This document shows, piece after piece, positions 1 through 64,000 of a stretch of 64,000 nt of DNA. The notes under the pieces are model-generated. The model was not told where the DNA came from. It did no database searches and saw nothing but the letters and a program-made list of their open reading frames with translations. The stretch is from Bryoerythrophyllum caledonicum. Lineage: Eukaryota > Streptophyta > Bryopsida > Pottiales > Pottiaceae. The stretch spans positions 3,500,180 to 3,564,179 of the forward strand of contig OZ020526.1 in the NCBI GenBank assembly GCA_963971425.1. Direction: 5' to 3'. Position numbers and translations under genes: made by a program. Numbering within the stretch: the stretch's first letter is position 1; each line of letters opens with the position of its first letter.

Positions 1-49
1 GCAGTTGGACTTTTCGGATGATTGAGTGATGGGTTTTTGGGATTGGCAG

Positions 50-2061
50 TGGGAGGGCGATGATGCCGGTGATTGAGGCGAATGCGCGCGTCGACAGATT
101 CTCCAAGAGTGATATCATCGTCTCGCCTTCGATTTTGTCCGCCAACTTCGCCAAGTTGGGAGAGCAGGTACTCTACTATTTTTTTTCTCTCCTGAGTTGG
201 GAGGTTTTTCATGGCGTAGGGATTCATGATCAGTTCCTGTTTGGGTTTGGTGGGAGAGAATGCTTTACTGTTCCGTGTTCGAGGAGCTAGAATTCTGTTT
301 TGAGGAATTGGTATTCCCTTGGAGCAGCTATGAACCCTAGTTTTTTTGTTTGTTTGTTTGAGTACGTGCATGTCCTTATTTTTATTTGTGTGGGTGGGAA
401 TAGATCAAGGCTGTCGAGGACGCGGGGTGTGACTGGATTCACGTCGATGTCATGGACGGTCGCTTCGTGCCCAACATCACCATTGGCCCTCTCGTCGTGG
501 ACGCCATTCGCCCCGTCACCGACTTGCCTCTTGACGTCCACCTGGTTCGTCTACACACTTGTGAAGTCTGATTCTCAGTTGCTTGGATTCAGCTGTTCAT
601 GTTCTGATGACTCGGAGTGTGTGATGGGTCAGATGATTGTGGAGCCTGAGCAGCGTGTCCCGGACTTCATCAAGGCCGGTGCCGATATCGTCTCTGTGCA
701 CTGCGAGAATGCCTCCACGATTCACTTGCACCGTACCATCAACCAGGTAATTTGCAGAAAGATTATGATCCTGCATAGTATTGTACCAACCTCTCAGCCT
801 TTTTTTGACATGCGTTGTTTTTCGGATTTTGTAGATCAAGAGTCTTGGAGCTAAGGCCGGGGTGGTGCTCAACCCTGGAACTTCTTTGGACCAGATCGAA
901 TACGTCCTTGACTGTAAGCAATCCAAATCCTAACGTTAATTATCACAATTGGGGTATCTAGTTGAGTGTTTAGCAGTCAATTAGTTGAGTGGTTCAGTGT
1001 ATTTCATTGTTTTGTATCTTAAGAACTTCTCCTTTTGGATAGTGCAATTAAATTGAAGAGGCATGGATCAGACTTTTGCACTAGTGGGGTTTAAGAGCTG
1101 TGGCTCTTATAAATTCAACCAAGATACACATTATACGTTCCGACGATGCTGTGAGTCACAGTAACACGTTTGAAGTTATTAAAAAAATCAGAACGTGCAA
1201 CTTTAAAAATGCTTGTGTCTGAATATTTGAATTGTACCGAGTATGGATTTTACGAGTTATTGCATTCATAAAATGACGAACGTAATGTAGGGTAGATAGT
1301 TTCAGTTCATTATCCCTAGTGCGATGTCGGATGATTGCAATTCCCGCAATCGGGAGCTTGTAACTAGTAAAATGAATATTTAAATTGTCGGAGCTGTCGT
1401 TGTGAGATTTTCAGTTAGTATTTAAACCAACTGTTGGCTCATATTATGTCAAAATGCTGGAATGGCAGGTGTGGACCTCATCCTGATCATGTCTGTCAAC
1501 CCCGGATTCGGTGGACAGAGCTTCATTGAGTCTCAAGTCAAGAAGATCCGTGACCTTAGGCAAAGGTGTGAGAAGATGGTGAGTACATGAATCTATATCT
1601 TTTCACCATCTGCCTTATATCTCTTCATGTACTAAGATTGTGTATAATCTCTGATGCAGGGTGTTAACCCATGGATCGAGGTTGACGGTGGTGTCACCCC
1701 AAAGAACGCTTACAAGGTAAATTACTTGCTCTCGTCACTTTGATGGTTTTTACTTGTAAATTAAAAATTGTTTTAAATTTGTTTTTGTTCCTTGAGGCTT
1801 CATTAACTCGCTGTGGCACATAACAGGTTATTGAGGCAGGAGCCAACGCCCTGGTGGCAGGATCTGCAGTCTTCGGAGCGAAGGACTACGCTGAGGGTAA
1901 GCTATCATTTCATTCGTTAGTTGTCATGGGTGATGTGATAATTTTCTAACTCTTAAGTGTTGTGATAATTTTTTAACTCTTGTGATCACTTCTAAAATTT
2001 TGCAGCCATCAAGGGTATCAAGGGAAGTAAGAGACCCCAGGAAGCCGCTGTGGCAGCTTAA
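50..2061 (+). CDS. RPE: Ribulose-phosphate 3-epimerase, plastid type (5' partial)
   Basis: It interconverts ribulose 5-phosphate and xylulose 5-phosphate in the Calvin cycle and pentose phosphate pathway, probably in the plastid stroma. I read eight exons with GT-AG borders: 50-167, 404-544, 633-746, 835-913, 1469-1578, 1660-1716, 1827-1896 and 2006-2061. The joined frame contains [35 protein letters not shown], the [18 protein letters not shown] loop and [20 protein letters not shown], which carry the catalytic Asp and metal-binding His residues of the TIM barrel. The protein ends [10 protein letters not shown]. The first visible exon starts after a splice acceptor (cag at 47-49), so the transit-peptide exon should lie upstream of the window; the ATG at 60 is probably internal. 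The family assignment is very secure. The exact 5' end is not visible. Confidence 0.95.
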
Positions 2062-3836
2062 GCCAGGCGTGTAACATGAGAACAACACTGCTGGTGAATC
2101 CAGTGCCAGGATGGACCGGCCAGTTTTTGTACCATTTTAGGTTCTGCGGCCATCAAGGTGATGACACCGTTGATGGCTGGCTGAGATAATCCGGTGTATG
2201 AGTATTGCCAGTTCCAGGATAGATTACTGCCATTCTTCTTTCTTGGGTAACTTGTATTTTTTTCCTCCTTCCAACTTTTATTTGTTATAATGTGAAAATT
2301 CAGTGCTCTGCATTCAATGACGTCGTATTATGGGCACAATAGTACCTTTCATTCCCAGCATTACGGATGAATCGAAAACTACAGCACAGCCTTTATGGGA
2401 AATGGAGAGAACATTTTAGGTGCACAGCTTGTGACTGTATGAAAATACAGAATTACTGAACTTGTGTCTCACGTACCAAATTATGTTCGTGACCTAACTC
2501 GTTGACAATGCCCACACCCTGCTCTGCTGAAAGCTCAACATCTACTAGACACAATGTGTAGAAACTCCCTCCACTGGGCTGCATCATCTCTCATACTTTT
2601 AGTTAGTGATGATACGATCGAAGAAAGTCACGATGATTCTGAAACATCGTTCCACGCTTGCATGCTAGCTTTGGTTAAAACAAGCCAATAGCAATCGTCT
2701 TCCATACGCATTCAAATCACCAGACTCCTCAAGCAAATCCATGAAGCTCATCACGTTCTGGTCACGAGAAGCTACACCAAAGACCTTTCATCTTCGCAGC
2801 TTCTCATTCGGGTAGCGGAGCAGTGGGAGCATCTGAAGTGCGAGTTCCACTTCAAGTTCGACTTCGAGGTACTTGCATCAGGTTTCTACCGGTTCTGAGA
2901 CTTCGATTGGTACTGACTCGCCCGCAAGCTCTTTCAGCGCCGGCATATCCTGTCTTCTCCTTCCAGATAATCGGAGTGAATGTATGAATTGTATTTATGC
3001 GGACTTTGATGCCCCTTTCTAAAACAATCACGTCCACAATCCAGAGAAGGTCGTACATTGATTTAACGTTGACATGGTGTCTGAATTTGAGTGATTCTTT
3101 CTTAATAGACTAGAACTGGAACTGGCGTTTGCCGATATGTGTTCACGCTTCGCGTCCAAACTTCGGTAACTACAGACTTCGCGTCCAAACTTCGGTAAAC
3201 GTGAAACTAGGTGTTCATTTGATTTTTGAAGAAATCCGATGAGTGCATTCTGCACTTGCTCATGTGTGAACATGATCCCAAGCTTAGCTTATAATTTCCG
3301 TCAACGTTGTTTAGGACCACACCATGGTCCTAAACATGAGTGCTCGTAAGAAATCTTGGATAAGAAGCCCGCACCATGAACATAAAATCCGTCCGCGAAG
3401 TTAGGTCTGTGCGAAATTCGGATATGGCGAAAGAATCATGTGGTGCGCCGGAAGATTGGACGACGACGACGACGGATGAGCAAACAAGCGCAGCAAGTTC
3501 GACGAGATCGCTGCTCGGGGCCTGAAGAAAGATGTGCACAAGCGGCGGGAGAATTCAACTTCGGAGAGGACGAAAATCTACATATCCCGAGAAACTCCGA
3601 GATCCTCCTCCTTCTCTAGATGTGTGCGGAATTTGGATATGGCGAAGGGCTTGAAGATTGGACGACGACGATGGATCTGCAAATAAGTAAGCGCAGAAAG
3701 TAAGTCAGATGAGGCTGTCGTTGCTCATGATTGCGTTGCAGGTCACGAATCAGAGGCTGAGGAGGCGCCATCGCCAGCGAAAGGTTAACTGCCTGGAATC
3801 ATAGAATTATTCGAACTTAGATCTGTTTGGTTAGCG
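2062..3836. other. Intergenic region between RPE and peptide deformylase
   Basis: No convincing gene. The first few hundred bases are probably the RPE 3' UTR. A 22-bp direct repeat occurs at 3148-3169 and 3177-3198. A diverged duplication of roughly 95 bp (about 3410-3510 and 3617-3710, both containing a gatatggcgaa motif and a gacgacgacg run) lies just upstream of the deformylase start. Short open frames here have no recognisable domains. Confidence 0.5.
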
Positions 3837-6194
3837 ATGGTGCTGGCGGGTGGGACCTCCATAGCCGCAGGAGGAGCGTCGTCGCAGGTGGTGGAGTCAT
3901 GGAGCCGGCCCGTGGTTGGAGCGAGTGCGAGGAGGAGGAGGAGCAGCAGCAGCGCCACTGGTCGGACGAGCATTGGGAATAGTAGTGGTACTTCCGTGCC
4001 AACGACTTGGCCAACCGCAGCACCTGCTGGCCATTATTGTTGCGTCGCGCAGGTGTGGGGCGTGAAGCGCGTGTGTCACAGTAGTAGCGAGGCGCGTTTC
4101 CAGCCTGGCCGCAGAAGTAGGGGAGGAGGAGCGCGAGGGGAGAGCGTAACGAGGTTTGGAACCCGGAGGTTGCTGCGAGACGACGCGATGGATTGCGCAA
4201 TGCCGCACTTGATGGACACGGCGCCGTTCCGCGGCGTGTGCCAGGCGCCGTCGCGGATGCGCGACGCGCGCGACTTGAGCGTGCCGATGGCGTTCTTCGG
4301 GTTCGGGAAGAGCAAGCTTCCGGACGTTGTGCAGGTTTGTCTTTGTTTTCCTCGTTGTTCCGCGAGAGTTTTAGTCAAGAGTTTCTGCTTTCATGGGACG
4401 ATGGCTGAGGGAGGATTGGTTTCTTGAATCTGTGTGTCTCGAGTTTGCGTTGTCCTCTGGCGATGCATGCATTTCCTAAGTTGAATGGACGAGACTTGAG
4501 ACTTTTGTTTTCTTAAGGCGATGGCAGAGGGAGGATTGTTTTCAAGAAATGTGTCTTCAAGTGGCGGTGTCCTCTTTTTCAAAATTGAATGGCCTCGGAT
4601 TAATATGCTCTAGATTTCGCAAAGTGACAGTGCCGACGCCGGTGTTCGAGAAAGAATTCTCGGAGGAGTGCTAGATTTTGATCTTCTGTTTTCTTGTTAA
4701 GGTCACCAAGACCAGAAACTCTGTCTAGCTCCTGGTTTGAGGATGTTCGTTTGTGGCATTTCCTCACTGATGTCGCCAGAACACGGCTTGTTAGGGTTAT
4801 TGCGGGGGTCGTCTGCAACTGGATCTGATTGTCCACGTTTGGTTATGGCAGGCTGGAGACCCGGTGTTGCACGAACCGGCGGAGGAAGTGAAGAGAGGCG
4901 ACATTGGAAGCGCGCGCATCGAGAAGACCATCAACGACATGGTGGATGTCATGCGCGCCGGGCCCGGCGTTGGACTTGCGGCTCCTCAGATCGGCGTTCC
5001 TTTGCAGGTGTGCAACTCCCGGAGCAACCCTTACAATCTAGCTAGCCCCCTTTGGACATGCTTTCTTCACATGCTGATTCTTGTTGCAGGGGCCTCGTCT
5101 GTAGATTATTGTGCTGGAAGACACCAAGGAGCTCATGAGCTACACCTCTCCCGAGGAATGCGAAGCGCAACAACGAGCACCCTTCGATCTGATGGTGAGT
5201 ATTCCAGACTTCCTGTCTTAATGATAAACTACATCATGTTCATCGTTTTGTAAAGTTGGATGTAGTAAACACAGTCAAATGAAGAGATCATGTTGGTTTT
5301 CGTGTTCGGCTTGTGTGTGTAGCGTATGTATTCTAGCAGTCCTGCCAGATTCCTTGTCTGAATGGTTAACTACATCCTGGCATACACACATAATAGACAA
5401 TCACATGAGGTGCGTTGTTTTGTAGAGTCAGAAATGAACAGAAATGTCCTAGGCTTTGGTTCTCGCTAAATCGGATTCTTGTCCCAACTGTGCGTAGGTT
5501 ATCATCAACCCAAAGCTAGAAAAGAAGGAAAGCGGCGGCAGAGCATTTTTCTTCGAAGGCTGTCTCAGGTTTGACCCTATCCCTTTTTCGATAATCTATG
5601 TTCTAAAAGCGGAATTCGCAATGTAGGTAGAGAATGCTATCCTGTGACCGGTTCCTATAAATGCACCCTAGTTCCTAATCAAGTTATCTTGTCCTCTGGA
5701 TTATGGAGTAAAACATTATCAAACTGGTGATAGGCGATTCGTGAATGATGTGTGTATAAGAATGGAGCACTCTACTAACAAGTATAGGGCTCAGCAATTC
5801 ATAGGAAATCATATTTAGTCATTTAAAACCCGGATTTGAGCATCTCGCTTAAAGTTCTATCTGCAATTGCTTACACTAAACTGACGGGAATAGTGTCCTA
5901 CCTTCACCATTCCAATCTGAGTTATCACGTCTACTCTTTTGTGTATGCAGCGTGGGGGGCCACCGGGCGCTTGTGCAACGGAGCTTGGAAGTGGAAGTGA
6001 CAGGGCTTGGGAGAGACGGACAGCCTTTGCGCTTCACGGCGACAGGTTGGAAGGCCCGGATCTTGCAGCACGAGTATGACCACTTGCACGGGCTTCTGTA
6101 TGTGGACCAGATGGTGAAGCGCACGTTCCGAACCACAGAGAATCTGCGGCTCCCCCTGCCTTCGGGGTGCCCAACCCCTGGCGTCTGTAAATAA
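3837..6194 (+). CDS. PDF1A: Peptide deformylase, PDF1A-like, organellar
   Basis: It removes the N-formyl group from nascent organelle-encoded proteins. Five exons: 3837-4334, 4852-5007, 5105-5194, 5498-5568 and 5951-6194, giving about 352 residues. All three family motifs are present: [10 protein letters not shown] (residues 205-214), EGCLS (metal-binding Cys near 270) and QHEYDH (His 312 and 316 plus catalytic Glu 313). The segments between them follow the plant PDF1A pattern ([18 protein letters not shown] and a C-terminal [11 protein letters not shown]). The first exon adds about 165 residues rich in Arg, Ser and Ala with no domain, as expected for a mitochondrial or plastid targeting region. 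I chose the ATG at 3837 as the first in the open frame; a later start, such as 4186, cannot be excluded. Function is secure; the precise organelle is inferred. Confidence 0.93.
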
Positions 6195-6497
6195 CTCTCT
6201 CCACTTAGAACCCTCCATCTCAGTTGTGTACATGAATTCCTGTTAGCACTTCACTCTCTTTGAAACAAATCCTTGTAAAGTGGACATAAGGCTATCATAA
6301 TCTAGGGATTTTCTTTTCAAATAACTGCTTAGAGTTGCGGTTAGAGGAAAATGAATGTAATGTTAATGATTTACTCGTGATGTATCAAGCTGGGGAACAT
6401 ACATGAAAATTTCCTATGGACTTTTTTATCGATTGCCAAACAGGAGAGAACAAGAGAGTATCTGGTTCACCAACGCTTGTGATTCGAAGTCTGCAAG
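6195..6497. other. Convergent 3' ends of the deformylase and HD-domain genes
   Basis: About 300 bp separate the stop of the plus-strand deformylase from the stop of the minus-strand HD gene. It is AT-rich and presumably holds both polyadenylation regions. Nothing else is seen. Confidence 0.5.
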
Positions 6498-8668
6498 CTA
6501 GCATTTTCCTTCCCATTCTCCTTGGAATTGCTGCAGGAACGACAGCATGAACTCGTGTCGCTGCTCAGCTCTTTTCTTGCCAGCCTGCAGACAGTGATCT
6601 CTCAAAAGTGAGTCAATCCACAAATAGCTCAACCTAGTCAAGAAGAGACTTCTAGAGAAGAAGATCCTGTATCCACAGAAAAGTACCTGAGATTTCATGA
6701 GACCCTTGAGCTTGAGCAGCTTTTCAGCGAAATGGTTGATTGTTGTGGGATGCGCATCACTTTGCACGTACTCAGCCTTTGTGAGGTTTGTTCGCGGCGC
6801 TTGAGCAGGATCATGCATCTTGCGGTTCCGGCTTCCACCATAAGTAAAAGCCCTGGCAATCCCTGCAATTGGAAACCAACAAAACACTCACAGAAAATGG
6901 AGAAACCCGAAGCAGAAGGAGGCCATCATTTTCAGTACTACATCAGAGTTCTCCCATAAAGCTACCGCTCTTTTTTCACTACTCTTCCCTCACTTTAGTT
7001 AGATATTAGATCAATAGAAGTGCTAAGCTCAAGGCAAAGTAGTTTTAGCTATCTTTGAGAGTGAGTAAAGAGTTTGCATGGTGGAAGAGCTTGGTGGTCT
7101 CTTAACTCAAGTAAAAGAAGATTGTAAGCAAATCAAAGGTACCCACCTCTCTCTGCTCATTTGAGCTGATTTTAGATAAATTGAGAACTATGTAAAAGGT
7201 GAGTTCACACAATGAAAAAAGGTGACCTTACAAACAACTCCATCTTTTGAAAGTTAACAAATGAGGGTGACTTGTGAACTTTATCTTACCAATGGCACCA
7301 ATTGCATCGAGGCGATCTGCATCTTGGACGACTGCAAACTCGGGCGAGATTGGCCCATTTCCAGATGCTCCGAGCTCCTCTTTGAACCCTGAATGCCATG
7401 AATAATAGTGGCAATTGAGACTTTGAAAATTGGCAACTTGCGTTCAACACAAATGGTTAAGGAAAGTAACTGGTTTCACTTTACCCATGGTGGTCACAAT
7501 CTTCAGGACGGCCTCCGCCGTACTAGACTCCACGTTGTGTTCCTTCAGAAAGCCCTCCACAACATGGCCCACTTTCTCACCTCTGCAGCAAAACGCAAAA
7601 CCAGACAGCCACATCTAAAAAACAGGAACCAAAAAAGCCCTAGTTATTTGAAACGTCTACAGTCCCCCTCTTTTTATTCTCATACTACTCTTTCCTCACC
7701 CTGTCAATGGAAGAGCTTGGTGGTCTTTTGATTCAGAAGTGGTTTTAGAAGGAAGAAGAAGAGGTCATGTTATGCGCCATGAATCTTAGACGCCTTTTTA
7801 CATAATGAGCTGATTATAGGAATATAGGACTCTTAAGGGCTGATTTAGAGGTTGAAACTCATCTTTGCCTCACAGTATACATAACCCTGTTAGGTCTAAG
7901 CAGTAACTGCTGGAACGTCTGTTCACCTGGCAGCATATTTATGATCATCTGCAACAATTGACGCCACAATGGAAGCGTTAGACTCCAATCATCTAGAATC
8001 CACAAACCTCAAAACCCTTCGTCAATTATACACCCTTCAAGAGAAATCAAGAGAGACTAAACTCCCCACATAAAATCATAAACCCTAATCATCCTTCAAG
8101 GACACATCAAACAGCAAGAAATACTAAACTTCCCCACATATCCTGATCATGGGACATTGAGATCCTACCAATGTCATGAAGAAGAGCTGCGAGCTCCACC
8201 TGCGCAACCAACCCAGTAAACAGATAAAAGACGAGCAGATCACAGAAAAAACAAGCAGATTGAGAGACCTCTGGAGAGGAATCCAAGGAGAGCGACGGCT
8301 TAGAAACCCTAAAAGCACCCTAAGAAAAACACCTTCAGCCATTGGGACATTTCTGTTGAGGAACACATTGGGACATTTCTGTTGAGCAATTGCTAGAAAG
8401 TTTGAAGAGCAAAGACAAAGATCCAAATGCATTCCAGCTTCAGCAATTGTTTGAGGAGGAGGAGAGAAGAATTGCTAGATGAATGCAGTACCACGAGGAA
8501 GCTGGAGAGAGGGAGGCCTTCCTCCGAGGCGAGCGAGAGCGCCAGATCCCTCACACGGAGCGCGTGGAACGGATCATGAGACGAGTCCCATGCGCCCATG
8601 ACGCGCTGCACCAGCTCTTCCGCTCTCACCACCACCACGACGGCCGCCCCCCTCTCGCCAGGCTCCAT
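6498..8668 (-). CDS. HD-domain metal-dependent phosphohydrolase (YpgQ/YedJ-like)
   Basis: Seven exons on the minus strand, in coding order: 8668-8492, 8199-8169, 7948-7927, 7582-7485, 7388-7290, 6862-6687 and 6584-6498. All have GT-AG borders and a continuous frame, giving about 229 residues. The HD signature is complete: SHDPFH (His 31, His 35), ALLHD (His 67, Asp 68) and QDADRLDAIGAIG (Asp 132-137). The C-terminal family block follows: ARAFTYGGSRNRKMHDP, then TTINHFAEKLLKLKGLMKS. Bacterial relatives hydrolyse nucleotide phosphates; the plant substrate is unknown. The start is the first in-frame ATG (8668); the upstream frame is open but has no ATG. Exon 3 is only 22 nt and exon 2 only 31 nt, so gene finders may miss them. 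A telo-box-rich stretch lies just upstream. Confidence 0.92.
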
Positions 8669-8767
8669 CTCCGCCTCCTCCTCCTCCCTCCTGCTCTCCA
8701 ACTGCAAGTCCTCCGAGTACACACGCGCCAAAGTGCACCCAGGTGACCAGAGAGGCGTCGGTGCATG

Positions 8768-8796
8768 AGGATAGGGTTTAGGGTTTTAGGGGTTAG
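8768..8796 (-). promoter_or_regulatory. Telo-box cluster in the HD gene leader/promoter
   Basis: About 100-130 bp upstream of the ATG at 8668, the minus strand carries two near-contiguous AACCCTAAA motifs (plus strand ggtttagggttttagggg). Such telo-boxes are common near transcription starts of plant housekeeping genes. Function here is inferred from the motif and position only. Confidence 0.5.
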
Positions 8797-8829
8797 AGTT
8801 TCTCGTCTCACGTCTTCGTCCCGCATTCA

Positions 8830-9423
8830 CGTGCATGTGAGGAATTCAGTGATCATCAACAGACATGATCAAACACTTACGCACATAAGATGTAGAGCCA
8901 TAGGTGTCAGTGGTTGGTTGCCGACAGAAGGACCTCAGTGACAGGATTCAGACTCCTGGTCTTCTCGCCGCATTCACGTTCTTTCAGAAGTCGTCGACAA
9001 ACATCAAAGTTACATACACATGATGTAGAGAATAACAGGCGTCGTTTACGAGAGCGTGGAATAGTACTACCGACAGAAACAGCTCTTTGAGGGGACGACT
9101 TTAGAGATTTGATTGGCAAGCCAAAGTTGCATACATGAGATGCCGAGGAGAATTATAGCCCACTTCATTTGCAAGATTGTTTGCGACACTGGATGAATAT
9201 TACCGACAGAAACAGCTCAATGAGAAGATGTATTTAGCGGCCAATAAAAGCAATCCAAGCAGAGACCTGACAAGGCAACCAACACGGAAGCTTGAGATTT
9301 GCAAGCCATAGCACGAGAACAATCCGCTGATCATACATAGAGATTACTGAGAGCTTTCTGATATTACAAAGATGTGAACTAAGGATAGACTAATACAAAG
9401 GGAAGGGGGGGAGTAGTGTGTTA
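8830..9423. repeat. Diverged three-copy repeat between the HD and ankyrin genes
   Basis: Three loosely related segments (about 8880-8945, 9010-9100 and 9125-9230) each run from a 'gatgtagag / gatgccgagg' motif to 'ccgacagaa..a.ctc..tgag'. They lie downstream of the ankyrin gene stop and upstream of the HD gene. No gene is seen here. Confidence 0.45.
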
Positions 9424-11379
9424 CTAAGCGTCCTCCATGGTGGTGTCATGGTCAGCAGCTAATAATCCGTTGGCAATCGGTTGCTCCTCTGGAATGGGCG
9501 CTGCTCGGGTGATGCACTCAATCAAGGAGGTGTCGCCTTTGCTCACTGCTTCGTCTACTGGTGTCCTATCATATCTGCAAAAAAACAAATGCAAGGGTGA
9601 GAATCATAACAAGGAGATCATTGAAGAAGAGTGAAGGGTCTCCAAAAGCATTTACCTATTGACTGCGGAGACATTTGCCCCTTGGGAGATAAGAAACTCG
9701 ACAACCTGCAAATATCGTCCCAGGATCATTAGTGTGCACGCTAAACTCCATCCCATACAAGAATGTAGTACTTGCGAGAGACTGTTTAGGTTTTAGCATA
9801 GGTGAGTAAACATTTTCTTATGACACTCACAGGTTTGTGTGCGTTGAGAACTGCATAGTGCAGTGGGGTGTTCTGCTCCATGTTGCACATATTTACATTC
9901 TGCAAATAATGCAAGTGAATTGTTTCAGTTAGTTGAAGAATATCAACAAATAAGTTGATTGATGAGTGGGAAGGTACTACTTACGGCTCCATGCTCAATC
10001 AGATATTTCACGACGTCAAGATGCCCATTTGCCGAAGCCATATGAAGAGCTGCAAACAAACACTCCATCATCGCGAGTAACAAAAGGTTTACAAACAACA
10101 CAGGAGTGGTGTTGAGAAAATGCAGTGTTTTACGTACCAGTTCGACCTTGAGTATCTTGGGAGCTTACAGAAGTCCCTTGTGCGAGAGAGCTCTGGACGT
10201 CTTCCAAATCTCCATATCTGGCAGCCTGCAAGCACACGAATCCCTAAATCCGCTGCATTCCTTTCGATGTTTACATCGATCTACCTACTAGGATATTCTT
10301 TAAGCCAAATATGAGCATTTCAAGGCTATTTCCAGTGAAACTTACTCCTTGACACCTCTGCATTCTGGTAAACCCTTAAACCCTACACCCTATCTCGAAC
10401 TCTGCACTATAACTTTATTCTTTCAATCATCCCTTGGATATCGATTGCATACACTTTGAACCACGACTTTTTCAAGACTATTTCCAGCGGGACCTTGCTC
10501 CCAGTCCCTTGACAGACTACATTTTGGAACTGAACCTTAAACCCTAAACCCTAAACCCTCACTCGAAACGTAAAATCAGATTTTCGCCCCGAAATCATCT
10601 CCAAAATTACTCCGATTTCACTCCATTCTAATCAGCTTAAACCCTAAACCCTCACTCGAGACCTAATACCAAATTTCCACCCGAAATCATCTCCAAAATC
10701 ACTCCGATTTCACTCCATTCTAATCAGCTTAAACCCTAAACCCTCACTCGAGACCTAATACCAAATTTCCACCCGAAATCATCTCCAAAATCACTCCGAT
10801 TTCACTCCATTCTAATCAGCTTAAACCCTAAACCCTCACTCGAGACCTAATACCAAATTTCCACCCGAAATCATCTCCAAAATCACTCCGATTTCACTCC
10901 ATTCTAATCAGCTTAAACCCTAAACCCTCACTCGAGACCTAATACCAAATTTCCACCCGAAATCATCTCCAAAATCACTCCGATTTCACTCCATTCTAAT
11001 CAGCTTAAACCTAAAGCCTCACTCGAAACGTAAAATCAGATTTTCGCCCCGAAATCATCTCCAAAATTACTCTGATTTCACTCCATTCTGATCAGCTTAA
11101 ACCCTAAACCCTCACTCGAGACCTAGTACCAAATTTTCACCCCGAAATCATCTCCAAAAATCACTCCGATTTCACTCCATTCTAATCAGCTGAAACCCTA
11201 AACCCTCACTCCAGACCTAAAACCAAATTTTCACCCCGAAATCATCTCCAAAACCACTCCATTCTAATCAGCAGCGCTGAAAGGAAATTGCAATTGCGCA
11301 CCTGGAGCAAATCGCCGACTGGAGGCGGAGTCTGGGGTTGATCTGGCGCAGGATCCGCGGGGTGCACCGGCACTGCCAT
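9424..11379 (-). CDS. Small ankyrin-repeat protein
   Basis: Six exons in coding order: 11379-11302, 10225-10138, 10049-9985, 9899-9831, 9705-9656 and 9574-9424, with GT-AG borders and matching phases, giving about 166 residues. The protein starts MAVPVHPADPAPDQPQ, a Pro-rich leader. About four ankyrin repeats follow: AARYGDLEDVQSSLAQG, GRTALHMASANGHLDVVKYL, NTPLHYAVLNAHKPVVEFL and DRTPVDEAVSKGDTSLIECI. It ends with an acidic tail DHDTTMEDA. The size and Pro-rich start resemble single-domain plant ankyrin proteins and yeast Yar1-type chaperones; a binding role is inferred and the partner unknown. The start is the first ATG, because the open frame upstream contains no ATG. Intron 1 (about 1.08 kb) is mostly a minisatellite. 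Confidence 0.9.
10528..11276. repeat. 92-bp tandem minisatellite carrying telomere motifs, inside intron 1 of the ankyrin gene
   Basis: About eight tandem units. The marker taatcagctt recurs near 10629, 10721, 10813, 10905, 10997, 11089, 11183 and 11265, a period of exactly 92 bp for most units. Each unit starts with aaaccctaaaccctcactcg, two plant telomere units (CCCTAAA), followed by a segment ending in ttcactccattctaatcagc. The first unit has three telomere units. On the gene's coding strand these read as TTTAGGG. The four central copies are nearly identical, which suggests recent expansion. Confidence 0.93.
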
Positions 11380-11523
11380 TGAATGATGTTCCAAATCGAA
11401 TGCTGATGGCTTCCGAGACGTATATCTTAGATGATCGATTCGAACCGTCGGAAGAGAGCTCCAAATTCTGACAAAAACCTCATCTCTCTCTAGCAATTGT
11501 TCTCGGAGAAATCTCGCGAGCAC

Positions 11524-11534
11524 CAAACCCTAAC
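11524..11534 (-). promoter_or_regulatory. Telo-box upstream of the ankyrin gene
   Basis: The plus strand reads accaaaccctaacc about 145 bp upstream of the ATG at 11379. The motif matches AAACCCTAA-type telo-boxes, which tend to sit near plant transcription starts. Assignment rests on motif and position only. Confidence 0.4.
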
Positions 11535-11632
11535 CTTTACTGCACCTAAAGCCGGCATCCTGTACATGTCAGGTACAATTCGGTGTCGGGTTTAGGCGTG
11601 ATAACTGGTTTTGGTACTGCGCCTCTCCACCT

Positions 11633-11733
11633 GACGAGAATCGTCAAATTTTACGACGAGAATCGTCGAATTTTACGACGAGAATCGTCGAGTTTTACGA
11701 CGAGAATCGTCGAATTTTACGACGAGAATCGTC
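11633..11733. repeat. Five phased 22-bp repeats, each a perfect small hairpin
   Basis: The palindromic core gacgagaatcgtc occurs at 11633, 11655, 11677, 11699 and 11721, exactly 22 bp apart. The linker is aattttac or agttttac. Each internal core extends to cgacga-gaa-tcgtcg: six-base arms around a three-base loop. The array sits about 250-350 bp upstream of the ankyrin gene start, so it may belong to its promoter. Confidence 0.93.
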
Positions 11734-11739
11734 GAGATG

Positions 11740-14700
11740 TTGCTGCGTGAGGAAGTTCGTTGTTTTTAAGGAAACGGGAATCTATTTGTTGTTGACGAAG
11801 CTCTATCGTTGAAGAGTTGTTTGGTGGAGCCTTCTAATAGTTGCTGTAAATACAACATTTTCATTATTTTGTTTGTTTTTAAGTGAACAGAAAAACACTA
11901 TTTATTCCATAGTAAACCGAAATTTTGTTGTCATGTTGATTTAAATTCCCTTTTCTCCTCAATATCTGCTATGAAATCAAAGCTATAAATTAGCATAACT
12001 CTTTGATGCCTTTGAGGCCCTGGCAGGGTTGATTTCGGTACTTGGGTGTGTAGAATTCTTTCCACAATTGTCCATTGTCATGGAGTACTCAGAACGCACT
12101 TGGAGCTCCGAGAGAGCTTTTTGACGCATCTCTTTGATCCTATCAATGCATGCATTGACAAACTATAGCGATTTCCGTGAAGTGGGGTCAAGATGAAATG
12201 TACCCTTTGTAGATGATTTTTTTGTTTAATCTACTACTTTTGTAGATTCTCTTAGACTCTCGTGGTCCACTTAGGCATTTTAGGGTTAAAACTCCATAGA
12301 AACCTCTTAGAACGGACCAAATTGCATACCCAATCAAAAACAAGAATGTTTATCTTACAACGTAGGGTCATTTAGGCATATGCCAAAATTTCTATTTTCA
12401 TACCAAATGCCAAAAATTTCTTATCATCAACTCCTACGTGGGCATGAAGACAACTTTGTTCATGTGCATTATTTATTAAAGTTAAGATGAGTCATTTGAA
12501 AACTTTCAAGAAGTCGCAAAATTGATGTAGAGGACAAAGTAACTTAGCTCAAATACAACATAATGCAAATTGGATGTGTACACAATAATATTCTAAAAGA
12601 CTTGAATAGTCATATTCATATTTTTAGCTGTGATATGTAATGCTCTAGCTTTAAAAAATAAAATGATGCCTTAAACTATTAGGGATAAAATAAAAACTTA
12701 GTATGTTCACATCCAAACCAACCCATGTTATATTTGAGAACCCTTCTATCTATCCTATATTATAAAAGAGGAAACTCGGATACCTAGTAGGTACCGAGGC
12801 AAGCCCTCTAAGCATGGCTACCCAAGACCGACGGATCATAGCGTGACCCATTGCTACACCATACTTACTTAGATCGCCGTGGGTGAGGTCTTGCGATCCA
12901 CGACCTCTAACCCACTATGCAGTACGTATGTACGCACTCAGATCGCCAAACGCAAGTTTTTCATTGCAGGACATCGTAAGGTGCAAGTAGCAAAATGCTC
13001 GTTGCAGGAAAAACAAATTTAGCACTTGGTGTTGAAGCTAGTGCGTATAGTTTGCCAGAAAGATTCCGGTTTGAAGATGTTGGGTGAATCAACCTTTGGT
13101 TGCCTCCGCAAGTATGTCAATTCCCTCACAATTGTATCTTGTTGGCTTCTAAATTGTATGTGAGATCTGGAAGTTTAATTATTGACAACAACATCTTACA
13201 TAAATGCCATATAATTGGATATATTGGCTAGAATACAATATTTGTAACTTTGTTGGCACTTCACAATGTCTAAAATTTGTAGATTTCACAGATTTTCTAG
13301 ATGTTAGTGTTTATGAAACGCCGCCAAAGTTATTAATTGATCTAATCTCACATGCTATTTGGTCCGCCGGAATCACAATCTAATTTTCAAACATTATTTC
13401 TGGCTTCTAGCTTTTGCACCCAAGTAGTGTAAGGCGTTGCAGGCTTTTGAAGTGTATGTGTGTCTAGATTGATTATTCACCGTCGATCAATAATTTCTTT
13501 CAACTTTTGGCAATTTAATGTCAATCCATGATGTAGTTTGAAATTAGAAACCTCATTTTATAATTGCAAAAGTAACTAGAATGAATCAATCTTAATTTAA
13601 TGATGCATGTGTATGTTTCTGGATGTTATTTAGGTTTTCATGCATGTTGATTGGAGGATTTATTGAATATTGGTTTGAGGTTTCCTTGAATGTTGGTTTC
13701 AGGTTTGTAAATATTGGTTGGATGTTGCAGGTGTGCCTTCTGGATGCATGGATTTGCATGGGATTTTAGATGACGAAGGCAGGCTGGGAGCAACTTCACA
13801 TTTGCCTTGCACATTGTGGTGACAATGCAAAGGGGTTGGAATGGGTTGTGTCTTCTTCTATGGAGCACATTCTTAGGGTTCAACTGAAGAATGGCAAGAT
13901 ATTTACATGAATAGAGCCCTGAATTTACCAGGGTGTCGTTAGAATATTGAAAAGTCACCTAGAGTTTTAAAAACATATCCCCTTATTTGGATGGTTTTTA
14001 AATTATTCCAAACAATTTGTCAAAAACATGCTCATTCAAAGCCTAACTCATAGGCTCTCTAAATCAAAGATGCATTCACTTTCTCTCCAAAAGGCAACCC
14101 AGGAGTTAAAGCACACTAACTTCCTATGTTAGTTTTTTCCTGAAAATCCTTGAAACTAAAAAAACTAAAAAAAAAGATGGTAAGATTCAAATTTGGAAAG
14201 AAAGAGAGTTGCTATATTGTTTCGTTTGGGAAAACCACTAAAAAAACTAGTTATTGTATGAAGAAGTGGTGGGAGTATGCTTGGTGAGGACACGTGACAA
14301 ATATTGCATGGAGATTTTAATAGAAGATAATTGGGAGATATTTCCGCCGAGGAGGACAAAGACATGGACTTAAATTTTACTTTTACATTTACAATTCTAG
14401 TTAACTTACCTAAACTTACATAACCCGTCGAGTACAACATGTCAATGTACTAATACCATATATTTGCCCTTCGCCTATTTGGAACAAAAAGGATTCTACT
14501 AGTAAGTATATAATTCAGCCCCTTTTTTTCAAAAATTCTCATAATTCCATTCATGACCTAATTAACCCTTTAACAACAAAGGAACCAAAATGTAGTCGAT
14601 TGGATTAGTGTTTTGGAAGCTTCAACTGATTGAACCGTTGGATTGATTTGCACTTGTCAGAGCGGATGTGCATTATGCTTTCTTGCATCTAACCCATCTT

Positions 14701-14905
14701 CGCGATCTCCAATCGGTTGAGGCAATAACAAACTATAGTGATTTCCGTGAAAAAAATGAATTGTGAAATGTACTCCTCGCGTAGATTCTGTTGTACTGAA
14801 TCAATTAAATTATAAGAATTTTTAGGGCAGCGTACAAGGCCTCATCGTTAAAAGGTTAAACGATCCCAATGGAAAGATAGGGTTAAAAACTTTTTGTTTT
14901 CCCTG
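11740..14905. other. Intergenic region between the ankyrin gene and the copia element
   Basis: AT-rich, with no supportable gene. A 'caaactatag.gatttccgtga' segment near 12163 recurs near 14730, a dispersed repeat. A string resembling plant Helitron 5' ends (tctatcctatattataaaag) starts near 12746, but no matching 3' end was found. At 13,735-13,910 a short coding-like frame on the plus strand (AGWEQLHICLAHCGDNAKGL) has no family I recognise. Confidence 0.35.
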
Positions 14906-14911
14906 TCTCCT

Positions 14912-15307
14912 TGTTAAAGTAAAAGTCAACTTAAAAACGATCGGTAGTTTCTATATCCGCATAAGGTAAAAGGAGCTTATGTTTCTATATCCGCTCAAAG
15001 TAAAGTGAGCTTGTAGTTAACTCCACCTTCTATGGTGGGAGGAAAGTATATAAGACAACTCTCCCACAGAGTTGAATACACTTCTCCATAGCTAATGTAT
15101 TTCAAATATATTTATGTTATTTGCATCTTTTCTCCAGTGGGCATTGTTTTAGTAGTGGAACGAACAGACACTTTATTCACTCCGGCCTCTTTTGGAAACC
15201 GGAGTTCTTCTTCTTCTTCTTATGTTATTTGCTCTCTCTCTTTTATATTTTGATTTCCCTAGAGTTTGTAGCTCTATTTCCTTACGGAATATAGCTCCAT
15301 CTTAACA
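14912..15307 (+). repeat. Copia 5' LTR
   Basis: It is 396 bp from TGTTAAAGTAAAAGTC to CTTAACA. It contains a 108-bp segment, between two copies of tatgttatttgc (15113 and 15221), that the 3' LTR lacks. This fits a deletion between these 12-bp repeats in the 3' LTR or its parent copy. Confidence 0.9.
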
Positions 15308-15378
15308 CGTTATCAGCACAAGGCTCTATACATCCCTGTTGCTTCTTTCCTTCTTCCTATTTTACTTTACTTCTTATC

Positions 15379-16225
15379 ATGGCTGCACCTGCACCAAAGA
15401 GGGCCAAGGACAACAAGGCATGTGTGCAACTTCTCCTATTTGAAGCTCTGGAGGCAGATGGAAGCAACTAGTTACTACATGCAATGGAGCATCTATGTGA
15501 AGGCATTTTTTTTCCGCGCGGAGGAGTTGGAGGGTACTTTGCAGTCAGAGTCACTAGAGAATCTCCCATCACCTTCGAAGTGGAAGGCACTCCTCAACTT
15601 GATGAGGCACTTGGACATCTCCCTCCGCTAGCAGTACATCCAAGTAGACAACCCATACAACCTGTGGCAACAACTGGAGGCCAGGTTCCATTATGAGAAG
15701 ACTATCTTTTTCCCTCAAGCTTGGAGTGAATGGATTCATCTCAGGGTGATGGACTTCTTTGACCTCTTGACTTTCAACGCGGAGCTTCATTGCATCACAA
15801 CCCAACTCCGACTTTGTGGAGAGAAGATTGAGGAGCAAGAACTCATAGATAAGACTCTATCTACTTTTCCTCCTGTTTCTACTATTTTAGCCCAACAGTA
15901 CTACAACATAAAATTTATGTCTCATTCCAAGTTAATGTCTTAGCTCTTGCTTGCTGAGAAGTGATCACTACTTCTATTGAAGAATGCGGAGTCCAAGCCT
16001 ATGAAGGAGACACACACTGTGGAGATGGCGGCATCAAAACCACGTGACAAGGGAAAGCAACAATTAAAGGAGCCTCAATAGTCTTCCTCAAAACCACAAA
16101 TAAGTCATCTGGAAAACCTAACTTTGGAAATTCTAAGACTAATAAGTCTAAGTCACAGCGTGAGACTCGTGATTGCCTTAAATGTGGTAGAACTGGACAT
16201 TTAGGTATGGATTGTAGAACTTGAG
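15379..16225 (+). pseudogene. Copia gag remnant with zinc knuckle
   Basis: It starts at the ATG at 15379 (MAAPAPKRAKDNKAC) but is soon broken by stops and frameshifts. A segment at 15,746-15,940 matches the style of UBN2-type copia gag (DLLTFNAELHCITTQL, then EEQELIDKTLSTFP). At about 16,172-16,213 the frame reads CLKCGRTGHLGMDC, a retroviral-type CCHC zinc knuckle, followed by a stop. It would have encoded the capsid/nucleocapsid protein; here it is non-functional. Confidence 0.75.
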
Positions 16226-16521
16226 AATACTGTGTAAAACTGTATCAAGAGTTGCAATAGCTTAAGCCCAGGGATAGGGAAACTCATACACTTGATGCTT
16301 CATCTCTTGATAGTGTAGATCCCGAAAATTATATGGTGTGCATGAATGAGCCCAAGGTGCAATGTGATGTTGCTTTGTTGAACAGCGCCACCACTCATAC
16401 GATCTTGCGAGATCCGAAGTACTTCAATTTTTCTAGCAAAGCTGAAGCCTAGCAAACCTGTGATGTTATCACAATTGCTGGAAGACGGAATTTACAATTT
16501 CATAAGGGCCAGACAACCATA

Positions 16522-17457
16522 GTGTTGCCTAGGGGGACCCCCCTCAAGTGTAGACATGCGATGTACTCTCGCAATGCTACCCGGAGTTTGATCAACTACC
16601 GCAATCTCAAAGCTAATGGGATACACCTCCACACAACGGTAAAGGATGGTGAAGAAGCCTTAGAACTTAGGCAAGGGACTCAATGCCTTGCCACCGCACA
16701 TGCGGAAGCGAATGGCTTATATCGGCTGAAGATTTCAAGTATCGCTAATGACAGTCCATCCACAACTAAACATCCCAAGGGATTTGTTTTCTCTGTGATT
16801 TCTCCAACCAAGGTTGGAATCTGGCATGGCAGGCTTGGGCATCCCGGAACCACGATGTTTCGGCACATGCTACCAAAACTCACAGGACATGAAGTCTACC
16901 TAAGTGATGCCAACAAGGTGGATGACTGTGTTGCTTGCTCTCAAGGAAAGCTCATCCAAAGGCCATTGCGGTGGAAACTACCGACGGAGCTTCCACTAAG
17001 ACTTCAAAGACTGCAAGGGGATGTCTGTGGACCTATCAATCCTCCATCAAGACCATTCAGGCTCAATATAGACCAAGCTAGTCCACTTTCCGCTCCCATC
17101 ATGGGGCGAAGTAGAACACTTGATGATCCCTACCATCCTTGCGAGGAGGAGGAGGAGTTCTATGACAGGAACAAGTATCTCGCAGTCGTAGGGGCTCTTT
17201 TGTACTTGTCTACATATACGCGCCCGGATATTTCCTTTGCGACAAGTGTACTTGCCATGCACAACCAAAAGCTCGGAGTGCGTCAGTGGAATGGAGTGAA
17301 GCATCTACTCCGATACCTCAAAGGTACAGAAGACTTGGGCCTACACTACACCAAGGATGGAACCCTAGAAATCATTGGGTATGCTGATGTTGGTTTCAAG
17401 TCTGATAAAGATTCTGGAAAGTCACAGACCAGCTACATCTTCCTCAAGATATGTTGA
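16522..17457 (+). pseudogene. Copia pol remnant: pre-integrase region fused to the RT/RNase H end
   Basis: One 311-codon open frame joins two parts of pol. The first part has the pre-integrase zinc-binding pattern WHGRLGHPG ... DDCVACSQGKL and the start of integrase (DVCGPINPPS). Near codon 180 it switches directly to the C-terminal polyprotein: YLAVVGALLYLSTYTRPDIS, WNGVKHLLRYLKGTEDLGL and a truncated RNase H (YADVGFKSDKDSGKSQTSY). The integrase catalytic core and reverse-transcriptase active site are missing. The join keeps frame, so this is a clean internal deletion in an otherwise fairly intact copy. Confidence 0.85.
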
Positions 17458-17906
17458 CTAAAGCTCTCCTAGCCCATACACATAGAAGGCTAGTACGGAA
17501 GGCTGGGATGGGGTTGCTTCATGAGTTAAATCCTCCATACGTTATACTTTTTTGTAGATCTATGGATTTTTCCTACTTTAGATTTTAGCCATGGATATAG
17601 TTTTTAATGAGGTAACTCCAGATCGAGCATGAGTATTAAAGTAAAAGTCAACTTAGAAACGATCGGTAGTTTCTATATCCGCATAAGGTAAAAGAAGCTT
17701 ATGTTTCTATATCCGCTCAAAGTAAAGTGAGCTTGTAGTTAACTCCACTTCTATGGTAGGAGGAAAGTATGTAAGATAACTCTCCCACAGAGTTGAATAC
17801 ACTTCTCCATAGCTAATATATTTCAAATATATTTATGTTATTTGCTCTCTCTCTTTTATATTTGGGTTTCCCTAGAGTTTACAGCTCTATTTCCTTACGG
17901 AATATA

Positions 17907-19528
17907 CAGTGTCTAGCAAAACTGAGTCAAGTTCTGGTAATTCGAAATTCAATTACCAATGTAGGAAAATTGGCAATAGATTTGCACAAATCATAAATTG
18001 TACAAGATAGCAATTTCAGTGGGCTACAATTTGATGCAAAAGAAAGTTCTTCTTACATTCATATGTACAAGAAAATTACATTCGAAGGAAACTGTGTCTC
18101 TTGACTCAGTTTTGCATCATCAACCAAAAAACAACTTAATATTTTGTCTACTTGCCTTTGGCAGCTAAAACAGCTTGGATTCGTTGTGGCATGCTTTCGT
18201 ACAATCTCCTACACTCCTCTGGTTTTATAGAAGCCCAACACTCCTCAATATGTTCTGACAACTCTAAAATTCCTTTTGGAGTACTTTCATACTGGTTAAG
18301 ACGACGTTTCAGCCTTACCCGAAGATGTTCAATTGGATTTAGGTCTAGAGATTGTGCAGGCCACTTAAGAGCATCAAAGTTTTGTGATTTTAGCCATTGG
18401 CGAGCACTTTTTGCTGTATGTTTGGGATCATTGTCATGCTGAAATATCAAATTCGAAGGATCAAGATCATATGCCATCACCGTGTACATTAAATCTCTTT
18501 GCAAAATTTCTTTGTACTGATGTTGATCCATTCTTCCTTCGATTCTACAAAACATGCCTGGGCCTTGAAATGTCATACAACCCCACAACATGACAGAACC
18601 ACCACCAAACTTTATAGTTTGTTTCACTTCTTTTAAATCAGAAGACCGTTCATTGCGAATCCAACACCAACTGCGACCATCAGAGCAAAATCAATTTACC
18701 TTTGTCTCATCACAGAAGATGATGTGCTCCCAATCATGAATGGTCCAATGTTCATGGCGCCTAGCAAATTCAAGTCGATCTTTGATGTGTCTGTGGTTCA
18801 ATTTCGGTTTCTTCTGCTTCACTTTTGATCTCAGTCCTCCTGCACGTAAGACCCTTCTCACCATATCAACACTTACAGTAACTTGGCATTCCTCACGTAC
18901 ATGCTGGGTAGCACATGTCGCAGTTTCAAATCCTCCTGATGTGACAGCTCTAATGCATGCTCTCTTTTGAGCATCTGTTAATACTTGTGTTCTACCACCA
19001 CTACTAGTAGAAATATCAGACAATCTCTTCCTTCTAAGTCTTGCAACATGACTTTGAGACACCTGCAACTCACTTGCTACATCCCTTGTGGATCTACCAG
19101 CTTACAACTTCACCAAAATAGAGTTATCAAGGTCTGTATGAGCGCTTGTAGAAAGCTCCTTCAAGTACACCATGTTGAGTAATAAAAGTATGCTAACAAT
19201 GTGCATGGAGTATTGCAACATTGTAGTTTAACATGCCCAAGCCAATTTGAGCTCATACATCCTCAATGCATTTGTGGCATGCAAAACACATGTCTTGGCT
19301 CATGAGTCCTCAATGGCATGCAAAACTGAGTCAAGAGACACAGTTTCCTTCGAATGTAATTTTCTTGTACATATGAATGTAAAAAGAACTTTCTTTTGCA
19401 TCAAATTGTAGCCTACTGAAATTGCTATCTTGTACAATTTATGATTTGTGCAAATCTATTGCCAGTTTTCCTACATTGGTAATTGAATTTCGAATTACCA
19501 AAACTTGACTCAGTTTTGCTAGACACTG
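17907..19528 (-). mobile_element. Tc1-type (DD34E) DNA transposon nested in the copia 3' LTR
   Basis: A 1,622-bp element lies between TA duplications (17905-17906 and 19529-19530). Its terminal inverted repeats are 211 bp each (17907-18117 and 19318-19528), start CAGTGTCTAGCAAAACTGAG, and differ at about four positions by my reading. The motif gcaaaactgagtcaag occurs at the outer end of each repeat and, reversed, at its inner end. Between them is a transposase frame on the minus strand. Ends, target site and protein all point to the Tc1 branch of Tc1/mariner. Land plants usually carry DD39D mariner-like elements instead. Confidence 0.93.
18148..19173 (-). pseudogene. Tc1 transposase, frame interrupted by two nonsense codons
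   Basis: From the ATG at 19173 to the TAG at 18148-18150 the frame is exactly 342 codons, the usual Tc1 transposase length, with no frameshift. Two stops interrupt it: TAA at codon 24 (19102-19104) and TGA at codon 161 (18691-18693). The N-terminal half has helix-turn-helix DNA-binding sequence (STRDVASELQVSQSHVARL). The catalytic residues are Asp 155 (CDETKVN), Asp 247 (HDNDPKHTA) and Glu 282 (DLNPIEHL), with exactly 34 residues between the last two, and a GGGSVMLWGC motif between the first two. As written the gene would not make a full protein. Confidence 0.92.
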
Positions 19529-19590
19529 TAGCTCCATCTTAACACTCCTCATGGGCACTTAGGGTTAAAAAACTTGACCGAACTACTTCT

Positions 19591-19705
19591 CGTCGCCCCC
19601 TCGTCGTCTCATCCGTCGCCCCCTCGTCGTCTCGTCCGTCGCCCCCTCGTCGTCTCATCCGTCGCCCCCTCGTCGTCTCGTCCGTCGCCCCCTCGTTGTC
19701 TCGTT
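19591..19705. repeat. 23-bp minisatellite upstream of the PRP22 gene
   Basis: Five copies of a cgtcgccccctcgtcgtctc unit start at 19591, 19614, 19637, 19660 and 19683. Alternate units read catc and cgtc at the end, so the true higher-order unit may be 46 bp. It lies between the copia element and the helicase gene. A short CAG run follows near 19,779. Confidence 0.9.
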
Positions 19706-19908
19706 CGTGGGACCAATTGAGCCCGGTTCCTGAACGAACATACTCGGAGCTCATCTCGCGTCTCGCATTGAAAGCAAAGCAGCAGCAGCAGCAGCAGTCA
19801 CTGAGGAGGAGCATTTTCAGTCACTGATCACAGCAACACTCGCATGGCGGACGGACTCCGAGTTTTGTGACGGTCACGCCACCGTCTGCTCAGTATTAGT
19901 GTAGGAAA

Positions 19909-19998
19909 TCCGAAACCCTAGCATTATTTTTTCAGAGAGGGAGGCAGAGAGAGAGAAGGGAGAGAGAGAGAGAGAGAGCTAGGGTTTGAGGAGGAGCG
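19909..19998 (+). promoter_or_regulatory. Telo-box and GA-rich leader of the PRP22 gene
   Basis: The sequence gaaaccctagc at about 19912 is followed by a gagagagag-rich stretch (19935-19978) and agctagggtttgag just before the ATG at 19999. AAACCCTA motifs plus GA-rich leaders are frequent near transcription starts of plant housekeeping genes. Function is inferred. Confidence 0.45.
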
Positions 19999-22900
19999 AT
20001 GGACGGGCTGAAGAAGCTGGAGTATCTGTCGCTGGTGTCCAAGGTGTGCACGGAGCTGGACGCGCACATCGGGTGCGGTGACAAGACGTTGGCGGAGTTT
20101 ATAGTTGATCTGGCGCAGAAGTGCGGCACGCAGGAGGAGTTCGGGCGCAAGCTGAAGGAGAACGGCGCGGAGATGCCGGAGTACTTCGTGAAGACGCTCC
20201 TGACGATCATTCACGCTATTCTGCCGCCGCTGAGCCGCGCGGAGCGGGAGAGGCTGGGGAAGGGGATCGGCGGAGACAAGGACTTGAAGCGCACGGCGTT
20301 TCCGGGGCTCGCCGTGCCGGATAGCAAGCAGCGCGTGCGCGAGTTGGAGGAGGAGTTGATTGCGGACGGGGTTGAAGTTCGGGACGCGGAGGAGAATAAG
20401 GTGGCGCCGCGCGGGAGGCGCGACAACAGCGAGCGGGAGCATCGGCGGGATAGGGAGCGAGGTAGCCGTGACGAGAGCCGTGACGATAGGAGAGGGAGAG
20501 GGAGAGAGCATGAGAGAGAGGAGTATAGGGATAGGCGCGAGGATGGCAGAGGGAGCGGGCGAGGGAGAGAGCATGAGAGGGAGGATTATAGGGATAGGCG
20601 TGAGGATGGCAGAGGGAGCGGGCGAGGTGGAAGAGATGACGGAGTTGGCGACAGGAGAGGGAATGGGAGAGGAAGGGGCAGGGAGGAGGAGGACGGGGAG
20701 CGGAAAGCGGTGGCACCGGCGATGGTGGACGAGCCGGAGCTGTACGGGATATACAAGGGGAGAGTGTCGAGGATTATGGACTACGGATGCTTTGTGCAGT
20801 TGTTAGGCGTTAGGGATCGGAAGGAGGGGCTGGTGCACGTGTACAATATCGCGTCACGGCGCGTTGTAAATGCCAAGGATGCCGTGGAGCGGGACCAGGA
20901 GGTCTGGGTGAAGGTGCTGTCCGTGAGCGAGAAGAAGATTAGTCTGAGCATGCGCGACGTGGATCAGAAGACGGGCGAGGATTTGTTGCCGATGAAGCGG
21001 ACGACGACGGCGGAGGAGGAGAATTTGCGCGCGAATCCGTCGAGCTCGAGCCTGGCGCCGGAGATGCGGAAGGGGCTGTCCGGGATCACGATTGTGGAGG
21101 AGGACGAGAACACTTCGAATCGGAGGCCGATGAAGCGGATGAGCTCGCCGGAGCGGTGGGAGGCGAAGCAGCTGATTGCGTCGGGGGTTTTGGGAGTGAA
21201 GGACTATCCAATGTACGATGATGATGGGGGAGGAATGTTGTATCATGATGAAGGCGCGGAGGAGGAGCTCGAGATTGAGCTGAATGAAGATGAGCCGGCG
21301 TTTCTCCGGGGTCAGACTCGGTACTCTGTGGATGTGTCTCCGGTGAAGATTGTGAAGAACCCTGACGGTTCGTTGCAGAGAGCTGCCATGACGCAGTCTG
21401 CGCTTGCGAAGGAGCGACGGGAGTTGAGGGAGCAGCAGCAGCGGACAATGCTTGATTCTATTCCGAAGGATTTGAACAGGCCGTGGGAAGATCCTATGCC
21501 AGAGACTGGTGAGAGGCATCTCGCTCAAGAGCTTCGGGGAGTTGGGCTCTCTGCTTATGATATGCCGGAGTGGAAGAAGGATGCGTTTGGGAAGGCTCCT
21601 ACCTTCGGGCAGCGGTCTAAGCTTTCGATTCAGGAGCAGAGGCAGAGTCTGCCTATCTATAAGCTGAAGAATGAGCTCATCAAGGCTGTGAATGACAACC
21701 AGGTTCTGGTTGTGATTGGAGAGACAGGGTCTGGGAAGACGACGCAGATGACTCAGTATCTTGCAGAGGCTGGGTATACTACGCGTGGGAAAATTGGTTG
21801 TACGCAGCCTCGGCGTGTCGCTGCCATGTCTGTGGCGAAGAGAGTGGCGGAAGAGTTTGGATGCAGGCTCGGGGAGGAAGTGGGATATGCAATTCGGTTC
21901 GAGGATTGTACGGGACCAGAGACGGTGATCAAATATATGACGGACGGAATGTTGTTGCGAGAGATTTTGATCGATGATATGTGCGCTTCGTATTCCGTCG
22001 TCATGCTTGACGAGGCTCACGAACGTACTATCCACACAGACGTGTTATTTGGGCTTCTCAAGGGGCTCGTCAAACGCAGGCCGGATATGAGACTCATTGT
22101 TACCTCTGCAACGTTGGACGCGGAGAAGTTTTCGAGATACTTCTTTGACTGCCCTATCTTTACCATTCCTGGAAGAACGTTTCCGGTGGAGATTCTGTAC
22201 ACGAAGCAGCCGGAGACTGATTACCTGGATGCGGCACTGATTACGGTCATGCAGATTCATCTCACGGAGCCTGAGGGTGACGTCCTGATGTTCTTGACAG
22301 GGCAAGAAGAAATTGATACTGCGTGCCAAATTCTGTTTGAACGTATGAAGGGTTTGGGGCCGAATGTTCCGGAACTAATCATTCTTCCAGTTTACAGTGC
22401 TTTGCCCAGCGAAATGCAGACAAGGATTTTCGAAGCCCCACCACCAGGTACAAGAAAGGTTGTTGTGGCCACGAATATCGCCGAGGCTTCTCTCACGATT
22501 GATGGAATATACTACGTCGTGGATCCTGGATTTGCGAAGCAGAACGTATACAATCCGAAGTTAGGTTTAGACTCTTTGGTGATCACTCCGATTTCACAGG
22601 CCTCAGCGAGGCAACGAGCTGGACGTGCGGGAAGAACAGGACCTGGCAAGTGCTACCGGTTGTACACAGAGAGTGCCTATCGCAATGAGATGCTGCCGAC
22701 AACAGTCCCAGAAATCCAAAGAGTTAACCTGGGTTTGACAACGCTGACAATGAAAGCAATGGGAATCAACGATCTCCTGTCCTTTGATTTCATGGACCCC
22801 CCTCCACCGCAAGCCCTTATTTCTGCTATGGAACAGCTATACAGCCTCGGAGCCCTGGATGAGGAGGGACTACTGACGAAGCTTGGAAGGAAGATGGCCG

Positions 22901-23613
22901 AGTTTCCTCTGGAGCCGCCTCTCTCTAAGATGCTTCTAGCCAGTGTAGACTTGGGGTGCAGTGACGAAATCTTGACCATCATCTCCATGTTGCAAGCTCA
23001 GAACATCTTTTATCGACCACGGGAGAAACAAGCGCAGGCGGATCAGAAAAGGGCCAAGTTTTTCCAAGTAGAGGGCGATCATTTGACTTTACTTGCAGTA
23101 TATGAAGCTTGGAAGGCGAAGAACTTTTCTGGTCCTTGGTGTTTTGAGAATTTTGTGCAGTCTCGGTCATTGCGGAGGGCGCAAGATGTGCGAAAGCAGC
23201 TTCTTACAATCATGGATAGGTACAAATTGGATGTGGTGAGTGCTGGAAAGAACTTCACACGGATACGGAAAGCCATAGCAGCAGGGTTTTTCTTCCATGC
23301 AGCACGGAAGGATCCCCAGGAGGGATATCGTACTCTGGTGGAGAATCAGCCGGTTTATATTCATCCAAGTAGTGCTCTATTTCAGAGGCAACCTGATTGG
23401 GTTATCTATCACGAGCTAGTTATGACCACCAAGGAATACATGCGAGAAGTGACTCTGATGGACCCTAAATGGTTAGTCGAATTAGCTCCACGTTTCTTTA
23501 AAGTTGCTGATCCCACAAAAATGAGCAAGAGAAAACGACAGGAGCGCATCGAACCTCTCTATGATCGGTATCACGAGCCAAATTCATGGCGTCTCAGTAA
23601 AAGACGGGCTTAA
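19999..23613 (+). CDS. DHX8/PRP22-type DEAH-box pre-mRNA splicing helicase
   Basis: A 1,204-residue protein in one exon. PRP22/DHX8 helicases act in the nucleus to release spliced mRNA from the spliceosome. Order of parts: an N-terminal helical domain (1-85); a charged Arg/Glu/Asp-rich region (about 145-240); an S1 RNA-binding domain (about 249-320, [20 protein letters not shown]); a linker; and the helicase core. Core motifs: GETGSGKT 574-581 (I), TQPRRVAA (Ia), DEAH 671-674 (II), SAT 703-705 (III), [10 protein letters not shown] 825-834 (V) and [10 protein letters not shown] 872-881 (VI). The HA2 and OB-fold regions follow, with a basic tail [18 protein letters not shown]. Length and the S1 domain identify PRP22 rather than PRP2, PRP16 or PRP43. 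The start fits the conserved N-terminus [17 protein letters not shown]. Confidence 0.97.
20497..20634 (+). repeat. 63-bp duplication coding for the RE/RD-rich region of PRP22
   Basis: Two in-frame copies encode [20 protein letters not shown] and [20 protein letters not shown] (21-residue period including a Ser). They extend the charged linker before the S1 domain. Copies differ by a few bases, so the duplication is fairly recent. Confidence 0.8.
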
Positions 23614-25640
23614 CTCTTTAAGTTCTTCTATGGGGTTCATGTACTGGATGAAGGAGATCCTACGATCATTTTGTTAGATTGGGGAAGAATGGCACGAAGC
23701 AAAATCAGCACCAACGATTGCGGTGACTTCTCTGACCTGCTCTTTTTTCTGGCATAAAGTCTTTGACGATCATGAGCTTACAGCCTCACCAAGTGATATT
23801 TACTTGTTGACCTGTACTGTGGAGATTATCAGTTCCCAGTAACACAACTGTAGCCAGCTCGTTTGCTAACTTTTAACCTCGTGAGTCTGTCGGGAGAAAA
23901 GCCCTTTCACGAAGATGTATTTTATGCCTGTGCTCAAGTCGAGAGAAGCCTGTGCCTAGTACGGTAGGAGTTCATTGTAGCAATTTAGAGAGTATCTTGC
24001 TATGCACATATAGAGGGATAGGCTAGTTCCCTTTTATCTTGTGGAAACTGGGTCTCTACAATTCGAGTAGTTTTCATTCGTAAACAGATCTAATACCACG
24101 GAGCTATCAATGCTCGAGAGATTACAGAAGCTTTTGTCTTGATAGTTTCATCAATGTGGAGTGCTGGACAGACTTCTATGTCAGCCGCTTTGTATTGACA
24201 AATTTTGTTAACATTTAGTTCAGTAAACTGAACCCTGTTGCTCGATGTTTCTGTGTGTGCGACGTTTTGGACATAGAAGTCCTTTCACGCTGTGGAGGAT
24301 GACAGAAACCTTAACTGGGACCTAACTTGGGATTGTTCATGGTCTGTTGGGGACACTTCTAGTGAAATTTTGAGCATAATTGGTGTTTGTGATGAATTTC
24401 CTTCACTATTTCTTCAGAAAATCACAACAATGTCAAAATCAAGTGATTTTTGTGACATATGTAAGACATGTGATTCTCATACCTAAAATATGAAATAAAA
24501 ACATCTCCACTTTTATTTGATGAATTGTCACTATCAGAATTGAGGGGTCTAAGCAGCGTCATAAACAGACTCCGTGGTGTTGCTAAAGTAACTTTTATAA
24601 AAAAAGTTACATGAACTTGAGGTTTGAGTTATAATTTAACCATGTTTTGGATGTGTTTCTTCTCATACATTGAATGCACGGTTCCATTTGAGTTGCGGAG
24701 CTTAATCTTTAGTGCTAGTTCAGTTGTGGACGTCCTTTGGCTTGGCTTGGCAAAGAAGCTGTTAATTGATCATTAGGTGTTTCATTTAATTGATCATTAG
24801 GTGTTTAATTAAATTGACGAAGTAAATTTAATCCTGTTTTATGAGCTTGGTTGTCACGCTTGTTGGGTGATGACAGATGAGCACCGCTAGTTTTACGTGT
24901 AGTCTTTGAGTTGATATTCTTTAGATGCATGCTATTTACGTTGGTCTTTGAGTTGATATTCTTCAAATGCATGCTATGTACATTCTCATGAGGTTTGTAT
25001 TCTCTTTGATCTATGTTTCTTTTCTTCAGATGCATGTTACATTGTTACTGTACATCTGTTTTCATGAGTTTTGTGTAGTCTTTGAGTTTATTTATACATA
25101 GTTTCATGCTTTGTACATAAAACCATGCTACAGCTGTTGCTTCTTTAAAAAGCAAGCCCCTAGAAGTTGCTAAGGATTTTTTCAAAACGTTGCTAAACAC
25201 CCTGTTTTCTTGTAGTGTTTCTTTCATATGCATGCTTTAATGTACGTGTCAAAAGCGGTGGTGTACTACTCTGGTACGTGTATGTGTCTCATGTGAGAAG
25301 TTGGAGAGCTTCTATATTATATTCAGCTTTCACAGTTGTTGTGCCATGCTAGAAGAGTGCACAAGAGTTTGTTTCTAGTCAAAGTGCAGAGAAGTTAATT
25401 TCTAAACAACGAGAAGTTGGGTCATGAGGGGTCTAAGCAACGTTGGATCATGGAGAACTGATGTGCCGCCACAGCAGACGTTGGTGAACAACAAGGTGGT
25501 GGTGGTGATGATGGTGATGGTGATGGTGGTGATGGTGCTCATCGCCATTGCCCTTGACAACTTGTGTGTGCAAATCTACGCCAATTATTAGTTCTTGCGC
25601 TGACAATAGATTAATAAATTCAATAAAGACTTTAAAATAC
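23614..25640. other. Intergenic region downstream of PRP22
   Basis: The first few hundred bases are probably the 3' UTR. No gene is supported. A partial relative of the CACTA MITE at 41.8 kb lies at about 25,105-25,219 (gcttctttaaaaagcaagcc to cttgtagtg). Short direct repeats with tctttgagttgatattctt occur near 24,902 and 24,943. A GGTGGTGATG microsatellite lies at 25,494-25,545; the poly-His reading on the other strand is a by-product of it. Confidence 0.4.
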
Positions 25641-28345
25641 ATACAGTTAATAATACTTTAATGGTACCTCAAATAGAAAACATTTAAGGTGAATTGGATG
25701 TCAGTACCCTATGTTGTGGTTGCTTTTGTACAGTACCCACCAATAAGTATACGTTCATTTTGCATATGTACGTTTCCACTCTACACTGCTGCCAACTTTG
25801 ACACCTTTTTAAAGGCTGAAAAATTGTCATTTCACCATGAAATTTTTGGCACAAGATTGTTTCTACGTTGACAACATGTGTGCAAAATTTCAAGGTCGGA
25901 AGTTGAATTAAAAAAAAGATATTCAAGATCTACCAACATGGGTAGCACTAAGAAAAGTTTCATAGCTACGAACTTTGACACCCTCCCAAGGATTGAATTT
26001 TTTTGTTTTTGCCCATGTAATTTTTGGCATGGGACGGCCTCTGTGTTTATTAAATGTTTAAAGTCTAAAACATCCACACAAAGAGACATATTTAAAATCT
26101 AGTAACATGTGTAGTTGTGAGTGTAGTTGTAAGAAACATTTCACTCCTGGCCAACTTTGACACACTCCCAAGGATTAAATCTTTTGTTTTTGCGCATGAA
26201 ATTTTTGGCATGAAACCATTTCTATATCGAATACATGTGTGCCAAGTTTTAAGGCGAGAATACCTACATAGCAAAAAAAAATTGAAATCTACCAACATGT
26301 GTAGTTGTGAGAAACATTTCACTCTTGCCAAATTTGACACCCTCCCATGGATTGAGTTCTATATTTTTTCCCATGAGATTTTGGACATGAGACCATCTCT
26401 ATGTTGATTACATGTGTGCTTAATTTCAAGTCTAAAATATCCACGATAGAAAAGAAAAAATTCAAAATCTACCAACGTGCTAATTGTGACAAACAACCAA
26501 GGGTACCATTTCAACTTTGGCACCTTCCCTAGGTTTGAAAAATTGTTATTTTACTATGAAATTTTTAACACATGATCACTTCTATGAATATAACATGTGC
26601 GCCAATTTTCAAAGCCAGAAGATGAATAAAGAAACCCATATTCAAAATCTACCAACATGTGTAACTATGAGAAACAATCTTGTGTATCTATTATTGTATT
26701 CATCACATGGCTTTGAAATTTAACACACATGTTATGAGCATAGAGATGATCTTTTGATAAAATTTTCATGGTAAAATATCAATTTTTCAGCCCTCAAGAG
26801 GGTGTCAAAATTGGCAGTAGTGAATGGCTTACAACTACACATGTTGGTAAATTTGGTATATCTTTTTCTATATTCATCTTCTGGCCTTGAAATTTGGCAC
26901 ACATGTTGTCAACATAGAAATGATCTTGTGCCAAAAATTTCATGGTAAAATGACATTTTTTTAGCCCTCAGGAGGGTGTCAAAGTTGGCAGCAATGTAGT
27001 GTGGAAACGTTCATGAACGTATACTTATTGGTGGGTACTGTACATTGTTAATACAAAATAGAGAGTTGTCCAAAATTTTGGAAAATCTAATTTCTTTGTC
27101 TAAGTGATTGCCCATGTGATATCAAGGTGCTACCTATATAATGCATAGGTGATACCCATGTAATACTTATGTGATATCCATGTAATACTTAGGTGATACC
27201 CATTGTGTCCAAATCACTGCATCAAAGAAAAATAATTCTATTGACATAGAGGTGTTGAAAGCGCCACTAGGTACCGTACATCAATTTAACATAAATAATA
27301 ATGCTAACTTGTATTTTATATCATTCCAATATACGTCTAAGTGAGCCCTTGTGCGTTTCTATCTCATTCCCAACACGTTCGCACTGGTTGATTATTTTTC
27401 TCTTCAATCACATTCCAGTTTTACTTTTTCTTTGGTGGGGCCTACCACCTCTCTTTGGGGCCCCAACGACACCCCTTCTGCATTCATGTATTCAATGCAA
27501 TTGAATCACATCTCCATTGCATTTAACCATGACATCCTTCACGAGTCGCCATTGAATATATCTAGTCTCAGGGTTGTCATTTTGGGGGGACGTCCGGTTT
27601 GCCTGTCTAATAGAGGTTTGAGGTCTCGATCGGCTGATGTAGTCAAGACGTAGTTGATTGTTTGATAAGGTAAGAAAAAGGCGACATGGCTACCACGTTG
27701 GCGCCACCTGGCTGCGAGGAAGGACGTTGGCAAGGGACGAAATTGGTAGAGACGGGGATGTGGGATAGGGCGCCGATGAAAGACATGGCACGAATGTCAT
27801 CCTGGCGGGGTGTGGACAGAAGTGAGGGGCGCGGACCTCGGGCGCGCACGGATAGATGGAGCACAAACGTCGGGCGCAGATGGAAGGACATGACACTGAA
27901 GGATGGACAGGGCGCGGACAAAAGTACAGGGCACAGACGGATGGCCCTAGTGTGGACACTGTGTCGGGGCGCGGATTTAATCCACTCAACGAGGTAGGCG
28001 AGCGGACCTAGGTGGGCCTTTGAAATGCACTTGGGCCTTGGCCATGGCATTCCTCCTTTTCATGGATTGGGAAAATCATTTTATTTTTAGTTCCGACAAA
28101 ATCTTGACGTACCTCAAAAAACACACCGATTTTGTTTTTTTCAAGAAATGGGAAGAAAATCTATATTTAAAGTATAACTTTGGACCTCGGATCTCAATAT
28201 TAAGGTTGCACGAGGTATTTCAGGGAGGTGGGCCTTCATTTTAATAGGACCCTCTTATTTTAGAGGGTCCAAAGGCTTTTTAAAGACTCTTCTAGGATTC
28301 TTTTGGCTATTAATAGGTTTTCCATTCAAAAATAAAATAAATAAA
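25640..28345 (+). repeat. Segmental duplication, copy A (with foldback insertion)
   Basis: It starts at acatacagttaataatactt and ends near ctattaataggttttccat. Apart from the 1.3-kb insertion at 25,733-27,038 it aligns along its length with copy B, which follows directly, so the pair is a tandem duplication of about 1.4 kb. It contains a GC-rich degenerate array at 27,730-27,990. No gene is recognised. Confidence 0.85.
25733..27038. mobile_element. Foldback element made of 180-bp repeats
   Basis: The ends are mirror images: GTACCCACCAATAAGTATAC at the left and its reverse complement at the right. TGTACA lies on both sides (25727-25732, 27039-27044). The left part holds five direct units of 176-183 bp, with 'aactttgacacc' near 25794, 25971, 26153, 26331 and 26513. 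The right part has two units in reverse orientation (about 26,630-26,990). Copy B of the host segment lacks the element and keeps one TGTACA at 28439-28444, so this is an insertion with a readable empty site. No protein is coded. The palindromic target duplication leaves the exact ends uncertain by a base or two. Confidence 0.9.
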
Positions 28346-29765
28346 TACATACAGTTAATAATACTTTAATGGTCCCTCAAAAATAAAAACATTTAAGGTG
28401 AATTGGATGTCAATATCCTACGATGTGGTCGCTAAATTTGTACATTGTTAATACAAAATAGAGAGTTGTCCAAAATTTTGGAAAATATAATTTCTTTGTC
28501 TAAGTGATTGCCCATGTGATATCAAGAGGCTACCTATATAATGCATAGGTCATACCCATGTGATACTTATGTGATATCCATGTAATACTTAGGTGATTCC
28601 CATTGTGTCCAAATCACTGCATCAAAGAAAAATAATTCTTTCGACAAAGCGGTGCTGAAAGCGCCACTAGGTACCGTACATCAATTTAACATGAAATAAT
28701 AATGCTAACTTGTATTTTATATCATTCTAATATATGTCCAAGTAAGCCCCTGTGTGTTTCTATCTCGTTCCCAGCACGTTCGCATTGGCTGATTATTTTT
28801 CCCTTTTAATCACATTCTAGTTTTACCTTTTCTTTGGTGGGCCTACCACGTCTACTTGGGGCCCCAACAACACGCCATCCGCACTCATGTACTCAGTGCA
28901 ATTGAATCACATCTCCATTGCATTTAACCATGACATCCTTCACAAGTCGCCATTGAATATATCTAGTCTCAGGGTTGTCATTCTGGGCGGACGTCCGGTT
29001 TGCCCGTCTGGTAGAGGTTTGAGGTCTCGCCCGTCCGATGTAGTCAAGACGTAGTTGACTCTTTGATAAGGTAAGAAAAAAGTGACATGGCTACCACATT
29101 GGCGCCACCTGGCTACGAGGAAGGACGCTGGCAAGGGACCAAATTGGTAGAGACGGGGACGTGGGATAGGGCGCCGACGAAAGACATGGCGCGAATGTCA
29201 TCCTAGTGGGGCGTGGACAGAAGGTGAGGGCGCGGACCTCGGACGCGGACGAATGGATGGGACGCAGACGGAAGGACACGACACGGAAGGATGGACAGGG
29301 CGCAAACGAAAGTACAGGCCACGAACGGATGGCCCTAGTATAGACGCTGTGTCGGGGCGCGGACTTAATCCACTCAACGAAGTAGGCGAGCGAGCCTAGG
29401 CGGGCCTTTGAAATGCACTTGGGCCTTGGCCATGGCATTCTTCCTTATCATGGATTGGGGAAACCATTTTATTTTTAGTTCCGACAAGATCTTGATGTAC
29501 CTCAAAAAACACACTGATGTTGTTTTTGTCAAGTGGGAAGAAAATTTATATCTAAAGTATAACTTTGGACCTCGGATCTCAATATTGAGGTTGCATGAGG
29601 TATTTCAGGGAGGTGGGCCTTCATTTTAATGGCACCCTCTTATTTTAGAGGATTCAGAGGCTTTTTAAAGAAATTTGATTTGCAAATTTGGGACCTGCGG
29701 CCCTTGTTTACTCTCCTAGGCCTCTTTTGGCTATTAATAGGTTTGTCAACCAAAAATAAAATAAA
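28346..29765 (+). repeat. Segmental duplication, copy B (empty site)
   Basis: Tandem partner of copy A, from acatacagttaataatactt at about 28347. It keeps the uninterrupted site ..aaatttgtacattgttaata.. where copy A has the foldback element. It also includes the GC-rich degenerate array (29,150-29,380) and ends inside a MITE. Confidence 0.85.
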
Positions 29766-29830
29766 GGCCAAGTTTTACCCACCCTCCTCATCCAATGGCA
29801 TTTGCAACCTCAAAAATTTAGTTCCTTGGA
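29567..29830. mobile_element. Palindromic MITE, 'ggtggg' core family, copy 1
   Basis: The arms read ggacctcggatctcaatatt... and, from the right end inward, ggtccaaggaactaaattt..., meeting a core with 'ggtgggcc', 'attttagagg' and 'aaagcctctg' (reverse strand). The same core occurs at 32.1, 37.7 and 55.1 kb. Noncoding. Confidence 0.65.
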
Positions 29831-30951
29831 CCTTGAACCGTAAACTTTGTACTTTGCGGCAACTAATTTTGTTTAAAAGGAATAATAATGTGGGGACAGT
29901 TCTAATGTACGAGCACAAGTAGCCTACAAGTGCGTCAATTTTGGCCCTTGGATACTTGGTCAAGCACTAGAATTGAGATAAGCAGTCGAGCTGCGTATCT
30001 ACTTAATGAATTAACTACTTGGGCTCCATTGAAAGGACGGTGGCGCCTGCTTGGATATCGCCCCCCCTTTATTTAAGTTGTTATCAAAATCAAGGGGATG
30101 ATGCGATGGACTTCGGAGAGGGTTGGGTTCCAGTAAAGTGGGCCTAGTAAATCAATATTCCCTATCACAACAATGACAACCTTCTCATAAGAGAATCACA
30201 CGAATGCAATCAACTGGAAACTTTGAGGGGAAAGGGGTGTTGATGGAGTCCGTATCACTGACGACAACAGAGCTCGTATTGTGGACAATGCTGACCAACA
30301 TGACCCTTCAAAACTCAGACAATTATTGGATTCGGAGTGAAGGGAATTTTTCCGACATGACGGGATGGACTTCTTGCTTGAACAACATAGTTTAGGAACA
30401 CGACAAGCTCTTGACCACCTCATGCAATCACAGATCTTGAGGGCCGTGTTGGAGGAAGATGGACTAGCGAGGAGAACTTGATCAACTGCTCTTAGGCTTT
30501 GTTTGGGCTAAAACAAAGACCTCTCTATGCAAGTAGGGACACACGACAACAAGGCAGGCCCAAGTGGCACCGCTAATAGCCCAATGAATATTGACTAGGT
30601 GTACTTTCGAGTGTTTAATGTAGCAAATTAGAATTTTCTCAAAATACTAGCACTTAGCATTATAAAGGCTTGTAGAATTTATCCCTAACTACTATAAACT
30701 AGAAACACCGACCCATAGATATTTTAGTGGTGTCTTGACAACCTCGTCATGTATTATTTTAATTTTGTTTACATGACGCATATGAAATACATTTTGACTA
30801 AAGTATCTTTTTTGCCCAATGTTGCATGTGTGATTTATGGATCTACTCATTTCATAAGAATTTATACATGTGAATATAATATGAAGGTATGATCACAATT
30901 ATAATTACAGTGAAACATTTTTTTCAAATAATCGGTTATTGTTAACCCCTA
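29831..30951. other. Gene-poor stretch after copy B
   Basis: Mostly unique-looking AT-rich DNA. The only coding-like signal is the short remnant at 30,227-30,481, listed separately. Confidence 0.35.
30227..30481 (+). pseudogene. Coding-like remnant, family not recognised
   Basis: One frame stays open for about 84 codons except for a TGA at 30338-30340. It reads DGVRITDDNRARIVDNADQH and then LLEQHSLGTRQALDHLMQ. Composition is protein-like and unlike the AT-rich surroundings. I do not recognise the family; a decayed transposon or host-gene fragment are both possible. Confidence 0.3.
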
Positions 30952-31632
30952 AGAGCCCAAGATATTTTTTAGTCAAGAAACACTCCACAAATTCCATGCC
31001 CAAAAAGTGGCAAAATCATTCATTTGCAAAAAAAAATTGGACTTTTGATTTTTGGATTTGAAAAAAAACTTTATTTTGAACTTTCGATTTTTTGGAGCTC
31101 TCATCCACTGCACAGATTGAAAGATTATAGTGTTTGAGGTTGGGAAAAAGGGGATTAGTGGACTATGATTTCACTTGGTATCAAATTTTTGTCCAAATCT
31201 TTTACCATTGTGTTGATCATGATGTTAGTTCTGTATACGTCATTTTTTTAAAGTAGTAAAAGAGTGTAGTATATACAAAAAGAGTGTGCAAGGAGTGGAG
31301 GTTCAAAAATTGCCATTTCACATTTTATTGTTTGTGAATTTGGTGTGTATTAGAATGATAATCCAAACGGTTATTAAGAAAATTTTTACTACATATTGTT
31401 ATCAAAAAAATAAAAAGTGAAAAATATGAAGTCCTCTATCTTTTATGTTGAAAAGATGAAGCTCTTTTTCCCCTTTGATCAAAATGTGTGAAAATATTTG
31501 ACTTGGATTAGAATGTTTCTTTACACTATAGACAAGAATTATTTTTTGACATCTTCAAAGAAGGTAATATTCTCACATGTACATACAAAAAAATCTAAAT
31601 GTCAATAGAAACTTCTAGCAAAATCTCTAGCA
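30952..31632 (+). mobile_element. TTAA-CCCCTAA repeat family, truncated copy
   Basis: It starts at TTAACCCCTAAGAGCCCAAG and shares with the 39.65, 61.76 and 62.6 kb copies the segments 'gattgaaagattatagtgtttgaggt', 'agtgtgcaaggagtggaggtt' and 'ataaaaagtgaaaaatatga'. The right terminal repeat is missing. No coding capacity. Confidence 0.7.
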
Positions 31633-32082
31633 ATATAAAACACAATTATTTACTTCTTTCTTCATTTTATTTCTATATAAAATAACAAGAGAGCTTTATA
31701 TGGTTTGTATTCAATTATATTCCTAAATAAAAATAATTTTGAAAGTTATATGGTTTGTATTTAATAAAAAAATTTGTACTATTCATATTTTTGTACATAT
31801 AAAATGGGAAAGATAATTTCTTTACATTCCATTTTTTTATTGGTCTTAGTATATGTAATCTATTTGAACATAGAAAAGTCATTTTTGCGCCGATGTTAAA
31901 TGGTTTCCATTTTATTCTTAGTTCCCTAACATGTGCAATACTTTTTTAATCTTTTGAACCATTTCATTTCTCTTCCTATTTCCTTAAATTGTTACATTGG
32001 ATTCATTTTTAGTGACTTACATGGGCACAAAAAAATATGAGGAGATAGTAGAGATGCTTTCTTTCAAGAGCTTACGGTTAGA
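31633..32082. other. AT-rich spacer
   Basis: Very AT-rich with short related motifs (gttatatggtttgtat twice near 31,697 and 31,744). No gene or structured repeat is seen. Confidence 0.4.
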
Positions 32083-32352
32083 GATTCAAGGATCTCAATT
32101 TTGAGGTTGCACAATGCCACAAGCCATTGGAGAAGGAGGGTGGGATTAAACCTGGCCCCTATTTTATTTTTGGACGATGGACTTATTAATACTAAAAATG
32201 AACCTCCGAAAAAAATTGGAGCTACAGGCCCCAAATTTGCCAAACAAATTTCTTTGAAAAGCCTCTGGACCCCCTAAAATGAGAAGGTGCCATTAAAACA
32301 GGGGCCCACCTCCCCAAAATACCTTGTGCAACTTCAATATTGAGATCCAAGG
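32083..32352. mobile_element. Palindromic MITE, 'ggtggg' core family, copy 2
   Basis: Left arm gatctcaattttgaggttgc; right arm, reversed, ggaccttggatctcaatatt. The core contains gggtggga, cccctattttattttt, caggccccaaatttgcc and aaaagcctctggaccc. It shares arms with copy 1 and forms the end of an inverted copy of the duplicated segment. Confidence 0.7.
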
Positions 32353-33111
32353 TCCAAAGTTATACTTTAAATATAGATTTTCTTCCCACTTCTTGACAAA
32401 TACATAATTGGTGTGTATTTTGAGGTACATCAAGATCTTATCAAAACTAAAAATAAAGGCTGCTTACAATTAATGGTTTCTTCAATTCATGAAATGGAGG
32501 AATGCCATGGCCAAGGCCCAAGTGCATTTCAAAGGCCCGCTTAGCCCCGCTCGCCTACTTCGTTGAGTGGGTTAAGTCCGCTGTCCAACACGACGTCTAC
32601 ACCAGGGCCATGCATCCGTGCCCTAGCCTTGTGCCCCCGCCCTGTACTTTCGTGTACGTCCAAACCTCCGTGCCTTGTCCATTTGTCTGCACCCGATGCC
32701 TGTGCCCTGTCGTTCTGATTGCGCCCTGACCTTATGTCCACGCCCCGCCAGGCTAACGTCTGCACCCTACCCTTCTGTCCGTGCCATGTCCATCCGCTCG
32801 CACCCTAGCCATCCGTTCGCACCCTACCCTTGCGTCTACGCTCTATCCATCCGTCCGTGCCCTTCCATCTGCACTGTGTCGTTCCGTCCACGCCATGCCC
32901 TTCCGTCCGCACCCAACTTCCGCACCAAAACCTCCCGTTTCGTCCAGGCCTCCACGTTCGCGCCATTGTTTCCTACGGGGAATGACACGTCACAAAATGA
33001 CGTGTCATTTACAACCAAATGTTCTAACCTTGGACAAATTACAAGACCTACTAGAGAAAAAACAGTTTGCCCGTCCTGTCCAATGACCCTCATTTGCATG
33101 TTATGACAACC
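32353..33111 (-). repeat. Inverted third copy of the duplicated segment, with a GC-rich degenerate array
   Basis: On the minus strand this matches the right part of copies A and B: the aagatcttgatgtacctcaa region, 'caaggcccaagtgcatttcaaaggcc', and a cagggttgtcat end at 33,103-33,114. At 32,580-32,930 it has an irregular array of 'ccgtgcccttccgtccgcaccc'-like units. Long open frames here (Pro/Ser/Arg-rich) are products of the array, not genes. Confidence 0.7.
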
Positions 33112-33900
33112 CTGCCAAGTCTGTGATGTCCTCACAACTGTATCAATCAGAGACTCTCTTCCTCCCATGTCGTGAAAGAACAACTCCTGTTGTGTCAGAC
33201 CTCGCAGGTAAGAATTCTCCACAAATCTTCAACTCCGATGTCCGGAATCATCCTTGGTAAAATGTGGAAGCGTCCGGTCCACAAACCGTATGGGATTTTC
33301 TTTCCTTCCATGTTTTGCTGCCCCACACAAGCAGTCATCTGGGATACATTGATAAAGGAACCCTTTGACGTCCCAGCTGTAACCATAGCCTTCAGATTGT
33401 TGCTCTCGGAAAGACTTCGATAAGCACTACTGAAGCTCCACCTTCATCACGAGCCTGGTTCAACACGCCACTGGCTCTGTTCTCGAACGACTCTTTTATA
33501 GTTCGCCCGGGCTGAGCCTCAAGATGCTTGTCCTGAGCCATCTTAATCAAGTCTTTTACATCGAATTTGGCTTTGGTAATCGTTTCGTCGATCTTCTTCT
33601 ACATCGTTGCTGCATCTGTAAACGTATCTCCTACACCGATACTAAAATTTGCTGCAGAAGCCAGTAACCGATCACCAGCCATTGAGTGTGTCCCAAAGAG
33701 CTTCCGAGCTGCATCAGGCCCAACTTCCCTCCTCTGTCCAAATATCAAGCAGATCTTAGGGCCGCTCACACTGAAAAAAATGTGCAAACACACGCATGGA
33801 AGAGATTCCAAGTTGAGCACTAGAATACGCACCAAATGACGTGAAAAAGACTGCCAAAGTCTTCATGCAGAGCGTACCAGCCACAACCTCAGCCTCCTTT
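33112..33900 (-). pseudogene. RNA polymerase II largest subunit (RPB1) gene fragment, broken
   Basis: Read on the minus strand, the pieces follow RPB1 order: VVAGTLCMKTL, GSLFHVIW (frameshifted), [122 protein letters not shown] and [20 protein letters not shown], then [11 protein letters not shown]. These belong to the funnel and bridge-helix part of the enzyme. At least three frameshifts and in-frame stops (for example TAG in place of Glu after AATM) make it non-functional. A gt..ag interval between HVIW and EVGPDAAR looks like a retained intron, so it derives from genomic DNA. Homology ends where the repeat at 33,111 begins. Confidence 0.88.
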
Positions 33901-35664
33901 ACAAGCAAACAAATTTGCGTGGTAAGCAAACAATGCGTGGTAGACGCATGATCACGAATCTTTGAAAAACCAAGAAAGCATGGCCCATGACATTTGAGTT
34001 GTTCATCGATCTCATGCATTCAACGTGAACGTCGATCCTTCCAGCACACTCGCACGTTCGTATATAGAGCCTCCCACACGTCGTCAAGCTCTCGCTCGAC
34101 CCTACTCAGACGCACGACAATGGGGCGGATGGACATGACGGACAACACCCTTATTGGACAGATGCCTAAAATATTCCTTGAATATTTAGAATACTCCTTG
34201 TCGGACGGACAGACACACAGCGGACGGACGGACGCTGGAACAACCATGTATACACCGATGTGAGTTTAGCCAACAGAGGTGGTGGAAGCTTTTGAGGCAA
34301 GTGCCGAGGGAGGGAGTGCCATCAAGGTCATGTTGATGGGCACAACGGTGGAGGAAAGGAATCTGCTACGCTCGCTTGCTCTTCTAGCTACAATAATATG
34401 ATAGAATGCAGGTACAAACACTGTGCCATAGACTAAGGACGTTTGTCTACTCTTCCGGGATGAGTCGTGAGCTTCGTGTATTCTAATGCTGAAAGTAAAG
34501 GTAATATTGTGTGTATTTCACAGAGTGTGTCTCTGGTTTGTGTGGTTTCAGTGCTTCTGAATGTTTGTGTGTATGCTAAGGGATGAAGTCATGTCTGCTT
34601 GTGATTGGTTTTTTCCTATTATTTAAGTTTTTTTTAAATGTGCAAGTGTATCTGTAATGGGAGAAGCGTAACATTCTAGCTCATGACAAGCAACTCTCCT
34701 TAATTCACGTGACAACAACTCTCCTTCATTGAACGTTAATCTTTAGACTAATTAAAACATGCATACATAATGAGCCCTAATATTGTTACATATATTTTTC
34801 AGTAATAGTCAATAGAATTGCAATTTCGATCCAAGTGATTTCATATTATTTGATGAAATGTGAATTAGTTATGAATTTTTTAAGTGTGCTTCCATGTTTA
34901 GCTGGTGGCCGCCTATGGGTACCCTCCAAAAGCGCTGACCAAAAGCATGGGGTCCTAATTAATAGCAAACTTCCATTTGGAGGTGAATGGGTGGTAATGG
35001 GATGGAATATAGCTCAATTTTATAGTTGTCAGTTACCAAATGTGATTAGTTATAGGGCGTTTACCGTATATCCAGAACGACCTTGTTGAAACAATAGTGG
35101 GGGCGATTGATGTTGACTCAATTAATGCACCTGTACAATTTATGGGTGATTGATAGTGTGGCATTCATGGACGTAGTCTTAATAACCCTTTAGTGTTTGG
35201 TCATGTTTCTCCATAACCAAAATATATGTTGATATTTTTCTTTGAACAAACTTGGATGGAAATAGAATGCCCAATTTCAGTATCCAACCTTACAAAATTG
35301 AACTCAAACCATGACCTGAACTTTGGGGGAAATTTGCACAACATCCAACAATTGATGGAATAGATTATAGTGTTTAAAGTTACCATGTATTGATAATGAA
35401 AATTGTGGACTTTGAAGGGTAAACCACTTTATCCATCAATAGATCTGATTCTTGCAAAAATTATTGTACTTTGAATAAAAGAGGTTCACATTTGCACTAG
35501 GTCGATAGCTTGGCATTGACATTATATATGAAGACAAACATTTTTACATAATTATTGGTGTTTTTTTTACTTTTGTCTACTTGATTGAATACAAAAATGT
35601 TCTAAACTTACACAAAGTAATACAAAAGTTTGTATGTGATGAGAGATCAACAATCACCAAACAA
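33901..35664. other. Intergenic, repeats only
   Basis: Just beyond the RPB1 fragment there is a cggacggacggacg-type stretch (34,200-34,235). At 34,803-35,010 lies a dispersed repeat whose second copy is at about 42,160-42,368 (shared 'ccaagtgatttcatatt', 'gaattagttatgaatttt', 'ggtggtaatgggatgga'). No gene is supported. Confidence 0.4.
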
Positions 35665-35666
35665 TA

Positions 35667-36092
35667 GGGGTAGTCACAGTGCGTGAGAATGAGAGACTCT
35701 CTCCACCTGCTGCGAACGTGGCTGGATGAGATTGGCTTTCGATGATGCCCCCACAAGCGAATATTCTTATTTTGCCAACCGTTCGCACAGTCGTCTCTCT
35801 TGCTCCGGAGGTGAAGAGAAACCTCTGAGAGCGTTTCGCGTGCGAATTTTTTGACCTTCCAACTCTAAATTTCACCCATCTCTTCAAAATTCACTGTCCC
35901 CACTTTTTTTTTACCGTTGTCTCCTTGGAAAACTCTTCACATCTCACTTTTGTTTTACCTTCCTTCACAAGCATGCACAAGGGGTCATCACAGGTGCGGG
36001 GAGTGGAGAACTTTAGCCATTGGTCTTGGGGAACCAACTAGGAGAAGTTTTCTGTGGACAGACTCTCCACTCCCTCCAACTGTGACTACCCC
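35667..36092. mobile_element. MITE with GGGGTAGTCACAGT ends and TA target duplication
   Basis: The left end GGGGTAGTCACAGTGCGTGA and the right end, reversed, GGGGTAGTCACAGTTGGAGG are flanked by TA (35665-35666 and 36093-36094). A second related patch, agagactctctcc / gacagactctcc, continues the arms. Length 426 bp, no coding capacity. TA duplication suggests a Tc1/mariner- or PIF-like helper, but the family is not certain. Confidence 0.75.
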
Positions 36093-36095
36093 TAA

Positions 36096-37726
36096 TGAAA
36101 AAAAAATTTGAGACAAGGTTACCATCAATACAAAAATAGTTTTGCATGTGTTTGAAATACAACATAGTATGCTGCATGTATTTTAGAGTATTTGATGTAT
36201 TTGGTGCTTCGCTCAACCAGGGTAAATATGGTGATCTATGAAGCCCCAAGGTTACCACTCATACTCATTGGCTATAGCTGTGCTGTATAGAACTGAATTT
36301 ACTGAATTGAAGTATTAGTGGCTTTCTGTGACCCTTGTTTGTCATTCAATCAAAGAGTTTGACAGAGTCTGACATCATTTCGTCTAGGTCAATATCGTTT
36401 AAGAAGTAATCGGTTTTAAAAGAGAATTTCCATGGTGTTCTTTAGGATGCAACCAATGTGAATGCGTTGGATTTAGGTCAAAATCAAGTAAATTTGACTG
36501 GAAGATAATTGCCGGATGCCCAGCTTGATCTACAGCGAAGCGTATACGGTTCCCACCTACTTACACTCGTGCACCTGATCCACCGGTACAGTAATCTCGA
36601 CAATAGCACAACTGTTATCTCGGTGAGGACGTTGAAACTGCGCGAATGGATGAAACCGAAACTGTAAACGAAGAACCTGTAACCTTCCACACTTGAACTC
36701 TGGACACTTAACCCGACACAGAAGGTCGTCCTATTCCAAATTCCGATAGTAAAGCACTTGTTGCGGCAAAGCGATCAGCAAGTTTGAAGCAATTAAAGCC
36801 ATCATCCCGGCGATCAAACCAATAGGGAAACAAAAATTCATCACTTCGCTTTACCACCGTGTCCGAAACTAAGGCTCGCTGACATACATCCTACTGTAGA
36901 ACACGAAGCAGACAACGCGACCTAGATAGATGCTCACTTAGTAAAATGCTACTGTAACGCATGTGATCAGCAAGTTTGAAGCAATAAACGCCATCATCGC
37001 GGCTGTCAAACCAATAGGGAAACATAGTTCATCACTTCATATGCGTCAAGTACCAACTGATTAAAACAAAAGCTTAACCCTAAGCTGTAAACATCGTGTA
37101 CCACGCAGCGCGGGGAGGATGTTCTCGTAGCTGTGCAAGACAAGACAGCCTTTAACCCAAGAGACAGAGCTCACCATAACCTAATCCTAAACCTTAAAAC
37201 CCTGAACCCTACACCAAGGTCGCCGCGGAAGAATGATTTTCTCATGCGAATGAAACGCTTCTTGTAGTCCCTTGGGAACGTGTTCCATCGATTAGGGTTT
37301 CACTTTGGGGACGGTTCCCTCGCTCGTCGGACGGTTCCCGCATGCAAAGGAACGTGATCCCTGTGTCCTGGCGGTTCCCCCCAAAGGGAACTTGTTCCCT
37401 CGTTTGTGGCATTTCCCGCTTGCAAGGGAACGTGATCCCTGTGTCGTGGCGGTTCCGACTAAAGGGAACGTGTGATCTTTTTAGCATTATTAGTATTATT
37501 ATTATTAGTAAATATTCTTTTAATGTTACTACTTCAATTTTATAATAAGAACTCACTATCACTTTAGATAAAGAAACGACTAACTTCCTTGTCTATTAAA
37601 GTTGTGCATCCTTACACATCTAGGGATTGTTAACTTCATTTATTATTTGCTTGCACACTACCCAAGTCCTGTCATCCCTCAATCACTCATACAAAGAGTG
37701 TTTTTAGGATTTGCCTAAATACCTTG
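36096..37726. other. Intergenic, with a GGGAAC-rich minisatellite
   Basis: No gene. 'gatcagcaagtttgaagcaat' followed by 'caaaccaatagggaaaca' occurs twice (about 36,772 and 36,965). At 37,265-37,480 the sequence is built from gggaac/gttccc blocks with a clear 78-bp period (gcaaaggaacgtgatccctg at 37,344 and its partner at 37,422). Confidence 0.5.
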
Positions 37727-37973
37727 GTCGAGCGTTGCACTAAGCCTCAGGCTTGGAAGGGTGGGCGAGGTTAGGGACAAAACCAACCCCTATTTTTATG
37801 TTGGAGGGGGGCCCTAATAGATCCTAGGGAGAGCATTGATGGAAAATATGGGCCATAGGCCACAATTTTGGCAAAAAGAATTCCCAAAAAAGCCACTAGG
37901 ATCCTAAAATGGACAGGGCTAAAAAAATGGACCCACCCAAGGCTGAGGTTTGGTGCAACGCTTGACCAGGGTC
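37727..37973. mobile_element. Palindromic MITE, 'ggtggg' core family, copy 3
   Basis: Left arm cttggtcgagcgttgcacta; right arm, reversed, cctggtcaagcgttgcacca. The core (cccctatttttatgttggag, gggccataggccac, aaaaagccactagga) matches the other members. The arms differ strongly from those of the 55.1-kb copy. Confidence 0.75.
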
Positions 37974-38100
37974 AATAAAGAAATTCGTGTTTTTACTCAT
38001 GTGTACAGCAGAGGTACACAAAAGAACATCTCAAAGTTTGCACAACCAATAATGATTTATTTATTACTTACCTTATAAGCTACTAGGCTATTTGAAGTTT

Positions 38101-38720
38101 TTAACCCCTAAAGGCCCAAGGCATTTTGGCACCCAAACTCCCTGAAAACTACCAATTTCAACGCATTCAACACAAAATGCAAATCAAAATAATTTCTACA
38201 TATCTAACAATAGGATCTTGTACTAGGATTGTATAAGTGTATGTGGTAAAAACTTTGTTAAGTTTGACCGCACGGATTGAAAAACATGAGCCTTTGAAGT
38301 GAGACATTAACTCTACTTGAGGTCATACTTAACACCTTCATCAAACTTCGACCACCTTCTCTAGCAACTATTTGTACTATGGTCCGTGATTTTCCAATTT
38401 TAACTTTTAAAAGATCATGTTAGGCACATGTGCACCAAATATTAGAAGTAGAAGAGGGGTAGAAGATGTCCCTAAAAATCCTAGAGTGCAATTGTGTGCT
38501 AAGAACTAACAATACACTTCAAGTTTTTCATATATCATATCTTTCTCATATTTATGAAGTTCAAAAATCCATACCGTAGATGCAAAGATTTCCATTTCTT
38601 TTTCAAGAGGATTTTTTCTTTTTTAGATGGACAAAAACTCAAATTTCACTTGAAGTTTTAGGAAGAAATTATTTTTCTTGGTAGAACCTTCTTTTTATAG
38701 ATGATGGAACTATCTAGATT
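38101..38720 (+). mobile_element. TTAA-CCCCTAA repeat family, diverged copy
   Basis: It starts TTAACCCCTAAAGGCCCAAG and shares the 'gtttgaccgcacggattgaaa' segment with its relatives. The right end is not identifiable, so the stop coordinate is approximate. Confidence 0.5.
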
Positions 38721-38804
38721 CTAGAAGGTCGTTTTGTATGTATTACTGCACTAAAGATCTCATTTAGTATAGTGGACACTATTTAATACAAATATGTACA
38801 CTAA

Positions 38805-39156
38805 GGGGGGTTTCACACTAGGGGCCGAGCTCGAGGGGCCGAGCAAATCTAGCAATTTGATTGGCCTAGAGTTGAAAATCGGCTCGTGGGCCTTCACACT
38901 AAGGGCCAAGGGCCAAGGGCCGAAGGGCACCAAAATGCTTACATGGTAGCACTTTTTGAGAATTTTGGCGCCAATAGTTTGGCCCCTCGAGGAGAGTTTG
39001 GGTCCAACAAGAATAGAAACCCAAACTCTTGCTGAGGGGCCGAAGATTTTCTCATTAAAGTAATTTTAATAGTTTTTTACAACTCCAAAACTCGGCCCCT
39101 CGGCATAGTTTGGTCTTCAATGGAGTTTGGCCCTTGGGCTTAGTGTGAAACGCCCC
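38805..39156. mobile_element. PIF/Harbinger-like MITE
   Basis: The ends GGGGGGTTTCACACTAGGGG and, reversed, GGGGCGTTTCACACTAAGCC lie between TAA duplications (38802-38804, 39157-39159). A TAA/TTA target and G-rich ends are typical of PIF/Harbinger MITEs. Length 352 bp. The inside is full of ggccgag/cggcccc blocks and has no coding capacity. Confidence 0.85.
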
Positions 39157-39651
39157 TAATTGCGAATTAGACAATTAGTGTAGTGACTGAATAGTACACT
39201 AAATGTCAACAACCTCACTATTTGTGAATCCTAGTAAAGATTGCAAACTATATTTGTTCACTTGTACATGTTTAGTGTATGAATAGAAGAAGGTTTTTTT
39301 TAATAAATTAGGTCCAAAAGTCGAGAGTTGTCAAAGTATCCTTTCAGTAATCTTCTGAAGACCATAACTCACTCATATACTATCCAAATTGGGCAAATGA
39401 GGTGTTTTTTAACATCTAAAGAAAATTTAGATGTCAAAAAACACTTTATTTGTATGATATGGAAAAAATTTGAGTGAGTTATGGTCATTTGAAAGTTGCA
39501 AATGAGAAGAAGCATGGGCTTGCAATAAGAATCAGGATTACGCTCTTGATTGGGGGTATCATTCATGATACTTTTGCAAAGGAAACACTTAAAATAAAAA
39601 GAACTTGTTTGCAAATAGTATACTATGATAGGTGGTTGATTGAATGTATTA
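39157..39651. other. AT-rich spacer with a local inverted repeat
   Basis: Near 39,390-39,450 a short palindrome (gcaaatgaggtgttttttaacatctaaa ... tttagatgtcaaaaaacact) could fold into a hairpin. Nothing else is seen. Confidence 0.35.
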
Positions 39652-40578
39652 TTAACCCCTAAAGGACGGTGACAAATTCACACCAAAAAACACTTCAAAA
39701 TTGTTGATTCTAGTGCAATGAGTAAGGAAGGAAACAAAACCTTATATTTATCCTTTTGACTATAAGATCTCAATTAAGACTTACTAACTAACATACTCAC
39801 AAAGTTTCATGAACTTTGACCGCACACATTGAAAGATTATAGTGTTTGAAGTCAAGAAAATGGTTCATTTTCTACCCTACGTTTAGTAAATTAGTAGACT
39901 TTAACTTCACTTGATATCAAATTTTTGCACTACACAAGGTCTATATCTCTTACCATTGTATTAAGCATGATTTAAGTTCCCTAAACACCAAATTTTAGAG
40001 GTAGAAAAAGGGTGTGGCATATTCAGAATAAGTGTGCAAGGACTCAAGGAGTGGAGGTTCAAAAACCGTCAATTCACAATTTATGTTTTTGTGAATTTAA
40101 TATGTTTTAGAATGATAATCCAACCGTCAATAGGAAGGTTTCTCACCACATATTGTTGCAGAAAAAATAAAAAGTGAAAAATATGAAGATCTCTAGGTTT
40201 TATGTAGAAAAGATGAAGCTTTTTTCCTCGCTTGCCCAAAATGTGTAAAAATGTTTGACTTGAGTTCAAATGCTTTTTAACACTAAAGACAAGAATTGTG
40301 TTTTGACATTTTCAATGAAGGAAATATTCTCTATATGTATGGAAAATCTTAATGTCAACAGAAACTTCTAGCAAAATTTTGGAGTTGCCCGAAGTCCCCA
40401 TTTCTAACTTTGAGTGGTACTAACTTTCAAACCATGAACCAAAAAATAATAATAATAATATCTCCATGGAGCTCTTAATAGGGACAATCTCGTATAATTG
40501 TTTTCATAAAAAAAATAATCTTTGAATTTTAGGAACCTGCCCAAAATGAAAACCGTCTTCCCAAGGGACACTTGGGAA
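39652..40578 (+). mobile_element. TTAA-CCCCTAA repeat family, long copy lacking its right end
   Basis: It starts TTAACCCCTAAAGGACGGTG and aligns with the complete 61.76-kb copy up to 'ggaacctgcccaaaat'. The final CATTTAGGGG end is missing. Noncoding. Confidence 0.75.
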
Positions 40579-40904
40579 GTTGGGAAGCAAGGATGATGGT
40601 GAGTGTCTCTCAATGATCAATGAAGTTCGATCGACTGACCAACAAATTTAGCTAATGCACCTGTTTGTTCTGTTTTGGGATTTTGTATGTATGAGTATCC
40701 TGCATTGATGGAATAATACTGGTATGTAGGTGAAGGAGCTGCAAAGGCTGTCGTTGCTGGGGGCGTCAAGTTGTTAGTACATGACCTGTACACTCATCCC
40801 TCCCATAAGTTATACCTCTGCTAAGTAATAATGCCACTAACTTATTACCTTAGCTAACTATAACCTCAACTAAGTTCTAATTAGTGCTGTCATGCGACTA
40901 CACC

Positions 40905-41505
40905 GTTCACTGAATATAGTGTGGAGGTATAGGTAATGTGGATGAAAATTAAGGTGGACCACATCAATTTTGGTTATTAATATAGTATTAATATGTTATT
41001 ATTATATATGTTATTATTGTATATAATATTAATATTATAATATATATTATTATGTTATTCATATATGTTATTATTATGTTATTCATATATGTTATTATTA
41101 TGTTATTATTATGTTATTATTATATTATTATTATATTATTATGTTATTATGTTATATTATTATGTTAATACTATATTCTATTATATTATATTATAATATT
41201 ATGTTTATATTCTTATGTTATAAAATAATATTATTATGTTATTATATTATTATGTTATGTTATTTTATTATGTTATTATATTATTATGTTATTATGTTAT
41301 TATTATGTTATTATATTATAATTTTGGTTTTAGGGTACAACTTGTAAAAACTTATCCACATCAATTCCCGTGTCTTTTATTTTGAAACAAGCCACACTAT
41401 TTCTAATGGACATGATTTGATGTGGATGGAAAATTGAAGTGGACCACTTTAATTTGCGTTTAATGAAATTAGTGTAGGAAATTTCAAATAGTCTAGTCTA
41501 CACTA
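40905..41505. repeat. AT-rich element with expanded TTATTATG microsatellite
   Basis: A pure run of tta/ttattatg units covers about 40,978-41,325. Around it, gaatatagtgtggaggtata on the left and gaatatagtgtagactagac (reversed) on the right form possible terminal repeats, and 'gtggaccac' sits on both inner sides. A similar 'ccacactatattcaa' end lies near 60,603. I infer a MITE with an internal microsatellite expansion. Confidence 0.6.
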
Positions 41506-41508
41506 TAT

Positions 41509-41739
41509 TCAAGAATATTCTTGCGGCTCATGATCCTTCTGTGGAACGTGGAGTTCAGCACACGATACCAGATCAACCATCGACTTTCTTGTTGTGAGAA
41601 TCACTTCGGTTTGCTGTGATTTGCACATGCAGGTGTGGCAGATGACCTGTCGTCCAGAATGATTTTCAGCAGGATTCCGTCCGAAGAATGGCCCAGTCAT
41701 GAGGTCGCTGATGTTGAGGAGAAGAAGCTGCGTCACCAA
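41509..41739 (-). other. Coding-like patch, not identified
   Basis: The minus strand has a 76-codon open frame with NISDLMTGPFFGRNPAENHS. Its composition is less AT-rich than its surroundings. No family recognised; it could be a captured gene fragment or chance. Confidence 0.2.
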
Positions 41740-41755
41740 ACACTTCTATGGCATC

Positions 41756-41926
41756 CACTACAAGAAAACATGGTGTTTAGCAACGTTTTGGAAAAAAATT
41801 AAGCAAAGTTTGGCGTGGTTCTGTACATAAAACCAGGCTACAGCTCTTGCTTCTTTAAAAAGCAAGCCCCTAGGCGTTGCTTAGTTTTTTTTCAAAACGT
41901 TGCTAAACACCATGTTTCTTGTAGTG
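41756..41926. mobile_element. CACTA (En/Spm) MITE with ATC target duplication
   Basis: A 171-bp element begins CACTACAAGAAAACATGGTG and ends, reversed, CACTACAAGAAACATGGTGT. The inner repeats tttagcaacgtttt match as well. The host triplet atc is duplicated on each side (41753-41755, 41927-41929). CACTA ends and a 3-bp duplication define the superfamily. A damaged relative is at about 25,105-25,219. Confidence 0.92.
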
Positions 41927-41929
41927 ATC

Positions 41930-44880
41930 TTCAAAATCCATTAATTTTCCTAAATCTGTGCGAGTTCGGAGTGAGATGCTAAGCCTGAATTATCAAGACC
42001 TTGAGCAAGTCAATCAGCTGATTACAGCTCTAAAAGTCATCCTTCTCTTCTATTGCGCATCCAGGTGTTCTGTTATGTCAATTAAGGTAAGCCCCCCTAA
42101 AACCGACAAATTAAGGAATGTGCATATATGGAGAGAGGAGATAATTATACTATTATTTTTCAGTGATAGCCAATAGTATTACAATTCCAACCCAAGTGAT
42201 TTCATATTTTTTCGATGAAAACTGAATTAGTTATGAATTTTCAAACTGTGCAACCATGTTTTGTGGGTGGCCAGCAGTAGGTACCCCCCATAACCAACGA
42301 CCAAAAGTAAGGGTCTTGACTAATAGCAAACCTCCATTTGGAACTCAGTTGGTGGTAATGGGATGGAGGAGGGTTGGATATACCCCAATTTTATAGGCGT
42401 TGGCAATGGGTTTTTCTTGGTTGTGGAGGGGCTTTCCTTAGCGGGTGCCGTCATTGATGATCTGCAAGAACAAAGGGTGTTTATGTCATCTATTGTAGTC
42501 GGGGGTTTAACATGCTTCGAATGCCATAATTGTATCAAGTACAGTGGGCTCTCCTTACAAAAGCATATGATACAACAACAAATTTATTATAACAGGCAGC
42601 ATGGGTCCGGAACAAATATTTGCTCTCTACAATAGCCACTTGGTATTAGAGTAACATTCATCACACCAAATTGTCACCCCGCATGACATTCATTTAGAAT
42701 AAAGCATGTGAGAGCTAGACGCATGTCAGAATTGGATGAGTGATGTCATCTCATAATAGAATCCTTCATCCAACATTCCCATGTAATAGCCTTCATCCTT
42801 TCCATTAGTACAGCTACTCAATGTAGCAACTCTATGTATAACAGGCAGAACCAGCAGGGATGTTGTACTGGGAGCTGACTGTAAACATTAATGTTTGAAT
42901 TGCACTTGCAATTGCCAACTTCATGAATGTAGGCATGTTAGTAGAAGAGCATGTCTTCCATAGATTTATTATGGCTGAAGGAGCCCTATTCAAAGAAGGG
43001 ATACCATTAGGACTCAAATATGGAGGACTGGACTACACTTAACTTTATGTTTAGTGTAGTGGTACTTTATGATTTGAAAACACATGACTTTTTACTTTTG
43101 ATAAAGATTTTTAGTAGGAGTACAACTATCGACACTACTTAAAGAAGGTGATCATTATCAACATGGTTGGTAAAAATATTCATCGACAGTAAAAATTTGT
43201 AGCACATATAAATCATATAGTGTGGCTACTCTAAACACCAAAATCAGTGTAGTACGGTTTTACTGAATGCGATTTAATCAACTGCGACACTTCCGTTGCA
43301 ACCTTCTATTAAATATGATGTTTTTTATACGAGAAAGTAACATTATTTTATTTGATATTGTTGAAAAAAATCCCCTCCAATAGTGAAATACTTTCACTCC
43401 AAGAAGAGTCAAAATTTTATCACCTTTTTAGGCAAGGTGCACAAAATCATTTCATTTGATACCATTTACAAACATCTTCATTTTCTTCTCATTTTAACTT
43501 TCCTACTTCAAAAAGAAGCAGAAACCTTTGTTTTGACAGTTTAAATTTTCAATTTACATCACTATGAACTACTTCAAATTTAGAATGTGGGTTTGTGATT
43601 ATTGAACCTTTCATCAGTACTTAATTTTTTGAATATCATGATATAAAACCGATAAGAACCCAAAAAAATCATTGTTTTGCAAAAATTGGGACAAACATGC
43701 TTTGAGAGATCCCTTGAAGGAATCGAAGATGGTGAATATATTTTTGAAAGTAAAGAAATGAGTTAATATAATTTCAAACATTTAATGGACGTGATAATGT
43801 TACATGTAGTGTATAAACTTGCGTAAACCCATGGGAGGATCCACCAATGGAACTCAGTCTACGTAGAGACAAAAAAAATTGAGTCCGCAGAAAGATATTT
43901 GGCTCCTTGTTTATGACAAATTATAAAAACGTGATGGAGGTTAATTACTTGAAAGTAGAGAATAGGAATAGATTACAACAACAGAGACCAAATTCATGAA
44001 GAACAAGAATGACATCGTTTTGAGAGGCTAGACAATGAATCTATCTCGGACTTGGAGATTTTTTATTGGACCCAAACAAAATTATGTGACTTTAACAAGG
44101 TATACATATGACATTTGATGTTATTAATGAGGAATCCTCCGATTCCATTGATATGTAAGGGTTGGACAATCCTCTGATGCAACAAAATGATAATATACAA
44201 ATTTGCATTTGATGATATTCAAAATTGAAGCGGCAAAACCATGCTAGTGGAATTGAGGAGAATGATGTTGAATGCATCATCCGATTAGAAACAATGTAGC
44301 ATTAGAGGTGGTTCCAAAAGAATTACTAGAATTACAGGGAAGGTGATACATCGTAGACAATTCTTGACATGCCAAAATTGTTTATGCATATGCATTGAAT
44401 TTACAAGACATGTAAACTTCTTACTTAGGGAGCTGGAAGATTTATTGTTGAAGGATCCTTCGGTATCACTAGAAAAGTTTCATAGGGCATGCGTCTTATT
44501 AGGGTAGATCCAAAATGATTGTGCTAGAATTATTTGGAAAATTTGCATGCACAATGGGAATAGAAGGAAAATTGAGATGATGTGACAAATAAGTGAAATG
44601 GAAGCATCAAAGCCTCCTCAAATTTGGATGCCATACCTCTTTTCCATAAGAATTGATGTTTTTATTGTATAAGAGAGCAATAATATGTAAGGGGGGGTTA
44701 AGTAAGACTAGGACAGACAAATTAGGCACAATGATTAGACACACTCCCTACATGGTCAAGGATCCGCTTCATTTTCAACTCTAAGGTTAGTAGTTGCTAC
44801 AATTGGGTCCTTTTGTGGAATTGTTTGTATCTTCAGATCCAATTTCATTAACCAAGAGGACATCAAGACGGTATCAACGT
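41930..44880. other. Intergenic, decayed repeats
   Basis: It contains the second copy of the 34.8-kb dispersed repeat (42,160-42,368). Short protein-like frames (for example RELEDLLLKDPSVSLEKFHR near 44,430-44,490 on the plus strand) suggest further transposon or gene debris. None can be named. Confidence 0.3.
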
Positions 44881-46640
44881 GAATTAACACTAGACATCAA
44901 TTTTCTAAGAATCTACATCAACGTCCAAAAATTCTTGTATCTCTTCATGTGGTCTTTGAATGCAGTTCTTGGCTCCGATAATTTGATAATGAACTTCCCA
45001 TAGTCCTTATTTCCAGCTTTCCTATTGACAATTGAATGCACTCTTTCTAACCAGGCATGATAAACTTCAAAGTCCAAAGGATAAAGTAGGAAACATGATC
45101 CCGCTATGACATCTCGCTATGGATTCACGGAGTCCTTTGATTTCTCCATGTGTAGGCTACAATTTAGATTAGGTTTGTCATCTATAGGTGTGAAATCTCT
45201 TTTAATAATGAGGTAGAGGGCATGAACCCTTGCACTCCAATCATGCATTGGCCACAAGCTTTTTTCAAAGGTAGAAGGAGTGAGAGGAAGAGATTTCTTA
45301 AGTTCTTCTAGTATTGTATTTCAAATACTCAACATAAGATGGAAAACCCCTTAGAAAGCCCTCACATTTCTGCATTCCGCATTTCCAAAAATTTATATAA
45401 TCTCAAATTCCAGATTTAATGAACAACCTCGTATCAAACGCTTTGGAAGCCTTCTTTCTTGCCTTCACTTCATTGTCCGTTGAAGAAGAAACCTCATCTC
45501 TCCACAAGCGCTTGAAAGGTATAAGGTTTTGAGAGGCCTGATTAAGGTACCATCAAATTTATGTCATCATCTTCTTTCCAAAGATGTATACGAGGCTTGT
45601 TTTGTGTAGCCAATATGCATCAACTGTAGACATCTTATACCACTTGATTAGTCAACCTTCTTCATCTACAAAGAATTTGAAGACGTGCATATCTTGTAGA
45701 CCAACAAGTCTTTGTGCCCCATCACATACATAGCCAAAGGAAAAAGATTTGAAATTTTCCACCTTTTGAACAAACTCGGGCATAAAACTTAACTCATGCA
45801 ATTCCATTATGGACCTCATCACATCAACCACCACAAATATATTCTATTTCTTCAAGGCCTTGGAAAAGTGGTTGAATTTAGCATCAATATTCTCTAGTGT
45901 ATGTCCCACCCATAAGAAACTAACTTGGATTTTTTTTAACACCCTCCAAGAAGTTAGCATAGGTAAGAATGTCATGAGAAATTGGTTCTTTGCATAGTTG
46001 TCCATTTGCAAATACAAATTGTTTGAAAGGGGAAGGCTATAGTTGTGTGGTTTGGTACCACCAAAGGTAAGACGTCCATACATCTCAACTTCCCACGAGC
46101 ATTGCCTCAAAGAATAAGTTTGTCAACTCGTAAGGGAAAAGTTTACGTGGAACACAAATGGGTCGTTCTTCAAGACACCATAGTAATCTTGCAAAGGATG
46201 CGATAGTGTAGTTTGAGTCTTTGGCCACAAGTCAATGGAATAGTTAGCGTAGGCATCATCTCCATGTCCTTGTGTGACCATACCCGCCATGTTTACTAGG
46301 AACTGACTAAGAGCTCGAGGAGTTTAGTGGTAACTCAAATACGTGGGATAGGAGTCTTGGTGGTATCCATTTTATTGTAGATAATGAAAATCATTTCACC
46401 CTTGTTGCGTTTAGACTCCTCTCTCCAACTATGATACACGCCTACACAAAGCTTGGTGGTTCACGTGCATAGTTCACTATGTTATAAATGACACATATTC
46501 GGTAGAGCTCTTTACAAATTTATTGATGAGCTGATGTAGGGTGTCATAAGCCATGGGCAGTGCCAACTGGACTTCGTTCATCAAACAAGGCAAAAATCAA
46601 AGTTAGTTCAAAGGAAGAAACCAACACATATCCTGGTTTT
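44880..46640 (-). pseudogene. Decayed transposase-like gene with an HTHEDID-type core
   Basis: On the minus strand, near 46,030-45,850, the frame reads LYLQMDNYAKNQFLMTFLPM then KKIQVSFLWVGHTLENIDAKF, followed by MRSIMELHELSFMPEFVQKV and DMHVFKFFVDEEG. The D-N and GHTxxxID blocks resemble the DUF7869-like, RNase H-fold transposon proteins of early land plants and animals, where the motif is usually VGHTHEDID. Upstream on the same strand lies GMVTQGHGDDAYANYSIDLW. Many stops and frameshifts break it. The family link is from memory of the motif and is moderate at best. Confidence 0.45.
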
Positions 46641-46784
46641 GCAGAAACATGCACTAGGTGCCAAAGGGTTAATCACAAGCAACCATGTAAGGAAAGTGAA
46701 TTGTATCCACTACCTTGAAGATTTTCTTCAAAATCTATTACACTCATAGACTCTCCCATCATCCAAAGTTCACTTGTCCTTAAA

Positions 46785-47270
46785 GGGTTAATCCTTAAAC
46801 ATCAGTCGAGAACTACATATACAAGCATGTATTTTACTTTGTAGAGTACAAAAAAATGTCATGAAGATTAGCAGAACTTACACCTATGGATTGAAGTAAC
46901 ATCTTTCACATGAACGTCATTTCAATATTGGAACCTTCTCACGTCCAAATACATCATTATACATGTAGAATACTATGGCCACCAATGGCACCTTCCAACA
47001 TTTTGTGGATTACAGACAGGCAACCATGTAAGGTAAGTGAAACATATTTATTGCCTTGATATGCAAAATCTATTACGCTTGTAGATTCTTCTACTGTCCT
47101 AACTCCAAGGACCAAAGAGTGGTTCATATATTGAAACGACCTCCACATGAAAGATGTCAGGTGAAGAATCTTCAATTCAAAGTTGTCAGTCTTGCTATAC
47201 TTAATTTAATTTTGGTATCCTACAGACTGAAATACGTATACACAGTTCCCGGCTGCCGTTTAAGGCACAT
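46785..47270. mobile_element. Foldback MITE (TTAA-CCTTAAAC family), copy 1, with filler
   Basis: The left arm begins ttaatccttaaacatcagtc and the right arm, reversed, ccttaaacggcagccgggaa. Inner arm landmarks acatctttcacatgaacgtc and, reversed, acatctttcatgtggaggtc match the 57-kb copy. Between the arms sits about 90 bp (47,027-47,117) that repeats sequence found just outside the element at 46,680-46,790. Confidence 0.7.
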
Positions 47271-47990
47271 GAATTTTGTCATACAAGCAAGCGTCAGTTG
47301 GTCTTTGACTGAGAAGAAAACCATATCGCACTCCAGCACACCCGTGATACTTTAGAATACCAATACCACATACAAACTCTACTTCAAAACCTTAGAAGAG
47401 ACTTCAGGCATACACGTAACGGACTGATTATTGAACGCAAACGAGTCTAGAAAGATATCCTGCAAATCAAGCATTGTGCTTTATTAGCAGTTACCAAAAC
47501 AATAAAATAAAAAAATAGTAATACTATGCTGAGCGTCTGTATGTAGTCTCATAGCGCTACAATCTTGTAGCTCCAAGGCTGGGACCAATATACACAAAAA
47601 TGTCCACACCCCATAATAATCAGTAATGTACACCTCTCTCTCTCTCTCTACCACATAGTTCAACGGATTGGGAACACGCTAGCTGCTACGTTACTAACCC
47701 ACACACGATAACTAAGTTGACAGATTCTGACTCGCGAAGGGAGACAATGGTATTGTATAATCTCTACACTCTCCAGTGACTGGCAGCTCAATTCTATAGA
47801 TTCAATTCAACAACCCCCAGTGTCTGTCGGCTCCGCCACTGACTTCCAGAGGTGAGGAGGTCCCCTTCCGCACAGGGAAGGTCAAGAGGGTTGAAGGAGA
47901 AGGGAGGGTTACCTATCCCGTGTGTATGGCTAACTTTGATCACCTTCCTCCACGCTAGCTGTAGAAGCAAATTCTTTGTCGACATTGTCA
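47271..47990. other. Downstream flank of the HSPRO gene
   Basis: Unremarkable sequence with a CT microsatellite near 47,634. It probably includes the 3' UTR of the minus-strand HSPRO gene. Confidence 0.4.
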
Positions 47991-50459
47991 TCAAGCCCCC
48001 ATGGCTCCTTGGTACATTTGGTGGTGGCTGTTGTATGCCAGCGCAGCGTTCACATACTTCTTTGGCTTCTCCACCGACCCCGAACTCTTCTGCGGAAAGC
48101 AACAATCCAAAATCAGATATTAGCACACACATTCCAATGTCTACACATAATGAGAAAAAGCTGCATCTAGTGGACTCCTTACTCACAAAGATCTAGAGGC
48201 GACAATAACCGACACCATCTGTGAATGATAGAAACGTTCAATTTTTGCAACATGCAGAAAGTCCAAACAAACAAAGAATTGCTACTAAACACACATCCTT
48301 TGTGCCACTAAACCAATCAAAAGAACAGTACTTTAAACCAATGCCATGTATGATTGCCACGTAGCGCTTGAGGCGCATTTGTATCAGATGACAGGCACCT
48401 AAAGATTTAGTGCTAGTTTGAGGTCGACCTCGGTTTTAGACTAGTGTTGTGCGAAAGGGATGAGCTATGATACCTTTTGGGTGTGCTGTTCGTATTCATC
48501 CCCCTTGTCACTGCCCCCGCTATCGCTATTGGCGACACTAGAAGGGTTGCTGAAGTTGGCCCGCCTGGTCTTCTCCACCATGAGCTGCCGCATGATGGCG
48601 CCCTCTTCGAGCTCGGGATTATTGTGCCAATAGCTGCCGAGAAACGTCTTGGCGCCGTCCAGGCTCGGGAAGTACGGCGGCTCGAAGTAGATCTGCGACA
48701 GCGCTTCCGCCGCAGAAATCTCTGCCGGCGCGGTGGCCTTGTACTCGCCGCTACCCATGACAGCGATCACCAGTTGCTGGTACGAGAAGTAGAACTGCCG
48801 CACCGCGGCCTCCACGGCCTGGAACGCCTGAAGCAGATGAATGGTAGACGAGTGGTACGCCAGCGGCCGGTTGAACGGCGGCGTCACGTGAGTGCGCAAG
48901 CCGTGCGAGTGCAGCAGGTCCATCACCGCCTCCTGAAGGCGCGGCCCACCCTTTGGATCCGCCTCCACACCCACCACTTTCGGCACCAGGTGACGCAGCT
49001 CCTTGCACCCTTTCGTCATTTGCCTCAGTCTCGTGGACCGCAAACAATACGCGCCTGGGGAAAACCAGACCACACGTCGTTAGGGCTTGCTATTTCAAAA
49101 TACGAAAGATATTCGAACAAGAATTCCGCTCCAGGTACGGTGTTAGAGTTTCTTGTAAGCAGACAGGATTCGATCAACAAATGCGCTTCTGGTATGATGA
49201 TAGGGATTGAGCTCTACACAACGGATCCAATCTTGGTCCTAAAAAATTAACTTCTTATGACATACAGATGCATCGTCTCAGACCCTAAACATACAGGTAA
49301 ACTTGGTGCTGGTTGTGAATTGTGTACCTCCGCCGATATGTTCAGTGCTGACGGCGGTGCCATCCTGGGAGATAGCGAGTTCCTCCTTCAGGCGCATGAA
49401 GTCGTCCGGGTCCATGATTTGAAGCAAATCCATTGTAGAGATGAGAAGCTTCCAGACACGCTCCACAATCCAGCAGCTCTTAGCGGCAAGTTCAAAGTTC
49501 CCGGCCTTCACCTTGTTGTCGACGTTCTGGAGTAATCCAGACGCAACTTCCAACCACGCTTCCATGATTTGGTGGACGGTGGAGAGCGTGTGGTCCTCGG
49601 GGTGCCCGGGCATGGATTGTCTGCATGCGTAAATCTGCAAAACAAAAGCATCATCTGCGGTCAGTCGACCAATACAATACTCTAAAACCAGGAACGAAGA
49701 AACTCGGACTCAATGCTGTACCTCGAGTGGTCGGCAAATCTTGTCATACTCGAGCACGGGCTTCGCGGACAAGTTCGGTTCGCCGAGACCGAGCGTGAAT
49801 GGCGAGCGCGCCATGTGACCTTCGATGGCGAAGTGCAGCCGCGTGCTGACGGCTTGCGCCGTCCGCCACGCCGCCAGGCGTGGCAGCAAGCTCTCCTTGC
49901 TGAGCCGGCTCACGACGGGGCGCGCCCCAGACTTATGCCACACCACAGACTCCGTCCCGACATAGCTGCTGTCAGAAAGCGCAGACGTTGGCGCTTCGTC
50001 ATCGCCTTCCACAATACACGACAGAATCTCCAACTGCAAATTCGCCAGCGCCTCCAGCCTCCTCACCCACTCGTCCCGGTCGATGTAGGGGCGCGTGTCG
50101 CACAGCACCCCGGAGATCATCCGAAACACAAGCTCCAAGCTATGCAGCGCCGGCCTCACGAGTCCCTCGTTCTGCCACGTATCGCACTCCTTGCTCCGCC
50201 ATAGCCGCGTGAGCTCCGGGAGGTGCAGGTAAAGCTCGTAGGCCTCCACCTGCGCCGCGGACGGCTGCACCAGCGCCTCGATGTCGCAGTTCGCCAGCGA
50301 CACCGCCACCGGCGGCCCGGGGAACAACACGCCGCCGCAGCTACTCCGTGACCGCACCGCGCTCAACGAGTCCGTCCTACCTACTGGATACTCCGTCCTA
50401 CCTCCAGGATACTCCGTCCTACCTCCAGGATACTCCGTCCTACCTCCAGGATACTCCAT
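47991..50459 (-). CDS. HSPRO / Hs1pro-1-like nematode-resistance protein homologue
   Basis: Exons in coding order: 50459-49722, 49634-49328, 49054-48474 and 48089-47991, about 574 residues. Conserved HSPRO blocks appear in order: YELYLHLPELTRLW, RPALHSLELVFRMISGVL, RPYIDRDEWVRRLEALANLQ, SLLPRLAAWRTAQ, TLGLGEPNLSAKPVLEYDKI, DPDDFMRLKEEL, VEADPKGGPRLQEAVMDL and FEPPYFPSLDGAKTFLGSYW. In Arabidopsis the family acts in basal resistance and links to SnRK1 signalling; the biochemical role is unknown. The ATG at 50459 is fixed by an in-frame stop two codons upstream. The N-terminus has four EYPGGRT-type repeats. If the last intron is not spliced, the protein stops at 48465 after KVS (544 residues). 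I prefer the fourth exon because its acceptor is strong (branch-like tgctaat, then ttgctttccgcag). Confidence 0.9.
50376..50459 (-). repeat. 21-bp coding minisatellite at the HSPRO N-terminus
   Basis: Four tandem 21-bp units (plus strand tcctacctccaggatactccg) encode EYPGGRT three times and EYPVGRT once, directly after the start Met. Conserved HSPRO sequence begins only about 70 residues later. Confidence 0.92.
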
Positions 50460-53320
50460 CAGTCACGCCGCCGATCCCCTCGCAACAACAATCTCACGAC
50501 ACGCTCTCCAAAACACCGAAGGAGTAAAACAACGACACTCTGAACGGAGACGAACTCCGAAACGCAAACATCTCCTGCCCAAACCGATCAGTCCGCACCT
50601 CTCCCCCACCCGATCGCCAATTCAAACCACGTCACACCTGCTAAAGCAACGCCAAGCAAATCAACACACCTCCAAAACTCCTCCTAACCTCAAAACACCG
50701 CGTCCTAATCACCGACGCTCCAAAGACAAACGCCTAGCCGCCACAAACCTCGCAAAACAAACACCTAACATCCAACGCTCTCAAAACACCGCTCCCTAAC
50801 CTCCACCGCTCGGTCTAATCTCCAAATCGCTCCAAAAACATCTCCAAGAAACCGCGTCCGCACCTCCAAAACGCAAATCAAACGCCGACGATGATTCTGA
50901 GACAAGTTCCGATGCTCCGGCACTTGACGCTTTCTTCTCTCCCTCGCTCGCTCGCTGCTTCCGGGGAGAATAACGGTGGTGGCTCCTCGAGAGAATGAAT
51001 CAAGGAAAGGGCGGAGATATACAGGTATATCCAGATCCCTGGCAATAGCAGCAAAGGCACCGGCTCAACAACCAACCTCCAAATCCGCTACACTTCCTGC
51101 GCGCTTTGCCGGATTTATTACAAGCGTAATTACGCCTATTTTCCAATAATTCGAATTTCCGCGTCACCCTCAAAGTCAATTGTTGCGTCGATTCCTCATC
51201 CACTTCGCTACTTACTAGTCACTCCACGAGTCAGGTGGTGAAAGTTTTTAACCGTGGGCCAGATTATTTATGACTCTTGCACCGTTTTTTTTTTTAACTT
51301 TGGATGGGACGGTACATTGAGATTACAGGTGTTAAGTTTCTCACTCTTCTTTCGCATTTCTTTTTTTTAACCCTTTTAGGATGAGAGGTGGAGTGGTTTG
51401 CGGTTTTGGTGGACGGTACTTCTTCTTTGTTTGATTTGCGGCTTGATTTGAGTTATGAGGATAAGTGCGCTTCCAACGAATGCGGTGAGAATGTGCGCGG
51501 GAGTTTGGCCGGCGAACTATGGTGATGTTTGTAGTGATGAAAAGCACCCACTCGTCTTAAGGAGAAGGCCCGGAGTGTACGCGATGCCTTGATGACGGAT
51601 AGCATAATCTACGACCCTCGTCCTTAAGGGGTTTATGAGTTAAATTCAAGTTTCTTCAGACTTGTTCTCACCGTTTTTATTTTAATATAATTTTTTGGGT
51701 TCTTTTTGGGGGGGGGGGCAATGGATATGGAAATGGTTAGTTAGGCAGCATGGCAGGACGTCATCCAGGATGGACTCGTTTTGTCTAAACTGCCTCCAAA
51801 AGCGTGTGCAATTCTAGCACAGATTTCAGGATAAACATCACCAGAAATAGCTTTCAAAGCTGACACCGCGTGGCCGTCCATCTAGGGCTCCCGTACATTC
51901 CACCACTGTTTTAATGATATGAAGGTCTCGCGGTTTAGGGCACGTCCTTGCCAGCTCAGCGTTGCCAGCTTGGAATGGAGCCTAGTCAGATCATTCGGTG
52001 GTGATTTTCGTGGATATTGTTCATGTTAGTTACTCCAACTTGTCTATGGAAGGCTTCGGGAACCTTCATCTTTTTTAAATCACTTTTAATCTAAGAGTAA
52101 AATTCGGTTACTCCGGGGAAAAAGTAAATTGATAAATAAATTCCTTAAATTTAGTATCATATCCTTTTTATATTCCTCGTTTGTAATTGTCCTTTATTTT
52201 TCGTTCGATTTTTTGTGAAATTTTTACACAAATAAATTTTTAAAAGCTAGAGGTTTACTAGAAACTTTGCAAGCAACAGTTAAATTATGCTCCTACAGAC
52301 AAAGTGTTAGTTTCTCTGAAATGTCAGTCAAAACATGAATAAAGAAATGAAGTAACAAAGAAGCGATGTGCAGTGAAACGGTAATAGTGCCCCCCTTCAT
52401 GGCATCTTCGTTCTATGTCCAACACGAAACTATAAACTTTATCATCAAGCAAGGTTTAACTCTTTTTTTAATCAATCTCTTTCTTTTTCTTTTCATTTCA
52501 ATAAGTGACAGTTGATGGAAACATGGGCTGTCTATGTAAATAACAATGCTGGATCTGATTCTAGGACTTTCAATTAAGTTGTCTTACAAATGGAATTTGT
52601 GGAATTGTGAAAATAAGTTGCGAAGAAAGTTCATAAAATTGATGAGGCTCATTGAATTCGGAGCATGTGAGATCTACCAAATATTTGGTGAGGCACCCAC
52701 CTGAAAGATAATATAAATAAACACGTTGCTAAATGTTTATTACCCTTAGTTTGAAAGAATTCTTACAAGTTGGTAAGAACAATCATGGTATTTTCAAATA
52801 ATGAAATTGGAGTGATGACAATTTGATTGTGTGATTTTAGAGTATTCTTTAATCATGGTTACATAATTGGTTTCATAGCTTCTTTTTTCCAGAGGAAAAC
52901 CTCATGTCATGTGCAGGATCCCCATAATTCAAAATTGTATGAGATGGACAGTAAATGCCATTGGTCTTGATGGAAAATACTTAGTTTTTTTTCTGTCCCT
53001 TTTCTTTACCCCAAACAAAAAGAGTTATTAATGAATTTTACATTTTTTTAACACAAGAAAATTAATTCCCAATTTTTTTTAAAGAAGAGGTATGGTAATC
53101 GATAAATTTTGATCCCTTGGGAGATATGTGGTATTATGAATACATGGGTCATTGTGGAACCATTTTCCTGTACCCGGGAAACCAAAACCCCAGGTAGCCG
53201 GTTATTTATAAAAGAGTCAACACAAACTTGATAAAAGGTGGCCTTTTTCATTCTTCAGATGCTCGAACTGCAATATGTCTAACGAACTCTACAACTTCCA
53301 CTAACTAAAATTCCTTCTTC
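50460..53320. other. HSPRO upstream region and AT-rich intergenic DNA
   Basis: 50,460-51,000 is C- and A-rich with many aaaacaccg/ctccaaaac motifs and is probably the leader and promoter of HSPRO. The rest is AT-rich with homopolymer runs (for example a nine-G run near 51,710). No gene is supported. Confidence 0.4.
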
Positions 53321-53323
53321 AGC

Positions 53324-54180
53324 AACAGTAGCAAGGAATTGTTGATTCTTGGATATTGTCTGAAAGGGGCATCCGCAAACGGACTCCGTGTGTTCAATGG
53401 TCCTTGTGCATCATATATCAATGACATTCTACACCAAAATGTTGTTGCAAGGTCACCACATGTTGATGATTGTGCATTCAAGGGTATCCATGATATTGAC
53501 TAGTTTTTTTTTGTTGTCTTATGTGTAAAAGAGGCTCATTGGTTTGCAAGTTCTTTTTTCAAATCATGTCTTGTTACTTTTAATTCCCCCTTTTTTGAGA
53601 GAGAGAGATAGAAGGGGGAGATACGTACCGAGTAGTACAATTAGATCCTTTTAAATTTTTGATGAATAAGTTAGAACATTCACACATTTTATTTTTTATT
53701 ATATTTTGACACAAACAGAGGGACATTCACACATTTTTCAGGTACCGCTGAGCACACGGTTCATGTTTGACCCAGTTGATCACATGATCATTGCCACTGG
53801 CCTGTGGGATAAGCCATGATTTGAAGTAGGATATTAACTAACCTGCTTTGAAATTGGACATCTGATCCATACCATGCAGGTGAAAACTATTACAAAGATA
53901 CAGAGAGTGTGGCCTCCACAAGCCATACGAAAACTGGATTGAGTTATAGCTCAGGGAAGTACCGTACTTGGACTTGTGCTTTTGTCAAAAATGATGAGGG
54001 AGCCCAGATTGCAAGCACTCCCAACAGATTTCTCACCAGAGGGGGACAGAAAATAATGGTTTCCAGTAAAAAAAAAATCCACCTGGCTCATTTTTTTGGC
54101 GTGGCACAAAAAACCAGAATTGACAACAGCAAAAATGGGCAAATCACGACTCACAACCTCGTTGTCACGTTGCCCTGAAT
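53324..54180 (+). pseudogene. Eroded multi-exon gene fragment, family not recognised
   Basis: Three protein-like blocks follow each other, each preceded by an acceptor-like tract: (1) 53,324-53,505, KELLILGYCLKGASANGLRV ... NGPCASYINDILHQNVVARS; (2) 53,742-53,819, VPLSTRFMFDPVDHMIIATG; (3) 53,880-54,010, NYYKDTESVASTSHTKTGLS then YRTWTCAFVKNDEGAQ. Block 1 ends in a stop and block 2 lacks a donor, so it is broken. The order and style suggest a former host gene. I cannot name it. Confidence 0.35.
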
Positions 54181-55098
54181 TTGATGTCAGGTTAAAAAAC
54201 TCAACATGGTCCGCCCCCCAAGTAATATTACTGTAGGAAGAAAGCGAAACGTCCACATGACAGTCCCTCTCTACACCTAATGTAGTGTGCCATATGTCGG
54301 AAAGAACACATTCAAAGACAGATCTCAATGAAAAAAATCTCATAGACGCTTCTCTACAACAACATTACCAAAGTGAAACATAGTATTGAAATTGGCTACT
54401 TGGATAAGTAAAATTAAAAACACCTGGCTTTTTCAAGGAAGCTCTTGTTTTCATTGTCTTAAACCCCTAAAGAACCAAACATCCTACCACAACCCATGCA
54501 TATCATGTGGTGTCAATTTTCAACAACTCTCATCGAAACTAGACTTCCTATGAAGGGGGGGCACTTCTATCCCAATGAAATTAGTTGAAGTTCAAGATGA
54601 ATTGGTGGTCTATACAATAATTGACTTCGCACTCATCCTATCAAAAGAGTAATATAAAAATTATAAAAAAATGCATTCATCATCCAAGTACCTTACTATT
54701 TTTAATACAAGAAACTCAACTCACTAGCAATCATTCCACCTAAACTCCATTCAAAAGAGATAGTTTCCGCCTACAAATCCACATGAAATTGAATGGAACA
54801 TTAACTACTGAGCACGGTGCAGAATTAAAGAGCATGCACATGCACAGCCGACGTGTCCCCCATGTCACCGCAAAAAGTTACTTTTAAAGTTACTTTCAAC
54901 CGCCCCAAACAAGGAATGGGCGCGCCAGCCTGGCACGCAACGTTATCCGACACAAAGCAAGCTGTCTGCCACATCTTTTCAGAAACCCAAAAAGGATACA
55001 AGACAAAAATTAATAAAAAAATTAAACAATACAGTCAAAACTCTTTCTATGTTCCAGGTCGGGAGCAGAAAAATATGACACAGATAGTGGCAAAACAT
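54181..55098. other. Intergenic
   Basis: A cttaaacccctaaagaacc start near 54,460 is probably another decayed member of the TTAA-CCCCTAA family. No gene is seen. Confidence 0.35.
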
Positions 55099-55366
55099 AT
55101 GGGCAGGGAGAATTGACCCCCTCGCTCGTCCTTACCCGTGGGGGCCACGAGGTGGTGGGGCCAAACCTGCCCCCTATTTTGTTTGTAGATGGGGACCTAT
55201 TTATAGAAAAGGAGGAGCCTATAATGTTAAAAATAGCCATAGGCCCCAAATTTGTCAAAAAAAACCTCTAGACTCCCCAAAATAAGAAGGCCAGAAAAAC
55301 GACCCCATGCAATAAAGATGGGGGCACACCTCGGGTAAGAACGAGCGAGGGGGTCAATTCTCCCTG
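55099..55366. mobile_element. Palindromic MITE, 'ggtggg' core family, copy 4
   Basis: Arms: gggagaattgaccccctcgc at the left and the same 20 bases, reversed, at the right, continuing into ctcgtccttacccg / ctcgttcttacccg. The core (ggtggggccaaacctgcccc, agccataggccccaaatttg, aaacctctagactcc) matches copies 1-3. The arms are nearly identical to each other but unlike those of the other copies. Confidence 0.88.
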
Positions 55367-56864
55367 GCCCATAGCATATACAGTGACAAACAAAACTGAG
55401 TACAATTTTTACTCACTTCCATTCAAAAATCATACCATGAGTATAGGTGGGCAAAACCAAAATGTGTACAAATCGAAGTTGTAGTACATGCTGTGTTACA
55501 CAATGCTAAAAAGTTTGAGGTGGAGTTGAATTGTGGTTTGGAAGATATCAAATGCCAAAATAGAGTATGCCTTCATACTCACTTTTGTTCAAGATTGGTA
55601 TGAGAGCTTTCAAAATATACACAATTTGGAATGAAGCCAACTTTCTTCAGTGCTGTGTTTATGGTATTGTAAACCATCATCTTGGACATGTGTATGCCTT
55701 TCATCAATGGAAATCAACCTTTGTGTGCTTGAGATAAATCTCAAATTGTGAAAAAATAGATGTTTTCTTGTGAGAATGGCATTTGATAATCCTTTGTGGA
55801 ATTGATAGCATGGAATATTAGTGGACATCATAAGTGACAAACGTGAATCAATATTGGCCATTATTGCATGTATTTCATTTTCTATTTGAATTTTTTTAGT
55901 ATTCATTAAACTCCTTTATAAACTTGATTATTTATATTGGAATGATGTGATGGTTTTCTTCTTTGACCTTGTTGATGTCACAATGCTCATCAATGGAAGC
56001 TTTCCATCCACCACTTTGATTTCACTTACTTGCATTTTGATGACTTCGTATCATAAAATACTCGATGCTCCATTTTGCTCCTTCTTTTATTTTCATACCA
56101 AAAATAATTTTAATTGCATTCTAAGTCCACATCGTTTTCCACCCACATCAGTAATACATCTACACTATATAAGGTGAACGGTAGTGATTTTACAACATTT
56201 TCATAAAATAAAGATAAGACATTTGAGTTATTTTGAATAGAGCAAGCAAAGTTGCGAGATCTTTATCAGTATTTCTTTGCTTGTGTCAAAATAAAATAAA
56301 ATTAAAAATTAAAAATAAATTAAAAAAATCTTTATCAGTGTCCAAGGGTCATGATCCATCCATGTTGTCATAACATCAGGCTTTTATCATTTGTCTTGTT
56401 ATAAATCATTTGTACATTATGGCATCCACAACTTTTGTAAGGATATTTTTTCCTCAATTCGGTTTATGTTTTGCAACAACTCCGCAGATACTTTTTAACA
56501 AAAAAAGGAGCAGTGGGGCCGGTGTGGTTTGTGGCTCATTCATTTCTCTTGTTTTCAAGGGAAAAATAAATAGACATCTATTGGTACATATTAAGAAGAA
56601 GAGTCACTGACTTGTCATATCTGGTATTTTCAAAAAGAAGTCCCAAAAAAAAAGACAAAGTGCTTCGCGGAGGATGCATTGAGAGGTGTGACTCCTCTTC
56701 ATGAAGAAACCATCATTTATAAAAAGCTACTAATTGGCCTAATCACCACCAATTCCAATAGAAAACAAATCACAAAAAATGAAAGTAAGATGGTTAGTAA
56801 GGTCAGTGTCTTTCGCACCAAAACCTTCATACCAAAAAATGAAAAATTTCTCTTCAAAAACGAT
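55367..56864. other. Intergenic, AT-rich
   Basis: No gene or repeat structure that I can support. Confidence 0.4.
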
Positions 56865-56865
56865 C

Positions 56866-57311
56866 TTTTAACTGTCAAACACCAGTCGGGAATACTGTAT
56901 ACAAGCACGTATTATACTATGTAGAATACATGAAATTCTAAAGCAAGGCTTCGACCTCTGGACTGAAGATTCTTCAACTAACATCTTTCATTCGGAGGTC
57001 ATTTCAATATTTGAACCTTATCATGTTCAAATACAACACCATACATGTAGAATATTGTGGCCACCAATGGCACCTTGTGCCCATAAATGTCACAAGGTGC
57101 CGCTCGTGGCCACCGTATTCTACATATATGGTGTTGTATTTGAACATGATAAGGTTCAGATATTGAAATGATTCCCAAATGAAAGATGTTAGTTGAAGAT
57201 TCTTCAACCCATAGGTATAAGTCTTGCTAAACTTTAATACATTTTTTTGTATCCTACAGAATGAAATACAATCCTATATATACGGTTCTCGACTGACGTT
57301 TAAGGGTTAAA
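56866..57311. mobile_element. Foldback MITE (TTAA-CCTTAAAC family), copy 2, near-complete palindrome
   Basis: Left arm: ttttaactgtcaaacaccag; right arm, reversed: ctttaacccttaaacgtcag. The inner arms are almost perfect: atttgaaccttatcatgttc, acaccatacatgtagaat, then ggccacc..ggcaccttgtg, mirrored around about 57,088. It would fold into a hairpin of about 220 bp per arm. Noncoding. Confidence 0.88.
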
Positions 57312-60300
57312 GTTCACCCCACATATACATTGCACAATGGAACTGATCATCTTTCTTTGAATGGATGGATGAAGACAATGGATGGATGGCAAAAGGTTTC
57401 ATTTGTCGATCGTAGGGGCAATAAATCATGTAGAGAAAGCGGTCTTAGATAGGTAGTTGAGAGTACCAATTCCGTTTGAGCAGCATCATTGTTGGGGGGA
57501 TATTTTATGTGCATAGTTGAGCGGCTCATCATTGAGCCCATCGGAACTTGGATAAGGGTCATACTTTGATGGATCACAAATTGGAGTCACTACAAATTGA
57601 CTCCTTCCTTTTGATATAAAGCTGGTAGCTGGCTAGGATAGTCAAGGATTGGTTATGATGGTTGGACTCGAGAACGTTTTTGACTTGGTTGTGTCGTGTG
57701 GGCTCCAGGATCCATCGCCAGACTCACCAACATTTAAGAGGAAAAGAAAATACGGCTGACCTTTGTGTGCCATCCGAGTCCCATGTGCACACACGTATTT
57801 AGAACATGGCAGTATGGCAAAGCAACATTCTTTCTCAGACCTTTTGGATTATCCCACACTAAAGGGATTAGCCCACACTGTGTTATTTTGGAATGATTTT
57901 CTAAATATCAGATATCTTTCCTTCACGGGAAGATACATTTTGCAAATACCAACCCTACGTTTCTAAGGGGCACATCTTTCCTAAAAATGTTATTCCTAAT
58001 GTCATATTTTCCCAGAACATTTCCCTAGGAATTTGGATTTCTTAATTTTATATGAGCCCACTCAGCATTAAGGTTACAATGATGCACTAATTTTGTGAAA
58101 AGTTGCACTAGTTTCAAAAGGCTCTTTTCTACATTTCCAAGTATGCCATTGTAGTGGCAATTTGTAAAGCCGACAACTTTCTTTGACCCTCAACGTCTTC
58201 ACTGCACCAATGTGCAAAAGCCCTAGCTCAACCATAAGTTGCGTGCCACTCCATCCTTCTTTGATCTCCGGAAGATAGCATTAGTTTGCAAGTGTACATC
58301 CTACCATGAATGTAAATTACCACTATTCCATGTGTTTGGTAATATTTGAAAACCATCTCCCTGCTACACTAAATAGCGTAGATGACAAGCACTTGCTATA
58401 TTTTGCAAAATCCGAAAATAATGATCCGTAGAAATATTATAGCCCCCTCTACTAAATACCCTTAATAGCTATTAGAAGCATGCCCATAGCACCAAGGCAT
58501 GGTCAAGGTCTAAGTACTTTGGTGTGGCTTGTGGAATGACACTCATGGGTGTGGCAAAAAGTCTACCAGAGGAACGGAAACTATCATGGTGACAACTCTT
58601 TTTATGTTCATGGATGACGAGGACGCTACCGCTTCTTCCGCATGTAGATATTTTTTGTCTCCTCGTTGTAGCACAGTTGGTGCAGAGGGGGAATTAGCCT
58701 CTGCTGTATTTTGAATTTTAACCTTTTTTTTCAATATTTTATACATGCCATGCAATAGGTTTGGACAATGGAACTTCGAGGTTTTTAATTGGATAGCATG
58801 GGAGTGTGGGAATGCTGTGATAGGAGTGTTTACAATATGGCTTGCATGCACGGCCTTGTACATGAATTTTCAACCATTAGTCCTTCGCTTAGACGTACCA
58901 ACAAACTCAGGTCAAATAGGGTTGCTGGGAAAGTTCTAATTTTGAGAGTAAGCTTTGTTGGTCTAAACTTGGGCAAAAATTCTCCCTTTGTGTGAATGAG
59001 GCATTGGTACACACGAATGTTATCAACCGTACAAAAATTACAACAAAGTAGAAAACTTATTCACACATTCATTTGATTTGGTCAAGGAACTTTGATTTTT
59101 GGATGAAGTACAACTTTTGCATGCAGCATGCTATTATTCAAATTAAAATCTAGGGTCGTTAAATGCTCATACCAAAAATGGAAAGCTCCACTTAATGACT
59201 CAATGTTGAAAAGTAAAGAACAAATACTAAATCAATTTGAATCACCTCCTCGTGTAAGTCACCATAATTCAACTAATGTTGAAGAATTTATACGGATGAA
59301 AAGAATGTCCATGGATGGGAGAGAAAAACTACAAAGGACTCTGTTAACAATCCCATACATGAATGCTTAGGTGTTCATGAACTTGCTTGGTTCATTTCAC
59401 GAGAAGACTTTGCATGTGCATCATTATCCATCTTTGACCCAAGCTCTCGACAAAATCATTTCTACCCTTGCCATCAATCTCACGCCGCCACATCAACATG
59501 CACACATGCTGACTTGCACTCCAAGGTTTCCGCGAGCAAATCTGTATAAAAAAGATTAAAAAAATTGACTGGGTGATTTCAAGAATACGTCCACTAAAGG
59601 TCATTGCAGAGTCGTTGCTATGAATATTCATGGGAGTTTCCATGCAGTGGATGAGGTGGACATTGTGGATAAAGTTCGTAGATGGTATTTTAATTGGCCA
59701 TGGCACCGAGGACCTTATCATTGGACACCGTACCATTGCATTAAACCACATGGAGCAATCGGTGCATCCTTGTCACATTTCCTCCTTTCCACAAGCACGG
59801 TCCCAATGGTGTGGTGGCTAATGCAAGTTGATAGGCAAGTTAGTTAACAATCCTTTTTATTTTTATCAATTTCGTTATTCTTTAAAATTCTCCACAAGAA
59901 AATACTGTAGTCCACATGTTCACACATGATCATTAATGTGAAAACTTACCATGGTGTGAACGCGCTCTTAGATTGTGGCAGTTTGGGTATCAGGGAACTA
60001 TAAATGACTGACAAGTTTGCACAAGAACATCTCACACATGAACATGGGTTGAATTGGGCGATGGTCTTCTCTCACAAACAAAAAAACATCGAACTTCAAG
60101 ACTCAGGAACATGCGACTGACACAAAGCAAATGTACGAAGTGCAAATCAAATGCTAGGCATACAATTCAAACTCTAGATTGTGTCTTTGCCTTTGAAGGG
60201 CTTGGGATCATGGTTGTCAGGTTTTAAGTTATTGTTCAAATGCAAGTGTGAACGTGGGGACTTCTTCACAAGATTGAGAGAAATGTATTTCGTATACCGC

Positions 60301-61439
60301 ATACTGACACTCAATCCTACTTCACGTATTCTGATTTACATATATATAGTTAGATATATTTTTCAAATGGCACAAATTAAACCAATATTTGATTGCAAGA
60401 AAAAAGAACCGTAGAGGGATAACACACGCCGGAGAGAAAGACAAGTTCACAAAATATAGGTTTGATGTGGATCACCTACATGAACCTACACTAAACACAT
60501 GCATGTCAAGTTCTTACTGGGCATTTGTTTCCAATTAAGTTCGTGTAAGTCAATGATTGCATGTAAATTTCCAATTAGCGTAGAATCTTTAACTACTCTC
60601 ATCCACACTATATTCAAATAATGGTATAGTTAATTATTCCAGCCCCAAGTCACATGGTCACCTCTTCTAGGACCAACAACCTCTAAACGACCGGAATAAG
60701 TACCGCATGTAATTTTTTCATTGCAGTTTGTTGAGTTTCTTTTGATAAATTTTGTTCAGAAAAACAACCATCCTCGTCATCCCAAATCGCAAAATCATGT
60801 CCAAGAGCAGCCAAAATCACTCTACTTCCTCATCCAAATTAGCCCCTTAAAATATGGTTGGAAAAAGAATGGCCCATAGTCCCCAAGCCGTCCCCAAACC
60901 ACCGCCCCCTTAATAGCCTCGTTTACATATTTATTTGGACACTAATGAGGGGGACCTTTACTGCAGAAAAAATAGGCCCATTCCCAGAGCCTAATCCTTT
61001 TTAAAAAACGTGAGAAAATAACAATTTCCTGATGCGCCGCCTTCGCTTTACCCAAGTGTCCAATCCTAAGAATATCCCCTTAATTACTTGGATTATCCAA
61101 ACTAAAAGTAATGTTGTGGAGGACCGCAAGCTCGATTCATGGTGTCGGATATGGTTAACCACCTCATCTTGTCCCCCTAACTCCTCCTTTTTAAATTCAT
61201 AATGTTTGGCCCCCTATTTCTTTTTATATCCTTATGATTGGAAAACCACTTCTTTTTTCCGCGTCTCCATGCTTTTCTCTTTAATTCAAGCAACCTGAAT
61301 CTAAGCATTCACGGAGGTCATTTTTCAAAATAATAAAGCTCACGCACATGTGGGCAGATGAGGCTGCGTTGGGGCCCAACGATTGGTGGTGGACCCCACT
61401 AAACTCAAGGTAAATTTGGATAAAATTTTAAAAGTATAA
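57312..61439. other. Gene-poor AT-rich region
   Basis: No recognised gene over about 4.1 kb. Short open frames have low complexity or no family. A 'ccacactatattcaa' motif near 60,603 resembles the ends of the 40.9-kb element. Confidence 0.4.
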
Positions 61440-61590
61440 ATTGGTTCCCAGTATAAATGCATTTGGGAACTCTTTGGGAACAGGGAACGCATTGGAAATG
61501 GGGGACACTCTGGGAAAAATTTGGGAACACGGTGGGAACTCTAGGGAACAACATGGGAACTCATCGGGAACGCAATGGGAACATTGTGGT
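61440..61590. repeat. GGGAAC-type degenerate minisatellite
   Basis: Irregular tggGAACtc/gGGAACgc units repeat about every 10-20 bp. The 67-codon open frame across it (Gly/Asn/Glu-rich) is a by-product of the repeat. Confidence 0.7.
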
Positions 61591-61754
61591 AATAATATGG
61601 TTAAAAAGGTAAATGAGAGGAGGGTCATCAAATGGTTGGGATAGGAACCATATCAGATTTTACCATGAAGTTGGTGTGGGCATGAGGAGCCCAAGCCGGA
61701 CTTTTAGGGACCATATCTTGGAGATGAAGCCCCATGGTAGTCGTGTGCATCTCC

Positions 61755-62634
61755 TTAACCCCTAAAGGACCACGACCACTTTCGCTCTAAAACCAGTCCA
61801 AAACTGCCACTGCCAAAAAGAGACATAAAAATCACATTTAAAAGTGAATTTCGGATTTTCAACCGTGAGATCTTAAAATAGACTTCTATATAAACATACC
61901 ACAAAATTTTGGTTGCAATCCACGGCACGGACTAATAGATTTTAGTGTTTAAAGTCAAAACAATGGTTCATTTTCTTCCCTACGTTGAGTAGATGAGCAG
62001 ACTTTGACTTCACTTTGTATCAAATTTTTGCATTGTACAAGGTCTAAATCTTTTACCATTGTCTTAAGCATGATGTTATGTCCCAACACACCAATTTTTA
62101 GAGGTAAATAAGGGGTGTAGCATTTTTTTTTGTGAACTACCTATGTATTCAAATGATAATCCAAATGGATAATAAGAAGGTTTTCACCACATATTGTTGT
62201 TGAAAAAATATAAAGTGAAAAATATGAAGATCTATAGGTTTTATGTAGAAAAGATGAAGTTTTTTTCCCCCGTTGCCCGACAATGTGTGAAAATGTTTGA
62301 CTTGGAACAAAATGCCTTTTTATACTAAAGACAAGATTTTTTTTGAAAATTTCCAAAAAAGGAAATATTATTTATATGTGTGGAAAATCTCAATGTCAAT
62401 AGAAACTTTTGTCAAAAATTTTGGAGGTGCCCAGAGTCCCCACTTTTGGCTTTAAGTGGTACTAACTTTCAAACCACAAATCCAAAAAATAAAATAAAAA
62501 TATCTCCAGGAAGCTCTTATCAGAGGTAATCTAGAATAAAAAATTTAAGAGAAAAAGGATTTTTTTCCAAATTTTAGGAACCTGCCCAAAATCAGAAATC
62601 CCCCCGAAGGAGACTCTGGTCATTTAGGGGTTAA
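61755..62634 (+). mobile_element. Complete TTAA-flanked element with CCCCTAAA ends (piggyBac-like MITE)
   Basis: TTAA sits on both sides (61755-61758 and 62631-62634). The inside begins CCCCTAAAGGACCACGACCA and ends, reversed, CCCCTAAATGACCAGAGTCT, a terminal repeat of about 14 bp with one mismatch. Length inside the TTAA is 872 bp, with no coding capacity. A TTAA target and CCC..GGG ends are the hallmark of piggyBac. The superfamily call is inferred from ends only. Confidence 0.75.
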
Positions 62635-62635
62635 T

Positions 62636-63474
62636 AGGTGTTTATCATTTAGGGATTAAGGGCTCTCATCGGTCTTATAGAAAAAAAGTTATGCCATCTT
62701 AGAGAAAAACTGTTGATTGCGGGCACGTCGCGTAACTTCAAAAAGTTATGATTGGACATTCTGTTAAATGTGAAATTTTCAATACTAGCAAGAAATATTA
62801 ATTTCCTTTCATATTGTCGAAAACCATTTCTTGTCTTTAGTGGAAAATTGTATTTTATCCCGAGTCAAAGACTTTCACACATTGTCACACATTGCCGGGC
62901 AAGGAGCCAAAAAACTTCTTTTTTTCCACATAAAACTTTGAGATCTCCATAATTTTTACATTTCATTTTTTCTATTACAAGACATGTTGTAAACCTTCTT
63001 ATTGACCGTTCGGATTATCATCCTTAAACATATATTGTTCCCAAATTTTTTTAATGTGAATTGGCACTCTTTGAACCTCCACCCACTCCTTGCACATTTT
63101 TTTTGGATGTGTTATAGTGCTCTACTACCTCTAAAACTTGGTGTACAAGGAGTTGATATCATCATCAACATCATGATAAAATTTAGACCTTGTATAGTGT
63201 AATACTTTCATACCAAGTGAGGTCAAAGTCTGATGCTCCACTCAGCACAAGGATGAAAATGAACCATTTTCTTACTTCAAATACCATAATCTTTCAATCC
63301 GTGCAGTCAAAATTGATGAAATTTTGTGAGTATGTTATTTATTAAGTGTTAAATGAGATCCTACGGTTAAAAATAGTTTTTTTTGGTTTTGATTCCTTCC
63401 CTTACTCATTGCACTAGAATTTACAATTTTGAAGTGTTTTCTGTGTGAAATTGTTGAGGAAATTTAGGGATTAA
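62636..63474 (-). mobile_element. TTAA-CCCCTAA family, inverted copy
   Basis: On the minus strand it starts TTAATCCCTAAATTTCCTCA (63474) and follows the same order of landmarks as the copy at 61.76 kb (gattgaaagattatggtatt, ccttgcacaccaa region, aagtgaaat/atggagatctc). The two copies lie tail to tail. The left end is diverged, so its limit is approximate. Confidence 0.7.
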
Positions 63475-63690
63475 ACATCATAAGGTGCCACTGGCAGCCA
63501 CATTATTCTACATGTATAATGTCGTATTTGATCATGATAAGGTTCACATATTGAAATGGCCTCCAAATGAAAGATGTTAGTTGAAGAACCTTCAATCCAA
63601 AGGTGTACGTCGTGCTGAACTTTATTACATTTTTTGTATTCTACAAACTAAAATATGTGCCGGAATATATGGTTTTTAATTGACGTTATG
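63475..63690. mobile_element. Partial foldback MITE (TTAA-CCTTAAAC family), copy 3
   Basis: It contains only the right half of the palindrome: ataaggtgccactggcagcc, gatcatgataaggttcacat, aatgaaagatgttagttgaa. It directly abuts the preceding element. Sequence to 64,000 beyond it shows nothing recognisable. Confidence 0.7.
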
Positions 63691-64000
63691 AACACCAAAG
63701 CCTTTCAAATGAAAATTATAAAATTGATGATCAAGTTAATAAAACCAGAATTGAAGGGGCATGTTTATATATGTTCTTTGCACTTGAACAACAAAACTAC
63801 ACTTAAAAAGTATCCACACTATATGATTTGGAAGTGCTAAAGTTTTTTAAACTTTTGATGAAGATTTTTACGAAGAGCACATCTATCTATAGTACTCAAA
63901 GAGAAAAATCATTGTAGACATGGGTGGTAAAAATATATATCAGAAGTAAAAAACTTATAGCATTAATAGCATCAAAAGTAAAATCTTATTAGCATTTATA

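Follow-up and report, generated by a model that had tools for sequence, protein, structure and literature searches.

A decayed DD34E Tc1 transposon in a copia LTR of a plant genome: a multi-copy family that looks long resident, with terminal arms that look derived

Background

Tc1 transposons of the DD34E type are known mainly from animals and fungi, and the discovery of one inside a copia LTR of a plant raises the question of whether it arrived recently from such a donor or descends from a lineage that its host genome already carried. The locus lies in a stretch of 64,000 nucleotides, hereafter the window (G000:C15:3500180-3564179), which belongs to a genome of 437,360,962 bases in 894 contigs. 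A preliminary description of the window had considered a horizontal transfer from a fungus or animal to be plausible. Our results point elsewhere: the element is very probably a dead cut-and-paste DD34E Tc1 copy sitting in a copia LTR, one member of a multi-copy family whose lineage this land-plant genome already carried long before the present copies spread. More tentatively, we propose that the genome holds a long-lived, multi-family DD34E radiation of its own, in which internal copying of an arm at a transposase-site motif produced a matched-arm form that drove a genome-wide burst.

Results and discussion

Element structure and insertion site

The Tc1/mariner element occupies positions 17907-19528 (1,622 bp), exactly as first described, and is flanked by TA on both sides; its ends (CAGT..ACTG) and its target-site duplication are those of a Tc1 element. 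Its terminal features are the following.

17905..17906, no strand: TA target-site duplication, left
17907..18117, plus strand: left terminal arm, arm A, 211 bp, scored at no fewer than 40 genome places
17916..17931, plus strand: outer 16-bp motif of the left arm, exact copy
18100..18115, minus strand: inner 16-bp motif of the left arm, inverted relative to the outer motif
19318..19528, minus strand: right terminal arm, arm A inverted; arm B stands here in the older copies read
19320..19335, plus strand: inner 16-bp motif of the right arm, the point of the B/A arm switch
19504..19519, minus strand: outer 16-bp motif of the right arm
19529..19530, no strand: TA target-site duplication, right

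The left arm and the inverted right arm match at 207 of 211 positions, and the left arm, taken as single-stranded DNA, folds on the 16-bp motif (z -5.2). The insertion interrupts the 3' LTR of a copia element, whose parts are these:

14907..14911, no strand: copia target-site duplication CTCCT, 5' side
14912..15307, plus strand: copia 5' LTR, with the unoccupied site
17634..17906, plus strand: copia 3' LTR, portion ahead of the Tc1 element
19531..19544, plus strand: copia 3' LTR, portion beyond the Tc1 element
19545..19549, no strand: copia target-site duplication CTCCT, 3' side

The LTR resumes past the insertion, and its two flanks, once joined across the Tc1 element, can be aligned with the 5' LTR, which bears out the nesting at a TA that had been described. 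The copia interior is short (about 2.3 kb from LTR to LTR), and one of the two copia frames tested matches Pfam gag_pre-integrase. Within this element (14912-19549), the 5' LTR contains about 110 bp that are absent from the 3' LTR and are flanked by copies of TTATGTTATTTGC.

The two copia LTRs differ by a K2P distance of 0.040 (287 sites), or 0.020 per LTR, and the end branch of the Tc1 copy is 0.014; the smaller value for the Tc1 copy gives the order that a nested insertion requires. At a substitution rate of 7e-9 per site and year, the ages would be about 2 million years for the Tc1 copy and about 3 million years for the copia element, as orders of magnitude only. We picture a Tc1 copy that would have jumped into a TA within the 3' LTR of the earlier copia insertion.

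Genomic surroundings

The right end of the Tc1 element lies about 470 bp ahead of the start codon of a PRP22-type helicase (19528-19999), which extends over 19999-23613. The window also holds a piece of a peptide deformylase, whose best PDB match is 1zxz (an Arabidopsis entry), a piece of a ribulose-phosphate epimerase, both Hs1pro-1 domains (48465-50462) and two snoZ102_R77 snoRNAs. From the presence of Hs1pro-1 and snoZ102 together we take the host to be a land plant and, at a guess, a moss.

Elsewhere in the window, positions 10490-11319 hold a tandem repeat whose step is 92 bp (eight listed copies of 184 nt that overlap one another, at 62-100%), and a 138-nt inverted repeat at 56942-57228, 87% complementary with its halves 11 nt apart, makes a long hairpin. 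A second Tc1-type end, from another family, is found at 55379-55486 (TACAGTG..CAAAACTGAGT). This end occurs in at least 40 places of the genome (40 of 182 candidates scored), all 40 at 95% or higher. Some of them form inverted pairs spaced at about 0.86, 1.0-1.1 and 1.53-1.58 kb, which may correspond to complete elements and to shorter forms derived from them; a search of 53000-59000 turned up no partner end of at least 18 nt. A relaxed blastn search of the Tc1 element against the rest of the window returned matches at shuffle level only (best 32.6 bits, shuffles up to 34), one of which is the end of this second family, whose search pattern was built after that hit had been seen.

Transposase and its decay

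The transposase is encoded on the minus strand:

18136..19173, minus strand: Tc1 transposase frame, 345 codons and stop, with three nonsense codons
18709..18711, minus strand: catalytic D155, invariant in 121 aligned sequences
18433..18435, minus strand: catalytic D247, invariant in 121 aligned sequences
18328..18330, minus strand: catalytic E282, invariant in 121 aligned sequences

The frame starts at 19173, ends with a stop codon at 18136-18138 and is interrupted by TAA at codon 24 (19102-19104), TGA at codon 161 (18691-18693) and TAG at codon 342 (18148-18150). The element in the window is a dead copy. The preliminary description spoke of two transposase parts; these turn out to be one frame broken by stops.

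The protein carries both HTH_Tnp_Tc3_2 (PF01498, 6.5e-13) and DDE_3 (PF13358, 2.2e-11), each above the Pfam cut-off, and it matches the Sleeping Beauty catalytic domain 5cr4 (E 5.3e-48) and Mos1 (E 1.2e-05). D247 and E282 are separated by 34 residues, which makes the triad DD34E, as first reported; the DD39D triad of plant mariner-like elements is absent, since 34 residues are followed by E. By homology with Sleeping Beauty and Mos1, an active transposase of this family would be expected to bind the terminal arms, perhaps through the four 16-bp motifs, to cut at the element ends and to insert at TA.

When compared with four relatives that agree with one another in 246 columns, the window copy shows 16 residue changes, some of which may be common to other copies. 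Ten of them fit C>T or G>A (one ambiguous), four are reverse transitions and two are transversions; the expected share of C>T/G>A is 0.13-0.29 under transition weights of 1-4 (P 6e-6 to 5e-3). Across 38 young copies, usable columns contain 219 single-copy changes, namely 70 C>T/G>A (0.206 per G/C site), 49 A>G/T>C (0.078 per A/T site) and 100 transversions, and the window copy accounts for two, against a mean of 5.8 over the 38 copies. The excess of C>T/G>A is consistent with deamination of methylated cytosines. We also considered a signature of decay confined to CpG, and the outcome was unclear with only 13 CG columns usable: C>T/G>A changes are found at 5 of 13 CG, 3 of 11 CHG and 62 of 316 CHH sites. 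The window copy would have decayed after its insertion, and a C>T or G>A change could account for each of its three nonsense codons.

Copies of the family in the window genome

A search of the genome with the 211-bp arm A found at least 40 places on 11 contigs, among them the two arms of the window copy (of 128 candidates, 40 were scored), so the element is no chance arrangement. The database protein nearest to the window transposase (P0002, 91%) yielded at least 119 rows in the same genome (4167 candidates, 117 scored). Tallied by eye from the table, 47 of these rows (46 elements) have a protein identity of 88-94%, 12 of 78-81%, one of 68% and 59 of 48-61%; two of the 78-81% rows belong by DNA to the window's own lineage, C7:11910403 (in L022) being a young copy and C4:10793571 (in L079) an older one. 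Among the 30 top rows (L038-L067), eight run through residues 1-345 without meeting a stop; stops are likewise absent from 13 of the 59 remotest rows, two of these 13 being partial.

Ten full copies differ pairwise by K2P 0.018-0.050 (mean 0.037), eight of them starting with CAGT and two with TAGT. Among 35 young copies with arm A at both ends (A/A), TA stands on both sides in 28, as scored by script, and the other seven have another dinucleotide on one side; in at least two of these (L009 and L010) this is because the first base of the element has mutated. An assembly chimera or contamination is a reading for which we found no evidence and to which we give virtually no credence: the element is nested in a copia LTR with an intact target duplication, plant genes lie on either side, copies occur on 11 contigs, and TA borders most young A/A copies. 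The earlier view that the element is part of this genome is upheld on the same grounds.

A core tree was built from 49 of the 53 distinct elements, leaving aside L031 (internal duplication) and L070, L071 and L074 (short cores). Resolution in the tree is low for the most part, and the bootstrap had not converged. Short inner branches connect the 42 young copies almost in the shape of a star, and 16 of them, the window copy included, make up a supported subset. End branches have a median of 0.016 over all rows, and those of five older rows of the same lineage measure 0.059-0.084. Several age layers of one lineage are thus present, and the family looks like an established resident of the genome and not like a fresh arrival.

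A recent horizontal transfer from a fungus or animal, as envisaged in the preliminary description, would leave the host genome without older relatives of the element. Such relatives are there: copies of the same lineage with arm B at 79-87% and cores at 83-86%, along with more distant families at 78-81% and 48-61%. The older layers make the young copies look like offspring of a lineage already present. In favour of a recent transfer are the known distribution of Tc1/DD34E elements, mainly in animals and fungi, and, in the parts of the literature available to us, a length and TIR size close to those of the Pleurotus element TIR_1 (PMC4905642) and the fungal origin proposed for the moss elements PpTc1/PpTc2 and Mariner2_PPa. 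We judge a recent transfer to be very unlikely.

Terminal arms of types A and B

Three copies found by arm A (L003, L005 and L008) have a different right arm, called arm B. All 37 candidates of an arm B search were scored, giving five copies at 95% or higher, 18 at 79-87%, a 75-base piece at 83% and 13 short terminal matches. Arms A and B have in common roughly their outermost 27 bp, as well as the inner motif. The idea that they are diverged forms of one arm found no support in the mid-arm, where they score 5, while shuffles average 3.1 and reach 11.

The young members of the 53 distinct elements comprise 36 A/A, three A/B and six with one arm unread, and the old members none A/A, four A/B and four with one arm unread. 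The 36 consist of the 35 mentioned above and L031, which the script labelled old because of its internal duplication (identities of 93.9 and 95.5% for the pieces). L007, counted among the elements with an unread arm, is A/A beyond an insert of about 3.5 kb, which interrupts this copy outside the transposase frame (L024, G000:C6:13307500-13313000). The sample was drawn partly with arms A and B, and drawing by arm A biases it in favour of A/A; 30 loci drawn by protein alone gave 27 A/A, two A/B and one unread.

Because the old elements that could be read include four A/B and no A/A, A/B appears to be the older form. Ahead of the inner motif, both young forms have the same sequence, and the change from B to A follows directly after the motif. 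The motif was located in 49 of the 53 elements, and the switch falls at it (shared over 18 bp) in 36 of 36 A/A copies. On these sequence comparisons, the matching 211-bp arms look derived in the window genome, a secondary acquisition. The simplest reading, we infer, is that arm B was replaced once by an inverted arm A, with the switch at the shared motif. As judged from the copies, an ancestral form with two unrelated arms, A and B, would have given rise by arm replacement at the shared inner motif to a form with two matching 211-bp arms, through a route such as template switching in gap repair, and this matched-arm form would then have come to make up most of the young copies read. Parsimony on the core tree counts three arm-type changes; a single replacement event may have taken place, and replacement may have been the cause of the burst, both as candidate readings. 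A word search of open-licence PMC papers, which is blind to sequence kinship, found no report of an arm replacement of the A/B to A/A type.

In the 78-81% family, L078 and L080 form a closely similar pair (end branches 0.008-0.009) whose right arm corresponds to arm B over its first 48 bases only, and is possibly a third arm.

Kinship and origin of the lineage

A tree of 134 rows was made by a quick method, with SH-aLRT support only, from 120 database proteins (the best 120 of 759 matches), the window protein, 12 rows from the window genome (G000) and Sleeping Beauty. Three of the 12 rows (L038, L039 and L077) are of the window's own lineage, and the others were hand-picked across the identity range. 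The window and all 12 belong to a single clade with 31 members (SH-aLRT 98), which also contains 18 database proteins, including P0035, 99% identical to L083. All 12 rows were taken from P0002 matches, which favours that neighbourhood; rows outside the clade are 44-59% identical to the window protein, about as distant as the remote G000 families, and for this reason the clustering of the G000 rows is informative. The position of the G000 rows, from which this reading is drawn, suggests a resident plant clade and adds to the case against a recent transfer. In the preliminary description, a tree placing the element among long-standing plant lineages was to count against a transfer: the grouping of all the sampled G000 rows with the window comes close to this, and it accommodates an old transfer as well. 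No relative was found in viral contigs with P0002, with alignment A1 or with a degenerate WPxQSPDLNPIE pattern, nor in GTDB genome contigs with P0002 or A1.

Long residence leaves the question of how the lineage first entered. To us there is an even chance that fungi passed the lineage to a forebear of the host in one or more old transfers, after which it stayed for long and radiated; no direct evidence speaks against this. A precedent has been proposed for mosses (PMC7466625, PMC4905642), and the authors concerned report finding no similar elements in Selaginella or in Marchantia. The long TIR, as in TIR_1 by its partial description, keeps the fungal connection alive; against this, the matching 211-bp arms look derived in the window genome, which makes TIR length a poor guide to kinship with TIR_1. 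Vertical descent of such DD34E elements from early land plants, with many losses, would account for several divergent families in one genome and, as far as the consulted text of PMC4054914 goes, for scattered reports from plants. The published distribution, in the parts we could draw on, is patchy, and Tc1/Mariner MITEs are described as fewer in lower plants (PMC12550479, in part), so we regard vertical inheritance as possible and rather doubtful.

Comparison with known systems

Neither a DD34E element in a plant nor a transfer from fungus to plant is new, because both have already been published. Tc1-like DD34E elements were described in 2014 from a moss and, mostly as fragments, from nine angiosperms, according to the available part of that report (PMC4054914), so the notion that DD34E elements do not belong in plants was outdated; archaeplastid hosts are also listed in the Tc1 family in the portion at hand of a large survey (PMC7325037). 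PpTc1 and PpTc2 of Physcomitrium patens are given as 1.58 and 1.71 kb long, with a TIR of 33 bp and a transposase of 338 amino acids (PMC4054914), and a transfer from a fungus into Physcomitrium has been proposed for them (PMC7466625). Judged by that partial description, our element resembles them as a DD34E Tc1-like element with CAGT..ACTG ends and TA, multi-copy and recently amplified in a plant; it differs in its TIR of 211 bp and its transposase of 345 amino acids. The A/B form, whose two arms are alike only in the outermost 27 bp or thereabouts and in the inner motif, comes nearer to the moss elements as there described.

For the moss element Mariner2_PPa, a transfer from fungi has likewise been proposed, with TIR_1 as its fungal relative (PMC4905642). 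TIR_1, from the basidiomycete Pleurotus ostreatus, is like our element in its 1.6 kb, 214-nt TIRs, TA and DDE_3 and Tc3-type domains; it is fungal, and within the accessible text the likeness is one of length, TIR size and described features only (PMC4905642).

What distinguishes the present genome is the number of its DD34E Tc1 elements, which are layered in age and include stop-free copies that may still work; such abundance goes beyond the pair of moss families and the angiosperm cases, most of them fragments, covered by the part of PMC4054914 available to us. The preliminary description is confirmed as an observation, and its interpretation is partly supported, in the kind of element and its nesting and not in a recent origin from a fungus or animal.

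Sleeping Beauty (SB100X, 5cr4) is related to our element through a homologous catalytic domain. It carries two sites in direct orientation within each TIR (IR/DR). Our motif also occurs twice per arm, but its outer and inner copies are mutually inverted, unlike the IR/DR arrangement.

The element is ordinary in kind, and the arm replacement in a family that later spread is the part worth following. The switch from A/B to A/A is visible across copies, so that the origin of long inverted repeats becomes directly testable here; if it is true, arm copying followed by a burst would show in a concrete case how long TIRs originate and what may make them helpful to the spread of an element. A parallel among known systems is Galileo, of the P superfamily, in which TIR structure also differs among copies, and whose altered copies are ascribed to gap repair that aborts, slips or switches template (PMC4168063). 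Galileo belongs to another superfamily, and the consulted part of that paper shows no replacement of an arm at a shared motif such as our copies suggest (PMC4168063).
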